A DNA stretch of 38,910 nt. It comes from a virus. Numbering within the stretch: position 1 is the first letter of the stretch; the number at the start of each line of letters is the position of its first letter. The translations under genes were made by a program, and so were the position numbers. The notes under the pieces were generated by a model that worked only from the letters and a program-made list of their open reading frames with translations, made no database searches and was not told the DNA's origin. The DNA is taken from the IMG/VR virus record IMGVR_UViG_3300042906_001042, positions 1 to 38,910 of that record. The stretch is one strand, 5' to 3'. This document shows positions 1 through 38,910 of this stretch, one piece after another.

Positions 1-197
1 GTGCATGGCGGATGCGCCACCATCAGCAGATCCCAGCCGTCATGCAGCAGGTCGCGCGCGTCGCCACGGATGTGGCGGTTGCTGCCGTCCTCGCTCGGCA
101 GCAGGTCGCATGACCAAGCGTCGCAACCGCGCGCAAGGAACGCGCGGCGCACGACGCCCGAATATTCGCAGGCCACGAGGACGCGCAGCGGGGTCAC
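1..197 (-). CDS. Cytosine-C5 DNA methyltransferase-like protein, N-terminal part (cut by window start)
   Basis: The 65 visible residues start at GTG (197) and run off the window. They carry an N-terminal SAM-binding-like segment (VLVACEYSG) and reach the PPC of catalytic motif IV. Along its whole visible length this is a near copy of the intact gene at 36266-36892, with a handful of base changes; one of them turns the ATG start into GTG. Its start overlaps the stop of the 53-aa membrane protein gene by the same bases as in the other copy. Family knowledge: C5 methyltransferases attack cytosine through the motif IV Cys. The truncation is a window-edge effect, not evidence of a broken gene. Confidence 0.75.
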   Translation of the reverse strand, partial: MTPLRVLVACEYSGVVRRAFLARGCDAWSCDLLPSEDGSNRHIRGDARDLLHDGWDLLMVAHPPC

Positions 198-355
198 CGC
201 AACCCCGCCAGCGCAATCACCACCGCGCCCGTCACGACGCCGAGCAAGGCGAAGGCGAACCAGTAGACCGCCGTTCCCTGCCACCGCCGGTCCTCGTCCA
301 TCCAAGCCAGCGCATCCCTGCTGGCCTGGACGCGGCGCTCCTGTTCTTCGGTCAT
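194..355 (-). CDS. Small single-pass membrane protein (53 aa), left copy
   Basis: The charged N-terminal half (MTDEQERR... then WMDEDRRWQG) is followed by a membrane segment around residues 29-50 (YWFAFALLGVVTGAVVIALA). The ATG at 355 has GGAGG eight bases upstream; an in-frame ATG at 361 lies too close to that site. The stop overlaps the methyltransferase start (GTGA). It is homologous to the 53-aa gene at 36889-37050 and diverges mainly near the N-terminus. It could be a holin-like or envelope peptide of the early operon, but the function is unknown. Confidence 0.75.
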   Translation of the reverse strand: MTEEQERRVQASRDALAWMDEDRRWQGTAVYWFAFALLGVVTGAVVIALAGLR

Positions 356-371
356 TTCCATTTCCTCCTTT

Positions 372-610
372 TGCCTGCCTCACCGAGCCTTGCCCCGCCG
401 CGCCGCGCCACGCCTGCCTTGCCCCGCCGCGCCTTGCCGGACCGCGCTCCGCCAAGCCTGCCTTGCCTCGTCGTACCCCGCCCAGCCTCGCCGTGCCGTG
501 CCTGCCTTGCCGCGCCGTGCCGTGTCATACCCGGCCGCGTCCGGCCATGCCACGCCTGCCATGCCTCGCCCCGCCAGTCCTCGCCTGGCCGAGCCGCGCC
601 TCGCCTGCCT
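372..610. repeat. Degenerate pentanucleotide array, (NNGCC)n on plus strand / (GGCNN)n on minus strand
   Basis: About 240 bases are built almost entirely of five-base steps with GCC at fixed phase, roughly 45 units. There are occasional one-base phase slips, usually at gcctgcc. The array fills the gap between the stop codon of the 151-aa gene (610-612) and the ribosome-binding site of the 53-aa gene (about 363-368), and encroaches on neither. Stop codons are nearly absent because of the repeat, so open frames through it are artefacts. It is transcribed as a GGCNN RNA within the leftward operon. Role unknown. Confidence 0.85.
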
Positions 611-1065
611 TACCCGGCGCGCTTCTTGCGCTCGTTGCGCGCAAGAAACTTGTCGATGCTCGCGCGCAGCTCGTCGCTGGCGTCAAGCGCGTCGGCGTAG
701 CGCAACAGCCGCGCTTGGACGCTTCGCAGGTCGGTCAGCAGATGCGCGATGACCGCCCGCGTCGCTTCCGGCGACGACTGCACCACCGAGACCGCGACGT
801 ACTCGCGCGATCCCCGATCCACGTTGAGATAGGCGCGCACAGGCGGCTCGTTGGGCTTGTGCGGTTCCAGATGAACGACCACGCGGCGGATCAGCCCGCG
901 GGCTTGAAGCAGCCGATACTTCTCGGCAGCGTCGGCGTCGTCCCAATCGAACATCGAGTGCAGCGACGAATTGGGGCTGCGCGCCCGATCCACGACGGCT
1001 TCCGGCGTGAGCTTGTCGCCAAGTTCTCGCGCCATTTCCTCCAGTTCGCGCTCCCAGCGGGACAT
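610..1065 (-). CDS. Conserved phage protein of the recombination module (151 aa)
   Basis: The N-terminal part has the pattern ARSPNSSLHSMFDWDDADAA followed by EKYRLLQAR. I recognise this as a family common beside recT or exonuclease genes in phages, with no function I can name. The C-terminal half is helical and charged and ends in a basic tail (RNERKKRAG). The ATG at 1065 overlaps the stop of the 209-aa gene (TGATG), so translation is probably coupled. The stop abuts the pentamer array. Cytoplasmic; no membrane segment seen. Confidence 0.8.
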   Translation of the reverse strand: MSRWERELEEMARELGDKLTPEAVVDRARSPNSSLHSMFDWDDADAAEKYRLLQARGLIRRVVVHLEPHKPNEPPVRAYLNVDRGSREYVAVSVVQSSPEATRAVIAHLLTDLRSVQARLLRYADALDASDELRASIDKFLARNERKKRAG

Positions 1066-1694
1066 CACGACACCACCTCGAACGTACCCCAGCCGAGCCC
1101 GTAGCTCTCGCGGCTGAACGGACGCCCCTCTCCGACGCCGATCTGCATTCCGGCGCGGGCCAGCAGGTTGGACACATCCCCGACCCTGAACTGGTCGCCA
1201 TCCCAGCGCACCCGCAGCGTGGCGCTCCAGCGCCGGAACATCGGCCTGGAACGCAAGTCGGTCACGCCCGTCTGGTTTCGCGTCGCGGCGACGTGCTGCT
1301 CGTAGTCGCCGATGATCCGCACCAGCGGCTGTCCGCTGACGAGGTCGAGTCCGTCCGCCTCGACGAAGACGGACATCTTCGCCATCGTCATCTTGAAGCC
1401 GACCAGGCGGCAGGCATCGATCATCGCCGCGCGCCATGCCGACGCCGGGAAGCCGATGGTGCCATCCTCCAAGCGGTGCAGCGCCGCCTCGCAGTCAGCC
1501 GCGAAGTCGCGCGCCTCGCGCTCCTTCTTCGACTTCGCCGTCGATCCGGCCTCATGCTTCTCGCGCATCTTCTGACGCGCCTTCTCCGAGAAGGCGGCCA
1601 TGACCAGCGGCGCGGTGCCGACGATCTCGAACTGCGCGCGCTCGAACTTCGGCGCGGCGATGGTGACGATCTCTTGCTTCGTGAACGCGTTCAT
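1065..1694 (-). CDS. Conserved phage recombination-associated protein (209 aa)
   Basis: The start is the ATG at 1694, five bases after GGGAGG. An upstream in-frame TTG lies inside the end of recT and lacks a site. Characteristic stretches are an N-terminal IVGTAPLVMAAFSEKARQKM, a Lys/Glu-rich linker, then a central FPASAWRAAMIDACRLVGFK and PLVRIIGDY. I know this arrangement from phage proteins encoded next to RecT. It may be an accessory single-strand DNA handling protein, but that is inference from position. It lies between recT (14-base gap) and the 151-aa gene (overlap). Confidence 0.8.
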   Translation of the reverse strand: MNAFTKQEIVTIAAPKFERAQFEIVGTAPLVMAAFSEKARQKMREKHEAGSTAKSKKEREARDFAADCEAALHRLEDGTIGFPASAWRAAMIDACRLVGFKMTMAKMSVFVEADGLDLVSGQPLVRIIGDYEQHVAATRNQTGVTDLRSRPMFRRWSATLRVRWDGDQFRVGDVSNLLARAGMQIGVGEGRPFSRESYGLGWGTFEVVS

Positions 1695-1708
1695 CTGAAC
1701 CTCCCTTT

Positions 1709-2647
1709 TCAACTAGCCAGATCCGCCACCCGGCGGCGGCTCTCCTCCATGATGCGCTCATGCGCCTCGGGCGACGCGGCGCTGATGTCGTCGAGGTTGC
1801 CACGCTGGGCCAGCATGATCTTGTCGATGTCCTTGACGCTCGCCGCCTTGCGGATCGCCGCGACGATGGCGCGGGCGAGCTCGGCCAGCCCGGGCGTGAG
1901 GGTTGCGCCGGTCGGGGCCTCTGGTGAGGAGGCTGCGGGGGAGGGGGGAACCGCATCCGACACGGCCGGCGCGTTGTTGTCGGCCTCTTGTTCGGTGGCA
2001 TCGAGGAGGGCGTCCATCGCGGCGCTGACGGCGGCGAGGGGGGTGGAGGGCGGGGTGATGTCGATGGCGCTGGCCGGGCCGCGCGCCTGGACGACGTCGA
2101 TCTCCTCCGCGACCGGCAGGCCCATCATCACCTCGGGCGCGAAGAGGCGGATGAGCATCGTGGCGCTGCGGTAGCGCAGCATCTGGTCGGGCATCGTCCG
2201 GTACTTCGGGTTCTTCGTCCAGCCCTCGGCCTCGGCCATCGCCATCGACGCGGTGGCCTCGACCGGCTCGCCGCTATCGGCCAGCGTAGCGAAGGCGGTG
2301 ACGCGCAGGTTCTTGTGCTCGCCCTCGACGCGCCAGTTGATGCGACGCGCGAACACACCCGAGCGGTTGGCCTTGGCGATCATGTAGGTGGCCGACCAGC
2401 CCGCGCGCCCGGAGACGAAGTAGATGTTCTGCAGGACGACCAGCGGCTCCTCGCGCGTCCGCTTCGCGATGGCGTATGCGATGAGGCAGTCGGCCATCTT
2501 GCCGCGCAGGTGCGGCGGGACGAGTTCGCTGGCGGCGAACATCTTCGCGACGCGCTGCGAGTGCTCGAAGTGCGCGGGCGCGAGCGGATCGTAGTCCGAC
2601 ACGGCGGCGGGCAGGTTCACGACGTTGGTGGCGATCTCGTTGGTCAT
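1709..2647 (-). CDS. recT: RecT-family single-strand annealing protein
   Basis: The 312 residues show typical RecT features: a PPHLRGKMADCLIAYAIAKR stretch near residue 43, a QNIYFVSGRAGWSATYMIA block near residue 75, and KNPKYRTMPDQMLRYRSAT followed by LFAPEVMMGLP around residues 142-175. The C-terminal third is a Pro/Ala-rich linker plus a helical tail. RecT proteins anneal complementary strands and work with a partner exonuclease, which here is the upstream gene overlapping by four bases (ATGA). In the phage it should support recombination repair and circularisation of genome ends. Confidence is high for the family. Confidence 0.92.
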   Translation of the reverse strand: MTNEIATNVVNLPAAVSDYDPLAPAHFEHSQRVAKMFAASELVPPHLRGKMADCLIAYAIAKRTREEPLVVLQNIYFVSGRAGWSATYMIAKANRSGVFARRINWRVEGEHKNLRVTAFATLADSGEPVEATASMAMAEAEGWTKNPKYRTMPDQMLRYRSATMLIRLFAPEVMMGLPVAEEIDVVQARGPASAIDITPPSTPLAAVSAAMDALLDATEQEADNNAPAVSDAVPPSPAASSPEAPTGATLTPGLAELARAIVAAIRKAASVKDIDKIMLAQRGNLDDISAASPEAHERIMEESRRRVADLAS

Positions 2648-3513
2648 TGCGCGTATCCCTTCTGAATGCTGGTTGCGATTTCGTTGGCCGCCCACTGCGG
2701 GAGGCCGATTTCGACTACACCCGTGGTGTAACCCGGCCAGCTATCATCCGCAACGCTTTTCGCGAAGCGGCGCAGGATCTGGCGCAGCTGCTGGTCGGCG
2801 GCGCTCGCGGCGTCGGCGGACAGGGCGGCGACGTAGCCGATGAAGGGCTCGTCGTTGCCGACCACCATGAACGCATGGGTCGGGCGCTGGATGCCGAGCG
2901 TCGAGGCGACCAGCCGGAACATCGCGTCCCCGAGGTCGTATCTGAGATTGGCGGCGGTCTTGCGCCAGGAGTTCGGCGCGGGCGATGCGGTGGTCTTGAG
3001 GTTCACCGCCAGCCCGGCGCGCGAGATGTAGAGGTCGGGGCGGCACAGCAGCGTCAGGCCGGTCTCCTCGTCCTTCGCGACCATCGTCACCTCGGCGCGA
3101 CCGCCGGCCTCGAGGAGGCGGCGAGCGTCGGCGTTCTTCATCAGCCCATCGCGCATGCCGACGATCCGCATGTGGTCGCTGAAGGAGACGATCTGCCGGT
3201 CGCCCTGCGCCTCGCGCCAGGCCCTGCCCTCTCGGGTCGAGAGATTGAGCCCCTCGGGCTTGACCGAGAAGCGCTGGTGGAAAACCTCGGCGCCCTCCAA
3301 GATGTAGCAGTGCGCGGCGGTCCCCAGCGCCATCGACGCGCTCGGCTCGCGGTGGACGCGGGCCGGGTTGCCGCGCCAGAAGGCGTGTGCATGGGCCGGG
3401 CATTCGGTCTCGTATGAGACGAGGTCGCTGCCGCTGACCGCCGGGGCCGCGAAGGCCTCGGCGCTCAGGTACGCCTCGAACGAGACGTCGTTGTGGATGC
3501 CGTCGCTGATCAC
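2644..3513 (-). CDS. PDDEXK exonuclease, RecE C-terminal / DUF3799-like (partner of RecT)
   Basis: The 289 residues start at GTG (3513) with GGGAGA upstream. Visible motifs are GTAAHCYILE with His68, Glu141 in AEVTM, Asp160 in CRPDLY and Lys173 in NLKT. This is the H...E...D...K layout of PDDEXK exonucleases such as the RecE C-terminal domain and lambda Exo. The known role is 5'-to-3' resection of duplex DNA to give the single strand that RecT coats. The stop overlaps the recT start, as expected for a two-gene recombinase. Confidence 0.88.
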   Translation of the reverse strand: MISDGIHNDVSFEAYLSAEAFAAPAVSGSDLVSYETECPAHAHAFWRGNPARVHREPSASMALGTAAHCYILEGAEVFHQRFSVKPEGLNLSTREGRAWREAQGDRQIVSFSDHMRIVGMRDGLMKNADARRLLEAGGRAEVTMVAKDEETGLTLLCRPDLYISRAGLAVNLKTTASPAPNSWRKTAANLRYDLGDAMFRLVASTLGIQRPTHAFMVVGNDEPFIGYVAALSADAASAADQQLRQILRRFAKSVADDSWPGYTTGVVEIGLPQWAANEIATSIQKGYAQ

Positions 3514-3656
3514 TTTTCGATCTCCCTCTTCATCTGGCGGTGGACCCAGCCGCGCAGGGCCGCGAGGCGGCTCGCCTTCTTACCGCGCGGGGCGTGGGCC
3601 GCGCGCTTGATCATGCTGCGATAGACCCGCAGCAGCTTGCGCTTCTCGCTGGTCAT
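3510..3656 (-). CDS. Small basic protein (48 aa)
   Basis: A 48-residue, strongly basic, helical peptide rich in Lys and Arg (for example MTSEKRKLLRVYRSMIKRAA near the start). Its stop overlaps the exonuclease GTG start and its own start overlaps the stop of the 59-aa gene (ATGA). Those tight overlaps on both sides are the main reason to call it a gene. It may bind nucleic acid because of its charge, but no family is recognised. Confidence 0.65.
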   Translation of the reverse strand: MTSEKRKLLRVYRSMIKRAAHAPRGKKASRLAALRGWVHRQMKREIEK

Positions 3657-3832
3657 CGGTTGCCCTCCAGCGCCGCTAGCTGGCGCTCCAGCTCCGCGAT
3701 CCGCTGATGCGCGAGCAGGTAGTCGAGCGTCTCGGGGTTGAGGTCGCGGGCCAGCTCGACCCGCAGGGCGATGCGAGCGCGCAGGACGCCGGGCGTCTGC
3801 GGGATCGCGGCGGCGGCGGGGAAGCGCTTCAT
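3653..3832 (-). CDS. Small coiled-coil protein (59 aa), paralogue of 37247-37435
   Basis: The protein has the plan TPGVLRARIALRVELAR, then a short acidic stretch, then a C-terminal helix ending AELERQLAALEGNR. The 62-aa protein at 37247-37435 has the same plan and an almost identical ending (ALERQLAALEGGR). Both genes lie directly downstream of a tiny membrane peptide gene in their operons. This is strong evidence that the two leftward operons are versions of one ancestral module. Function unknown. Confidence 0.75.
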   Translation of the reverse strand: MKRFPAAAAIPQTPGVLRARIALRVELARDLNPETLDYLLAHQRIAELERQLAALEGNR

Positions 3833-3894
3833 GCCAGCACCATGATCGCGGCCAGGACGACGCCCATGAGGGCCTGCAGCCAGAGGGGGGACAT
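3829..3894 (-). CDS. Tiny membrane peptide (21 aa)
   Basis: The 21 residues, MSPLWLQALMGVVLAAIMVLA, are essentially one membrane helix. The ATG at 3894 follows a GGGGGGA ribosome-binding site by about seven bases, and both ends overlap neighbouring genes by a few bases. A 27-aa membrane peptide sits at the matching place in the other leftward operon (37432-37515). The role could be a lysis or superinfection-related microprotein; nothing in the sequence decides. Confidence 0.6.
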   Translation of the reverse strand: MSPLWLQALMGVVLAAIMVLA

Positions 3895-4193
3895 CAGCGG
3901 TCCCCCCTGAGCCAATCGGGATAGTCGCCGTCGAAGGGCTCAGCGGGCGTCGCGTCGTCGCGGATGAAGCGCGCCGTGGGGTCGGTGAGCCGCTCGACGA
4001 GGATCTCGGCGTCGTAGAGGACGCCGCGCAACTCGCTCTCGGAGATGGCGCGGCAGTTGTAGTGCTGCGCGTTGATCTCCTCGACCTCCTTGGCGACCGC
4101 GTTCAGGATCTCCCAGACCTGATCGCAGGTGCGGCGGCGAAGCAGCGCGAGGTCGGCGAGGCTGCGCTCGGCGTTTTCGACGTCGATCATCAT
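3894..4193 (-). CDS. Hypothetical protein (98-99 aa)
   Basis: A helical protein beginning MMIDVENAERSLADLALLRR and ending in an acidic Trp-containing tail (DGDYPDWLRGDR). Two consecutive ATG codons (4193, 4190) follow a GAGG-like site, so the exact start is open by one residue. The stop overlaps the start of the 21-aa peptide gene. No family recognised. It is the second gene of the leftward operon starting at the promoter near 4551-4578. Confidence 0.7.
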   Translation of the reverse strand: MMIDVENAERSLADLALLRRRTCDQVWEILNAVAKEVEEINAQHYNCRAISESELRGVLYDAEILVERLTDPTARFIRDDATPAEPFDGDYPDWLRGDR

Positions 4194-4198
4194 GGCCC

Positions 4199-4504
4199 TC
4201 ACTCCTCCAGCGCGGCCTGAAGCGCATCGCGCGCCTCGAAGGTGAACTCGCCGATCAGCGTGTCGGCGTTGAGCAGGGCGTCGCGCCAGTTGCGCTTGGC
4301 CTGCGCGTCCTGCGCGTCGGTGAAGCCCGAGGGCTCCTGCCACTCGCGCTCGGTGACCTCGCGCAGCTCCTCCAACGCGGCGACGATCTTGTTCATCGCC
4401 TGCGTCTCGGCGCGCTTGAGGCGGCGCAGGCTCGCCTCGATGAAGTCGTAGTAGTCGCGCGTGTGCGCGTAGCTCTCGCCGTGATCGTTCTCGTCGCGAA
4501 GCAT
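4199..4504 (-). CDS. Hypothetical protein, first gene of the left early operon (101 aa)
   Basis: The ATG at 4504 is preceded by a strong AGGAGG nine bases upstream. The protein is predicted mostly helical and acidic, with a Glu/Gln/Ala-rich middle and an acidic end (ARDALQAALEE). No family recognised. It is the first gene after the divergent promoter region, the place where phages often put a regulator or anti-repressor, but no DNA-binding motif is visible. Confidence 0.72.
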   Translation of the reverse strand: MLRDENDHGESYAHTRDYYDFIEASLRRLKRAETQAMNKIVAALEELREVTEREWQEPSGFTDAQDAQAKRNWRDALLNADTLIGEFTFEARDALQAALEE

Positions 4505-4550
4505 TGTCTGTCCCTCCTGGTTTCTGCCCGGCACCACCCGGACAAGGCGA

Positions 4551-4578
4551 AACATACACCATCGCTTTAGCCGCGCAA
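4551..4578 (-). promoter_or_regulatory. Leftward early promoter (left arm)
   Basis: Read on the minus strand, TTGCGC (4578-4573) and TATGTT (4556-4551) are separated by 16 bases. They lie about 45 bases upstream of the first leftward gene. A GTGTA half-site like those of the operator at 4609-4625 runs into the -10 box. Inference from consensus only. Confidence 0.5.
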
Positions 4579-4601
4579 GCGCTTTCCGCGAAATTGTGTG
4601 C

Positions 4602-4630
4602 TTGACCTCTACACCGCGCGTGTAGTAGCC
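4602..4630 (+). promoter_or_regulatory. Rightward early promoter with dyad operator (operator 4609-4625)
   Basis: TTGACC at 4602-4607 is followed after 17 bases by a weak -10 (GTAGCC, or TAGTAG in a shifted register). Inside the spacer lies a perfect dyad, CTACAC-N5-GTGTAG. The -35 and the five-base dyad spacer match the right-end immunity region, but the half-site differs (TACAC instead of GATAC). The Cro-like gene starts at 4639, so its mRNA would be nearly leaderless. The dyad is seen directly; promoter activity is inferred. Confidence 0.55.
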
Positions 4631-4638
4631 GTCGAGAC

Positions 4639-4842
4639 ATGACCCTGATCGACTTCATCGCCGCCCTCGGCGGCACCTACGCCACCGCCCGCGCGTTCTC
4701 CACGACGCCGCAGGCTATCAGCAATTGGAAGCGTCGCCAGCGGTTGCCCGCCGCGCGGCAGCTCGAGGCCTTCCGCATCGCGCGCGCCAAGCGGCTTGCG
4801 TTCGATCCGGTCGCCGCGACGCGCCGCGAGGCCCGGCGATGA
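4639..4842 (+). CDS. Cro/YdaS-like helix-turn-helix repressor (67 aa)
   Basis: A short one-domain HTH protein: FIAALGGTYATARAFSTTPQ, then AISNWKRRQRLPAARQLEAF. The second helix-turn-helix half (TPQAISNWKRR) and the RLP motif are typical of Cro/YdaS regulators. The position, divergent from the leftward operon and over a dyad operator, fits a Cro role. The same architecture appears in the truncated gene at 38766-38910. The stop overlaps the next start (ATGA). Confidence 0.82.
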   Translation: MTLIDFIAALGGTYATARAFSTTPQAISNWKRRQRLPAARQLEAFRIARAKRLAFDPVAATRREARR

Positions 4843-5576
4843 GGCGCGACACCGCGATAGAGCGCGTGTCCAACGCGCTGCGTGCCGAGGGCGGACGCGC
4901 CTCGACGCAGCGGCTGTGCGAAGTGCTGGCTAGCATGGACAGGGGGTTGGTGTTGATGGCCCTCGCGCATTTGAAGCGCCGCGAGCTGGTAGACAGCGAC
5001 TACGCTCCGCGCAAGCAGCCCGAGTGCGGCTGGAGCTACTGGTTCACGCCCGCGAAGAGGGTGCATCGCGGCAGCCGTTTCAAGGCGGCGGTGTCGAACG
5101 GCTACACCCGGCTCGTCGTCGAGTACCTCGACGCGGCTGGCGGCGAGGCGCCGATCGACGAATGGCTCGCGTGGAGCGCGCAGATCACGCATCGGGTGCG
5201 GCTGCACAGCGGCGTCCACAGCCTGCGGCGGCGCGGGCTAATCGAGGTCGGCAAGGCGCGCGTTCGGCTGACCGACACGGGCCGGCAGGCGCTCGCGCTC
5301 GGTCGCACCGTCGCTCCCATAGCGCCGACCATCGCGGACTTCGAGGACATCGCCGAGCCCGAGACGCGATCGACCGATCCCGAGGCCTGCGTCGCGCGCG
5401 CCGAGAAGCTATGGCCGAAGCTGATGCGCGGCAGGCGCTACGAGGACGTCCCGGCGCACCTCATCCGCCCGCAGCGCCTGCTGCGATGGACGCCGCCGCT
5501 GGTTGAGCGCAGCATGACCGGGTCGAGCGGGGCGATGCTGGCCGAAAGCCGCGATGCGACGGGAGGCACGCCGTGA
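4839..5576 (+). CDS. Winged-helix DNA-binding protein, probable early regulator or replication accessory (245 aa)
   Basis: There are two winged-helix-like parts. The first is at residues 1-60 (VSNALRAEGGRASTQRLCEVL then LAHLKRRELV). The second is around residues 85-145 (YLDAAGGEAPIDEWLAW, HSLRRRGLIEV, RVRLTDTGRQAL). The C-terminal tail is disordered and Pro/Ser-rich. No named family is recognised. It sits between the Cro-like gene and the resolvase gene with overlaps at both ends, so it belongs to the rightward early operon. Regulatory or origin-binding roles are both possible. Confidence 0.75.
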   Translation: MRRDTAIERVSNALRAEGGRASTQRLCEVLASMDRGLVLMALAHLKRRELVDSDYAPRKQPECGWSYWFTPAKRVHRGSRFKAAVSNGYTRLVVEYLDAAGGEAPIDEWLAWSAQITHRVRLHSGVHSLRRRGLIEVGKARVRLTDTGRQALALGRTVAPIAPTIADFEDIAEPETRSTDPEACVARAEKLWPKLMRGRRYEDVPAHLIRPQRLLRWTPPLVERSMTGSSGAMLAESRDATGGTP

Positions 5577-5947
5577 GAACGTGGCGCGGCGTCATCCTGG
5601 GCGAGCCCGCGAGCAAGGCCAACTCGCGCCGCATCGTGCGGTTCGGGTCGAAGTTGCGGGTCATCAAGAGCGAGAAGGGGCTCGCGTACATCGAGGCGGT
5701 TGCGCGGCAAGTTCCCGAGCTGCCAGCGCAGGACCAGCTGCTCGAGCCGATCCGCATGACCGCTCACATCTACTACGCCTCGCGGCGACCGGACCTCGAT
5801 CCGTCGCTGATCCTCGACGCGCTGCAGGGCCGCGTCTACCGCAACGACCGCGCGGTGCGAGAAATGCACCTGTATCACCACCTCGACCGCGAAAACCCTC
5901 GGGCCGAGATTTTTCTAGAGGAGATGACCGATGAGCACGAACAGTAA
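5573..5947 (+). CDS. RusA-family Holliday junction resolvase-like endonuclease
   Basis: The 124 residues start at GTG with GGAGG six bases upstream. The RusA signature is visible as RRPDLDPSLILDALQGRVYR-NDRAV, giving Asp74, Asp76 and Asp92 as the probable metal-binding acids, with a basic N-terminal region (KANSRRIVRF). RusA homologues cut four-way junctions. In phages they resolve recombination intermediates and branched DNA before packaging, which fits a genome that also encodes RecT and an exonuclease. Confidence 0.85.
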   Translation: MRTWRGVILGEPASKANSRRIVRFGSKLRVIKSEKGLAYIEAVARQVPELPAQDQLLEPIRMTAHIYYASRRPDLDPSLILDALQGRVYRNDRAVREMHLYHHLDRENPRAEIFLEEMTDEHEQ

Positions 5948-6143
5948 AAAGAGCGAATACCTAACTCCAATTGAGGCCGCGCGTGAATTGATGATGACAC
6001 CTGGCGGTGTCAGGACGGCGATCCGGCGCGGCGCGCTGCCTGCGTTGCGCGTTCTGGGAAGGCTGAAGCTGCGCGCGGAAGATGTGCGCGCTGCGAAGGA
6101 GGGTAGTCCCACAGCAGCGGAGGTTCGTCATGCAAAACGATGA
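5931..6143 (+). CDS. Excisionase-like HTH_17 DNA-binding protein (70 aa)
   Basis: The pattern YLTPIEAARELMMTPGGVRT then IRRGALPALRVLGRLKLRAEDV is the MerR/excisionase-type winged helix of the HTH_17 family. The ATG lies inside the end of the resolvase gene, 17 bases of overlap, with GAGGAG seven bases upstream. No integrase gene is visible in the window, so an excision role cannot be argued; transcriptional regulation is equally likely. The local A+T is a little higher than in its neighbours. Confidence 0.78.
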   Translation: MSTNSKKSEYLTPIEAARELMMTPGGVRTAIRRGALPALRVLGRLKLRAEDVRAAKEGSPTAAEVRHAKR

Positions 6144-6378
6144 CCTGACCCGCTACGCCGAGCGCCTCACGCGCCTGCTCGACGCCGCCGACGAGGTGCG
6201 CGACGACCTCAAGGAGTTGAAGGTCGAGATCAAGAGCGCGGGCTACGATCCGGCGGCGCTGGTGCGCGTCGTGCAGCTGCGGCGCGACGAGCGCAAGCGG
6301 GCGCGGGAGCAGGAGCGGCTGCAGGCGGTGACGCTCTACGCCGACAGGCTGGGCGTCCAGCTCGACCTCGCGATCTAG
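6130..6378 (+). CDS. DUF2312 (GapR-like) nucleoid-associated protein (82 aa)
   Basis: The residues form a coiled-coil-type helix (RYAERLTRLLDAADEVRDDL, KELKVEIKSAGYDPAALVRV) followed by LRRDERKRAREQERL and LYADRLGVQL. This is the DUF2312 pattern: two helices around a GYD..AL turn, then a short helix. GapR of Caulobacter binds AT-rich and overtwisted DNA and supports replication. The ATG at 6130 has GGAGG six bases upstream; longer in-frame starts have none. A phage copy beside the replication genes could help fork progression or silence host DNA. Confidence 0.8.
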   Translation: MQNDDLTRYAERLTRLLDAADEVRDDLKELKVEIKSAGYDPAALVRVVQLRRDERKRAREQERLQAVTLYADRLGVQLDLAI

Positions 6379-6429
6379 GAACAGGCCGGGCCCTCCCTTG
6401 CCGTGGCCGGCGGGCCGCGGAACCTAAAA

Positions 6430-6491
6430 GCGATCCAGCGGGCTCTGCCCGTCAACCAGCCCCTGGCCGGTGCGTTTGCTGGATGGATCGC
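6430..6491 (+). repeat. Imperfect inverted repeat in the 5' leader of the 23-aa peptide gene
   Basis: GCGATCCAGC (6430-6439) can pair with GCTGGATGGATCGC (6478-6491), with a small bulge. The rest of the 6379-6521 gap is GC-rich with further short dyads and no open frame I trust. It may be an RNA leader structure; no riboswitch family is recognised. Confidence 0.4.
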
Positions 6492-6521
6492 TCCCGCCAC
6501 TCAACCCGAACGGAGGAAGCA

Positions 6522-6593
6522 ATGGTTCTCGGATGGCAGGATTTCGTCGTGATCGGCATCATCGTCTGGGCGCTGCTGGACGGCAGGCGATAG
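6522..6593 (+). CDS. Tiny membrane peptide (23 aa)
   Basis: MVLGWQDFVVIGIIVWALLD followed by GRR: one hydrophobic helix with a basic end. GGAGG lies five bases before the ATG and a TAG stop follows. The gene stands alone between the DUF2312 gene and the replication genes, flanked by hairpins on both sides. It resembles in size and plan the 21-, 27- and 28-aa membrane peptides of the leftward operons. Confidence 0.6.
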   Translation: MVLGWQDFVVIGIIVWALLDGRR

Positions 6594-6609
6594 CCGGGCT
6601 AGAAATGAC

Positions 6610-6664
6610 GCGCCCCGGCCTGCGCAAACAGACCGGGGCGCAACGGACTGCCACAACCAGTCCG
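6610..6664 (+). terminator. Tandem hairpins after the 23-aa peptide gene (possible attenuator)
   Basis: There are two perfect dyads in a row: GCGCCCCGG (6610-6618) with CCGGGGCGC (6633-6641), and CGGACT (6644-6649) with AGTCCG (6659-6664). No T-run follows, so factor-independent termination is doubtful. The structure could attenuate transcription into the replication genes or stabilise the upstream mRNA. Confidence 0.45.
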
Positions 6665-6726
6665 GCCACGATGGCGCGCCGAACCTATCGCGCGCGACGG
6701 GCCGGATCAACGTCGAAAGGGCGCTG

Positions 6727-7605
6727 ATGGACCCGCTCGTACCAGCCGAAGTCGATCTTCGGAATTTCCACTACATGCCGCTCGACGTCGTGCGACTGCG
6801 CGACAGCGACCTCGCGGGCGTCGAGGACGCCGAGGTGTTCCGGGCTGCCGTCCTGGCGTGGTGCGCGGCTTGGCACCAAGTCCCCGCCGCCTCCCTGCCC
6901 GACGACGACGCGATCCTTGCCCGCCTGACCGGGTACGGGCGCGATCTTGCGACCTGGAAGCGGGTCCGCGAGGGCGGCGCGCTGCGCGGCTTTGTGCGGT
7001 GCAGCGATGGCCGTCTATACCATCGCGTCGTGGCCGAGAAGGCCTTGGAAGCATGGGAGAAAAAGGCCCGGCAGTCCGAGCGCACTAAGCGCGCCACGGA
7101 CGCCGCTGCGGAGCGCGCACGGATCCGTCGCGAATCCGTTACGGATTCCGTCGAGGCGTCCGTTACGGACTCCAAGGGAGAGGAGAGGAGAGGAGACGAG
7201 AGTAAGGGAAGCTCTACCAACGGAAACGATAGAGACAGTTCTGGATCCTTAGGAGCGCGCGCTTCGCCGCGCGCCGACCGAGGAACCCGCCTGCCCGACG
7301 ATTGGTCGCCTTCGGAGGATGATCGGGCCTTCGCCAGCGCACTCGGCGTCGCGGTCGAGCGCGAGGCGGCGTCGTTCAGGGACTACTGGCACGCGAAGCC
7401 CGGCGCGGACGGGCGCAAGGTCAACTGGAGCGCGACCTGGAGGAACTGGGTGCGCCGCAGCAGCGAACGGAGGACGACGAATGGCACAGGATCTCGCACG
7501 GGCAACGGTTTTCTCGCAGTCGCTCGGGAACTGGCTGCAGAGGGCCGAGACCGAGACGCCGGGCTCGCAACTTTCGATCCCCCCGAGCGTCCGGGCCGAG
7601 GCTGA
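6727..7605 (+). CDS. DUF1376-containing replication initiation-type protein (292 aa)
   Basis: The N-terminal ~100 residues match DUF1376 (FHYMPLDVVRLRDSDLAG, then AVLAWCAAWHQVPAASLPDD and a TWKRVREGG region). A polar linker (about 105-190) contains an eight-residue repeat (VTDSVEAS). The C-terminal helical part (LPDDWSPSEDDRAF, SFRDYWHAKPG, WSATWRNWVRR) resembles DnaT-type or phage O-type modules. The last ~40 residues overlap the next gene in another frame and look less conserved. By analogy with lambda O, the linker DNA may hold the origin. The replication role is inferred from domains and position. Confidence 0.78.
   Translation: MDPLVPAEVDLRNFHYMPLDVVRLRDSDLAGVEDAEVFRAAVLAWCAAWHQVPAASLPDDDAILARLTGYGRDLATWKRVREGGALRGFVRCSDGRLYHRVVAEKALEAWEKKARQSERTKRATDAAAERARIRRESVTDSVEASVTDSKGEERRGDESKGSSTNGNDRDSSGSLGARASPRADRGTRLPDDWSPSEDDRAFASALGVAVEREAASFRDYWHAKPGADGRKVNWSATWRNWVRRSSERRTTNGTGSRTGNGFLAVARELAAEGRDRDAGLATFDPPERPGRG
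7135..7200. repeat. Origin-like iterons and purine tract inside the replication gene
   Basis: Two near-identical 15-mers, TCCGTTACGGAtTCC (7135-7149) and TCCGTTACGGAcTCC (7159-7173), lie 24 bases apart. Each is itself a dyad (TCCG-TTA-CGGA). They are followed by a pure purine tract (7174-7196, AAGGGAGAGGAGAGG...). Dyad iterons followed by a strand-biased tract within the linker of an initiator gene resemble the lambda origin layout. Inference only. Confidence 0.5.
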
Positions 7606-8068
7606 ACGCGCCCTGCAGGCCGTCGAGGACGCGCTGCAGCCCGCGCCGCAGGCGACCGTCGAGCGGTGGCTCGGCGCGCTTGGGACGCTCGTCGCGGGTC
7701 AGCTTAGCGCCGAGGACGCCAGGACGCGGATCGCGGCCTACGCGGCGATGCTGGCCTATCCGCGCCATGCGTATACCCGCTCGAGCCTCGACGCAGCGGC
7801 GCGCAGCTGCAAGTGGTTCCCGAGCTACGCCGAGGTCTGCCAGCTGCTCGACGCCGAGGTCGCGGCCGCGCACCGCCAGCGGCACCTCCTGCGGCGAGCG
7901 ATCGCGGCGCCGGTCGAGGGCGACAGGCCGGTGGGGCGGTACTCGGCCATGACCGACGCGCAGAGGGCCGAGTTTGACGCCGCGATGGCGAAGTTCAGGT
8001 CCCGGTTCTCCTCGGATGCCTCTAGGAACGCCGAGGATGGCTCAGGAACGCCGGAAGGGGTTCGGTAG
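7481..8068 (+). CDS. Probable replication accessory protein (helicase-loader position, 195 aa)
   Basis: The ATG at 7481 has GGAGG seven bases upstream and lies 125 bases inside the previous gene in another frame. The protein is helical and Ala/Arg-rich. It has a central segment AYAAMLAYPRHAYTRSSLDA followed by RSCKWFPSYAEVCQLLDAEV, a pattern I associate with phage proteins paired with DUF1376 initiators. By order it corresponds to lambda P. No ATPase motif is visible, so it would be a non-AAA loader if it is one. The 3' end forms one arm of a long inverted repeat. Confidence 0.65.
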   Translation: MAQDLARATVFSQSLGNWLQRAETETPGSQLSIPPSVRAEAERALQAVEDALQPAPQATVERWLGALGTLVAGQLSAEDARTRIAAYAAMLAYPRHAYTRSSLDAAARSCKWFPSYAEVCQLLDAEVAAAHRQRHLLRRAIAAPVEGDRPVGRYSAMTDAQRAEFDAAMAKFRSRFSSDASRNAEDGSGTPEGVR

Positions 8069-8114
8069 TCAGCGCGACCCACATCTTCCGCTTCCGCTCT
8101 TCCTGAGCCATCCT
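8034..8114. repeat. 81-bp inverted repeat between the replication and HNH genes
   Basis: Bases 8034-8048 (AGGATGGCTCAGGAA) pair perfectly with 8100-8114. After a 3x3 internal loop, CGGAAG (8052-8057) pairs with CTTCCG (8091-8096), leaving a 33-base loop. The left arm is the last coding part of the replication accessory gene. The right arm is noncoding, so it looks like an inverted copy of the gene end. It could stop transcription before the HNH gene or mark an insertion scar. No T-run follows. Confidence 0.8.
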
Positions 8115-8138
8115 AGGAAGAAATCAACGGAGCAGCTC

Positions 8139-8498
8139 GTGAGCGTGTGCGTTTACTGCGGAGATGCGGCCACCGAAAAAGATCACATCATCCCGTATTC
8201 CTATGCGGGGATGTGTTCGGTCAGAAGCGGCAAGGCGGGGAACTACGCTGGAGAAACCGTCCCAGCTTGCAAGGATTGCAACTCTTGGCTTGGTAGCCGA
8301 ATGATCCTTACCGTCGCGGAGCGAAAAAAAGCCGTGGCAAGGTCTCTTCCCAAGAGATACGCCAAGCTCCTCAGAGCGCCCAACTGGACGTTAGAGGAGC
8401 TTGAAGAAATTGAACAATCACTCAGAACAGCCATCGAGACGACGGCGAAGAAAAAGGCGGCAATTAAGCGCAGGATTAGGTGGGCGTCAGAAGCTTGA
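8139..8498 (+). CDS. HNH endonuclease (119 aa)
   Basis: Zinc-type HNH: CxxC at Cys4 and Cys7, EKDHIIP with Asp15-His16, and CKDCN with Cys44, Cys47 and Asn48. The GTG at 8139 has GGAG six bases upstream; a longer in-frame ATG at 8037 lies within the inverted repeat and lacks a spaced site. The gene is clearly A+T-richer than its neighbours, with Lys codons AAA and AAG in use, suggesting recent acquisition. HNH proteins beside terminase genes assist cos cleavage in some phages. A homing-type nuclease is the other reading. Confidence 0.8.
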   Translation: MSVCVYCGDAATEKDHIIPYSYAGMCSVRSGKAGNYAGETVPACKDCNSWLGSRMILTVAERKKAVARSLPKRYAKLLRAPNWTLEELEEIEQSLRTAIETTAKKKAAIKRRIRWASEA

Positions 8499-8631
8499 GC
8501 GCTTTTCGTGTCGGAGGTGCGGCGAGAGGTGGGCGTGAACGCAGGGCGATATGCGGTTGACGCATGGCGCGGCGCGGGGCATCATCATTGCAGATCCCGT
8601 ATGTTCAAAGACGGCGAATAAAATCAACGAC

Positions 8632-8871
8632 ATGGCTGCGCGCAAAAACAAGCTGCGGCTCAACGACGACTGGAAGGCGAAGATCCAGGCGTCGAACCTG
8701 TGCTGGCGTCTCGCCGCGCACGTCGAGGGCAAGATCGAATTGAGCCCGACGCAGGTCCGCGCCGCTGAGATCCTGCTTCGCAAGACCGTGCCAGACCTTG
8801 GCCGCACCGAGGTAACCGGCCCCGAGGGCGGCCCTCAGGTCATCCGCTACGAGTGGAGCGAGCCCGAGTGA
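8632..8871 (+). CDS. Small terminase subunit-like protein (79 aa)
   Basis: A basic N-terminus (MAARKNKLRLNDDWKAKIQA) is followed by a helical part, IELSPTQVRAAEILLRKTVP, and a short acidic tail with GPEGGPQVIRYEW. This family commonly precedes the large terminase gene in podoviruses and would recognise phage DNA to start packaging. The ATG at 8632 has no good ribosome-binding site. A start at 8551 is possible but adds a poorly composed N-terminus. The end overlaps the terminase GTG (GTGA). The 133-base gap before it (8499-8631) shows a TTGACG (8557-8562) but no convincing -10. Confidence 0.68.
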   Translation: MAARKNKLRLNDDWKAKIQASNLCWRLAAHVEGKIELSPTQVRAAEILLRKTVPDLGRTEVTGPEGGPQVIRYEWSEPE

Positions 8872-10217
8872 GCGCGCCGCGCGTGCAGACCGTGCGGCTG
8901 CCTTACTCGCCTCGGCGAGCGTTCCTGCCGTTCCATCGCCGCACGCAACGCTGGGCCTGCCTCGTCGCGCATCGGCGCGCAGGGAAAACGGTTGCCGCGG
9001 TCAACGATCTGATCCGAGCCGCGATCACCGCGCAGCGGCCGCACGCGCATTATGCCTACGTCGCGCCGTATCGCTCGCAGGCCAAGTCCGTCGCGTGGGA
9101 CTACCTGAAACGCTTCGCCGCGCCCGCCACCGCTGGCGTCAACGAGGCCGAGCTGCTGCTCACGACGCAGACGGGCGCGAAGATCCAGCTGTTCGGCGCG
9201 GACAACGCCGACGCCATGCGCGGCCTCGGGTTCGACGGCGTCTACCTCGATGAATACGGCGATTTCCGCCCCTCGGTCTGGGGCAACGTCATCCGCCCGA
9301 CGCTCTCGGACAAGCAGGGCTGGGCGGTGATCGGCGGGACGCCCAAGGGCCGCAACCAGTTCTACGAGGCCTTCGACGCCGCGCAGCGCAGCCCAGACTG
9401 GTTCTGCCTGCGCCTGCCGGCCAGCGCCTCGGGCATCCTGCCGCCGACCGAGCTTCACGCCCTGCGCGCGCAACTGACGCAGGACCAGTACGACCAGGAG
9501 TACGAATGCAGCTTTGAGGCCGCGATCCTCGGCGCGTTCTACGGCGTCGAGATGCGCGAGGCCTCGGACGCGGGCCGCATCGGGCGCGTCCCGCACGATC
9601 CCGACCGCCCGGTGTTCACGGCGTGGGACATCGGCTACCGCGACGACACGGCGATCTGGTTCTACCAAGTCGCTGGCGGCGAGGTGCATCTGATCGACTA
9701 CCATGCCAGCAGCGGCTCGACCGTCGCGGATCTAGCCGAGGTCGTCGCAGGCAAGCCCTACCGCTACGCCCGCCACCACCTACCGCACGACGCGCGAGCG
9801 AAGACGCTGGCAAGCGGCGGGCGCAGCGTGGTCGAGCAGCTCGCGGCGTTGCTGGGCGGCATCGGCAAGTTCCAGATCGTGGCCGACCTTGGCGTGCAAG
9901 ACGGCATCCAAGCCGCGCGCCTGGTCCTGCCACGCTGCTGGTTCGACGCCGACCTCTGCCGCGATGGTATCGAGGCCCTGCGCCAGTACCAGCGCGAGTA
10001 CGACGAGGACAAGCGCGCCTTCCGCGCGACGCCTAGGCATGATTGGACCTCGCATCCTGCCGACGCTTTCCGTATGCTGGCCGTCGCGTGGCGCGAAGAG
10101 GCGCCCGTCGAGCCGCCTCGGGCCGACCGCCCGCTGCTCGTCGGCGCCGCAAACGCAGCCACGCTGAACGACATGTGGGCCGCGCACGACGCGCGCAGCA
10201 GGAGCGCCAGGATATGA
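8868..10217 (+). CDS. terL: Terminase large subunit
   Basis: The 449 residues from GTG 8868 carry an N-terminal ATPase: Walker A AHRRAGKT (34-41), Walker B GVYLDEYGDF (124-133, Asp128-Glu129) and a coupling-type GGTPKGRNQF. The C-terminal RNase H-like nuclease has AWDIGYRDDTAIW (Asp254, with Asp259 or Asp260) and a late SHPADAFRML (Asp399). It pumps DNA into the procapsid and cuts the concatemer. The length is usual for the family. The start overlaps the small-subunit stop and the next ATG overlaps its own stop. Confidence 0.93.
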   Translation: MSAPRVQTVRLPYSPRRAFLPFHRRTQRWACLVAHRRAGKTVAAVNDLIRAAITAQRPHAHYAYVAPYRSQAKSVAWDYLKRFAAPATAGVNEAELLLTTQTGAKIQLFGADNADAMRGLGFDGVYLDEYGDFRPSVWGNVIRPTLSDKQGWAVIGGTPKGRNQFYEAFDAAQRSPDWFCLRLPASASGILPPTELHALRAQLTQDQYDQEYECSFEAAILGAFYGVEMREASDAGRIGRVPHDPDRPVFTAWDIGYRDDTAIWFYQVAGGEVHLIDYHASSGSTVADLAEVVAGKPYRYARHHLPHDARAKTLASGGRSVVEQLAALLGGIGKFQIVADLGVQDGIQAARLVLPRCWFDADLCRDGIEALRQYQREYDEDKRAFRATPRHDWTSHPADAFRMLAVAWREEAPVEPPRADRPLLVGAANAATLNDMWAAHDARSRSARI

Positions 10218-10330
10218 GCGAGTCGAGCGAGTACCACGCCGCGATGGGCGAGTTCGCCGGGCATATGCTCTGCACCGCCATCGCCTCGCTGATCGACGCG
10301 ACGATCTACAAGCCCCGTTCCCTGTCCTGA
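10214..10330 (+). CDS. Small hypothetical protein (38 aa)
   Basis: MSESSEYHAAMGEFAGHMLC followed by TAIASLIDATIYKPRSLS. The ATG overlaps the terminase stop (ATGA) and the gene ends just before a strong GAGGAGG site for the next one. It is weakly hydrophobic in the middle. No family recognised; kept because of the stop/start coupling. Confidence 0.5.
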   Translation: MSESSEYHAAMGEFAGHMLCTAIASLIDATIYKPRSLS

Positions 10331-10340
10331 GGAGGCCCAG

Positions 10341-10646
10341 ATGGCCGGCGTCAGCTACCCCTACCGCTACCAATACGAGACCGTCGCGGTCTCGCAGTCG
10401 AACCAGGTTCTCGGCGGCACGGGCGCGGCAGGCGACTACCTGCACCGCCTCGTCGTCGCCGTCGCGACCGCCGCGACCTCGACGGTCTCGGTGATCGACG
10501 GCTCGACCACGATCCTGTCGATCCCCGCCAACACGCCGGTCGGCGTCTACGACGTGGACATCGAAGCGGCGGCGGTGACCGGCCCGTGGAAGATCACGAC
10601 CGGCGCGGGCGTCACCGTCCTTGCCGTCGGCATCTTCTCGGCGTGA
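10341..10646 (+). CDS. Probable virion protein, beta-rich (101 aa)
   Basis: The ATG follows GAGGAGG by five bases. The sequence is Gly/Thr/Val-rich with alternating hydrophobic residues (LHRLVVAVATAATSTVSVID, then VTGPWKITTGAGVTVLAVGI), as in small beta-sandwich decoration or fibre domains. It lies at the start of the structural block, right after the terminase. Role inferred from composition and place only. Confidence 0.65.
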   Translation: MAGVSYPYRYQYETVAVSQSNQVLGGTGAAGDYLHRLVVAVATAATSTVSVIDGSTTILSIPANTPVGVYDVDIEAAAVTGPWKITTGAGVTVLAVGIFSA

Positions 10647-10650
10647 TGCC

Positions 10651-10809
10651 ATGAACAAGGCTGGCCTCTACGCCAACATCCTCGCCAAGCAGGAGCGGAT
10701 CAAGGCCGGCTCCGGCGAGAAGATGAAGCGCCCCGGCGAGAAGGGCAGGCCGAGCGAGGCCGACTTCAAACAGGCCGCGAAGACCGCGAAGCCGGAGAAC
10801 AAGCGATGA
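10651..10809 (+). CDS. Small basic phage protein (52 aa)
   Basis: A Lys-rich peptide beginning MNKAGLYANILAKQERIKAG and continuing with SGEKMKRPGEKGRPSEADFK. This K-G-P-rich plan recurs in podovirus genomes between terminase and portal, usually followed, as here, by a DUF6321-like gene. Ribosome-binding site weak. Its end overlaps the next start by four bases. Confidence 0.68.
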   Translation: MNKAGLYANILAKQERIKAGSGEKMKRPGEKGRPSEADFKQAAKTAKPENKR

Positions 10810-11099
10810 GCAGCCCGGCGTGGCAGCGCAAGGAAGGCCAGAACCCCAAAGGCGGGCTCAACGAGAAGGGCCGCGCGTCCTACAAGGCCGAAACCGGCGG
10901 CACGCTCAAGGCCCCGGTGAAGTCCGGCGACAACCCGCGCCGCGCCTCGTTCCTCGCGCGCATGGGCAACATGCCCGGCCCGATGGAGAAGAACGGCAAG
11001 CCGACCCGCCTCGCCCTGGCGCTGCGCGCATGGGGCGCGTCGAGCAAGGAAGACGCCCGATTGAAGGCCCGCGCCATAAGCGCGCGCAACAAGGAGTGA
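10806..11099 (+). CDS. DUF6321-like conserved phage protein (97 aa)
   Basis: The pattern PAWQRKEGQNPKGGLNEKGR, then ASYKAETGGTLKAPV, NPRRASFLARMGNMPGPM and ALRAWGASSKEDA is typical of the family I know as DUF6321, found in phage packaging and head regions. Basic, presumably cytoplasmic or virion-associated. Function not established. The start overlaps the stop of the 52-aa gene. Confidence 0.75.
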   Translation: MSSPAWQRKEGQNPKGGLNEKGRASYKAETGGTLKAPVKSGDNPRRASFLARMGNMPGPMEKNGKPTRLALALRAWGASSKEDARLKARAISARNKE

Positions 11100-11104
11100 T
11101 GCCG

Positions 11105-11713
11105 ATGGCAATGACCCGCGACGAGCAGGACGCATTCGATCGCCGCATGGCGGGCATCATGGACCCGATGCTGCGCCCCGAAGGCACCGCCGGAGGCCCG
11201 GTGCGGTCCTACTCGCTCGACGACATCCGCCGCTTCCTCGGCTTCGGTAGTCGCCCGGCAATGTCGCCCGCCGAGGTCGCGGACGCCGCGCAGATGTACG
11301 AGCGGTTGCCAAACCCCGCGCTGCCTCCGACGCCGCCCGGCGGCTACGACGCCCCGTCGCCTTCGATCCCGTACATGCCCTCGACCGACCCGCGCGGCGC
11401 TGCGGCTCCGATCCCGCCGCCGCCGGCCCCGCGCGCTGCCCGGCCTCGTCCGCGCCTTCCGGCCATGCAAGGCGTCCCGAGCGAAGCCGACATGCAGTTC
11501 CAGCCCGCACGCCCCGACACGTTCGGCGGCCTGTCGCCCGCGGACATGGCGGCGATGGCCGCGCCCGCGCCCGTGCCGTCCCCTGTGATGGACCCAATCA
11601 GCCCGCCGCCGGCCCGGCCGATCGCCGCGCGCGGTCGCCCGTCGCCTGCCGATCTCGCTCGGGCGTTGCGCGAGTCCGACGAGCGGTTCGCGCGTAGCAC
11701 CGCGCAGCGATGA
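11105..11713 (+). CDS. Pro/Ala-rich hypothetical protein (202 aa)
   Basis: The N-terminal part is folded-looking and charged (MAMTRDEQDAFDRRMAGIMD). The middle and C-terminal parts are low-complexity, Pro/Ala/Arg-rich (PIPPPPAPRAARPRPRLP). AAGGAG lies eight bases before the ATG at 11105; an ATG at 11099 is too close to it. It may be a disordered virion or chaperone-type protein; no family recognised. The stop overlaps the glycosyltransferase start. Confidence 0.65.
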   Translation: MAMTRDEQDAFDRRMAGIMDPMLRPEGTAGGPVRSYSLDDIRRFLGFGSRPAMSPAEVADAAQMYERLPNPALPPTPPGGYDAPSPSIPYMPSTDPRGAAAPIPPPPAPRAARPRPRLPAMQGVPSEADMQFQPARPDTFGGLSPADMAAMAAPAPVPSPVMDPISPPPARPIAARGRPSPADLARALRESDERFARSTAQR

Positions 11714-12309
11714 TCACCATCGCCACCGTCCTGCGCTCTGGCGGCGAGTACGAGCCCCGGCACGTCGTCGCGCTCCGCGACATGTGCCGACGGTTCGCGC
11801 CGATGCACCGCTTCATCTGCCTGACAGACAAGCCCAACGCGCTGCCGTTAGAGACGATCGAGCTCCTCCACGATTGGCCGGGCTGGTGGTCGAAGATGGA
11901 GATCTTCCGGCTGCGCGGGCCGGTGCTGTACCTCGACCTCGACACCGTGATCGTGCGGGACATTTCGCCGGTCATCGAGCTGGCGGGCGACGACGAGTTC
12001 GTCATCCTGCGCGACTTCTACCGCGGCCGGATGAACAAGGCCGCGATGCAGTCGAGCATGATGCTGTGGTCGGGCGACATGAGCCGCCTCTACCGCGCCT
12101 TTCGCGAGGACCCGCGCTTCTACCTCGGCGGCGACCAGGAGTGGCTCGAGCAGCACCTCGACATCGCGCCCGCCTACTGGCAGGACATCTGCCCGCGCTC
12201 GATCAGCAGCTTCAAGGCCAGCCCGCGCTCGGCCTCGGAGCGCATCATCATCTTCCACGGCCACCCGCGCCCGTGGGAACAGGACGAGGTCAAGTATGCA
12301 GCGGCGTGA
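11710..12309 (+). CDS. Glycosyltransferase-like protein with DxD motif (199 aa)
   Basis: It begins ITIATVLRSGGEYEPRHVVA and has a clear metal/nucleotide-sugar motif, VLYLDLDTVIV (Asp76-x-Asp78). WPGWWSKMEIF and a late FHGHPRPWE also resemble GT-A-fold proteins of the GT8 type. It presumably transfers a sugar from a nucleotide donor; the acceptor is unknown. Its location inside the head-gene block, next to an FkbM methyltransferase gene, suggests modification of virion or cell-surface glycans. Overlaps both neighbours. Confidence 0.78.
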   Translation: MITIATVLRSGGEYEPRHVVALRDMCRRFAPMHRFICLTDKPNALPLETIELLHDWPGWWSKMEIFRLRGPVLYLDLDTVIVRDISPVIELAGDDEFVILRDFYRGRMNKAAMQSSMMLWSGDMSRLYRAFREDPRFYLGGDQEWLEQHLDIAPAYWQDICPRSISSFKASPRSASERIIIFHGHPRPWEQDEVKYAAA

Positions 12310-12931
12310 AGGCTGGCATGTCCCTGACGCCGATCAGGTGGCGCTGGAGATCATCCTCGCGGAGGTGGGCGACCTCGACACCGACATCCTGCCGCTGACG
12401 TCGAGCCGGCGCACCGTCGTGCAGGCGGGCGGCAACATCGGCATCTGGCCGGTCGCGCTGGCCGGGCATTTCGACAAGGTGCTGACGGTCGAGCCCGACG
12501 AGGAGAACCACGCGGCGCTGCTGCTGAATCTCGACGAGCGGCTCAAGGGCGCCGACCGGGCCAAGGTCTCGGCCTATCGCGGCGCGTTCGGCGCGTCGGC
12601 TGGCACGGGCGCGATGGACAGGTTCGATCGCCACAACATCGGCGCGCATCGCGTGAAGAACGGCGCCGAGTTCTCGATCATGCGGATCGACAGCTTCGAC
12701 ATCGACGACTGCGACCTCCTGTGCCTCGACGTCGAGGGCTACGAGCATTTCGCGGTGCAGGGCGCGAAGGAGACGATCTTTCGCTCCTGGCCGACCATCG
12801 TGCTCGAGTTGAAGGGGCTGGGCGAGCGGTACGGCGCGACCGACGTTGACACCATCACCATGCTGGCCGATTGGGGCTACATGATCGCGGGCCATGTGCA
12901 TCGCGACGTCATCTTCCGAAGGAGGCCGTGA
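12296..12931 (+). CDS. FkbM-family SAM-dependent methyltransferase (211 aa)
   Basis: SAM-binding motif I is VVQAGGNIGIWPVA (about 41-54), with the acidic residue in TVEPDEEN (Glu66). The family-typical LLCLDVEGYEHFAVQGAKET comes later, followed by PTIVLELKG. FkbM enzymes O-methylate sugars and small molecules. It overlaps the glycosyltransferase gene by 14 bases and is preceded by GAGG six bases from its ATG. Paired with that gene it may cap a transferred sugar. Confidence 0.83.
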   Translation: MQRREGWHVPDADQVALEIILAEVGDLDTDILPLTSSRRTVVQAGGNIGIWPVALAGHFDKVLTVEPDEENHAALLLNLDERLKGADRAKVSAYRGAFGASAGTGAMDRFDRHNIGAHRVKNGAEFSIMRIDSFDIDDCDLLCLDVEGYEHFAVQGAKETIFRSWPTIVLELKGLGERYGATDVDTITMLADWGYMIAGHVHRDVIFRRRP

Positions 12932-15180
12932 TGGCCGACGTCCAGCCGACCGGCGTGCAGAAGTTCCTGCAGGCGATATCGACCTACGAGAACGAATTCA
13001 CCCGCTGGGAGAAGCGCTGCACCAAGATCATCAAGCGCTACCGCGACGACACGCGCACGCAGTCGGGCAACGAGACGGTCAAGTTCAACATCTTCTGGTC
13101 GAACGTCCAGACGCTGATCCCGGCGGTTTACGCCAAGCTGCCGAAGGCCTCGGCCAAGCGGCGCTTCGGTGACCGCGACCAGATCGGGCGCGTGGCGGCG
13201 CAGCTGATCGAGCGCGCGCTGGACTACGAGATCGAGCATTACCCCGACTTCCGCGCCACGATGAAGTACGCCGTCGAGGACCGCTTCCTCGGCGGGCGCG
13301 GCGTCGCGTGGGTGCGGTACGAGCCGCATGTGCGCGCGCAGGAACTGGCGCTGCCCGAGGATGGCGCGCAGGTCACCGAGGACGTTGACGAGGACGGCAA
13401 CCTCCCCGAGGGCGCGGAGATGCCCGAGGAGATCGAGTACGAGTGCGCGCCGGTGGATTACGTCCACTGGAAGGACTTCGGCCACTCCTCGGCCAGGACA
13501 TGGGAAGAGGTCACGCAGGTCTGGCGCTGGGTCTACATGACCCGCGAGGCGCTGGTGGAGCGTTTCGGCGAGGACATGGGCCGCAAGATCCCGCTCGACA
13601 GCGGCCCCGACAACCTCGACGGCCCGAACCGCAAGCGCGAAGGCACGCGCGCGAAGATCTGCGAGCTGTGGTGCAAGGAGACCCAGAAGGTCTACTGGCT
13701 GCACAAGGGCATGGGTCAGTTCGTGGACGAGCGCGACGACCCGCTCGGGCTGGAAGGGTTCTATCCCTGCCCGAAGCCGCTCTACGCGACCACGACCTCG
13801 GACAACCTCGTCCCGGTTCCGGACTTCCTGCTGTATCAGGATCAGGCCAACGAACTCGACATCCTGTCCGACCGCATCGACGGGCTGGTGAAGGCGCTGC
13901 GGATGCGCGGCGTCTACGATGCCTCGCAGCCCGCGCTCCAGCGCCTCCTGACCGAGGGCGACAACAACACGCTGATCCCGGTCGATAAGTGGATGGCGTT
14001 CGGCGAAAAGGGCGGCCTGAAGGGCAGCATCGACCTCCTGCCGCTCGACACCCTCGCGCAGGCGCTGATCCAGTGCTACGGCGCGCGAGAGCAGATCAAG
14101 TCGCAGATCTACGAGATCACCGGCATCTCCGACATCATCCGAGGCCAGACCGCCGCGAGCGAAACGGCCACGGCGCAGCAGATCAAGGGCCAGTACGCCG
14201 GCCTGCGGCTCAAGTCGATGCAGGAAGAGGTCGCGCTGTTCGCCTCCGAACTGATCCGCCTCAAGGCGCAGATCATCGCGACCAAGTTCCAGCCGCAGAC
14301 GATCCTCGCCTACGCCGCCGCGCAGCAGATGTCGCCCGAGGACCAGCAGCTGATCCCCCAGGCGCTGCAGGTGCTGGCCGACAAGCCGCTGCGGAACTTC
14401 CGCATCGAGGTCGCGTCCGACAGCCTCGTCCAGATCGACGAGCAGCAGAACAAGCAGGACCGGCTGGAGTTCGTGCAGGCCTATGGCGGCTTCCTCGAGC
14501 GCGCGCTGCCGGTCGTGCAGCAGGCCCCGCAGGCCGCCGGCATCGTCATCGAGCTGATGAAGTACGGGATCGGCGCGTTCAAGCAGGCCGAACCGCTGGA
14601 AGGCACCCTCGATCGGATGCTGGAGGAGATCACCGCCCAGCAGCAGGCGCAGGCCGCCGCGCCGCCGCAGCCCGATCCCGAGCAGATGAAGGCGCAGGCC
14701 GACACCGCCATCGCGCAGCAGAAGGCGCAGTTCGACGCCCAGATGATGCAGGCCAAGCTGCAGGCCGACATGCAGATCGAGCAGATGAAGGCGCAGGCCG
14801 CCGCCGCGCTGGAGGAGCAACGCCAGCGCTTCGAGGCCGCGCTCAAGAGCGAGGAACTGGCCCAGAAGGTCGCGCTGGAGCAGGAGAAGGCCCGCCTCGA
14901 CGCCGAGACCAAGATCATGGTCGCGCGCATCGGCGTCAGCGGCGTGGACACGCCCGGCCTCGACATCGTGAGCGAGGCCAGCAACCGTTTGGCGACCGGC
15001 ATGTCCGAGGACGTGCGGTCGATGATCCAGCAGATGGTGCAGGACAGCATGGCGCGCGACGAGCGCATGATGGCGATGATGCAGGCGCTGATGCAGTCGA
15101 TGGGCGCGCCTAAGCGGATCGTGCGCGGTCCTGACGGGCGCGCGATGGGCGTCGAGGTCGTGACGATGGGGAATGCGTGA
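12931..15180 (+). CDS. Portal protein
   Basis: A 749-residue podovirus-type portal. It starts with an N-terminal YENEFTRWEKRCTKIIKRYR and NIFWSNVQTLIPAVYAKLPK. The body has acidic loops and an ITGISDIIRGQTAASETATA segment that is typical of portals. A long Gln/Ala/Glu coiled coil (about residues 565-670) precedes a short tail. Portals form the dodecameric DNA channel at one capsid vertex and dock the terminase. GGAGG lies five bases before the ATG, which overlaps the FkbM stop. Large frames on the other strand here are shadows. Confidence 0.88.
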   Translation: MADVQPTGVQKFLQAISTYENEFTRWEKRCTKIIKRYRDDTRTQSGNETVKFNIFWSNVQTLIPAVYAKLPKASAKRRFGDRDQIGRVAAQLIERALDYEIEHYPDFRATMKYAVEDRFLGGRGVAWVRYEPHVRAQELALPEDGAQVTEDVDEDGNLPEGAEMPEEIEYECAPVDYVHWKDFGHSSARTWEEVTQVWRWVYMTREALVERFGEDMGRKIPLDSGPDNLDGPNRKREGTRAKICELWCKETQKVYWLHKGMGQFVDERDDPLGLEGFYPCPKPLYATTTSDNLVPVPDFLLYQDQANELDILSDRIDGLVKALRMRGVYDASQPALQRLLTEGDNNTLIPVDKWMAFGEKGGLKGSIDLLPLDTLAQALIQCYGAREQIKSQIYEITGISDIIRGQTAASETATAQQIKGQYAGLRLKSMQEEVALFASELIRLKAQIIATKFQPQTILAYAAAQQMSPEDQQLIPQALQVLADKPLRNFRIEVASDSLVQIDEQQNKQDRLEFVQAYGGFLERALPVVQQAPQAAGIVIELMKYGIGAFKQAEPLEGTLDRMLEEITAQQQAQAAAPPQPDPEQMKAQADTAIAQQKAQFDAQMMQAKLQADMQIEQMKAQAAAALEEQRQRFEAALKSEELAQKVALEQEKARLDAETKIMVARIGVSGVDTPGLDIVSEASNRLATGMSEDVRSMIQQMVQDSMARDERMMAMMQALMQSMGAPKRIVRGPDGRAMGVEVVTMGNA

Positions 15181-15482
15181 TGCGCCAGCCCGCGATGGAA
15201 TGGCGGCCCGCGATGGACTGCTGGCTGCTCCGCACCGAGACGCCGCTCTCCGCGCGCCACGTCGCCGCCTGCAAGGACTTCATGCTCAAGATCCAGGCGG
15301 GGCGGCGCATCGGGCTGATGCCGGGCGACGTGCGCGACGACCTCGACGCAAGCGTCCGCGCGCTGAACGAGAACCGCATCCAGCAATGGGCCGCCGGCCC
15401 CGGCATGGACGGGCGCGGCGAAATCACCGTTTTCGGGGCCACGACCGGCACCGGCAAGACCTTCATGGACATGGGAGCCTGA
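15180..15482 (+). CDS. Hypothetical protein after portal (100 aa)
   Basis: The ATG at 15180 overlaps the portal stop; a GTG one codon earlier is possible. The protein begins MRQPAMEWRPAMDCWLLRTE and has a helical middle (VAACKDFMLKIQAGRRIGLM). It ends with a Gly/Thr-rich tail that looks P-loop-like by chance. No family recognised. The stop is one base from the next start. Confidence 0.62.
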   Translation: MRQPAMEWRPAMDCWLLRTETPLSARHVAACKDFMLKIQAGRRIGLMPGDVRDDLDASVRALNENRIQQWAAGPGMDGRGEITVFGATTGTGKTFMDMGA

Positions 15483-15483
15483 C

Positions 15484-16005
15484 ATGGCAGCGACTTGGCG
15501 AGCGACTTCCGGTGCGGTGGCGTATGCCTCCGCGAAGGACATGCTCAACGTCTTCAACGGCACCGCATCGGCGCGCATCATCCGCGTCTACCGGGCCTAC
15601 TGGTTCAACAACGGCACCGCAGCGGTGACCGGCGTCATCACGACTGCCCAATGCCGCCGCATCACGGCAGCGTCCGCAGGCACCGCCGTGACGCCCGTGA
15701 AGCACGACACGAACAGCAGCGCGCTAAACGCCGCCACGACCTGTGGCACCAACCAGACGGTCACCGGCAGCGACATCTTCCGCCGCTTCCTGTTCGTGAA
15801 CGAGGAGCCCGTGGTGGCCGGTACGACGCAGGCCAACTGGCTGACGCTGATCCCGTTCGCGGAGGTCTGGAACGCTGGCTACAGCGACACGAACGTCGAG
15901 CCAATCGTCTGCCGCGCGACGCAGGGCTTCGAGCTGTTCCACTCGGGCTCGTCCGCTGTCGGCACCGCCGATCTCGAAATCGAGTTCACCGATTCTGCGA
16001 CGTAA
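15484..16005 (+). CDS. Virion protein, single copy of a repeated beta domain (173 aa)
   Basis: Thr/Ala/Val-rich beta-type sequence. The stretches TAVTPVKHDTNSSAL, TVTGSDIFRR and NVEPIVCRATQGFEL recur, modified, in the gene at 16181-17422 (AVSPLKHDTASASL, TTSGIALKRI, DVEPIVLREGEGVAV). The two genes therefore share a domain. It probably builds head fibres or decoration. Location between portal and scaffold fits a structural role. Confidence 0.72.
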   Translation: MAATWRATSGAVAYASAKDMLNVFNGTASARIIRVYRAYWFNNGTAAVTGVITTAQCRRITAASAGTAVTPVKHDTNSSALNAATTCGTNQTVTGSDIFRRFLFVNEEPVVAGTTQANWLTLIPFAEVWNAGYSDTNVEPIVCRATQGFELFHSGSSAVGTADLEIEFTDSAT

Positions 16006-16008
16006 GCC

Positions 16009-16188
16009 ATGAAGACGCTGCGCCACAAGGCTTGCCTGCATGAGTGGGAGGTGGAGGATTCCTTCGCCTCCCGCGTGGAGAACGACATCAACGGAGGGCT
16101 AGGCCCGGCGTCGCCTCCCATCGTCTGCCCTGGGTGCAAGGTGCCGTCGCGATACAGCGAATTTGTCGTCGTGACGCCCGATGCCTGA
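16009..16188 (+). CDS. Small zinc-ribbon-like protein (59 aa)
   Basis: MKTLRHKACLHEWEVEDSFA at the start and IVCPGCKVPSRYSEFV near the end give Cys9, His11, Cys40 and Cys43 as a possible zinc site. It lies between two beta-rich virion genes and overlaps the next start by eight bases. Short FmdB-like zinc ribbons are frequent in such clusters. Function unknown. Confidence 0.62.
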   Translation: MKTLRHKACLHEWEVEDSFASRVENDINGGLGPASPPIVCPGCKVPSRYSEFVVVTPDA

Positions 16189-17422
16189 GACCTTCCTCGT
16201 CTACCAGCGCGCAGTCGATGTGCGTCCGCTTGAGGATGGGCTGTTCGCCCTCTTCAACGACGAGGAATCGGACTCGCGCCGGTACTACGAGTTGGTCAAT
16301 CTCAGGCTCTCGCCCGTCGCCCCGACGAGCAACGCGCAGAGCGGCTCGGGTCGCGCGGGCGCTCTTGCCCTTTATCGCACCACGGCAAGCAGCGGCGGCG
16401 ATGCAGTCTCGCCCCTCAAGCACGACACCGCATCGGCCAGCCTGCCATCTGAGGTGACGTTCACGACCAACCCCGACAGCGTCACGACCTCTGGCATCGC
16501 CCTCAAGCGCATTGCTGATGCCCCAACATATTTTGCGGCCATCGGCGGCACGAGCCTTTCGTCGCGTCAGTTCAGCGGCGGCTTGGTAACGTGGAAGCAC
16601 GACGCCTTTGCAGCGCTTGGCGACTTCGGTGCGAGCGTCGATGTGGAGCCAATCGTCCTGCGCGAGGGCGAGGGAGTTGCAGTCACGCAGACAGAGTACG
16701 GCGTTCCGCACAGCATGATCGTGGCGATGTTCGTCACCGACACCGCGACGGGCGCGACCTACACCTACCGCAGCACGGACGTTGCCACCGATGCCCTGAT
16801 TGACGGCCCCCTCGTCAGCCTGTTCAACGCTTCTGGCAGCGGCGTCGTGCTGGCCGTGCGCGTCGCGTTCATCCCGCTGGACGGAGAGAGCAACGCCACC
16901 ACCACGCTCTCACTCACCGTGCCTGCCATCAACCTTCGCATCGCGCGCATCTTTGGCCTCGACACCTCGGCGGCAGCGGCGAACATCATCAAGCCCGACA
17001 CGACCGTCTCGACGCCATCGTCCATGCGCGCCGTCGTCGGCCCGTTCCGCTCGCGTCTTGAGGGATCGTGGCAATGGGATTGGCCCTACACACACGGCGC
17101 GACGATCTCCATTGCCCAGCAGCAGAATGCTGGCGTGTTCCGGCGCAACCCAGCGATGAAGGCGTTCGGAGCCATCGGGCAGTCGCTCAACGGCATCCAG
17201 CTCGACGGGCTTGCTGACATCGACATCTTCGCCGCCGAGCCGGGCAACGGGATCATCGTGCGGCCAGGAGAGGGCGTGGGCCTGCTCGCCGGGACCGCCG
17301 GGCTTCTGTCGAACAGCACCTTCATCAACTACAACATCGAAGCCACGATCCTCCACTACCCGCCGCCCTCTGCCCCGGCTGGCGGGAACACCTACTCCCG
17401 CTCCCGCGTCGTCAACAGGTGA
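16181..17422 (+). CDS. Virion protein with duplicated beta domains (413 aa)
   Basis: Two related halves. Residues 1-190 contain AVSPLKHDTASASLPSEVTF and DVEPIVLREGEGVAVTQTEY. Residues 205-405 contain NIIKPDTTVSTPSSMRAVVG and a late GNGIIVRPGEGVGLLAGTAG before FINYNIEATILHY. Both halves follow the plan of the 173-aa neighbour. This suggests tandem duplication of one sandwich domain into a fibre or decoration protein. No enzymatic motif seen. Confidence 0.7.
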   Translation: MPETFLVYQRAVDVRPLEDGLFALFNDEESDSRRYYELVNLRLSPVAPTSNAQSGSGRAGALALYRTTASSGGDAVSPLKHDTASASLPSEVTFTTNPDSVTTSGIALKRIADAPTYFAAIGGTSLSSRQFSGGLVTWKHDAFAALGDFGASVDVEPIVLREGEGVAVTQTEYGVPHSMIVAMFVTDTATGATYTYRSTDVATDALIDGPLVSLFNASGSGVVLAVRVAFIPLDGESNATTTLSLTVPAINLRIARIFGLDTSAAAANIIKPDTTVSTPSSMRAVVGPFRSRLEGSWQWDWPYTHGATISIAQQQNAGVFRRNPAMKAFGAIGQSLNGIQLDGLADIDIFAAEPGNGIIVRPGEGVGLLAGTAGLLSNSTFINYNIEATILHYPPPSAPAGGNTYSRSRVVNR

Positions 17423-17426
17423 TGCC

Positions 17427-17969
17427 ATGCTGAAACAATCGACGGCGCGCAACCTGATGGTGCTGATGACCGACAGCACCGATCACATCACCGGCAAGAC
17501 CGGCCTGACGCTCACGATCACCGCCAGCAAGGATGGCGCTGCCTTCGCGTCGATCGCCCCGACGGTCACCGAGCGCGGCGACGGCTGGTACTCGCTGGCC
17601 CTGACCACGGCGCACACCGACACGCTGGGCGACTTCGTCGTTCATGTCACGGCCTCGGGCGCGGACCCGACCGATGTGCGCGAAGAGGTCTTCGCCTCGC
17701 TGCCGGGCGACAGCGTGACGGTCTCTTCGCTGGCAAGCAACTCGATCACCGCCGCGTCCATCGCCACCGATGCGGTCACCGAGATCCAGAGCGGGCTGGC
17801 GACCTCGTCGGCGCTCTCGACGGTCGATGGCAACGTGTCGGCCATCAAGGCCAAGACCGACAGCCTCGCCTTTACGGTCGCCGGTCAGGTGGACGCCAAC
17901 ATCCAGTACGTGAACGACGTACAGGTCAGGGGTACCGGTACCACCGCTGATCCGTGGAACCCCGTGTGA
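17427..17969 (+). CDS. Virion beta-sandwich / fibre-type protein (180 aa)
   Basis: The first ~95 residues (ITGKTGLTLTITASKDGAAF, ERGDGWYSLALTTAHTDTLG) form a beta-sandwich-like domain I know from phage structural proteins. It is followed by a repetitive helical stalk (SLASNSITAASIATDAVTEI) and a C-terminal ending, GTGTTADPWNPV. The stop overlaps the next start (TGATG). Probably part of a head or tail fibre. Confidence 0.7.
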   Translation: MLKQSTARNLMVLMTDSTDHITGKTGLTLTITASKDGAAFASIAPTVTERGDGWYSLALTTAHTDTLGDFVVHVTASGADPTDVREEVFASLPGDSVTVSSLASNSITAASIATDAVTEIQSGLATSSALSTVDGNVSAIKAKTDSLAFTVAGQVDANIQYVNDVQVRGTGTTADPWNPV

Positions 17970-18361
17970 TGTTCGCAAGCTGGGGCGACAGCTGGGGCGC
18001 GTCTTGGTCCGACTCCTGGGGCTATGGCGTCATTCCGCCGCCGGTCGTCGTCGATGACACGCACGACGGCGACTACCTCCGCAAGAAGCTCAAGCGCGAG
18101 CGCGAGGAGGTCGAGGCGCGCCGGCGCCGGGTGCTTGAACTCTACGAGCGGATCGTGGAGGGGCTGGAGCCTGCGCCCGAGGAAGTCGAGCAGGCTGTTT
18201 CGGCAGCCATCGAAGCGGTCGGCGTGGAGACGCGCGCCGACATCATCGAGGCCCCGTTGATCGACCTGGGGCGCATTCTGGCAGGCCTTGAGCGTGCGCT
18301 GGACCTCCAGCGGCGTCTCGCGCTTGAGGCCGACGACGAGGAGGTGATGTTGCTGCTATGA
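17969..18361 (+). CDS. Coiled-coil protein with N-terminal WGDSWG repeats (130 aa)
   Basis: It begins MFASWGDSWGASWSDSWGYG, a triplicated SWG(D/A)SW motif, followed by a Pro-rich hinge. A highly charged helix follows (KKLKREREEVEARRRRVLEL), then acidic helices to the end. The Trp repeat resembles virion assembly tags in neighbouring fibre genes of other phages. No named family. Coupled to both neighbours by overlapping codons. Confidence 0.62.
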   Translation: MFASWGDSWGASWSDSWGYGVIPPPVVVDDTHDGDYLRKKLKREREEVEARRRRVLELYERIVEGLEPAPEEVEQAVSAAIEAVGVETRADIIEAPLIDLGRILAGLERALDLQRRLALEADDEEVMLLL

Positions 18362-18687
18362 GGACGCGATACGTCTGGCGCGACGGGGAGATGGTCGAGA
18401 TCGCCATCGCGCACCCCGGCGCCGAAGCCAAGATCCAGATCGTCCCAGACATCGGCGGCTACAAGTCGATGGCGGACGGGTCGTGGATCAGCAGCCGCTC
18501 GCAGCATCGCGAGCATCTGCGCCGGCACAACTGCTTCGAGGTCGGCAACGAGATGCCGAAGCCTCGCGAGATCACAGCCCCGAGCCGCGAGCAGCGCATC
18601 AAGCGCCTGCGCGAGCAGCTGTGGAACATGACCGACAAGCAGGCGGACAAGATCCTGGCCGAGCTGCGGTCGCAACCCCGGAGATGA
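18358..18687 (+). CDS. Conserved phage protein before scaffold (109 aa)
   Basis: The hallmark is GGYKSMADGSWISSRSQHRE then HLRRHNCFEVGNE, a block conserved in many podovirus and siphovirus head regions. Its function is not known to me. The C-terminal helix is basic (QRIKRLREQLWNMTDKQADK). The start overlaps the previous stop (ATGA), and the scaffold ATG follows its stop by one base. Confidence 0.75.
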   Translation: MRTRYVWRDGEMVEIAIAHPGAEAKIQIVPDIGGYKSMADGSWISSRSQHREHLRRHNCFEVGNEMPKPREITAPSREQRIKRLREQLWNMTDKQADKILAELRSQPRR

Positions 18688-18688
18688 G

Positions 18689-19747
18689 ATGAGCGACATC
18701 CAGAAGGTCGATAGCGACAGCCGAAAGGAACTGCTGGCCGAGCAGTTCAGCAAGATCGAGGCCGAGGTCGCCGCCGCGCCGCCCGAGGCCGTCCCCGAGG
18801 CCGAGCCCGAGCCCCCCGCCGAAAGCCGCGCCCGCGATGCCTCAGGCCGCTTCGCCCGAGCCGATGGCGCGCCCGCCCCGAAGGCGGCGCCCGCCGGGCC
18901 GCAGGGGACCGCCGCCGAGGCCGCCGAGGCCCCAGAGGCCGCCGAGGAGCCCGTCTGGAAGCGCCCGCCGCAGTCGTGGAAGAAGGAGTTCCACGATGCG
19001 TGGCTGAAGGCCGACCCGCGCCTGCAGGAATACGCCTACCAGCGCGAGGAGCAGATGCGCGCGGGCATCGAGCCGATCCGCGCCAAGGCCGAGTTCGCGG
19101 ACCGCATGAACGAGGCGATCGCGCCATACATGGACACGATCCGCGGCCTCGGGATCGAGGCGCCGCAGGCCGTGCGCGCGCTCATGGAGGCCGACAACAT
19201 CCTCCGCAACTCGTCCCCGCAGGACAAGCTCAGCTATTTCCATTCCCTCGCCCGGTCCTACGGCATAGACTTGGCAGGACAGGGATCGCCCGCCCCACAG
19301 GCCTCCGTCGATCCCAACTTCGTGGCGCTCCAGAACGAGTTGATCAAGATCCGGGGCGAAGTCACGGGCTGGAAGCAGGCGCAGGAGGAGCAGGCCAACG
19401 CCGTGCTCCTCAACGAGGTTTCCCAGTTCGCCACGAAGGTCGAACACTTCGAGGCCGCAAGGCCGACGATGATCCAGCTTCTACAGAGCGGCGTCGCGAC
19501 CACCCTCGAAGATGCGTATCAGAAGGCCCTTCGTCTCGACGAGGAGCTTTTCGCGCAGCAGCAGCAGGCCCAACAGGCCAAGGCGCTCGCGGAGCGGAAA
19601 GCCTCGGCAGACAGGGCGGCGAAAGCCGCCAGGGCCGCTGCGGTATCGGTGCGCGGCTCCACACCCGGAGCGCCGACCGGAACCAAGGCATCCGACCGCC
19701 GCTCCCTCCTGGCCGAGCAGCTCGACGGGCTCTCGGAGCGGCTCTAA
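18689..19747 (+). CDS. Scaffolding-type protein (352 aa)
   Basis: Acidic Ala/Pro/Glu-rich N-terminal third (EAVPEAEPEPPAESRARDAS) with no stable fold. A helical core with WKRPPQSWKKEFHDAWLKAD follows, then a Gln-rich helix and a basic C-terminus (KASDRRSLLAEQLDGLSERL). This length, charge pattern and position directly upstream of the coat gene are those of internal scaffold proteins, which guide procapsid assembly and leave before DNA entry. GGAG lies five bases before the ATG. Confidence 0.8.
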   Translation: MSDIQKVDSDSRKELLAEQFSKIEAEVAAAPPEAVPEAEPEPPAESRARDASGRFARADGAPAPKAAPAGPQGTAAEAAEAPEAAEEPVWKRPPQSWKKEFHDAWLKADPRLQEYAYQREEQMRAGIEPIRAKAEFADRMNEAIAPYMDTIRGLGIEAPQAVRALMEADNILRNSSPQDKLSYFHSLARSYGIDLAGQGSPAPQASVDPNFVALQNELIKIRGEVTGWKQAQEEQANAVLLNEVSQFATKVEHFEAARPTMIQLLQSGVATTLEDAYQKALRLDEELFAQQQQAQQAKALAERKASADRAAKAARAAAVSVRGSTPGAPTGTKASDRRSLLAEQLDGLSERL

Positions 19748-19773
19748 CCAACCCTCTGTAAGGAGTGCCTTCA

Positions 19774-20775
19774 ATGGCGTTCGCGAACAGTTCGATCAGC
19801 GATATCATCGCGACGAACATCCAGTCGCGTTCCGGCGAACTCGCCGACAACGTGACCAACAACAACGCGCTGCTGCGTCGCCTCAAGGAGCGCGGCAACG
19901 TGAAGACGTTCTCGGGCGGTAACGTGATCCTTCAGGAGATCATGTACAACGACTCGACGACGAACAACACCAACTCCTACTCGGGCTACGAGGTCCTGAA
20001 CGTCTCGCAGAACTCGCCCATCAGCGCGGCGCAGTTCTCGATCACGCAGTACGCCTCGGCGGTCTCGATCTCGGGTCTGGAGATGATCCAGAACTCGGGC
20101 AAGGAGGCGATCATCGACCTGCTCGACGGGCGCATGTCCGTCGCGGAGGCGCAGCTCGCCAACCGCATCGGCGGCGACATCTACCTCGACGGCACCGGCA
20201 ACTCGGGCAAGAACATCACCGGCCTCGCGGCGGCGGTTCCCGACGCGCCCGGCTCCGGCACGTATGGCGGCATCAACCGCCTGACGTGGTCGTTCTGGCG
20301 CTCGGTGGCCTACTCGGGCCTCACGAACGGCGGCGCGGCGGTCACGGCGTCCAACATCCAGCAGTACATGGACTCGGTCGCGGTGCAGCTGATCCGTGGC
20401 ACCGACAAGCCGGACCTGATCGTGGCGGACAACAACTACTACCGCCTCTACCTGCAGTCCCTGCAGTCGATCCAGCGCATCTCGGACAGCGGCTCGAGCA
20501 TGGCTGGCGCTGGCTTCGCCTCGCTCAAGTACTACGGCGCGGGCATGGCCTCCGATGTCGTCCTCGACGGCGGTATCGGCGCGAACGCGACCGCGAACCA
20601 CATGTGGTTCCTCAACACGAAGTACCTGCACTTCCGTCCGCACGCGGATCGGAACTTCGTGCCAATCGGCGGCGAGCGTCAGGCGGTCAACCAGGACGCC
20701 ATCGTCAAGCTCATCGGCTGGGCCGGCAACCTCACCAGCAGCGGGCCGCAGTTCAGCGGCGTGCTGATCGCCTGA
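19774..20775 (+). CDS. Major capsid protein (HK97-like fold, P22-type)
   Basis: The 333 residues have AAGGAG eight bases before the ATG, the best-spaced site in the block. An N-terminal helix (ADNVTNNNALLRRLKERGNV) is followed by an E-loop-like GGNVILQEIMYNDSTTNNTN. The body ends in a P-domain/A-domain pattern: FWRSVAYSGLTNGGAAVT, YLQSLQSIQRISDSG and HMWFLNTKYLHFRPHADRNF. It would form the icosahedral shell with the preceding scaffold. A strong call from context and fold pattern. Confidence 0.88.
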   Translation: MAFANSSISDIIATNIQSRSGELADNVTNNNALLRRLKERGNVKTFSGGNVILQEIMYNDSTTNNTNSYSGYEVLNVSQNSPISAAQFSITQYASAVSISGLEMIQNSGKEAIIDLLDGRMSVAEAQLANRIGGDIYLDGTGNSGKNITGLAAAVPDAPGSGTYGGINRLTWSFWRSVAYSGLTNGGAAVTASNIQQYMDSVAVQLIRGTDKPDLIVADNNYYRLYLQSLQSIQRISDSGSSMAGAGFASLKYYGAGMASDVVLDGGIGANATANHMWFLNTKYLHFRPHADRNFVPIGGERQAVNQDAIVKLIGWAGNLTSSGPQFSGVLIA

Positions 20776-20790
20776 GAAGGAGACCAGATC

Positions 20791-21327
20791 ATGGCGTATT
20801 CCTTCGTGGAAAATCGGGTCGGCCTCCCCGCCGTCACCGACATCGACTCGGGCGTCACGATGCCCAACGGGACGTCCGCGATCCCGACTCCGCCGGCAAC
20901 GCTCGGCATGGTCGCGCGCGCGTTCGACCCGACCTACGGCGAGGGTGAGTTCATCCTCCTCCTCGGCGTGGCCTCGACCGAGGTCGGCTCGCTGGTGTCC
21001 TACAACGCCTCGACCTACCAGACCACGCTGGCCGCCAACACGGCGAACCTCGCGGGTCCGGTGGCCGTGGCGATGTCGGCCAACGGTGCCGCCACGTTCG
21101 GCTGGTACCAGATCGGCGGCCTCGCGGTCATGAAGAAGACCGCCGTCGCCGTCAACCCGCAGGTCGCCATCTACCAGTCCGCCACGGCGGGCCGAGTGAT
21201 GCCGACGGTGGCGACGGGCAAGCAGCTGCTCGGCGCGCGCGCCGCCAATCTGGCGACGGTCGCGTCCGGTGTCTCGACGGTGATCGTCTCGATCAACCGT
21301 CCGCACAAGCAGGGCCAGATCATTTGA
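20791..21327 (+). CDS. Capsid decoration / head-fibre-like protein (178 aa)
   Basis: AAGGAG lies nine bases before the ATG. It is a beta-rich sequence (GEFILLLGVASTEVGSLVSY, GPVAVAMSANGAATFGWYQI) with a long ATAGRVMPTVATGKQLLGAR segment. A gene of this size and composition typically follows the coat gene and encodes a surface protein. The intrinsic terminator at 21333-21366 closes this part of the operon. Confidence 0.75.
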   Translation: MAYSFVENRVGLPAVTDIDSGVTMPNGTSAIPTPPATLGMVARAFDPTYGEGEFILLLGVASTEVGSLVSYNASTYQTTLAANTANLAGPVAVAMSANGAATFGWYQIGGLAVMKKTAVAVNPQVAIYQSATAGRVMPTVATGKQLLGARAANLATVASGVSTVIVSINRPHKQGQII

Positions 21328-21332
21328 CGACT

Positions 21333-21366
21333 AGGGGCGGCGGGTTCGCCCGTCGCCCCTTCCTTT
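21333..21366 (+). terminator. Rho-independent terminator after the capsid and decoration genes
   Basis: AGGGGCGGCGGG and CCCGTCGCCCCT form a 12-bp stem (one G-T pair) closed by a TTCG tetraloop, followed by TCCTTT. It begins six bases after the decoration stop codon. It probably lets the head genes be expressed more strongly than the tail genes. Confidence 0.85.
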
Positions 21367-21376
21367 CGAGGTACGC

Positions 21377-22195
21377 ATGGCGCTGCCGTCGCGCGTTCTC
21401 AACTCCGGCGTCACCAGCCTCTCGACCGTGGCGATCTGCGGCGAGGGCGCGAGCGACGTCTCGGCAGCAGGCAGCACCTCCAGCAACGCGACGTCGCTCT
21501 CCAGCATCTACAACCGGATCTCCACGGTCGCCGCAGGCGCTGGCGTGAAGCTGCCGCCGACCGAAATGGGCGCGACGGTCTTCGTCGCAAACGCGGGCGC
21601 AAACCCGTTGACGGTCTATCCCTACGACACCGGCTCGACCATCGGCGGCTCCGCATCCAACGCTCTGGTCCCTGGCGCGTCTGCCATCTACTCGGCGGTC
21701 TCCAACACGCGCTGGGAGCCCCTGCAGGGCTATGGCGTGGCAGTACCCGCCGCCTACGGGTCGTTCTCGTCTACCGCCACGCAGACCGCCGCGCTCGTCA
21801 ACACGGCTTATCCGATCACGTTCAACACGACCGCCGAGAGCTACCTTGTGAGCATCGGCTCGCCCGCCTCGCGGATCGTGTGCGCGCAGGCCGGCGTCTA
21901 CAATTTCGAGTTCTCCGCGCAGTTCGACAAGACCGCTGCTTCGACCGCCGCCGTCTACATCTGGTACAGGGTCAACGGCTTCGACATCGCGAACTCGGGA
22001 AGCAAGGTTGCCGTGAATGGTTCGGATGCGGAGATCATTGCGGCGTGGAACTTCGTGCAGACGATGGCCGCTGGCGATCGCTTCGAGCTCGTCTGGTCAA
22101 CGGACGACACCAACTGCTTCCTCGCTGGCTTTCCGGCCTCTGCGCCCGTGCCTGCGATCCCCTCCATCATCCTGACCGCAACGCAGATCCGATGA
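21377..22195 (+). CDS. Two-domain virion protein with jelly-roll-like C-terminus (272 aa)
   Basis: Residues 1-115 (VAICGEGASDVSAAGSTSSN, GVKLPPTEMGATVFVANAGA, LTVYPYDTGSTI) match the 119-aa protein at 22986-23345. Residues 120-272 look like a C1q/TNF-type jelly roll (AGVYNFEFSAQFDKTAASTA, YIWYRVNGFDIANSG, RFELVWSTDDTNCFLAGFP). Probably a trimeric fibre or decoration with a receptor-type head. The MptE-like gene starts on its stop codon. Confidence 0.75.
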   Translation: MALPSRVLNSGVTSLSTVAICGEGASDVSAAGSTSSNATSLSSIYNRISTVAAGAGVKLPPTEMGATVFVANAGANPLTVYPYDTGSTIGGSASNALVPGASAIYSAVSNTRWEPLQGYGVAVPAAYGSFSSTATQTAALVNTAYPITFNTTAESYLVSIGSPASRIVCAQAGVYNFEFSAQFDKTAASTAAVYIWYRVNGFDIANSGSKVAVNGSDAEIIAAWNFVQTMAAGDRFELVWSTDDTNCFLAGFPASAPVPAIPSIILTATQIR

Positions 22196-22974
22196 TCCTC
22201 GCCGGAAACCTCGACCAGACCCTTCCGATCGTCTGCAACGTGGACGACGACGTCGTGCGCGCGCACGTGCAGGCGGCCTGCAAGCTGAAGCTGCCGTGGC
22301 TCGAGATGGTCGAGGCGCACGACCGGCCCGCCATCGTGGTTGGCGGCGGCCCGTCGATGCGCGCCCTGCGCCCGATGATCCTGGCGCTGCGGAATGGCGG
22401 GGCCGAGGTCTTCGCCACCAACGGCACCGTGCCGGTCCTGTACGCAGCGGGCATCTCGTCGGATCACCATGTCCTGCTCGACGCCCGGCCGCAGAACGTC
22501 GCCTTCGTGGAGGGGCCGAAGCCTCAGCACTATCTGGTCGCCTCCCAGTGCCACCCGGACCTGTTCCGGGCCATTGCGGGCCACCCGGCGACCATCTGGC
22601 ACCCGGCCTACCCAGAGATCGACGAGTGGATCGGCCACCGCGAGGCCGTGCTGATCGGCGGCGGCACGACGGTCGGGCTGCAGGCCCTGTCGATCGCCTA
22701 CGCGCTCGGCCACCGCAAGATCCACCTTTTCGGCTTCGACAGCAGCTACTCCGAAGCCGGCGAGGGCCATGCCTACCCGCAGCCGCTCAACGCCGACGAG
22801 GAGCGCCAGGAGTTCCGCGTGGGCGACCGGGCCTTCATCTGCGCGCCGTGGATGGCCCGGCAGGCGATGGAGTTCCAGATCGCGTCCCGTCAATTGTGCG
22901 ATGGGGATGCGGAATTGTATGTTCACGGCACGGGACTTCTCCCGGCCATAGCCGCCCAGATGGGCAGAAACTGA
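22192..22974 (+). CDS. DUF115 / MptE-like protein (260 aa)
   Basis: A Rossmann-like domain with AIVVGGGPSMRALRPM (about 47-62), ATNGTVPVLYAAGISSDHHV, a second glycine loop IGGGTTVGLQALSIAYALGH and LFGFDSSYSEAGEGHAY. These are the features of DUF115 proteins (6-hydroxymethylpterin pyrophosphokinase MptE-like). In bacteria such domains occur in motility-accessory (Maf) glycosyl-type enzymes that act on flagellin. Here it is wedged between two paralogous virion genes, suggesting a sugar modification of the virion or host surface. The substrate is unknown. Confidence 0.82.
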   Translation: MILAGNLDQTLPIVCNVDDDVVRAHVQAACKLKLPWLEMVEAHDRPAIVVGGGPSMRALRPMILALRNGGAEVFATNGTVPVLYAAGISSDHHVLLDARPQNVAFVEGPKPQHYLVASQCHPDLFRAIAGHPATIWHPAYPEIDEWIGHREAVLIGGGTTVGLQALSIAYALGHRKIHLFGFDSSYSEAGEGHAYPQPLNADEERQEFRVGDRAFICAPWMARQAMEFQIASRQLCDGDAELYVHGTGLLPAIAAQMGRN

Positions 22975-22985
22975 AAGGACGTCCC

Positions 22986-23345
22986 ATGCCGATCCCCTCT
23001 CGCGTGCAGGCCTCGGGCAACTCGGGCCTCGCCACCACCTCCATCTGCGGCGACGGCGCGACCGGCCTGACCGCGACCGGCTCGACCTCGGCGGACGCGC
23101 TGCAGCTCTCGGCGGTCTGGAACACCGTCGGGACCACGGCGGCCAGCACGGGCGTCAAGCTCCCGCCGACCGAGGCCGGGGCGATGGTGTGCGTCTACAA
23201 CGCGGGCGCCAGCACGCTGACGGTCTACCCGGCGACGGGCTCGACCATCAACGCCGGCGCCTCCTCGCTGAGCGTGACCTCGACCACGCGCGTCCTGTTC
23301 ATCGCGACGAGCGCGACGACCTGGATCTCGATCGCGGGCGCCTGA
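22986..23345 (+). CDS. Small virion protein, paralogue of the N-terminal domain at 21377 (119 aa)
   Basis: The sequence parallels residues 1-115 of the 272-aa gene: SICGDGATGLTATGSTSADA, GVKLPPTEAGAMVCVYNAGA and LTVYPATGSTINAG. It ends after this one beta domain. AAAGGA lies just upstream of the ATG. The pair arose by duplication around the MptE-like gene and probably forms base or stalk units of a head fibre. Confidence 0.75.
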   Translation: MPIPSRVQASGNSGLATTSICGDGATGLTATGSTSADALQLSAVWNTVGTTAASTGVKLPPTEAGAMVCVYNAGASTLTVYPATGSTINAGASSLSVTSTTRVLFIATSATTWISIAGA

Positions 23346-23347
23346 TC

Positions 23348-23887
23348 ATGCCGCTGGACAGCGACATCGCCAACGCCGACGCCAAGCTCCATGTGGAGTT
23401 CTACGACCACAAGGAGCTTGGCCGCCCGTTCGTCCGCATCATGGTGCCGGGCGACACGACCAACATCATCGACCAGCCGGTGCGCGACGACCACAAGGAG
23501 CGGTTCCCGCGCCAATGGCTGCACTTCCAGATGCAGTCGGAGAACGGCGACATCCCCGGCACGAAGCTGGAGGAGTGGCACCGCACCTCGCCTGCGGACA
23601 TCTCCGACGCGCAGGTGGCCGAGCTTCAGATCCTGAAGTTCCGCACCGTCGAGCAGGTCGCCACCGCGTCGGACGCGCAGATGATGCGCGTGGGCATGGG
23701 CGGCGTCGGGCTGCGGCTGAAGGCGCAGGCGTTCCTGCGGCTGAAGTCGGACGCCACCTCGAGCAGCGAGCTTGCCGAGGCCAAGGCCAAGCTGGCGGCG
23801 CTGGAGGCACAGGTCGCGGCGCTGGTGGCCGCCAAGGACGAGGCCCCGCGTCGGGGTCGCCCGCCGATGAACGACAGGAGCGTCTGA
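23348..23887 (+). CDS. Phage structural-region protein with coiled-coil tail (179 aa)
   Basis: The N-terminal part (HVEFYDHKELGRPFVRIMVP, TNIIDQPVRDDHKERFPRQW) is conserved-looking and acidic. The C-terminal part is an Ala/Lys coiled coil ending in RRGRPPMNDRSV, an AT-hook-like RGRP. It lies between virion genes and the tail adaptor. I know similar genes from phage head-tail regions but no function. Confidence 0.68.
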   Translation: MPLDSDIANADAKLHVEFYDHKELGRPFVRIMVPGDTTNIIDQPVRDDHKERFPRQWLHFQMQSENGDIPGTKLEEWHRTSPADISDAQVAELQILKFRTVEQVATASDAQMMRVGMGGVGLRLKAQAFLRLKSDATSSSELAEAKAKLAALEAQVAALVAAKDEAPRRGRPPMNDRSV

Positions 23888-23888
23888 C

Positions 23889-24797
23889 ATGGGCTCGACG
23901 ATGGTCCAGCTTGTCCAGCAAGTCTCGAACGAGTTGGGCCTCGTCGCGCCGTCCACCGTGGCGGGCAACAACGCGCAGGACGTCATCCAGACCCTCGCGC
24001 TGATGAACGCGTCGGGCTACGAGCTGCTCAAGCGCCACGATTGGCGAGAACTGACGCGGCCCTACCGCTTCACGGTCCAGTACCTCGCCACGACCGGCAC
24101 ATGGACGACCTCGTCGGCGGTGATCACGGGCATCCCCGACACAACCGGCCTCGACGCGACGTACATGGCGGTCGGCACGGGCATCAACCAGGACACGTTC
24201 ATCCAGTCGGTGGACAGCGGCACGCAGGTGACGCTGAACCAGACGCCGGCATCCGCCGGGACCGGCGCGGCGATCACCTTCGCCAAGACGAAGTACGCGC
24301 TGCCCAGCGACTACGACAGCCTCGTCCCGCGCACGCAATGGGACAAAAGCAAGCGATGGGAGATGCTCGGCCCCGAGAGCCCGCAGCAGTGGGAATGGCT
24401 GCTCTCGGGCTACATCTCGACCGGCCCGCGCATCCGCTGGCGGCTCTACGGCGGCTACTTCCAGATCTGGCCCGCCACGACGACCTCGGAATACCTCGGC
24501 TTCGAGTACCGCTCCAAGGGCTGGGCGCTGTCGTCTGCCGGCGCGGTGAAGAACAGCTTCACCGCCGACGACGACACCTGCGTCTATCCCGACCGCGTCA
24601 TGGTCCTGATGACGAAGCTCAAGTACTTCGAGGCGAAAGGCTTCGACACGACGGCTCTCTACCGCGACTTCCTGCGCGAGCTGGAGACCGCGATGGGGCA
24701 GGATATGTCGGCGGCGAACCTGTCCTTCGCGCCGCGCCCCGGCACGGTGCTGATCGGCTACGACAACATCCCCGATAGCGGATACGGGTCCACCTGA
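23889..24797 (+). CDS. Head-tail adaptor (P22 gp4-like / tail tubular protein A-type, 302 aa)
   Basis: The N-terminal helices have the adaptor plan (VQLVQQVSNELGLVAPSTVA, TLALMNASGYELLKRHDWRE). An inserted beta domain follows (residues ~70-140, TWTTSSAVITGIPDTTGLD...). Then come LPSDYDSLVPRTQWDKSKRW and a C-terminal helical half (YPDRVMVLMTKLKYFEAKGF). Adaptors seal the portal and carry the tail nozzle, whose candidate is the next gene. The inserted domain makes it longer than P22 gp4. Confidence 0.82.
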   Translation: MGSTMVQLVQQVSNELGLVAPSTVAGNNAQDVIQTLALMNASGYELLKRHDWRELTRPYRFTVQYLATTGTWTTSSAVITGIPDTTGLDATYMAVGTGINQDTFIQSVDSGTQVTLNQTPASAGTGAAITFAKTKYALPSDYDSLVPRTQWDKSKRWEMLGPESPQQWEWLLSGYISTGPRIRWRLYGGYFQIWPATTTSEYLGFEYRSKGWALSSAGAVKNSFTADDDTCVYPDRVMVLMTKLKYFEAKGFDTTALYRDFLRELETAMGQDMSAANLSFAPRPGTVLIGYDNIPDSGYGST

Positions 24798-24798
24798 C

Positions 24799-26364
24799 AT
24801 GGTCAGGCCGTCCCCGATCATGCGCGCGGCCAAGCAGGCGACGGCGCGCGTCGCGTCCGTGCCGGCGCCCATCGGTGGCTGGAACGCGCGCGACAGCTTG
24901 GCGAACATGAAGCCGACCGACGCGGTGTCGCTGACCAACTACTTCCCGACCGCGACCAACGTCGTGCTGCGCGGCGGCTACCAGAAGCACGCCACGGGCC
25001 TGCCAGGTCAGGTCGAGACGCTGATGGCGTACAACGGCGCCACGACGCAGTCGCTGTTCGCGATCTCGGGCAACAACATCTACAACGTGACGAGCGCGGG
25101 CGCGGTCGGCGCGGCGGCGGTGTCGGGCCTGACCAACAGCCGCTGGGAAAGCACGAACGTCGCCACCGCAGGCGGCAACTTCCTCTACGCGGTCTCGGGC
25201 GGCAACAGCCCGCTGCTCTACGACGGCTCGACCTGGACCTCGATCACGGGCGCCTCGACGCCAGCCATCACGGGCGTGACGACGAGCGAGCTCGACAACG
25301 TCGCGCTGTTCAAGAACCGCCTCTGGTTCATCCAGCGCAACACGCTCAAGGCTTGGTATCTGCCCACGCAATCGGTCGGCGGCGCCGCGCAGGTGCTGGA
25401 CCTCTCGACGGTCGCGCGCAAGGGCGGCTATCTGCTGGCGATGGGCGTCTGGACGATCGACGCGGGCTTCGGTCTCGACGACAACCTCGTCTTCGTCACG
25501 ACGCAGGGCGAGATCATCATTTATCGCGGCACCGACCCGGCCAACGTCTCGACGTGGTCGCTGGTCGGCGTCTGGGCGATGGGCGCGCCGATGGGCAAGC
25601 GGTGCCTTGCCAAGTTCGCGGGCGACCTCGCCTACATCGCCTTCGACGGCCTGTTCCCGCTCTCGCAGGCGCTCCAGAGCGCGCGCGTCGCGCCGCAGAG
25701 CGTGGCGCTGACCGACAAGATCCAGGGCGCCTTCGCGACTGCCACGACGTCCTATCAGGGCTTGTTCGGCTGGGAGATCTGCGTCGCGCCGAAGTTCAAC
25801 GCCATCGTAGTGAACATCCCCGTCGGCACCGGCTCGCAGCAGCAGTACGTGATGAACACCATCGTGCAGAGCTGGTGCAACTTCACGGGCTGGCCCGCCA
25901 ACTGCTTCACGCTCCACAAGCAGGATTTGTGGTTTGGCGGCACCGATTACGTCGCCAAGGCGTGGACCGACGACCACTCAGACGATGGAGCCTCCATTGC
26001 AGCAGGCGCGCTGCAGGCCTTCAACTACTTCGGCTCGCGCGGCCAGAAGAAGATCTTCACGCGCGCCCGGCCCAACCTCTTCGCGGACGGCCAGCCCTCG
26101 GTCTTCGTGGGCATCAACGTCGATTTCCAGACCAACGACACCTCGGCCCCGCTGGCCTATCTGCCGCCGACCGGCGCGGTCTGGGACACGGCGATCTGGG
26201 ATAGTTCGAGCTGGGGCGCGGGCCAGAACATCTCGCTCAACTGGCAGGGCGTCACGGGCGTGGGGTACTGCGGGTCGATCAACTTCCGCTCGGCCAGCAA
26301 GGGCCTGTCGCTGGAATGGGCGGCGACGGACGTCGTCTTCATGCCGGGCTGGGTCGGCATATGA
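24799..26364 (+). CDS. Tail nozzle / hub protein (P22 gp10-like, 521 aa)
   Basis: A Gly/Thr-rich beta-propeller-like protein. It opens with PAPIGGWNARDSLANMKPTD and LTNYFPTATNVVLRGGYQKH, the usual start of podovirus nozzle proteins, and has repeated blades (NFLYAVSGGNSPLLYDGSTW, RLWFIQRNTLKAWYLPTQS). It pairs with the adaptor gene upstream. It forms the short tail tube through which DNA leaves. The GNAT-like ATG overlaps its stop. Confidence 0.85.
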   Translation: MVRPSPIMRAAKQATARVASVPAPIGGWNARDSLANMKPTDAVSLTNYFPTATNVVLRGGYQKHATGLPGQVETLMAYNGATTQSLFAISGNNIYNVTSAGAVGAAAVSGLTNSRWESTNVATAGGNFLYAVSGGNSPLLYDGSTWTSITGASTPAITGVTTSELDNVALFKNRLWFIQRNTLKAWYLPTQSVGGAAQVLDLSTVARKGGYLLAMGVWTIDAGFGLDDNLVFVTTQGEIIIYRGTDPANVSTWSLVGVWAMGAPMGKRCLAKFAGDLAYIAFDGLFPLSQALQSARVAPQSVALTDKIQGAFATATTSYQGLFGWEICVAPKFNAIVVNIPVGTGSQQQYVMNTIVQSWCNFTGWPANCFTLHKQDLWFGGTDYVAKAWTDDHSDDGASIAAGALQAFNYFGSRGQKKIFTRARPNLFADGQPSVFVGINVDFQTNDTSAPLAYLPPTGAVWDTAIWDSSSWGAGQNISLNWQGVTGVGYCGSINFRSASKGLSLEWAATDVVFMPGWVGI

Positions 26365-26792
26365 TCGTCGCGGGGCCGCATGTCGGGCATTGGGTGCTGG
26401 GCCGCATCGGCGGCTTCTTCGACCCGGTCTGCATGTCCGCCATCGGCTGGCAGAGCGGCGGCAAGCTGACGGCGGGTGCTGCCTTCCGCGATTGGAATGG
26501 CGTCTCGATCGAAGGCCAGATCGCCGCTGACAGGCCGTTGACGCGCGGCTTCATCTCCGCGATCTTCGACTATCCGTTTCGCCAGCTCGGCGCGCGCAAG
26601 ATCATCGCGACGACCAGCGCGGACCACATCCGCAGCATCCGGCTCTTGCGCCGCCTCGGTTTCGTCGAGGAGGCCTGCCTGCGCGATGCCTCGCCGGGCG
26701 GCGACCTCATCATCTGCACCATGCGGCGCGAGGACTGCCGCTTCCTAGGAGAGCGTCATGGGCAAGAAGGCATCCGCACCGCCAGCACCTGA
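26361..26792 (+). CDS. GNAT-type acetyltransferase-like protein (143 aa)
   Basis: The C-terminal half shows the GNAT pattern: FDYPFRQLGARKIIATTSAD, then SIRLLRRLGFVEEACLRDAS. In this pattern the helix-beta element RRLGF and the preceding arginines contact acetyl-CoA. Such genes recur in this spot in podoviruses, between nozzle and ejection proteins. The target is unknown. It overlaps the nozzle gene by four bases and the next gene by 35. Confidence 0.75.
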   Translation: MIVAGPHVGHWVLGRIGGFFDPVCMSAIGWQSGGKLTAGAAFRDWNGVSIEGQIAADRPLTRGFISAIFDYPFRQLGARKIIATTSADHIRSIRLLRRLGFVEEACLRDASPGGDLIICTMRREDCRFLGERHGQEGIRTAST

Positions 26793-27669
26793 CTACGCCG
26801 GCGCCGCGAAGGCGCAGGGTGCCGCCAACGTCGAGGCCGCCCGCGCCTCGGCCATGCTTTCCAACCCGAACGTCTACGGCCCGCTCGGCACGCAGACGGT
26901 GACCTACGATGGCGACATCCCGACCGTGCGGCAGACGCTCACGCCGCAGGCGCAGGCGACGCTGGATGCCCAGCAGCAGGTCGAGCGCAGGCTGGCCCAG
27001 CTTGGCCTGCAGGGCATCGGAACCGCCGAGACCACCCTCGGGACGCCCTTCCAGACGCAAACCGGCGATCTGAACACCGTCTTCGACCTGTCGGGCCTCC
27101 CGCGCGCGCCGGTCAACGCCGGGACGACCGCGCAGGAAGCGATCATGGCGCGGCTGGAGCCGCAGATTCAGCGTAGCCGGGCGCAGCTTGAGACGCAGCT
27201 TGCCAACCAAGGCCTGGCGCGCGGTGGCGAGGCCTACAACGCCGCGATCCGCGAGCAGCAGCAGCAGGAGAACGACCTTCGCTCGCAGGCGGCGCTGCAG
27301 GGCATCGGCCTCGACACGCAGGCCCGGCAGCAGGCGGCGGCGGAACAGCAGGCGGCGATGGGGTTCGAGAACCAGGCGCGCGCGCAGGCCCTGCAGCGCG
27401 AGCTGTCGCTGCGTTCGCAGCCGCTCAACGAGATCATCGGCCTGATGGGTGGCTCGCAGATCCAGATGCCGCAGTTCGGGGCCTATCAGGGCCAGCAGGT
27501 CGCGCCCGCCCCGATTTTCGGCGCGGCGCAGGCGGCGGGCCAGAACGCGATGCAGCAATATGGCATCCAGCAGGCCGGTCTCAACGCGCAGTCTTCGGCG
27601 CTCGGAGGACTGTTCGGCACCGCTCTCGGAGGCTGGGGCTACGGCGGGTTCAAGAACCCGTTCCGCTGA
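26758..27669 (+). CDS. Internal virion / ejection-type protein 1 (303 aa)
   Basis: Ala/Gln-rich and helical: residues 1-50 contain APPAPDYAGAAKAQGAANVE, followed by long Q-rich helices (LANQGLARGGEAYNAAIREQ, RQQAAAEQQAAMGFENQARA). The C-terminus is Gly-rich (LGGLFGTALGGWGYGGFKNP). It is the first of three consecutive genes of this type, as in P22 (gp7, gp20, gp16) and T7, whose products are ejected to form a channel. AGGAG lies five to six bases before the ATG. Confidence 0.72.
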   Translation: MGKKASAPPAPDYAGAAKAQGAANVEAARASAMLSNPNVYGPLGTQTVTYDGDIPTVRQTLTPQAQATLDAQQQVERRLAQLGLQGIGTAETTLGTPFQTQTGDLNTVFDLSGLPRAPVNAGTTAQEAIMARLEPQIQRSRAQLETQLANQGLARGGEAYNAAIREQQQQENDLRSQAALQGIGLDTQARQQAAAEQQAAMGFENQARAQALQRELSLRSQPLNEIIGLMGGSQIQMPQFGAYQGQQVAPAPIFGAAQAAGQNAMQQYGIQQAGLNAQSSALGGLFGTALGGWGYGGFKNPFR

Positions 27670-27684
27670 TTTCTGGAGGCATAG

Positions 27685-28884
27685 ATGGCCGTTTCGTTCA
27701 ACCTGCCCGACCCATACGAGGCCCAGAAGGCTGATATCGCGCGCCGGCAGAAATACGCCGAGGCGCTCCAGCAGCAGGCGTTCCAGCCCGTCGAGATCCA
27801 GAGCTATCAGGGCATCCAAGCGCCGATCCCGGTCGCCGCTGGCCTCGCGAAGGCGCTGCAGGGGCTCATGGGCGGCTACTTCGCCGGGCAGGCTCGCGAC
27901 GAAGCCCGCGAACTCCGCGAAGGCGACATCAAGAAGGGCAAAGAGTTCGCCGCCGCCCTGCAGGGCGCGAGGACGCCAGAGGAGCGCGAGAAGCTGACGC
28001 TGGAGGCGCTTGGTGGCACGATGGGCCAGCGCGCGCAGGCGATTGCCGGGCCGATGCTGCAGATGACCGAGAGGCGGACTGAAAGCGCTCTCAGGCGCGA
28101 GGCGCGGCAACAGGAAGTCGCGGATCGACTGCAGGCGCAGCGGGATATGGCGGCCGAAAGGCTTGCGAACGCGCAGATGATCGCTGGCGTAGCCGCCGGT
28201 TCGCGTGCGGATGCGTTGGAGGCTCGTCGTGAGGCGGAAGCGGGCCGTCGCGAGGACCGGCAGCGCGAAAGCGAGCGCAGGGAGCGCGAGAGCCGCGAGC
28301 GCCGCGAGCAGCTGACGGCGCCCGAGCAACGGCAGCTGTTCCAGCAGGAAGACCAGATCAGCGCCGGGCAAAGCACGCTCTCGCTGCTTGCCGAGGCGCG
28401 CAGGTTGAGCGGCCAGTTCCGAGGCGGCGCGGGCGCGGGCATGATGGCTTACGCCGGGTCGCAGGCGCGCTCGGCTGTCGGTATGGCCCCGAGCGAGGAA
28501 AGCAACGCCATCATCAACTACGACAACCTCGTCAAGGAGCAGGCGCTCGCCAACTTGAAGACGACCTTCGGTGGCAACCCGACCGAGGGCGAGCGCAAGG
28601 TTCTGCTTGAACTGCAGGCCAGCAGCGGCAAGACGCCCGAGCAGCGCGCCGACATCCTCGACCGCGCCGTGAAGCTGGCAGAGGACCGCATCCGGGGTGC
28701 CGAGGCGCGCGCGGAAGCCATCCGCACCCGCAGCTACCGCCAGCCCGGCGGCCAGCCCGCCGCGCCGCAGGCTCCTGGGGCCGCGCCGGGGCAGCAGCCG
28801 GCGGGTGCTGGTGCAGGCCTGACGCCCGAGGAACAGCGCGAGCTTGAAGCCCTGCGCGCGCGGTTCCCGAGGGCTCAACGATGA
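27685..28884 (+). CDS. Internal virion / ejection-type protein 2 (399 aa)
   Basis: A largely helical, highly charged protein with an arginine/glutamate-rich coiled coil in the middle (GRREDRQRESERRERESRER) and a Pro/Gln-rich tail (QPGGQPAAPQAPGAAPGQQP). GGAGG lies five bases before the ATG. The gene order nozzle, acetyltransferase, three helical Ala/Gln-rich proteins, fibres is the podovirus ejection module. The end overlaps the next start. Confidence 0.7.
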   Translation: MAVSFNLPDPYEAQKADIARRQKYAEALQQQAFQPVEIQSYQGIQAPIPVAAGLAKALQGLMGGYFAGQARDEARELREGDIKKGKEFAAALQGARTPEEREKLTLEALGGTMGQRAQAIAGPMLQMTERRTESALRREARQQEVADRLQAQRDMAAERLANAQMIAGVAAGSRADALEARREAEAGRREDRQRESERRERESRERREQLTAPEQRQLFQQEDQISAGQSTLSLLAEARRLSGQFRGGAGAGMMAYAGSQARSAVGMAPSEESNAIINYDNLVKEQALANLKTTFGGNPTEGERKVLLELQASSGKTPEQRADILDRAVKLAEDRIRGAEARAEAIRTRSYRQPGGQPAAPQAPGAAPGQQPAGAGAGLTPEEQRELEALRARFPRAQR

Positions 28885-30614
28885 GCGATCGCGAGGAACT
28901 GCTAGCCCTTCGCCGCTTGGCCGAGCTCGAGGCTCGCGCTGGCGCACAGCCGGCCTCCCAGCCTCCCGCCACCCCGCAGGCGGCCCCGCAGGCCCCGCAG
29001 GCCCCGCAGGCGCCCGCTCCGCGCACGACGGCCGAGCAGCTGGGCCTCGGCACCCGAGCGACCGCTCAGGGGCTCCTAGGGCTTCCTGGGCTCGTCTACG
29101 ACGTAGCCGCCGTCCCGCAGAACCTCCTCTCGAACGTGCCGGGTCTCGGGTGGATGCGCGCCAAGCCCGCCGCCCAGCAGGTCTCCGAGGCCGCGACGGC
29201 GATCGGCCTGCCCGAGCCCCGCGATGCGGGCGAGCGGATCATGGGCGCGGCGATCCAAGGTGCGGCCGCGCTGCCGACCGGGTATGGCCTCGGCGGCGCG
29301 GTGCGGCAGCAAGCCGGGGCCGCCGGGCAGCGGCTGGCTGATGTCCTGCAAGCCGCGCCCGTGCAGCAGGCGGTCATGGGTGCCACGGGTGGCGCCGGAT
29401 CGCAGGCGGCGCAGGAAGTTCTCCCGGAGGGCGCGAGCCCAACCGCCAAGGCCGTCGCGGGCGTTGCTGGCGGCGTCGCAGGGGCGGTTGCGCCGTCCCT
29501 CGCTCTTGGTGCCGCTCGGCGCGCGGTGACGCCGCTGCCCGCTCGCCTGACCGAGGAGGAGCGCCGTCTGGTGCAGGTGGCGCAGCGCGAGGGCGTGGAT
29601 CTTCCGGTGGGCGCACAGACCGGCAGCCCGACGGTCAAGCTGGCCGAGAGCGCACTGGCTCGACTGCCCGGCTCTGCCGGCGCGGCGCAAGACCAACAAC
29701 AGCGGATGCGCGAGCAGTTCCAGGGCGCAGTCATGCGGACGACCGGAGAGGCCGCGACCGACGTGCGGCCCGAAACGCTTGACCGCGCTTTCGGGCGCAT
29801 CGGGCAGCAGTTCAACGATCTGATCGCGCAGACGCCGCAGGTTCGGCTGGATCGCGACTTCTTCCGTGCGGTCGATGACATCGAGCGCGATTACGTCCGC
29901 CGCATGGACGTCAATATCCGCCCGCCGGTCACCTCGTACATCGACGAGTTCAATCTGGTGCGGCGCGCGCCAAACGCGGCCATTCCGGGCGACGGCTACC
30001 AGAACATTTCGTCCAACCTCAAGCGCATGGCCCGATCGAACCAAAACCCCGAGGCTCGATTTGCGCTGAACCAGCTTGCCAACGCCCTAGACGATGCCGT
30101 CGAGCGTCAATTCAGCGGGCCGCTGAGGCAGGAATGGCGCGAGACGCGCCAGCAGTACCGCAATCTGCTCGCCATCGACGATGCCGCCTCGAAGGGAACG
30201 GCTCAGGATCGTGCGGCCGGCAATCTGCCTCTGGGCGCCTTCCAGCAGGCGGTGCGCGCGCAGGACAAGGCTGGCTTTGGCCGTGGGCGCGGACAGCTCA
30301 ACGATCTCGCGCGCCTCGGCGGCTTCATCGCGGACAAGATCCCGAGCAGCGGAACGTCGGAGCGCACGCAGATGGCGAACGCGCTTTCGCTCGCTCCAGT
30401 TGGCGGCGGCGGCATGATCGGCATGGCAACCGGCAACCCAATTCTGGGAATGGCTGCCGGCGCAGCTGCGCCGTGGGCGGTCCAGCGCGCGCTGCAATCC
30501 GCGCCTGGCCGCGCGTACCTGACCAACCAATTGATGGCTGGCCCAACGCCGCTTTCGGGTGACGCGCGCCGCGCCGCCCTCATCAACGCTCTCCAGCAGG
30601 GGATCTCTCCATGA
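28881..30614 (+). CDS. Internal virion / ejection-type protein 3 (577 aa)
   Basis: Residues 30-60 are Pro/Ala/Gln-rich. Hydrophobic glycine-rich stretches follow (GLLGLPGLVYDVAAVP, GVAGGVAGAVAPSLALGAA). A long helical region comes next, and near the end there is another membrane-compatible segment (GGGMIGMATGNPILGMAAGA). Hydrophobic stretches suit a protein that enters the host envelope during DNA delivery. Largest of the three ejection candidates. Confidence 0.72.
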   Translation: MSDREELLALRRLAELEARAGAQPASQPPATPQAAPQAPQAPQAPAPRTTAEQLGLGTRATAQGLLGLPGLVYDVAAVPQNLLSNVPGLGWMRAKPAAQQVSEAATAIGLPEPRDAGERIMGAAIQGAAALPTGYGLGGAVRQQAGAAGQRLADVLQAAPVQQAVMGATGGAGSQAAQEVLPEGASPTAKAVAGVAGGVAGAVAPSLALGAARRAVTPLPARLTEEERRLVQVAQREGVDLPVGAQTGSPTVKLAESALARLPGSAGAAQDQQQRMREQFQGAVMRTTGEAATDVRPETLDRAFGRIGQQFNDLIAQTPQVRLDRDFFRAVDDIERDYVRRMDVNIRPPVTSYIDEFNLVRRAPNAAIPGDGYQNISSNLKRMARSNQNPEARFALNQLANALDDAVERQFSGPLRQEWRETRQQYRNLLAIDDAASKGTAQDRAAGNLPLGAFQQAVRAQDKAGFGRGRGQLNDLARLGGFIADKIPSSGTSERTQMANALSLAPVGGGGMIGMATGNPILGMAAGAAAPWAVQRALQSAPGRAYLTNQLMAGPTPLSGDARRAALINALQQGISP

Positions 30615-31873
30615 GCTTCAACGGCTCCGGCACCTTCCAGATCAACACCGCAGGCCAGCCGGTCGTCGCTGGCACGGTCATCACGGCGACCGCCTTCAAC
30701 GCGCTGACCGCCGACCTCGCGACCGGGCTCTCGACCTGCGTGACGAAGGACGGCCAGACGACGGTGACGGCCAACCTTCCGATGGGCGGAAACAAGCTCA
30801 CCGGCCTCGGCGCTGGCACCCTCGGGACCGACAGCGCGCGGCTGTCTCAGGTGCAGGGAGGCATCTCCAGCCTGCTGGGCGTCTCGGGCATCGACACGAT
30901 CACCGGCTCGGGCTCTCCGCAGGTGACCACGTACGCCACCGGCCAGATGTTCTGGTTCGTCGCCAGTGGCACCAACACGGGCGCGGCGACGCTCAACATC
31001 GACAGCCTCGGGGCCAAGTCGATCACGCGCGGCACGGCGGCGCTGGCGGCGGGCGACATCATCAGCGGCAGCGTGGTGCTGGTGGTCTACGACGGGACGC
31101 ATTTCCAGCTTCTGTCGATCAACCGGTCCATCCAGGTCAACGGCACCATCGCCTCGGCCACCACGACCAACATCGGCGCGGCGAACGCCGAGTACCTCGC
31201 GGTCAGCGGCACGACGACCATCACCGCCTTCGACACGGTCGCGGCGGGCATCTACAGGGTGCTGAAGTTCGACGGCATCCTGATCCTCACGCACAACGGC
31301 ACCTCGCTGATCCTGCCAGGCGCGGCCTCGATCACGACGGCGGCCAACGATGTGGCTGGCTTCCGGTCGCTGGGCAGCGGCAACTGGCGCTGCGAGTGGT
31401 ATCAGCGCGCGAGCGGCGCTGCGGTGGTCAATCCATCCGCCACGACGAGCGTGGCCGGCGTGGTCACGCTCGCCACCGAGGCCGAGGCGCTGACCGGCAC
31501 CGACACCTCCAAGGTCATCACGCCCGAGACCGGCAAGGCGGTGAACACGCGGCTCCAGCAGAACAGCCAGAGCGCCGACTACGGGCTCGTCATCGGCGAC
31601 GCCGGCAAACAGATCTTCCATCCAAGCGCCGACACGACAAGCCGCACGTTCACGATCCCGGCCAACGGTTCCGTGCCATTCGCGGTCGGCACCGCCGTGA
31701 CGTTCATCAACCAGAACGGCGCCGGCACGATCACGATCGCGATCACCACCGACACGATGCGCCTAGCTGGCGACGGCTCGACGGGCTCGCGCACCCTGGC
31801 CGCCAACGGCATCGCGACGGCGGTGAAGGTGACATCAACGGAGTGGCTGATCAGCGGCACGGGGCTGACCTGA
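30611..31873 (+). CDS. Tail fibre / tailspike base protein (420 aa)
   Basis: The opening MSFNGSGTFQINTAGQPVVA and FNALTADLATGLSTCVTKDG is typical of phage fibre N-termini that attach to the tail. The GVVTLATEAEALTGTDTSKV repeat, a common fibre stalk motif, occurs at about residue 282. The rest is Thr/Gly/Ala-rich beta sequence. It probably anchors the next gene's receptor-binding protein. Confidence 0.82.
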   Translation: MSFNGSGTFQINTAGQPVVAGTVITATAFNALTADLATGLSTCVTKDGQTTVTANLPMGGNKLTGLGAGTLGTDSARLSQVQGGISSLLGVSGIDTITGSGSPQVTTYATGQMFWFVASGTNTGAATLNIDSLGAKSITRGTAALAAGDIISGSVVLVVYDGTHFQLLSINRSIQVNGTIASATTTNIGAANAEYLAVSGTTTITAFDTVAAGIYRVLKFDGILILTHNGTSLILPGAASITTAANDVAGFRSLGSGNWRCEWYQRASGAAVVNPSATTSVAGVVTLATEAEALTGTDTSKVITPETGKAVNTRLQQNSQSADYGLVIGDAGKQIFHPSADTTSRTFTIPANGSVPFAVGTAVTFINQNGAGTITIAITTDTMRLAGDGSTGSRTLAANGIATAVKVTSTEWLISGTGLT

Positions 31874-33312
31874 TGTCGGCCATTCATCAAGTCTTGCTCG
31901 CTGGCGGCGGCGCAACCTATCAGATCGCCAACTCGCTGCGCTTCCGCGCGGCGAACAGCGCGTACCTGACCCGCACGCCCGCAGTTGCTGGCAACCGCAA
32001 GACAGCGACGTTGAGCGTGTGGGTGAAGCGTGGCGGATTAAGCGCGGCGATGGATGCCCTTGGTATCGGCGCTGGAAATACCGAAGCCATTCGATTCAAC
32101 GCAGGCAACACGTTGATGGTGCGAGTCGGTAACCTCGACAGCACGACCAATGCCCTGTTTCGCGATCCAAGCGCATGGGGTCATCTTCTTGTGGCGAGGG
32201 ACACCACGCAGGCGACAAGCACGGATCGCCTCAAGGTCTGGTGGAACAACGTCGCCCTGACCTTCTCCAGCTATTCGGTTCCGGCCCAGAACTCTGACAC
32301 CGATCTATGCAACACGGTCGTGCATGATATCGGCAGGGCTGGAGGTGGCGGAAACTACTTCGACGGCCACCTTGCCAACTTCTATCTCATCGACGGCCAG
32401 GCCCTGACGCCATCCTCGTTCGGCCAGACCGACGCCACCACGGGCGTGTGGGTGCCAAAGGCGTACAGCGGAACCTTCGGCACGACTGGCTTCTTCTTGG
32501 AGTTCAAGGACGCCGCCAGCACCACGACCATCGGCTACGACACCTCTGGCAACTCCAACAACTTCACGACCAGCGGCATCTCGGTGACGAGCGGCGTCAC
32601 GTTCGACCAGATGACCGACACGCCGACGAAAAACTACTGCGTCCTCAACCCGCTTGCCCCCTCTGCCGCCAACATTTCTTGGGCGAACCTTCGCAGCGGC
32701 ACGACTGCGGTGCGGGGTTCAGTCAATGCCTTGCTTGCGAACAGCTACTGGGAAGTCACAGCGGGCGGCTCTGCCGTTACCGCCGGGACCATCAGCGACG
32801 CAGCGGTAACCAACACGACTACGGTGACGGCGAACAAGGTTTTCGGATTCCGCCTGACTTCAGCCGGCACGCTGGACTACATCAACATCACCGACGCTGG
32901 AGCATGGACGAACATCACTAGCGGGTTGTCGGGCCAGCAATTCCCATACGGCATCACGGCAGCAGCCGATTGGAACTTCGGTCAGCGCGCTTTCGTCGGG
33001 ACCGTTCCAAGCTCGTATTATGCCCTGTCCACCGCTTCGCCAATTTCTGCCGCCGTTACGCTCAGCGGCTCGTTCACCGGCAACGCAGCGGCGGATGGGC
33101 CTTTCGTGTGGACGAACGGCAACCCCGCGACGCTCACGATCAACGGCAATGCGGTGACATTTGGCACTCACGCAGACAAGACTGCCGGTGGGTTCAAGCT
33201 GCGGACATCCTCGGCCAGCTACAACGCGAGCGGGTCGAACTCCTGGACGGCGACCGCTGGTAAGCGGTTCGTGCAGCTGCAGAAGCCAAACAACGCGCAG
33301 GTGAACCCATGA
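31873..33312 (+). CDS. Receptor-binding fibre protein, lectin/LamG-like (479 aa)
   Basis: Residues ~18-190 follow a concanavalin/LamG jelly-roll plan: SLRFRAANSAYLTRTPAVAG, TATLSVWVKRGG, VARDTTQATSTDRLKVWWNN and FDGHLANFYLIDGQALTPSS. This is a widespread phage fibre domain. The C-terminal half is Thr/Ser/Gly-rich beta sequence ending KRFVQLQKPNNAQVNP. It starts on the stop of the fibre base gene and probably recognises a host glycan. Its base usage is a little less GC-biased than that of the head genes, as expected for a fast-changing tip. Confidence 0.78.
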   Translation: MSAIHQVLLAGGGATYQIANSLRFRAANSAYLTRTPAVAGNRKTATLSVWVKRGGLSAAMDALGIGAGNTEAIRFNAGNTLMVRVGNLDSTTNALFRDPSAWGHLLVARDTTQATSTDRLKVWWNNVALTFSSYSVPAQNSDTDLCNTVVHDIGRAGGGGNYFDGHLANFYLIDGQALTPSSFGQTDATTGVWVPKAYSGTFGTTGFFLEFKDAASTTTIGYDTSGNSNNFTTSGISVTSGVTFDQMTDTPTKNYCVLNPLAPSAANISWANLRSGTTAVRGSVNALLANSYWEVTAGGSAVTAGTISDAAVTNTTTVTANKVFGFRLTSAGTLDYINITDAGAWTNITSGLSGQQFPYGITAAADWNFGQRAFVGTVPSSYYALSTASPISAAVTLSGSFTGNAAADGPFVWTNGNPATLTINGNAVTFGTHADKTAGGFKLRTSSASYNASGSNSWTATAGKRFVQLQKPNNAQVNP

Positions 33313-33788
33313 TTGGCTGGGCCTTGTATGCGGCATGGTGCGCGTTCTGCTGGCGGCTGCGCGGCGGGATGATCAGCCAGATCACGCTCCAGCGGTTCGG
33401 CTATGCGCTCTCGACGGGCGAGACAAGGATGGCTTGCGCGTTCCTCATGGCGCTGCCGCTTGCCATCTTCAATCCGTGGCTCCTATCGGTCGCTCCTGCG
33501 GCCTTCGCCGCCATGACCCTCGGTTACTTCGACAGGTCGATGGGGCTCGAGGAACCGGGCCGCGACCATGCGTTCCTCGCGCTTTGGGGCGTCGCGGTGG
33601 CGGCGATCATGTTGGTGCCGATCGCGATCCTGCATCGCTCTCCGCTGCTGCTGGCATTCTCTGCTCCCGGCCTGCTGGTCGCTGCGGCCTACGACGTCAA
33701 CAAGCGGTTCGGTGGTCGCTGGACCGAGCGCGCCGAGTGGATGACGGGCGCGATCTTCGGAGGCATCCTGTGGGCAGCGGCGTCGTGA
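33309..33788 (+). CDS. Multi-pass membrane protein (159 aa)
   Basis: About four hydrophobic segments: WALYAAWCAFCW at the start, ACAFLMALPLAIFNPWLLSV, ALWGVAVAAIMLVPIAIL and LLLAFSAPGLLVAAAY. Short charged loops lie between them. It is the first gene after the fibre, overlapping its stop, and is followed by holin and endolysin genes, so it may belong to the lysis set. No family recognised. Confidence 0.7.
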   Translation: MIGWALYAAWCAFCWRLRGGMISQITLQRFGYALSTGETRMACAFLMALPLAIFNPWLLSVAPAAFAAMTLGYFDRSMGLEEPGRDHAFLALWGVAVAAIMLVPIAILHRSPLLLAFSAPGLLVAAAYDVNKRFGGRWTERAEWMTGAIFGGILWAAAS

Positions 33789-33791
33789 ACG

Positions 33792-34157
33792 ATGTCGGAC
33801 TTGGACGACCAGAAATGGCGGGTCGGAGCGACATGGCCCAGCCCCGAGGCACGGCGCGTCTCGCCGCCTGTCGCCTCGCACACCCTGCCTGACCCGATCG
33901 CGCCGCCGAGGAGGACTGCCGTGCAAGAACAAGCCCTGTTGGATCACGCGCAGCAGATCGGCGCGCTGAAGTCCGAGGTCGCGCACATGACCGACCGCAT
34001 CGAGGACATGGACAAGAAGCTCGACCAGATCATCGCGGCGGCGAACATGGGCAAGGGCGCGTGGCTCGCGGCGGTGAAGGCCGGTGGCATCCTCGCGACG
34101 CTCGGGGCCGGCGCCGCGTGGCTCTGGGGCCACCTACAGACCTTCATGCATCGCTGA
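33792..34157 (+). CDS. Membrane-anchored coiled-coil protein, probable lysis accessory (121 aa)
   Basis: A polar, Pro-rich N-terminus is followed by a coiled coil (LDHAQQIGALKSEVAHMTDR, IEDMDKKLDQIIAAA). A single membrane helix near the C-terminus (AVKAGGILATLGAGAAWLWG) ends the protein. This plan is seen in holin-like and spanin-like proteins of phages. It sits three bases after the membrane protein gene and ten before the holin gene. Confidence 0.65.
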   Translation: MSDLDDQKWRVGATWPSPEARRVSPPVASHTLPDPIAPPRRTAVQEQALLDHAQQIGALKSEVAHMTDRIEDMDKKLDQIIAAANMGKGAWLAAVKAGGILATLGAGAAWLWGHLQTFMHR

Positions 34158-34167
34158 GGAGACCGAC

Positions 34168-34575
34168 ATGGCACCCCTGCTTGCCGCCCTTCTGCCGATC
34201 TTCGGGTCGGTCATCGACAAGGTGATCCCCGACAGGGCCGCCGCCGACAAGGCGAAGCTGGAGGCGCAGGCGCAGCTCGTCGCCGCCGCCACCCAGGGCG
34301 CGCTCGCACAACTCGAGGTCAACAAAGTCGAGGCCGCGCACCAGAGCGTGTTTGTCGCGGGCTGGCGACCGGCGATCGGCTGGGTGTGTGCGGCCGCGCT
34401 GGCCTACAGCTACATGCTCGTCCCGCTCGTCGGCTTCACGCTCGCCCTGCTTGGGCAGCCGGTGCCGCGCTGGCCGGTGCTGGACAACAATCTCTGGGAG
34501 CTCATGTTCGGCATGCTCGGCATGGGCGCGCTGCGTTCGTGGGACAAGGCGCAGGAGCGCAAGGGTGGCGGCTGA
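34168..34575 (+). CDS. Holin, three-helix GTA/PF11351-type (135 aa)
   Basis: The family signature is a short N-terminal hydrophobic segment (LLAALLPIFGSVIDKV), an Ala/Gln/Lys amphipathic region, then VFVAGWRPAIGWVCAAALAY followed by further membrane segments (MLVPLVGFTLALLG, MFGMLGMGALRSW). Holins make the inner-membrane lesion that frees the endolysin. GAGGAG lies upstream of the ATG. The endolysin GTG starts inside its last codons. Confidence 0.82.
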   Translation: MAPLLAALLPIFGSVIDKVIPDRAAADKAKLEAQAQLVAAATQGALAQLEVNKVEAAHQSVFVAGWRPAIGWVCAAALAYSYMLVPLVGFTLALLGQPVPRWPVLDNNLWELMFGMLGMGALRSWDKAQERKGGG

Positions 34576-35080
34576 GAACTGGGGCGAGGCTTTCCGCGCG
34601 CTGCTGCGCCACGAAGGCGGCTTCGTCAACCACCCGAAAGATCCCGGCGGCATGACCAACTTGGGCGTGACCAAGCGCGTCTGGGAGGAATGGACCAGCC
34701 ATCCCGCGAACGAGGCCGACATGCGCGGCCTGACGCCGGGCATGGTCGAACCGCTCTATCGCGACAGGTACTGGCGCAAGGTTCGCGGCGACGAGCTGCC
34801 GGCGGGCGTCGATTTGGCGGTCTTCGATTGCGCCGTCAACAGCGGGCCGGGGCGCGCGGCGATGCTGCTGCAGCAGGCCATCGGCGTCTGGCCGGATGGC
34901 GTGATCGGGCCGAAGACGATGGCGGCGATCAAGGCGGCGGACGCGAAGGCGACCGTGGATCGGTTCTGCGACCTGCGGCTGGCGTTCCTGCGCGGCCTGC
35001 CGACATGGCCAACGTTCGGGAAGGGCTGGGAGCGGCGCGTCGAAGATGTGCGGCGGCAGGCGAAGGGGATGGTAGGCTGA
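34565..35080 (+). CDS. Endolysin, glycoside hydrolase family 108 (171 aa)
   Basis: The GH108 motif is RHEGGFVNHPKDPGGMTNLG with catalytic Glu17, followed by GVTKRVWEEW and YRDRYWRKVRGDELPAGVDL. The later part has a peptidoglycan-binding-like repeat (LLQQAIGVWPDGVIGPKTMA). GH108 enzymes cleave the glycan strands of peptidoglycan. The GTG start at 34565 has AGGAG seven bases upstream and overlaps the holin by 11 bases. There is no signal peptide, so release depends on the holin. It is the last gene of the rightward late block. Confidence 0.9.
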   Translation: MAAENWGEAFRALLRHEGGFVNHPKDPGGMTNLGVTKRVWEEWTSHPANEADMRGLTPGMVEPLYRDRYWRKVRGDELPAGVDLAVFDCAVNSGPGRAAMLLQQAIGVWPDGVIGPKTMAAIKAADAKATVDRFCDLRLAFLRGLPTWPTFGKGWERRVEDVRRQAKGMVG

Positions 35081-35090
35081 CGCGCGGTCG

Positions 35091-35106
35091 CTACTCGCAA
35101 GAGTAG
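35091..35106. terminator. Short hairpin at the convergent end of the late and leftward operons
   Basis: CTACTC-GCAA-GAGTAG is a perfect 6-bp stem with a GNRA-type loop, lying ten bases after the endolysin stop and over the stop codon of the opposite gene. It is short and without a T-run. A boundary role is possible, but the evidence is weak. Confidence 0.4.
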
Positions 35107-35636
35107 ACGCTCTCCGACCGTCGCAGCGGCAGCCATCGCGGCACGGTCGTGAAGGACTTGTCGCGGAACAGGACCCGGTTGGTCGGCTGGATGGTCAGGC
35201 GACCGCCATCGGTTCGCAGGAACATGAATTCCTTCGCCTGCGCCGGAGCGTGCGTGTAGGCGTCTCCGACCGGGATGGCCGTGAACAGGTATTCCGCGCC
35301 CAGCTCGGCGTCTGCCGCGCGCACGATCGCGCCGAGGCCGTCGAGGTAGTCGTAGGTGTGCAAGGAGAACTGCGAGCCGTAGCAATCCCATTCCTGCGCG
35401 TCCTTGATCGTCCACGGATCGGGATCGCTGCAGAAAGCCAGCGCGTGAGGCGGGAGGTCTCGGTAGACCGCGCCGCACTCGAGCAGCACCGTGCAGCCCC
35501 ACGCGCGGCCAGGATGGCTGTGCAAGCCGAACCAGACCGCAGGGAACCATTCGTCGGCACCGAGGCCGATGAAGGCACCGCAGACCGAAACGTACTGATG
35601 GCGCGGCAGGCTGCCGCTGGCGGTGAAGAGCGTCAT
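35091..35636 (-). CDS. Hypothetical protein at the end of the right leftward operon (181 aa)
   Basis: It begins MTLFTASGSLPRHQYVSVCG and is rich in aromatic residues and Cys/His (ADEWFPAVWFGLHSHPGRAW, CYGSQFSLHTYDYLDGL). It is predicted as a compact mixed fold without membrane segments. No family recognised. The start overlaps the stop of the 28-aa peptide gene (ATGA). It lies in a slot where phages often carry host-takeover or defence genes; that is inference from place. Confidence 0.72.
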   Translation of the reverse strand: MTLFTASGSLPRHQYVSVCGAFIGLGADEWFPAVWFGLHSHPGRAWGCTVLLECGAVYRDLPPHALAFCSDPDPWTIKDAQEWDCYGSQFSLHTYDYLDGLGAIVRAADAELGAEYLFTAIPVGDAYTHAPAQAKEFMFLRTDGGRLTIQPTNRVLFRDKSFTTVPRWLPLRRSESVYSCE

Positions 35637-35719
35637 GGCAGCGCCATCGTGATCGTGATGGCCCAGAGGGCGATGTAGGACGCGACCGCGACGACGGCGG
35701 CGATGGTGTGGAGGCTCAT
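35633..35719 (-). CDS. Tiny membrane peptide (28 aa)
   Basis: MSLHTIAAVVAVASYIALWA followed by ITITMALP is a single hydrophobic helix. The start overlaps the stop of the 130-aa gene and the stop overlaps the next start, so it is translationally coupled on both sides. One of several peptides of this kind in the early operons. Function unknown. Confidence 0.6.
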   Translation of the reverse strand: MSLHTIAAVVAVASYIALWAITITMALP

Positions 35720-36108
35720 GGCTTGGCCTCTTCTGCGCTCGCTTGTGGGAATAGTTTGATCTTCGCTCCGTTCGGGAAGATTGCGTGGAGGACCGCCTCC
35801 ATCACCTCGACGCGGGCGCGGAGGCGCTCGTTTTCCGCGCGCAGGTGATGCACATCACCTGCTTTAAATGCCTCCACGATGATACCAAGCGTCGCGTCAA
35901 AATCTCCGCACAAGAAAAAATCGCGGAGCAGGATGTCACGGTAGTGCGTACTTTTTGACAGGCGATGCTGTAACTCTCTGTCGTTTAACACGAAGATCCA
36001 GTCGATAAGAGCATCGGACCATGAGCGATCATAATCCGCGCACACCTCGTCCATGCTTTGAAGATCATCCAAGATCCACTCTCGTTCTGTTTTGATCTTG
36101 TCGCTCAT
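35716..36108 (-). CDS. Hypothetical protein, AT-richer than neighbours (130 aa)
   Basis: Helical and acidic: MSDKIKTEREWILDDLQSMD, ADYDRSWSDALIDWIFVLND, then a C-terminal coiled coil (HHLRAENERLRARVEVMEAV). GGAGG lies seven bases before the ATG. The middle of the gene (about 35860-36070) is clearly less GC-rich than the rest of the operon, suggesting recent acquisition. No family recognised. Confidence 0.72.
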   Translation of the reverse strand: MSDKIKTEREWILDDLQSMDEVCADYDRSWSDALIDWIFVLNDRELQHRLSKSTHYRDILLRDFFLCGDFDATLGIIVEAFKAGDVHHLRAENERLRARVEVMEAVLHAIFPNGAKIKLFPQASAEEAKP

Positions 36109-36269
36109 CGCCCATCCTCCATTTCCACGACCGCCATCCCGGCGGCCTCGATTGCGTTGACCACCCGAATCAGGAACGCCAGCCGATGCTGATCGACCGG
36201 GCATTCGGAGTCGGGCGCGTATTGGTAGAGCTGCCGGAATGCGCGGCGGGCGGTTTTTTCGGGGGTCAT
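36105..36269 (-). CDS. Small hypothetical protein (54 aa)
   Basis: MTPEKTARRAFRQLYQYAPD followed by SECPVDQHRLAFLIRVVNAI and a short acidic end. Predicted helical. Its start overlaps the methyltransferase stop and its stop overlaps the next start, both by four bases. No family recognised. Confidence 0.68.
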   Translation of the reverse strand: MTPEKTARRAFRQLYQYAPDSECPVDQHRLAFLIRVVNAIEAAGMAVVEMEDGR

Positions 36270-36892
36270 GCTGCCGACCTCCACGCATGCTCGGTCCATT
36301 GCTCGGCCATCGCTGCGGCGATGCCTGGAAAGAAGCGCGAGCGTTCCTTCCAGCGCGTCGGGCTCGGCGGCATCCGGTGGACGCGCTGCTCGCGGCCCTC
36401 GACGACGTTCGTCGGGCGCAGCGGCGGCAGGCCACGCAGCCACAAGCAAGTGCGCTTCGTCTCGCCGTGGCCGAACTGCCAGGGCTGCACCGATTGCGCC
36501 GGCTCCGCGTAGTTCTCGATCAGCCGCTTGGCATGTCCGTGCATCACCGGGTTTTCGACCGCGACGCGCGGGATCGGCGCGTTCCAGAACGCGCTGAACA
36601 GCGCCGCGCCCTCGCGCAGCTCGAGCTCCATCTGCCCGGCGGTCTTGCCGGGCGGCGGCGTGTGCAACCACCTGACGCCGCTGTTGCACAGGCGGGTGCA
36701 TGGCGGATGCGCCACCATCAGCAGATCCCAGCCGTCATGCAGCAGGTCGCGCGCGTCGCCACGGATGTGGCGGTTGCTGCCGTCCTCGCTCGGCAGCAAG
36801 TCGCACGACCAGGCGTCGCAACCGCGCGCAAGGAAGGCGCGGCGCACGACGCCCGAATATTCGCAAGCCACAAGGACGCGCAGCGGGGTCAT
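36266..36892 (-). CDS. Cytosine-C5 DNA methyltransferase-like protein (208 aa), intact copy
   Basis: SAM-binding-like start VLVACEYSGVVRRAF, an acidic turn (DLLPSED), motif IV HPPCTRLC with Cys65, and motif VI VENP at 112-115. The C-terminal part (HGETKRTCLWLRGLPPLRPT) is short. At 208 residues it is well below a usual C5 methyltransferase, and I see no normal target-recognition domain. It may be a phage-specific minimal form or a non-canonical enzyme. Likely role: modifying phage DNA against restriction. A near-identical truncated copy lies at the left edge of the window. Confidence 0.78.
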   Translation of the reverse strand: MTPLRVLVACEYSGVVRRAFLARGCDAWSCDLLPSEDGSNRHIRGDARDLLHDGWDLLMVAHPPCTRLCNSGVRWLHTPPPGKTAGQMELELREGAALFSAFWNAPIPRVAVENPVMHGHAKRLIENYAEPAQSVQPWQFGHGETKRTCLWLRGLPPLRPTNVVEGREQRVHRMPPSPTRWKERSRFFPGIAAAMAEQWTEHAWRSAA

Positions 36893-37050
36893 CGCAACCC
36901 CGCCAGCGCAATCACCACCGCGCCCGTCACGACGCCGAGCAAGGCGAAGCAGAACCAGTAGACCGCCGTTCCCTGCCACCGCCGGTCCTCGTCCATCCAC
37001 GCCCAGGCCTCTCGGCTGGCGCGGAGCAGGCGCTCCTGCTCGTCGGTCAT
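36696..37050. repeat. Right copy of the diverged direct repeat (partner 1-355)
   Basis: Gap-free alignment to 1-355. It covers the 5' part of the methyltransferase gene and the whole 53-aa membrane protein gene, and ends at that gene's start codon. Mismatches are mostly scattered single bases until the last 55 bases, where divergence rises. Confidence 0.9.
36889..37050 (-). CDS. Small single-pass membrane protein (53 aa), right copy
   Basis: MTDEQERLLRASREAWAWMD, then EDRRWQGTAVYWFCFALLGV and VTGAVVIALAGLR. It has a charged N-terminus and one membrane helix (about residues 29-50). Homologue of 194-355. The start overlaps the stop of the 67-aa gene, whereas the left copy is preceded by the pentamer array. 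Membrane role likely; function unknown. Confidence 0.75.
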   Translation of the reverse strand: MTDEQERLLRASREAWAWMDEDRRWQGTAVYWFCFALLGVVTGAVVIALAGLR

Positions 37051-37250
37051 CGGTTGACCTCCTCGAGCTCAAGCGGGCGCCGGAACGCCGCGGCGATCTC
37101 GTCGCGGATGCGGTCGGCCTGGTGGACGGAGACCTGCAGCGTGATGTCGCCCACGCTGATGGCGACGAACTCCACCTCGCCGGCGTGGTAACGGACCGAC
37201 ACGAGCGCGTCGCTCGACGGCATCAAGCTGGCAAAGCAGCACCGGCTCAT
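37047..37250 (-). CDS. Hypothetical protein (67 aa) replacing the recombination cassette
   Basis: MSRCCFASLMPSSDALVSVR then YHAGEVEFVAISVGDITLQV: a beta-rich start with a helical, acidic end (RRPLELEEVNR). It occupies the place where the left operon has the exonuclease-RecT-array segment, between the small coiled-coil gene and the 53-aa membrane gene. Coupled to both neighbours by ATGA overlaps. No family recognised. Confidence 0.65.
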   Translation of the reverse strand: MSRCCFASLMPSSDALVSVRYHAGEVEFVAISVGDITLQVSVHQADRIRDEIAAAFRRPLELEEVNR

Positions 37251-37435
37251 CGCCCGCCCTCCAACGCCGCGAGCTGGCGCTCCAGCGCGGCGATCTGCTG
37301 CTGCTGGTTGAGGTAGCGGACGCTCTCGACGTCGACGCCACGAAGCAGCTCCGCGCGGATGGCGATGCGCCCGCGCAAGGTCGCCGGCGTCACCGGCAGG
37401 TCGGCGCGGTAGCCCGTGGTCAGCGGCTTGCTCAT
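37247..37435 (-). CDS. Small coiled-coil protein (62 aa), paralogue of 3653-3832
   Basis: TPATLRGRIAIRAELLRGVD then VESVRYLNQQQQIAALERQL-AALEGGR. The left-arm protein at 3653-3832 shares the plan and C-terminal motif. Its start overlaps the stop of the 27-aa membrane peptide gene, the same neighbour order as on the left. Function unknown; the helix suggests a multimer. Confidence 0.75.
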   Translation of the reverse strand: MSKPLTTGYRADLPVTPATLRGRIAIRAELLRGVDVESVRYLNQQQQIAALERQLAALEGGR

Positions 37436-37515
37436 GGCGTCACCAGGAGCAGGCCGTAGATCATCGCGGCGGCCATGATCCCGACCGCCCAGTCGGACAG
37501 CGAAGGCATCTTCAT
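37432..37515 (-). CDS. Tiny membrane peptide (27 aa)
   Basis: MKMPSLSDWAVGIMAAAMIY followed by GLLLVTP: one hydrophobic helix after a short polar start. Overlapping starts and stops on both sides. It is the positional counterpart of the 21-aa peptide at 3829-3894. Confidence 0.6.
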   Translation of the reverse strand: MKMPSLSDWAVGIMAAAMIYGLLLVTP

Positions 37516-37694
37516 GCGGCCCCCGCGATCCTCGACGCGACGAGCGCGTCGATCTCGACCTGCAGGCTGATGCGGTGCTGGCGGAGCCGGCTGATCTTCT
37601 GGAGGTCCGCGCCGCGGTCGGCGGCCTCCTCGATCAGCAGGAAGCGCTCGACGTCAGCGAGGCGCTGACGGAGCTCGGCGAGGGTGTCGGTCAT
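37512..37694 (-). CDS. Small helical protein (60 aa)
   Basis: MTDTLAELRQRLADVERFLL then IEEAADRGADLQKISRLRQH. Entirely helical with a heptad-like pattern, probably a small coiled-coil dimer. The start lies 10 bases after the stop of the 73-aa gene and the stop overlaps the next start. No family recognised. Confidence 0.65.
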   Translation of the reverse strand: MTDTLAELRQRLADVERFLLIEEAADRGADLQKISRLRQHRISLQVEIDALVASRIAGAA

Positions 37695-37704
37695 GCGCGC
37701 CCCC

Positions 37705-37926
37705 TCAACCGCGGTAGGCGCGCACGTCGATGCCGCGCTCGGCGGCCCGGCGGTCGTAAGCGTCAGCGAGTTGCGCGTATCCGAGATCGGTGCGCAGCGT
37801 CGGGCGGTAACCGTGGTCCGCCCACTTGTCGATCAGCTGGTCGAGCGTCAGCGCGCCGCAGAACGGCAGGTTCTCTGCCACAAAGCGGTCGGCGTACTCG
37901 ATCTCGCGATTGGTCAGCTTGTTCAT
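37705..37926 (-). CDS. First gene of the right leftward operon (73 aa)
   Basis: MNKLTNREIEYADRFVAENL then PFCGALTLDQLIDKWADHGY, and a basic end (AAERGIDVRAYRG). A strong AGGAGGG site precedes the ATG. It lies about 40 bases downstream of the promoter at 37968-37996. Predicted helical; no family recognised. An early regulatory or anti-host role would fit its place. Confidence 0.7.
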   Translation of the reverse strand: MNKLTNREIEYADRFVAENLPFCGALTLDQLIDKWADHGYRPTLRTDLGYAQLADAYDRRAAERGIDVRAYRG

Positions 37927-37967
37927 CGTCCCTCCTCCGAGCCGCCAATGGGGCGGCAACGGATGGG

Positions 37968-37996
37968 ACGATACGGACTGTATCGGTTCAGGTCAA
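37968..37996 (-). promoter_or_regulatory. Leftward early promoter P_L
   Basis: On the minus strand, TTGACC (37996-37991), a 17-base spacer, and TATCGT (37973-37968). The boxes and spacing are identical to those of the rightward promoter at 38729-38757. Both boxes are covered by operators. It is the only good promoter between the repressor gene and the first leftward gene. Confidence 0.75.
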
Positions 37997-38009
37997 TACA
38001 AAAAGTATC
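37970..38009. promoter_or_regulatory. Paired operators O_L (37970-37984 and 37995-38009)
   Basis: GATAC-GGACT-GTATC (37970-37984, perfect dyad, over the -10) and AATAC-AAAAA-GTATC (37995-38009, one mismatch, over the -35). Centres are 25 bp apart. The same pair with the same geometry stands at 38716-38755. The second site ends one base before the repressor stop codon. Confidence 0.8.
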
Positions 38010-38010
38010 G

Positions 38011-38691
38011 CTAGACGGTGCGACCGGTCCAGATCACCCGGCCCAGCACCGACAGGCCGGCCGGGCGCACGTCCTGGTAGGTCGGATACGCAGCATTGTC
38101 GCTGGCGATCGTCAGCGAGCCGCTGACCGGGTGCCTCGAGCAGCGCTTGCACTGCACCTCGTCGCCCAGGCGGATGACGTAGATGCCATCCCGTCCGACC
38201 GCGGTGACCGTCATGTCGACGAGCACGCTGTCGCCGTGGTGCAAGGTCGGCCACATGCTGTCGCCAGAGATCCGCAGGACAGCCAGCCGATCGGGCGGCG
38301 CGGACGTCACGCCGCGCAGCCAGGACTGCCGGAACACGCTGTAGGAAACCGCGTCGCCATCGGCGCTTTCGACGACGAGCGTGCCGGCGCCGGCCGCAGC
38401 GCCGATGTCGTAGACGGGCAGGGCGAGGTAGTCGATGCCGGCAATGGTGACGGGCGGCATCTCGGCAGCTGCTGGCAGCGTCGCGCCAGTCGCCAGCGGC
38501 TCGCCGCCTATCAGCTGCGCCACCGGCACGCCGAGGGCGCGGGCGTATGCCTGCAGGTGCTTCGCCGGGATCGAGCCGCGGTTGAGGTGCTGGCGCACCG
38601 ACACGGGGTTCAACCCCATGCGTCGCGCGAGGTCTGACGCATCAAGGTTCTGCTCGCGCAGCACGGCGCGGATCTTTTCAGTCGCGTTCAT
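38011..38691 (-). CDS. CI/LexA-type repressor with HTH and S24 peptidase domain (226 aa)
   Basis: The N-terminal helix-turn-helix (DASDLARRMGLNPVSVRQHL) spans about residues 17-40. Ala-Gly pairs near 100-103 could be the self-cleavage site. The S24 domain has Ser145 in ISGDSMWPTL and Lys182 in EVQCKRC as the catalytic pair, followed by LTIASDNAAYPTY. Such repressors hold lysogeny and are inactivated by RecA-stimulated self-cleavage. The ATG at 38691 lacks a clear ribosome-binding site; a longer in-frame start at 38736 would run through the operators and is unlikely. Confidence 0.92.
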   Translation of the reverse strand: MNATEKIRAVLREQNLDASDLARRMGLNPVSVRQHLNRGSIPAKHLQAYARALGVPVAQLIGGEPLATGATLPAAAEMPPVTIAGIDYLALPVYDIGAAAGAGTLVVESADGDAVSYSVFRQSWLRGVTSAPPDRLAVLRISGDSMWPTLHHGDSVLVDMTVTAVGRDGIYVIRLGDEVQCKRCSRHPVSGSLTIASDNAAYPTYQDVRPAGLSVLGRVIWTGRTV

Positions 38692-38715
38692 GGTGAAGCG
38701 TTTAGCATTCGAAAC

Positions 38716-38755
38716 GATACAAAAGGTATTGACCAAATGGCTTACACTATGTATC
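38716..38755. promoter_or_regulatory. Paired operators O_R (38716-38730 and 38741-38755)
   Basis: GATAC-AAAAG-GTATT (38716-38730, over the -35) and CTTAC-ACTAT-GTATC (38741-38755, over the -10). Spacer length and 25-bp centre spacing equal those of O_L. They lie between the divergent repressor and Cro-like genes, the expected site of a lysis/lysogeny switch. Confidence 0.8.
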
Positions 38756-38757
38756 GT
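38729..38757 (+). promoter_or_regulatory. Rightward early promoter P_R
   Basis: TTGACC (38729-38734), 17 bases, TATCGT (38752-38757). The ATG of the Cro-like gene is at 38766, only eight bases past the -10, so this transcript would be leaderless or nearly so. Identical boxes occur in P_L. Confidence 0.75.
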
Positions 38758-38765
38758 CCCCGGTC

Positions 38766-38910
38766 ATGGCCGATACAGTACAGCTTGTGACCCGCCTCTT
38801 CGGGTCGACCCGCGAAGTCGCTGCCGTGACGGGCGTCACGCCGGTCGCAGTGCGCGCGTGGCGTCGACGGAAGTCGATCCCCGCGCGCCACATCGCGGCC
38901 CTACTCGCCG
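38766..38910 (+). CDS. Cro-like HTH regulator, N-terminal part (cut by window end)
   Basis: 48 visible residues: LVTRLFGSTREVAAVTGVTP then VAVRAWRRRKSIPARHIAAL. The plan is that of the Cro-like protein at 4639-4842 (TPQAISNWKRRQRLPAARQL), with WRRRKSIP matching WKRRQRLP. Divergent from the repressor over O_R. The gene is cut by the window edge, not visibly broken. Confidence 0.8.
   Translation, partial: MADTVQLVTRLFGSTREVAAVTGVTPVAVRAWRRRKSIPARHIAALLA

Follow-up and report, generated by a model that had tools for sequence, protein, structure and literature searches.

Closest described systems

VIPR systems are phage-borne and have been described as a single RAMP-like protein with a small accessory gene and a flanking array of alternating GGY and NN (PMC13142463; PDB 36pp, SUSP1 Vipr), and VIPR vrRNA carries an invariable structured 3' tail. 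The virus record analyzed here comprises 38,910 bases (the window, meaning the whole stretch at full length), and its two ends are called the left and right arms. The left arm holds a cassette with one RAMP-like protein, a candidate accessory gene and a flanking array of this kind, which appears to be a VIPR-type system in agreement with the published description; its array, however, consists of five short units (7–10 NN) joined by AGGC, this delimiter is the only recurrent element, and no separate conserved tail was recognised. In a second comparison, with tailed phages that exchange mosaic segments across virulent and temperate types (lambdoid-type immunity region), the right arm has the CI-type S24 repressor, the divergent promoter and Cro. 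The left arm retains a promoter box, an operator-like repeat and Cro, whereas its lineage is without repressor and integrase and has exonuclease and RecT in a leftward operon.

Graph-based assemblers produce contigs that overlap by k bases at forks (PMC10914622), and the de Bruijn contig ends described with COBRA share one exact k-mer and then diverge, with the result that circular phages are classed as linear since their ends differ (PMC10914622). The ends of the window are alike in both respects, but with an overlap of 103 nt, and the branch taken would lead to a different temperate phage instead of a strain variant and would have imported a repressor. The nearest named phages by portal protein are Myxococcus phages Mx8/Mx9 and Bradyrhizobium phage ppBjS10J-1 (34–41% amino acid identity), which are too distant for genus or host assignment, and DNA comparison with cultured phages gave only short patches, mainly in the methyltransferase and lysozyme genes. 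According to the reading that we favor (probability about 0.93), the record is one circular phage of 36,695 bp plus 2,112 bases of a different, temperate phage added by assembly, and the pairing of the two ends is a product of assembly.

Overlapping ends and closure of the circle

Positions 1–355 align to 36696–37050 without gaps (93.5%, E = 3.6e-153). The preliminary description had reported about nine mismatches among the first 300 bases, and the count is exactly nine (104, 111, 117, 141, 171, 177, 197, 255 and 256); the similarity was said to end at a start codon, which proved to be the ATG of a 53-amino-acid membrane-peptide gene (355/37050). Its other observations on the gene content of the two ends were also borne out. 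Both ends carry a tiny membrane peptide next to a homologous coiled-coil gene (74% DNA identity over 146 columns, E = 2e-17), and both have a TTGACC box (4602–4607 and 38729–38734), each preceding a YdaS/P22-Cro-like HTH gene. Exonuclease VIII-like and RecT genes are found in one arm and an S24 CI-like repressor in the other. The features of the ends and of the circle are as follows.

1–36695: circular genome, junction 36695/1 (L011 identity; closed relative G018)
1–103: fork sequence, left copy, at the contig start and inside the methyltransferase gene; equal to 36696–36798, first mismatch at 104
36696–36798: fork sequence, right copy, equal to 1–103
36266–36892, minus strand: DNA methyltransferase, complete copy (phrog_757, E = 8.8e-61), with the fork inside the gene
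194–355, minus strand: 53-aa membrane peptide gene, left copy
36889–37050, minus strand: 53-aa membrane peptide gene, right copy
3653–3832, minus strand: small coiled-coil gene, left version
37247–37435, minus strand: small coiled-coil gene, right version
3829–3894, minus strand: tiny membrane peptide (hydrophobic ORF), left version, adjoining the left coiled-coil gene
37432–37515, minus strand: tiny membrane peptide (hydrophobic ORF), right version, adjoining the right coiled-coil gene

The left edge is a cut gene, because base 1 lies inside the methyltransferase gene, which is complete at 36266–36892. The 103-mer occurs exactly in six exonuclease-arm contigs (L003 and L007–L011) and in the repressor-arm contig L004. 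The reading of the ends as terminal repeats of a linear molecule was rejected, since the two ends are not identical and base 1 falls within a gene.

A DNA pattern drawn from the repeated part retrieved ten contigs. The contig L011 (IMGVR_UViG_3300037508_001784) equals window 33844–36695 followed by 1–6694, without a mismatch over 2852 + 6694 bases and with four mismatches to the left copy further on, up to window 6966. It likewise has no mismatch to window 33844–36798, and the 23 positions at which it differs from the right copy all lie at or after 36799. Since L011 matches 33844–36798, departs at 36799 and equals the left copy, the resident genome passes from 36695 directly into base 1, which gives a length of 36,695 bp. 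The same colinear join was found at lower identity in L003, L005, L007–L010, L012, L023 and L024. Furthermore, the relative G018 (36,263 bases) spans the entire circle, beginning at window 21146 and passing through 36k and 190 to 21272, with identical 127-nt ends, and this closed genome has the exonuclease/RecT arm only. At the level of sequence, these comparisons demonstrate that the resident genome is a complete circle of 36,695 bp joined at 36695/1, as had been proposed for a circular or circularly permuted genome of about 34–37 kb.

The right arm

36799–38910: right arm, best read as a different temperate phage type imported by assembly; L011 departs at 36799, and L013/L014, which carry integrase, match at 88–96%
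37047–37250, minus strand: 67-aa gene, found in the repressor-arm type only (45–100% amino acid identity in L004, L013, L014, L016 and L025)
38011–38691, minus strand: CI/LexA-type repressor, HTH plus S24 peptidase (PF00717, E = 5.3e-17; phrog_4, E = 2.5e-41)
38729–38757, plus strand: promoter-like site TTGACC-N17-TATCGT before the right Cro gene
38766–38910, plus strand: Cro-like HTH gene, right version, truncated at the window edge (96–98% amino acid identity in L013–L015)

Among 46 related contigs, 40 have the exonuclease/RecT arm, six have the repressor (B) arm and none has both. Tyrosine integrase was found in five of the six repressor-arm contigs, and repressor and integrase occur together in L004, L013, L014 and L016. 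In L015, repressor and Cro are linked to the B-type exonuclease, helicase-primase, terminase, portal and capsid, and the same B-type head genes are present in L016 and L025. The parts common to both phage types are short, namely the methyltransferase (94–95% DNA identity), the membrane peptide, the coiled-coil gene, lysis and tail pieces, and RusA (70%). In the relatives of the right arm, Cro leads to a different gene (about 39% amino acid identity to the window's 4725–5576 product) and to the 70% RusA, so the right-arm Cro is not expected to connect to the window's gene at 4839. The right arm is best read as coming from a different temperate phage, as its immunity region with CI-type repressor, divergent promoter and Cro, and the repressor should therefore not be credited to the resident genome.

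An 8-base inverted repeat (ACGATACA/TGTATCGT) lies on either side of the right-arm promoter, at 38714–38721 and 38750–38757. It is mostly kept in L014 and is likely a repressor operator pair. The search gave no contig that matches the right arm exactly, and none with its exact last 30 bases that continues past the right edge; because there is no identical contig, we infer the exact source of the right arm from the 88–96% relatives. One genome scan with its repressor for a bacterial host or prophage gave only a 33% match, from an Oscillospiraceae MAG.

A proposed assembly fork and other readings of the two arms

The overrun is probably explained by the path of a short-read assembly, a mechanism that we infer from the arrangement of the ends. 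The path would have gone once round the circle and back to the 103-nt stretch in the methyltransferase gene, which would be identical in two co-occurring phages, and would then have taken the other branch at this fork, adding 2,112 bases (36799–38910) from the different phage. Ordinary mosaic exchange would have made the lysis, tail, methyltransferase and small early genes common to both phage types and so produced the fork. An overlap of 103 nt is at most suggestive of a k of 103. The MEGAHIT k-list 23,43,63,83,103,123 was used in JGI metatranscriptome assembly (PMC8125072) and also for a metagenome annotated in IMG (PMC5839234); this list implies a final k of 123, in contrast to the overlap here.

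Overlapping ends were also observed in the near-complete relatives G018, G019, G020 and G021 (L210–L217). The overlap is exact in G018, about 126 nt in G020, and 145 nt with one mismatch in G019. In G021 it extends over 439 nt, of which the first 127 are identical and the first mismatch is at 128, the same signature as in the window but corresponding to a k of 127.

The right arm could instead be a true allele, present in a recombinant population in which the repressor arm replaces the exonuclease/RecT arm on the same backbone. Swapping of phage immunity regions is frequent, the two arms share the methyltransferase, membrane peptide, coiled-coil gene and Cro as neighbours, and L004 connects the methyltransferase to the B arm (94%). 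However, the six B-arm contigs all continue, as far as each reaches, into other genes (integrase, B-type RusA, B primase/helicase, B terminase/portal/capsid), and a B marker was found in none of the 90 contigs with an A (resident-type) terminase, and we consider an allele of this kind very unlikely. The earlier proposal that the ends represent two strains' versions was therefore right in that two versions are followed, but these are not alleles of the same phage, as the B-arm phages have other capsid, replication and integration genes.

The preliminary description had also offered a true duplication as its alternative, in which one phage would have two early control regions. The window record by itself does contain both arms, but no relative does. 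In addition, the left edge is the cut methyltransferase gene, the upstream of which in L011 is window 33844–36695 with 0 mismatches, and a single molecule would have to carry at least 2.9 kb twice in identical form. As far as sequence allows, the duplication is refuted, and it is by far the least credible of these readings.

Left arm and lifestyle of the resident phage

1709–2647, minus strand: RecT-like annealing protein (phrog_561, E = 7.9e-62)
2644–3513, minus strand: exonuclease VIII-like (PF12684)
4602–4625, plus strand: TTGACC box plus inverted repeat CTACAC-N5-GTGTAG, preceding the left Cro gene
4639–4842, plus strand: Cro-like HTH gene, left version (phrog_35, E = 2.3e-8)

Tyrosine integrase (PF00589) had no match in the window, and five of nine records were positive in the same search. 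Neither S24 repressor (PF00717) nor integrase was found in the A-lineage records searched (exonuclease/RecT-arm records and four more distant terminase relatives), and the PF00717 copy of the window sits in the imported arm. Because it has no S24 repressor and no tyrosine integrase of its own, the classes covered by the searches, the resident phage is probably virulent. The TTGAC box and the TACAC...GTGTA inverted repeat upstream of the left Cro gene are largely kept in relatives, to 75% identity, and this conservation suggests that Cro or a similar regulator may still act at the left promoter without a CI-type partner.

A temperate ancestor is hinted at by an excisionase-like HTH gene (5931–6143) and by the retention of Cro together with its operator-like repeat. 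The early operon also encodes a GapR-like DNA-binding protein (6082–6378; PF10073, E = 7.6e-11), and a direct repeat (21542–21643/23151–23249, 77% over 102 bases) is present in the structural gene region.

The VIPR-like cassette

356–1715, minus strand: VIPR-like cassette; the empty site of relatives is 355/CCC/1716
372–606, minus strand: guide array of five NN-GGY repeat units, each with AGGC at its end (VIPR vrRNA-like)
613–1065, minus strand: 151-aa gene, candidate VIPR accessory gene (phrog_15946), adjoining the vipr-like gene
1065–1694, minus strand: vipr-like RAMP gene (phrog_4652)

A profile of six sequences matches the solved SUSP1 Vipr structure (E = 4.8e-4). The Vipr-like protein has 209 amino acids and a conserved glycine-rich C-terminal stretch (GVGEGR...GLGWG), and its gene is 96–99% identical in DNA even where neighbouring genes are 65–80% identical. 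The Foldseek neighbours of its model, which is of low confidence (pLDDT 64), are mostly Cas7/Csm3 (best E 2e-3). The array is GC-rich, with 37 of 42 triplets strictly GGY, and the in-phase run was reached by none of 2000 shuffles. Between homologous units, NN positions differ at 11% and GGY positions at 3%, NN thus changing about four times faster. The arrays of relatives comprise several units, about ten at most, arranged as mosaics, and those downstream of the vipr gene in L225–L243 gave 87 distinct guide units from 17 loci. Guide units ending in AGGC are common to several phages and are reshuffled among them. When units are taken as codon positions 1–2, some resemble protein motifs, one unit of L010 corresponding to T-G-A-G-K-S.

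An Rfam search gave no match. In 2.47 Mb of contigs, candidate targets were no more frequent for the guides than for shuffled guides at skips of 0, 1 and 2. One set gave 19 exact skip-3 matches; these did not reappear in better-masked sets and could stem from residual array sequence. The most widely shared guide has a pattern that is absent from the viral contig collection.

Cassette 356–1715 is missing, with a clean empty site, from L003, L005, L009, L184, L186 and L207 and is present in others, and the temperate phage L015 has the same cassette in its rightward replication operon. Because of the clean empty sites and the occurrence in this temperate relative, the cassette is apparently movable. 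A tentative idea, which we regard as possible though doubtful, is that the VIPR guide cassette of the virulent lineage, rearranged at the level of single units and exchanged with temperate phages that infect the same host, serves as a weapon against rival mobile elements, with the DNA sharing in the methyltransferase/early region as the transfer route.

Implications

Taken at face value, the record would describe a temperate phage with two control regions, the repressor of which is actually foreign. Non-identical end overlaps, as also seen in G019 and G021, can flag complete genomes that are listed as linear, and they can import genes that alter the lifestyle call. With the left arm, a naturally occurring family of modular VIPR-like arrays becomes available for unit-by-unit comparison.

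What the first reader, a model, noticed from the sequence alone, without database searches (positions are those of the whole stretch)
11710..22974. Sugar-active enzymes embedded in the head-gene block
A DxD glycosyltransferase-like gene and an FkbM methyltransferase gene, overlapping each other, precede the portal gene. A DUF115 (MptE-like) gene lies between two paralogous virion genes. MptE-like domains occur in bacterial flagellin-glycosylation (Maf) proteins. A GNAT-type gene lies farther on. Inference: this phage may decorate its own virion with a methylated sugar, or alter the host surface late in infection. I know of no described system with this exact set.
Basis: inference. Interest (0 to 1): 0.7.

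Follow-up and report, generated by a model that had tools for sequence, protein, structure and literature searches.

The report
Phage genes for methylated virion sugars
This phage carries, among the genes that build its head, three enzymes predicted to attach a sugar chain and cap it with a methyl group, and the same three occur fused into one protein in a related phage, so the phage probably decorates its own particle much as the algal virus PBCV-1 does.

Summary
A GT8-like glycosyltransferase (11710-12309) overlaps an FkbM methyltransferase (12296-12931) by 14 bp just before the portal. A DUF115 gene (true start 22192) lies between two paralogous genes of the head-tail block.

The GT model matches glycogenin and LgtC, with DxD, GDQ and HGxPRPW motifs kept. 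The DUF115 model matches the core of the flagellin glycosyltransferase Maf (Z 22.4), better than the pterin kinase that names its Pfam family (Z 15.5).

New evidence joins the three genes. One relative (L284) encodes all three as a single 686-aa protein, GT8-DUF115-FkbM. Other relatives fuse DUF115 to GT8 or to another methyltransferase. Among 26 DUF115-bearing contig groups where both gene slots are visible, partners sit either before the portal (10) or with DUF115 after the capsid gene (16), never both. The GT-FkbM pair also sits in the head block of unrelated HK97-type (13 contig groups), T7-like and other phages.

Best reading: one pathway builds a short glycan and O-methylates it, most likely on a virion protein. 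It works like PBCV-1 A064R. Acceptor, donor sugar and activity are inferred. The GNAT gene is not part of the set. New variant of a known kind.

The parts
11710..12309 (+). GT8-like (GT-A fold) glycosyltransferase, 199 aa; D76-x-D78, D102, G141-D142-Q143, H183-G184-x-P-R-P-W189
   Evidence: PHROG 1962 E 1.8e-34; invariant motifs in 24 relatives; AlphaFold2 model pLDDT 95.1, glycogenin Z 17.8 over 186 residues, LgtC Z 16.6, PBCV-1 A064R-D1 Z 14.1
12296..12931 (+). FkbM-family SAM-dependent methyltransferase, 211 aa; overlaps the GT gene by 14 bp
   Evidence: PF05050 E 2.7e-8 over gathering score; TIGR01444 over cut-off; profile matches solved FkbM 2py6 E 3.6e-7
22192..22974 (+). DUF115 / Maf_flag10-core (PF01973) protein, 260 aa, predicted glycosyltransferase
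   Evidence: PF01973 E 1.7e-19; model pLDDT 93.2; Maf 5mu5 Z 22.4, rmsd 2.7 over 216 residues; profile vs Maf E 7.7e-11
12931..15180 (+). portal protein (right boundary of the GT-FkbM slot)
   Evidence: PHROG 12082 E 1.1e-184
8853..10217 (+). terminase large subunit (left boundary of the GT-FkbM slot)
   Evidence: tblastn match to the terminase genes of L003-L005
19765..20775 (+). major capsid protein (left boundary of the DUF115 slot); possible acceptor
   Evidence: PHROG 9953 E 1.4e-104
20791..21327 (+). capsid decoration-type protein, 178 aa; possible glycan acceptor
   Evidence: PHROG 29386 virion structural protein E 9.6e-25; its C-terminal ~100 aa are shared by the decoration proteins of DUF115-bearing relatives and not found in the short ones of several DUF115-less relatives
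21377..22195 (+). paralogous head-block protein 1 (272 aa, Ser+Thr 22%), upstream of DUF115; possible acceptor
   Evidence: 50% identical to 22986-23345; weak BclA_C match E 0.21; composition
22986..23345 (+). paralogous head-block protein 2 (119 aa, Ser+Thr 31%), downstream of DUF115; possible acceptor

Best explanation
The GT8-like, DUF115 and FkbM proteins are one cytosolic pathway made late in infection with the head proteins. Most likely step order: the DUF115 protein, which has the core fold of Maf flagellin glycosyltransferases, or the GT8-like enzyme puts a first sugar on Ser/Thr (GT8 glycogenin uses Tyr) of a freshly made virion protein; the other enzyme extends it; FkbM O-methylates the product as a cap. 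Donor sugars are taken from the host. SHOWN by sequence and model: the three enzyme families, intact catalytic motifs, purifying selection, linkage to head genes, and physical fusion of all three in a relative. INFERRED: that the enzymes are active, the order of steps, that the acceptor is a virion protein (20791-21327 or the paralogues at 21377 and 22986 are the first candidates), and the benefit (shielding the particle, tuning adsorption, or escaping host receptors or defences). I hold 'one glycan-building and methylating pathway' at about 0.9 and 'on the virion' at about 0.65.
For: (1) Rosetta-stone fusion: L284 (contig of an uncultured Rhodopila MAG; MCP 55% identical) has one 686-aa ORF right after MCP and decoration gene, in order GT8 - DUF115 (PF01973 E 1.6e-14) - FkbM (PF05050 E 3.1e-12). 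L334 has GT8-DUF115-Methyltransf_24 in one ORF. GT8-DUF115 or DUF115-GT8 fusions occur in 11 contig groups besides L284 and DUF115-SAM-methyltransferase fusions in 33 of 95 (L334 is counted there as GT8-DUF115). (2) Complementary distribution: of 26 DUF115-bearing contig groups with both slots seen, 10 have FkbM before the portal (9 with GT recorded too) with a free-standing DUF115; 16 have none there but carry a methyltransferase and/or GT with DUF115 in the capsid slot (11 DUF115-MTase, 2 fused to GT8, 3 with separate GT4-like and Methyltransf_11 genes); none has both. Six contig groups without DUF115 also lack GT-FkbM. (3) GT lies directly upstream of FkbM in 123 of 131 FkbM loci. (4) Placement in the head block in unrelated phages: between MCP and head closure in 13 HK97-type contig groups, each also with a short 178-aa gene just upstream that may be sialyltransferase-like; between portal and MCP in T7-like L201; before terminase and portal in L200; between capsid and head-closure genes in S20. 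(5) Folds: GT to glycogenin, LgtC and A064R-D1; DUF115 to Maf. (6) No clear membrane-spanning stretch in any of the three.
Against: No biochemical or mass-spectrometric data exist for this phage. No cultured relative with the set was found. Contigs are related, so the counts are not independent; I see three to four separate lineages in support (window clade, L227/L239/L242/L261 group, L100, L284). Some relatives have a free DUF115 whose other slot could not be seen. Some close relatives have no DUF115, so the trait is dispensable. GT8 enzymes such as LgtC also act on host LOS. The DUF115 protein lacks the extra N- and C-terminal domains of Maf. The link of the 178-aa gene to DUF115/GT42 is weak (E 4e-4).
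Confidence: 0.6

Rival explanations
1. The same pathway modifies host surface glycans (LPS core, capsule) late in infection or in lysogeny, e.g. to stop progeny re-adsorbing to debris or to exclude other phages.
For: GT8 enzymes such as LgtC work on lipooligosaccharide; LgtC is among the best fold matches, Z 16.6. The phage looks temperate: CI/LexA-like repressor at 38011-38736, Peptidase_S24 E 5.3e-17, so conversion is possible.
Against: Genes are buried in and translationally overlapped with the head operon, not near the repressor or genome ends; none of the three has a clear membrane segment. Recurrent placement beside capsid, portal and head-closure genes in several unrelated phage types is not expected for a surface-conversion cargo.
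Confidence: 0.22
2. The three genes are independent cargo genes that happen to lie in the head block and do different things.
For: In the window they sit in two slots about 9 kb apart; relatives of GT and of FkbM occur separately in other phages.
Against: Three-domain fusion L284, other fusions, and the all-or-none complementary distribution.
Confidence: 0.05
3. DUF115 here is a pterin kinase (MptE/HPPK) supplying folate-like cofactors, unrelated to sugars.
For: Pfam name PF01973 'MptE-like'; HPPK 8sd5 is the second-best fold, Z 15.5.
Against: Maf is clearly closer by fold (Z 22.4) and by sequence (E 7.7e-11 vs 1e-4); the HPPK segment read as SDLDG aligns with LLDAR here; fused or adjacent to glycosyltransferases and methyltransferases.
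Confidence: 0.02
4. The pathway glycosylates and methylates something else in the cytosol, such as phage DNA or a host protein.
For: Acceptor not identified; phage GTs acting on DNA are known (general knowledge).
Against: No base-modification or nucleotide-synthesis genes were recognised in the scans made, though the whole window was not annotated exhaustively; FkbM enzymes act on secondary metabolites and sugars (general knowledge); the closest solved homologues act on protein or saccharide.
Confidence: 0.07

Closest known systems
PBCV-1 A064R (chlorovirus capsid glycan enzyme; PMC9614988)
   Same: A three-transferase set, two GTs plus a SAM methyltransferase, in a virus; A064R-D1 shares the GT-A fold with the window GT (2p73 Z 14.1); builds and O-methylates the end of the glycan on the major capsid protein. 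The relative L284 has the same one-polypeptide layout (686 vs 638 aa).
   Different: Eukaryotic virus; A064R-D2 belongs to a new GT family and I did not compare it with DUF115; D3 not compared with FkbM; window enzymes are separate genes; acceptor unknown.
Maf / PseD flagellin glycosyltransferases (5mu5; PMC11339370)
   Same: Core Maf_flag10 domain PF01973, closest fold and sequence match of the DUF115 protein; Maf modifies Ser/Thr of a self-assembling structural protein.
   Different: Only the core domain (260 vs 666 aa); far under the PseD cut-off (24 vs 670 bits); sits with phage head genes; nonulosonate synthesis genes were not seen but not searched for specifically.
GT8 glycosyltransferases (glycogenin, LgtC) and P1 PmgQ (PHROG 1962)
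   Same: Fold, DxD, GDQ and HGxxxPW motifs; P1 PmgQ 34% identical.
   Different: Shorter (199 aa); specificity unknown; no Pfam Glyco_transf_8 hit.
Mycobacteriophage virion glycosylation (Freeman et al. 2023, cited in PMC11256854)
   Same: Phages with GT genes and glycans attached to major capsid proteins (Che8, Rita).
   Different: GTs reported near the genome end in the relative Maravista; FkbM or DUF115 involvement not stated in the text I could read; the original paper is not held.
Enterobacterial flagellin glycosylation islands (PMC4875605)
   Same: GTs combined with FkbM or other methyltransferases, sometimes fused, in the locus of the structural protein they modify.
   Different: Bacterial flagellin, not phage; many use GT41 enzymes.

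Membership tests
GT8-type GT-A glycosyltransferase | GT-A fold like glycogenin/LgtC | tested here: met
   Model pLDDT 95.1; glycogenin Z 17.8, rmsd 2.7, 186 aligned; LgtC Z 16.6, rmsd 3.0, 192 aligned
GT8-type GT-A glycosyltransferase | DxD metal site, GDQ, HGxxxPW motifs | tested here: met
   D76, D142, H183, P188, W189 invariant, D78 nearly so, in 24 relatives; aligned with glycogenin
GT8-type GT-A glycosyltransferase | Pfam Glyco_transf_8 match | tested here: inconclusive
   No Pfam hit; profile vs glycogenin E 4.7e-4
FkbM methyltransferase | PF05050 / TIGR01444 above curated cut-offs | tested here: met
   34.6 vs 22.7 bits; 43.6 vs 37.7 bits
FkbM methyltransferase | O-methyltransferase activity | not testable with these tools
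   needs assay
Maf flagellin glycosyltransferase | Maf_flag10 core domain and fold | tested here: met
   PF01973 E 1.7e-19; 5mu5 Z 22.4 over 216 residues
Maf flagellin glycosyltransferase | extra N-terminal Rossmann-like and C-terminal helical domains | tested here: not met
   260 aa; aligns only with 5mu5 residues 244-498
Maf flagellin glycosyltransferase | PseD/NF050051 cut-off | tested here: not met
   24.1 vs 670 bits
MptE / HPPK pterin kinase | SDLDG segment of HPPK | tested here: not met
   LLDAR at that place; HPPK fold Z 15.5, below Maf. The catalytic role of SDLDG is my own knowledge, not tested
GT42 sialyltransferase (Cst-I/II) | fold and sequence relation | tested here: inconclusive
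   Z about 10.6 over 183 residues; sequence E 0.03; catalytic residues not tested
PBCV-1 A064R-like capsid glycan enzyme | GT, GT and methyltransferase in one protein | tested here: not met
   separate genes in the window; one protein only in relative L284
PBCV-1 A064R-like capsid glycan enzyme | glycan found on capsid protein | not testable with these tools
   needs mass spectrometry

The most novel reading that the evidence does not exclude
A widespread, modular phage system (GT8 + Maf-core DUF115 + methyltransferase, with the methyltransferase swapped among FkbM and other families and the domains fused or split) writes a methyl-capped glycan on the virion. It has been carried into the head operons of several unrelated tailed phage lineages, which makes it a general bacterial-virus counterpart of the PBCV-1 capsid glycan machinery.
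Probability: 0.45. Interest if true: 0.8.

Novelty: new variant of a known kind. Interest (0 to 1): 0.62.

Why it matters
Glycosylated phage particles are known in few cases and their enzymes are rarely traced. The three-in-one fusion and the DUF115 fusions give small soluble proteins to assay, and the gene order names candidate acceptors next door. If true, many uncultured phages carry methyl-capped virion glycans, which would affect adsorption, immune recognition of phages and host defence. It also suggests a function to test for P1 PmgQ, a glycosyltransferase of the same PHROG family.

Tried and rejected
DUF115 as pterin kinase: rejected as best reading. GNAT as part of the set: rejected, since it follows the gp10-like gene (directly or closely) in BUCT555, ppBjS10J-1, ctMlz233 and Mx8, which lack the sugar genes in these slots. 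My first reading that most 448-aa DUF115 fusions were DUF115-GT (note 1) was wrong; 44 of 46 long proteins first classified were DUF115-methyltransferase. tblastn of the window DUF115 in GenBank phages found nothing. The decoration protein as acceptor: its C-terminal ~100 aa domain is shared by the two decoration types of DUF115-bearing relatives and not found in the short ones of DUF115-less relatives, but a protein of the same cluster also occurs in DUF115-less L006; kept as a lead only. Relation of the 178-aa gene of HK97-type phages to DUF115/GT42: suggestive, not established. Literature: no paper found tying DUF115 or FkbM to phage virions; only openly licensed papers were searchable.
Full report
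WHAT IS THERE. The window is a whole IMG/VR record of a tailed phage with 67.6% GC. Its capsid protein, portal and gp10-like gene match the Mx8 / BUCT555 / ppBjS10J-1 group. A CI-like repressor (38011-38736, - strand) suggests a temperate life. Two slots in the head block carry sugar-type genes. Slot A, between terminase and portal, has the GT (11710-12309) and FkbM (12296-12931). Slot C, between the capsid protein and gene 23349, has DUF115 (22192-22974). Genes are coupled: GT and FkbM overlap by 14 bp, FkbM and portal by 1 bp, and DUF115 starts inside the stop of the gene before it. The two genes around DUF115 are paralogues.

WHAT THE PROTEINS ARE. The GT model (pLDDT 95.1) matches glycogenin at Z 17.8 and LgtC at Z 16.6, with PBCV-1 A064R domain 1 at Z 14.1. 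The DxD, GDQ and HGxPRPW motifs are kept. FkbM passes the Pfam and NCBIfam cut-offs. The DUF115 model (pLDDT 93.2) matches Maf from Magnetospirillum at Z 22.4 over 216 residues, HPPK at 15.5 and Cst sialyltransferases at about 10.6. Sequence profiles give the same order. All three evolve under purifying selection.

WHY THEY BELONG TOGETHER. I collected relatives from the viral and genome collections. In 95 contig groups with DUF115, 50 are free-standing, 33 are fused to a SAM methyltransferase, 11 to the GT8-like domain in either order, and one is GT8-DUF115-FkbM. That last one, L284, is a single stop-free 686-aa ORF placed after the capsid and decoration genes; Pfam sees MptE-like and FkbM in it, and the GT8 part is found by my profile (E 4.4e-27). 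L334 joins GT8, DUF115 and a different methyltransferase, Methyltransf_24. Another lineage has free DUF115 with separate GT4-like, Methyltransf_11 and sometimes GT8 genes; the GT4-like match is weak (E 0.0037).

Where both slots could be seen (with for the separate genes), 10 groups have FkbM in slot A with free DUF115, 9 of them with GT recorded; 16 have no GT-FkbM there but carry a methyltransferase and/or GT with DUF115 in slot C; none has both; and the 6 groups without DUF115 have no GT-FkbM. A Fisher test on 10 against 16 gives 1.9e-7, but contigs share ancestry, so this is descriptive. Two of the 16 are GT8 fusions without a recognised methyltransferase in these slots. One group, L112, had a mixed reading and was counted as a methyltransferase fusion. 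L116, merged into it or into a relative by shared sequence, has lost most of the methyltransferase part, so the rule is not without exception.

WHERE THE SET OCCURS. GT lies directly upstream of FkbM in 123 of 131 FkbM loci. By contig group, 45 pairs sit between terminase and portal of this phage group, 13 between capsid and head-closure genes of HK97-type phages, one between portal and capsid of a T7-like phage, one before terminase and portal, and three could not be assigned, of which L268 is by eye the same terminase-portal layout. In all 13 HK97-type groups a 178-aa gene precedes the pair. It may be a short sialyltransferase/DUF115-like protein, but the evidence is weak. The marine phage S20 has a larger block of GTs, methyltransferases, FkbM and a weak MptE-like gene between capsid and head closure.

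HOW IT MOST LIKELY WORKS. A short glycan is started by one transferase, extended by the other and capped by O-methylation. The acceptor is most likely a virion protein made in the same operon. This rests on head-block placement in unrelated phages, lack of clear membrane segments and the analogy to Maf, which modifies a structural protein subunit (PMC11339370), and to PBCV-1 A064R, which builds and methylates the capsid glycan (PMC9614988). Which protein, which sugar and which order are not shown.

LIMITS. There is no experiment; enzyme activity is inferred. Gene calls in relatives are mechanical. Host-surface modification stays the main rival.

Noticed in passing
window 1-300 and 36696-36995: A 300-nt direct repeat, 97% identical, near both ends of the record; may be an imperfect terminal overlap of strain variants or a real duplication.
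   Followed up: partly
L033, L056, L132, L134, between terminase fragment and portal (e.g. L056:1494-2498): A 309-334-aa stretch ending in terminase-like sequence looks like an intein (Hint-type start) inside the terminase gene.
   Followed up: no
L116:11556-12401: DUF115-methyltransferase fusion in which most of the methyltransferase part is deleted, leaving a 281-aa protein; L064 looks similar.
   Followed up: partly
L034, L035, L068, L059, L073 slot C: HNH-endonuclease-like or similar selfish-looking genes (clusters c21, c68) inserted next to DUF115.
   Followed up: no
window 15177-17969: A variable slot between portal and scaffold genes; among the loci fetched the window's genes there recur in only a few near-identical ones (L152, L153), while relatives carry other structural-looking genes.
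   Followed up: no
P1 pmgQ (NC_005856 near 81449-82102): P1 PmgQ and P7 HdmD are relatives of the window GT, which offers a cultured model.
   Followed up: no
window 24799-26364: The gp10-like product matches PHROG 5107 labelled 'amidase' although relatives name it phage stabilization protein; the PHROG label is probably wrong.
   Followed up: no
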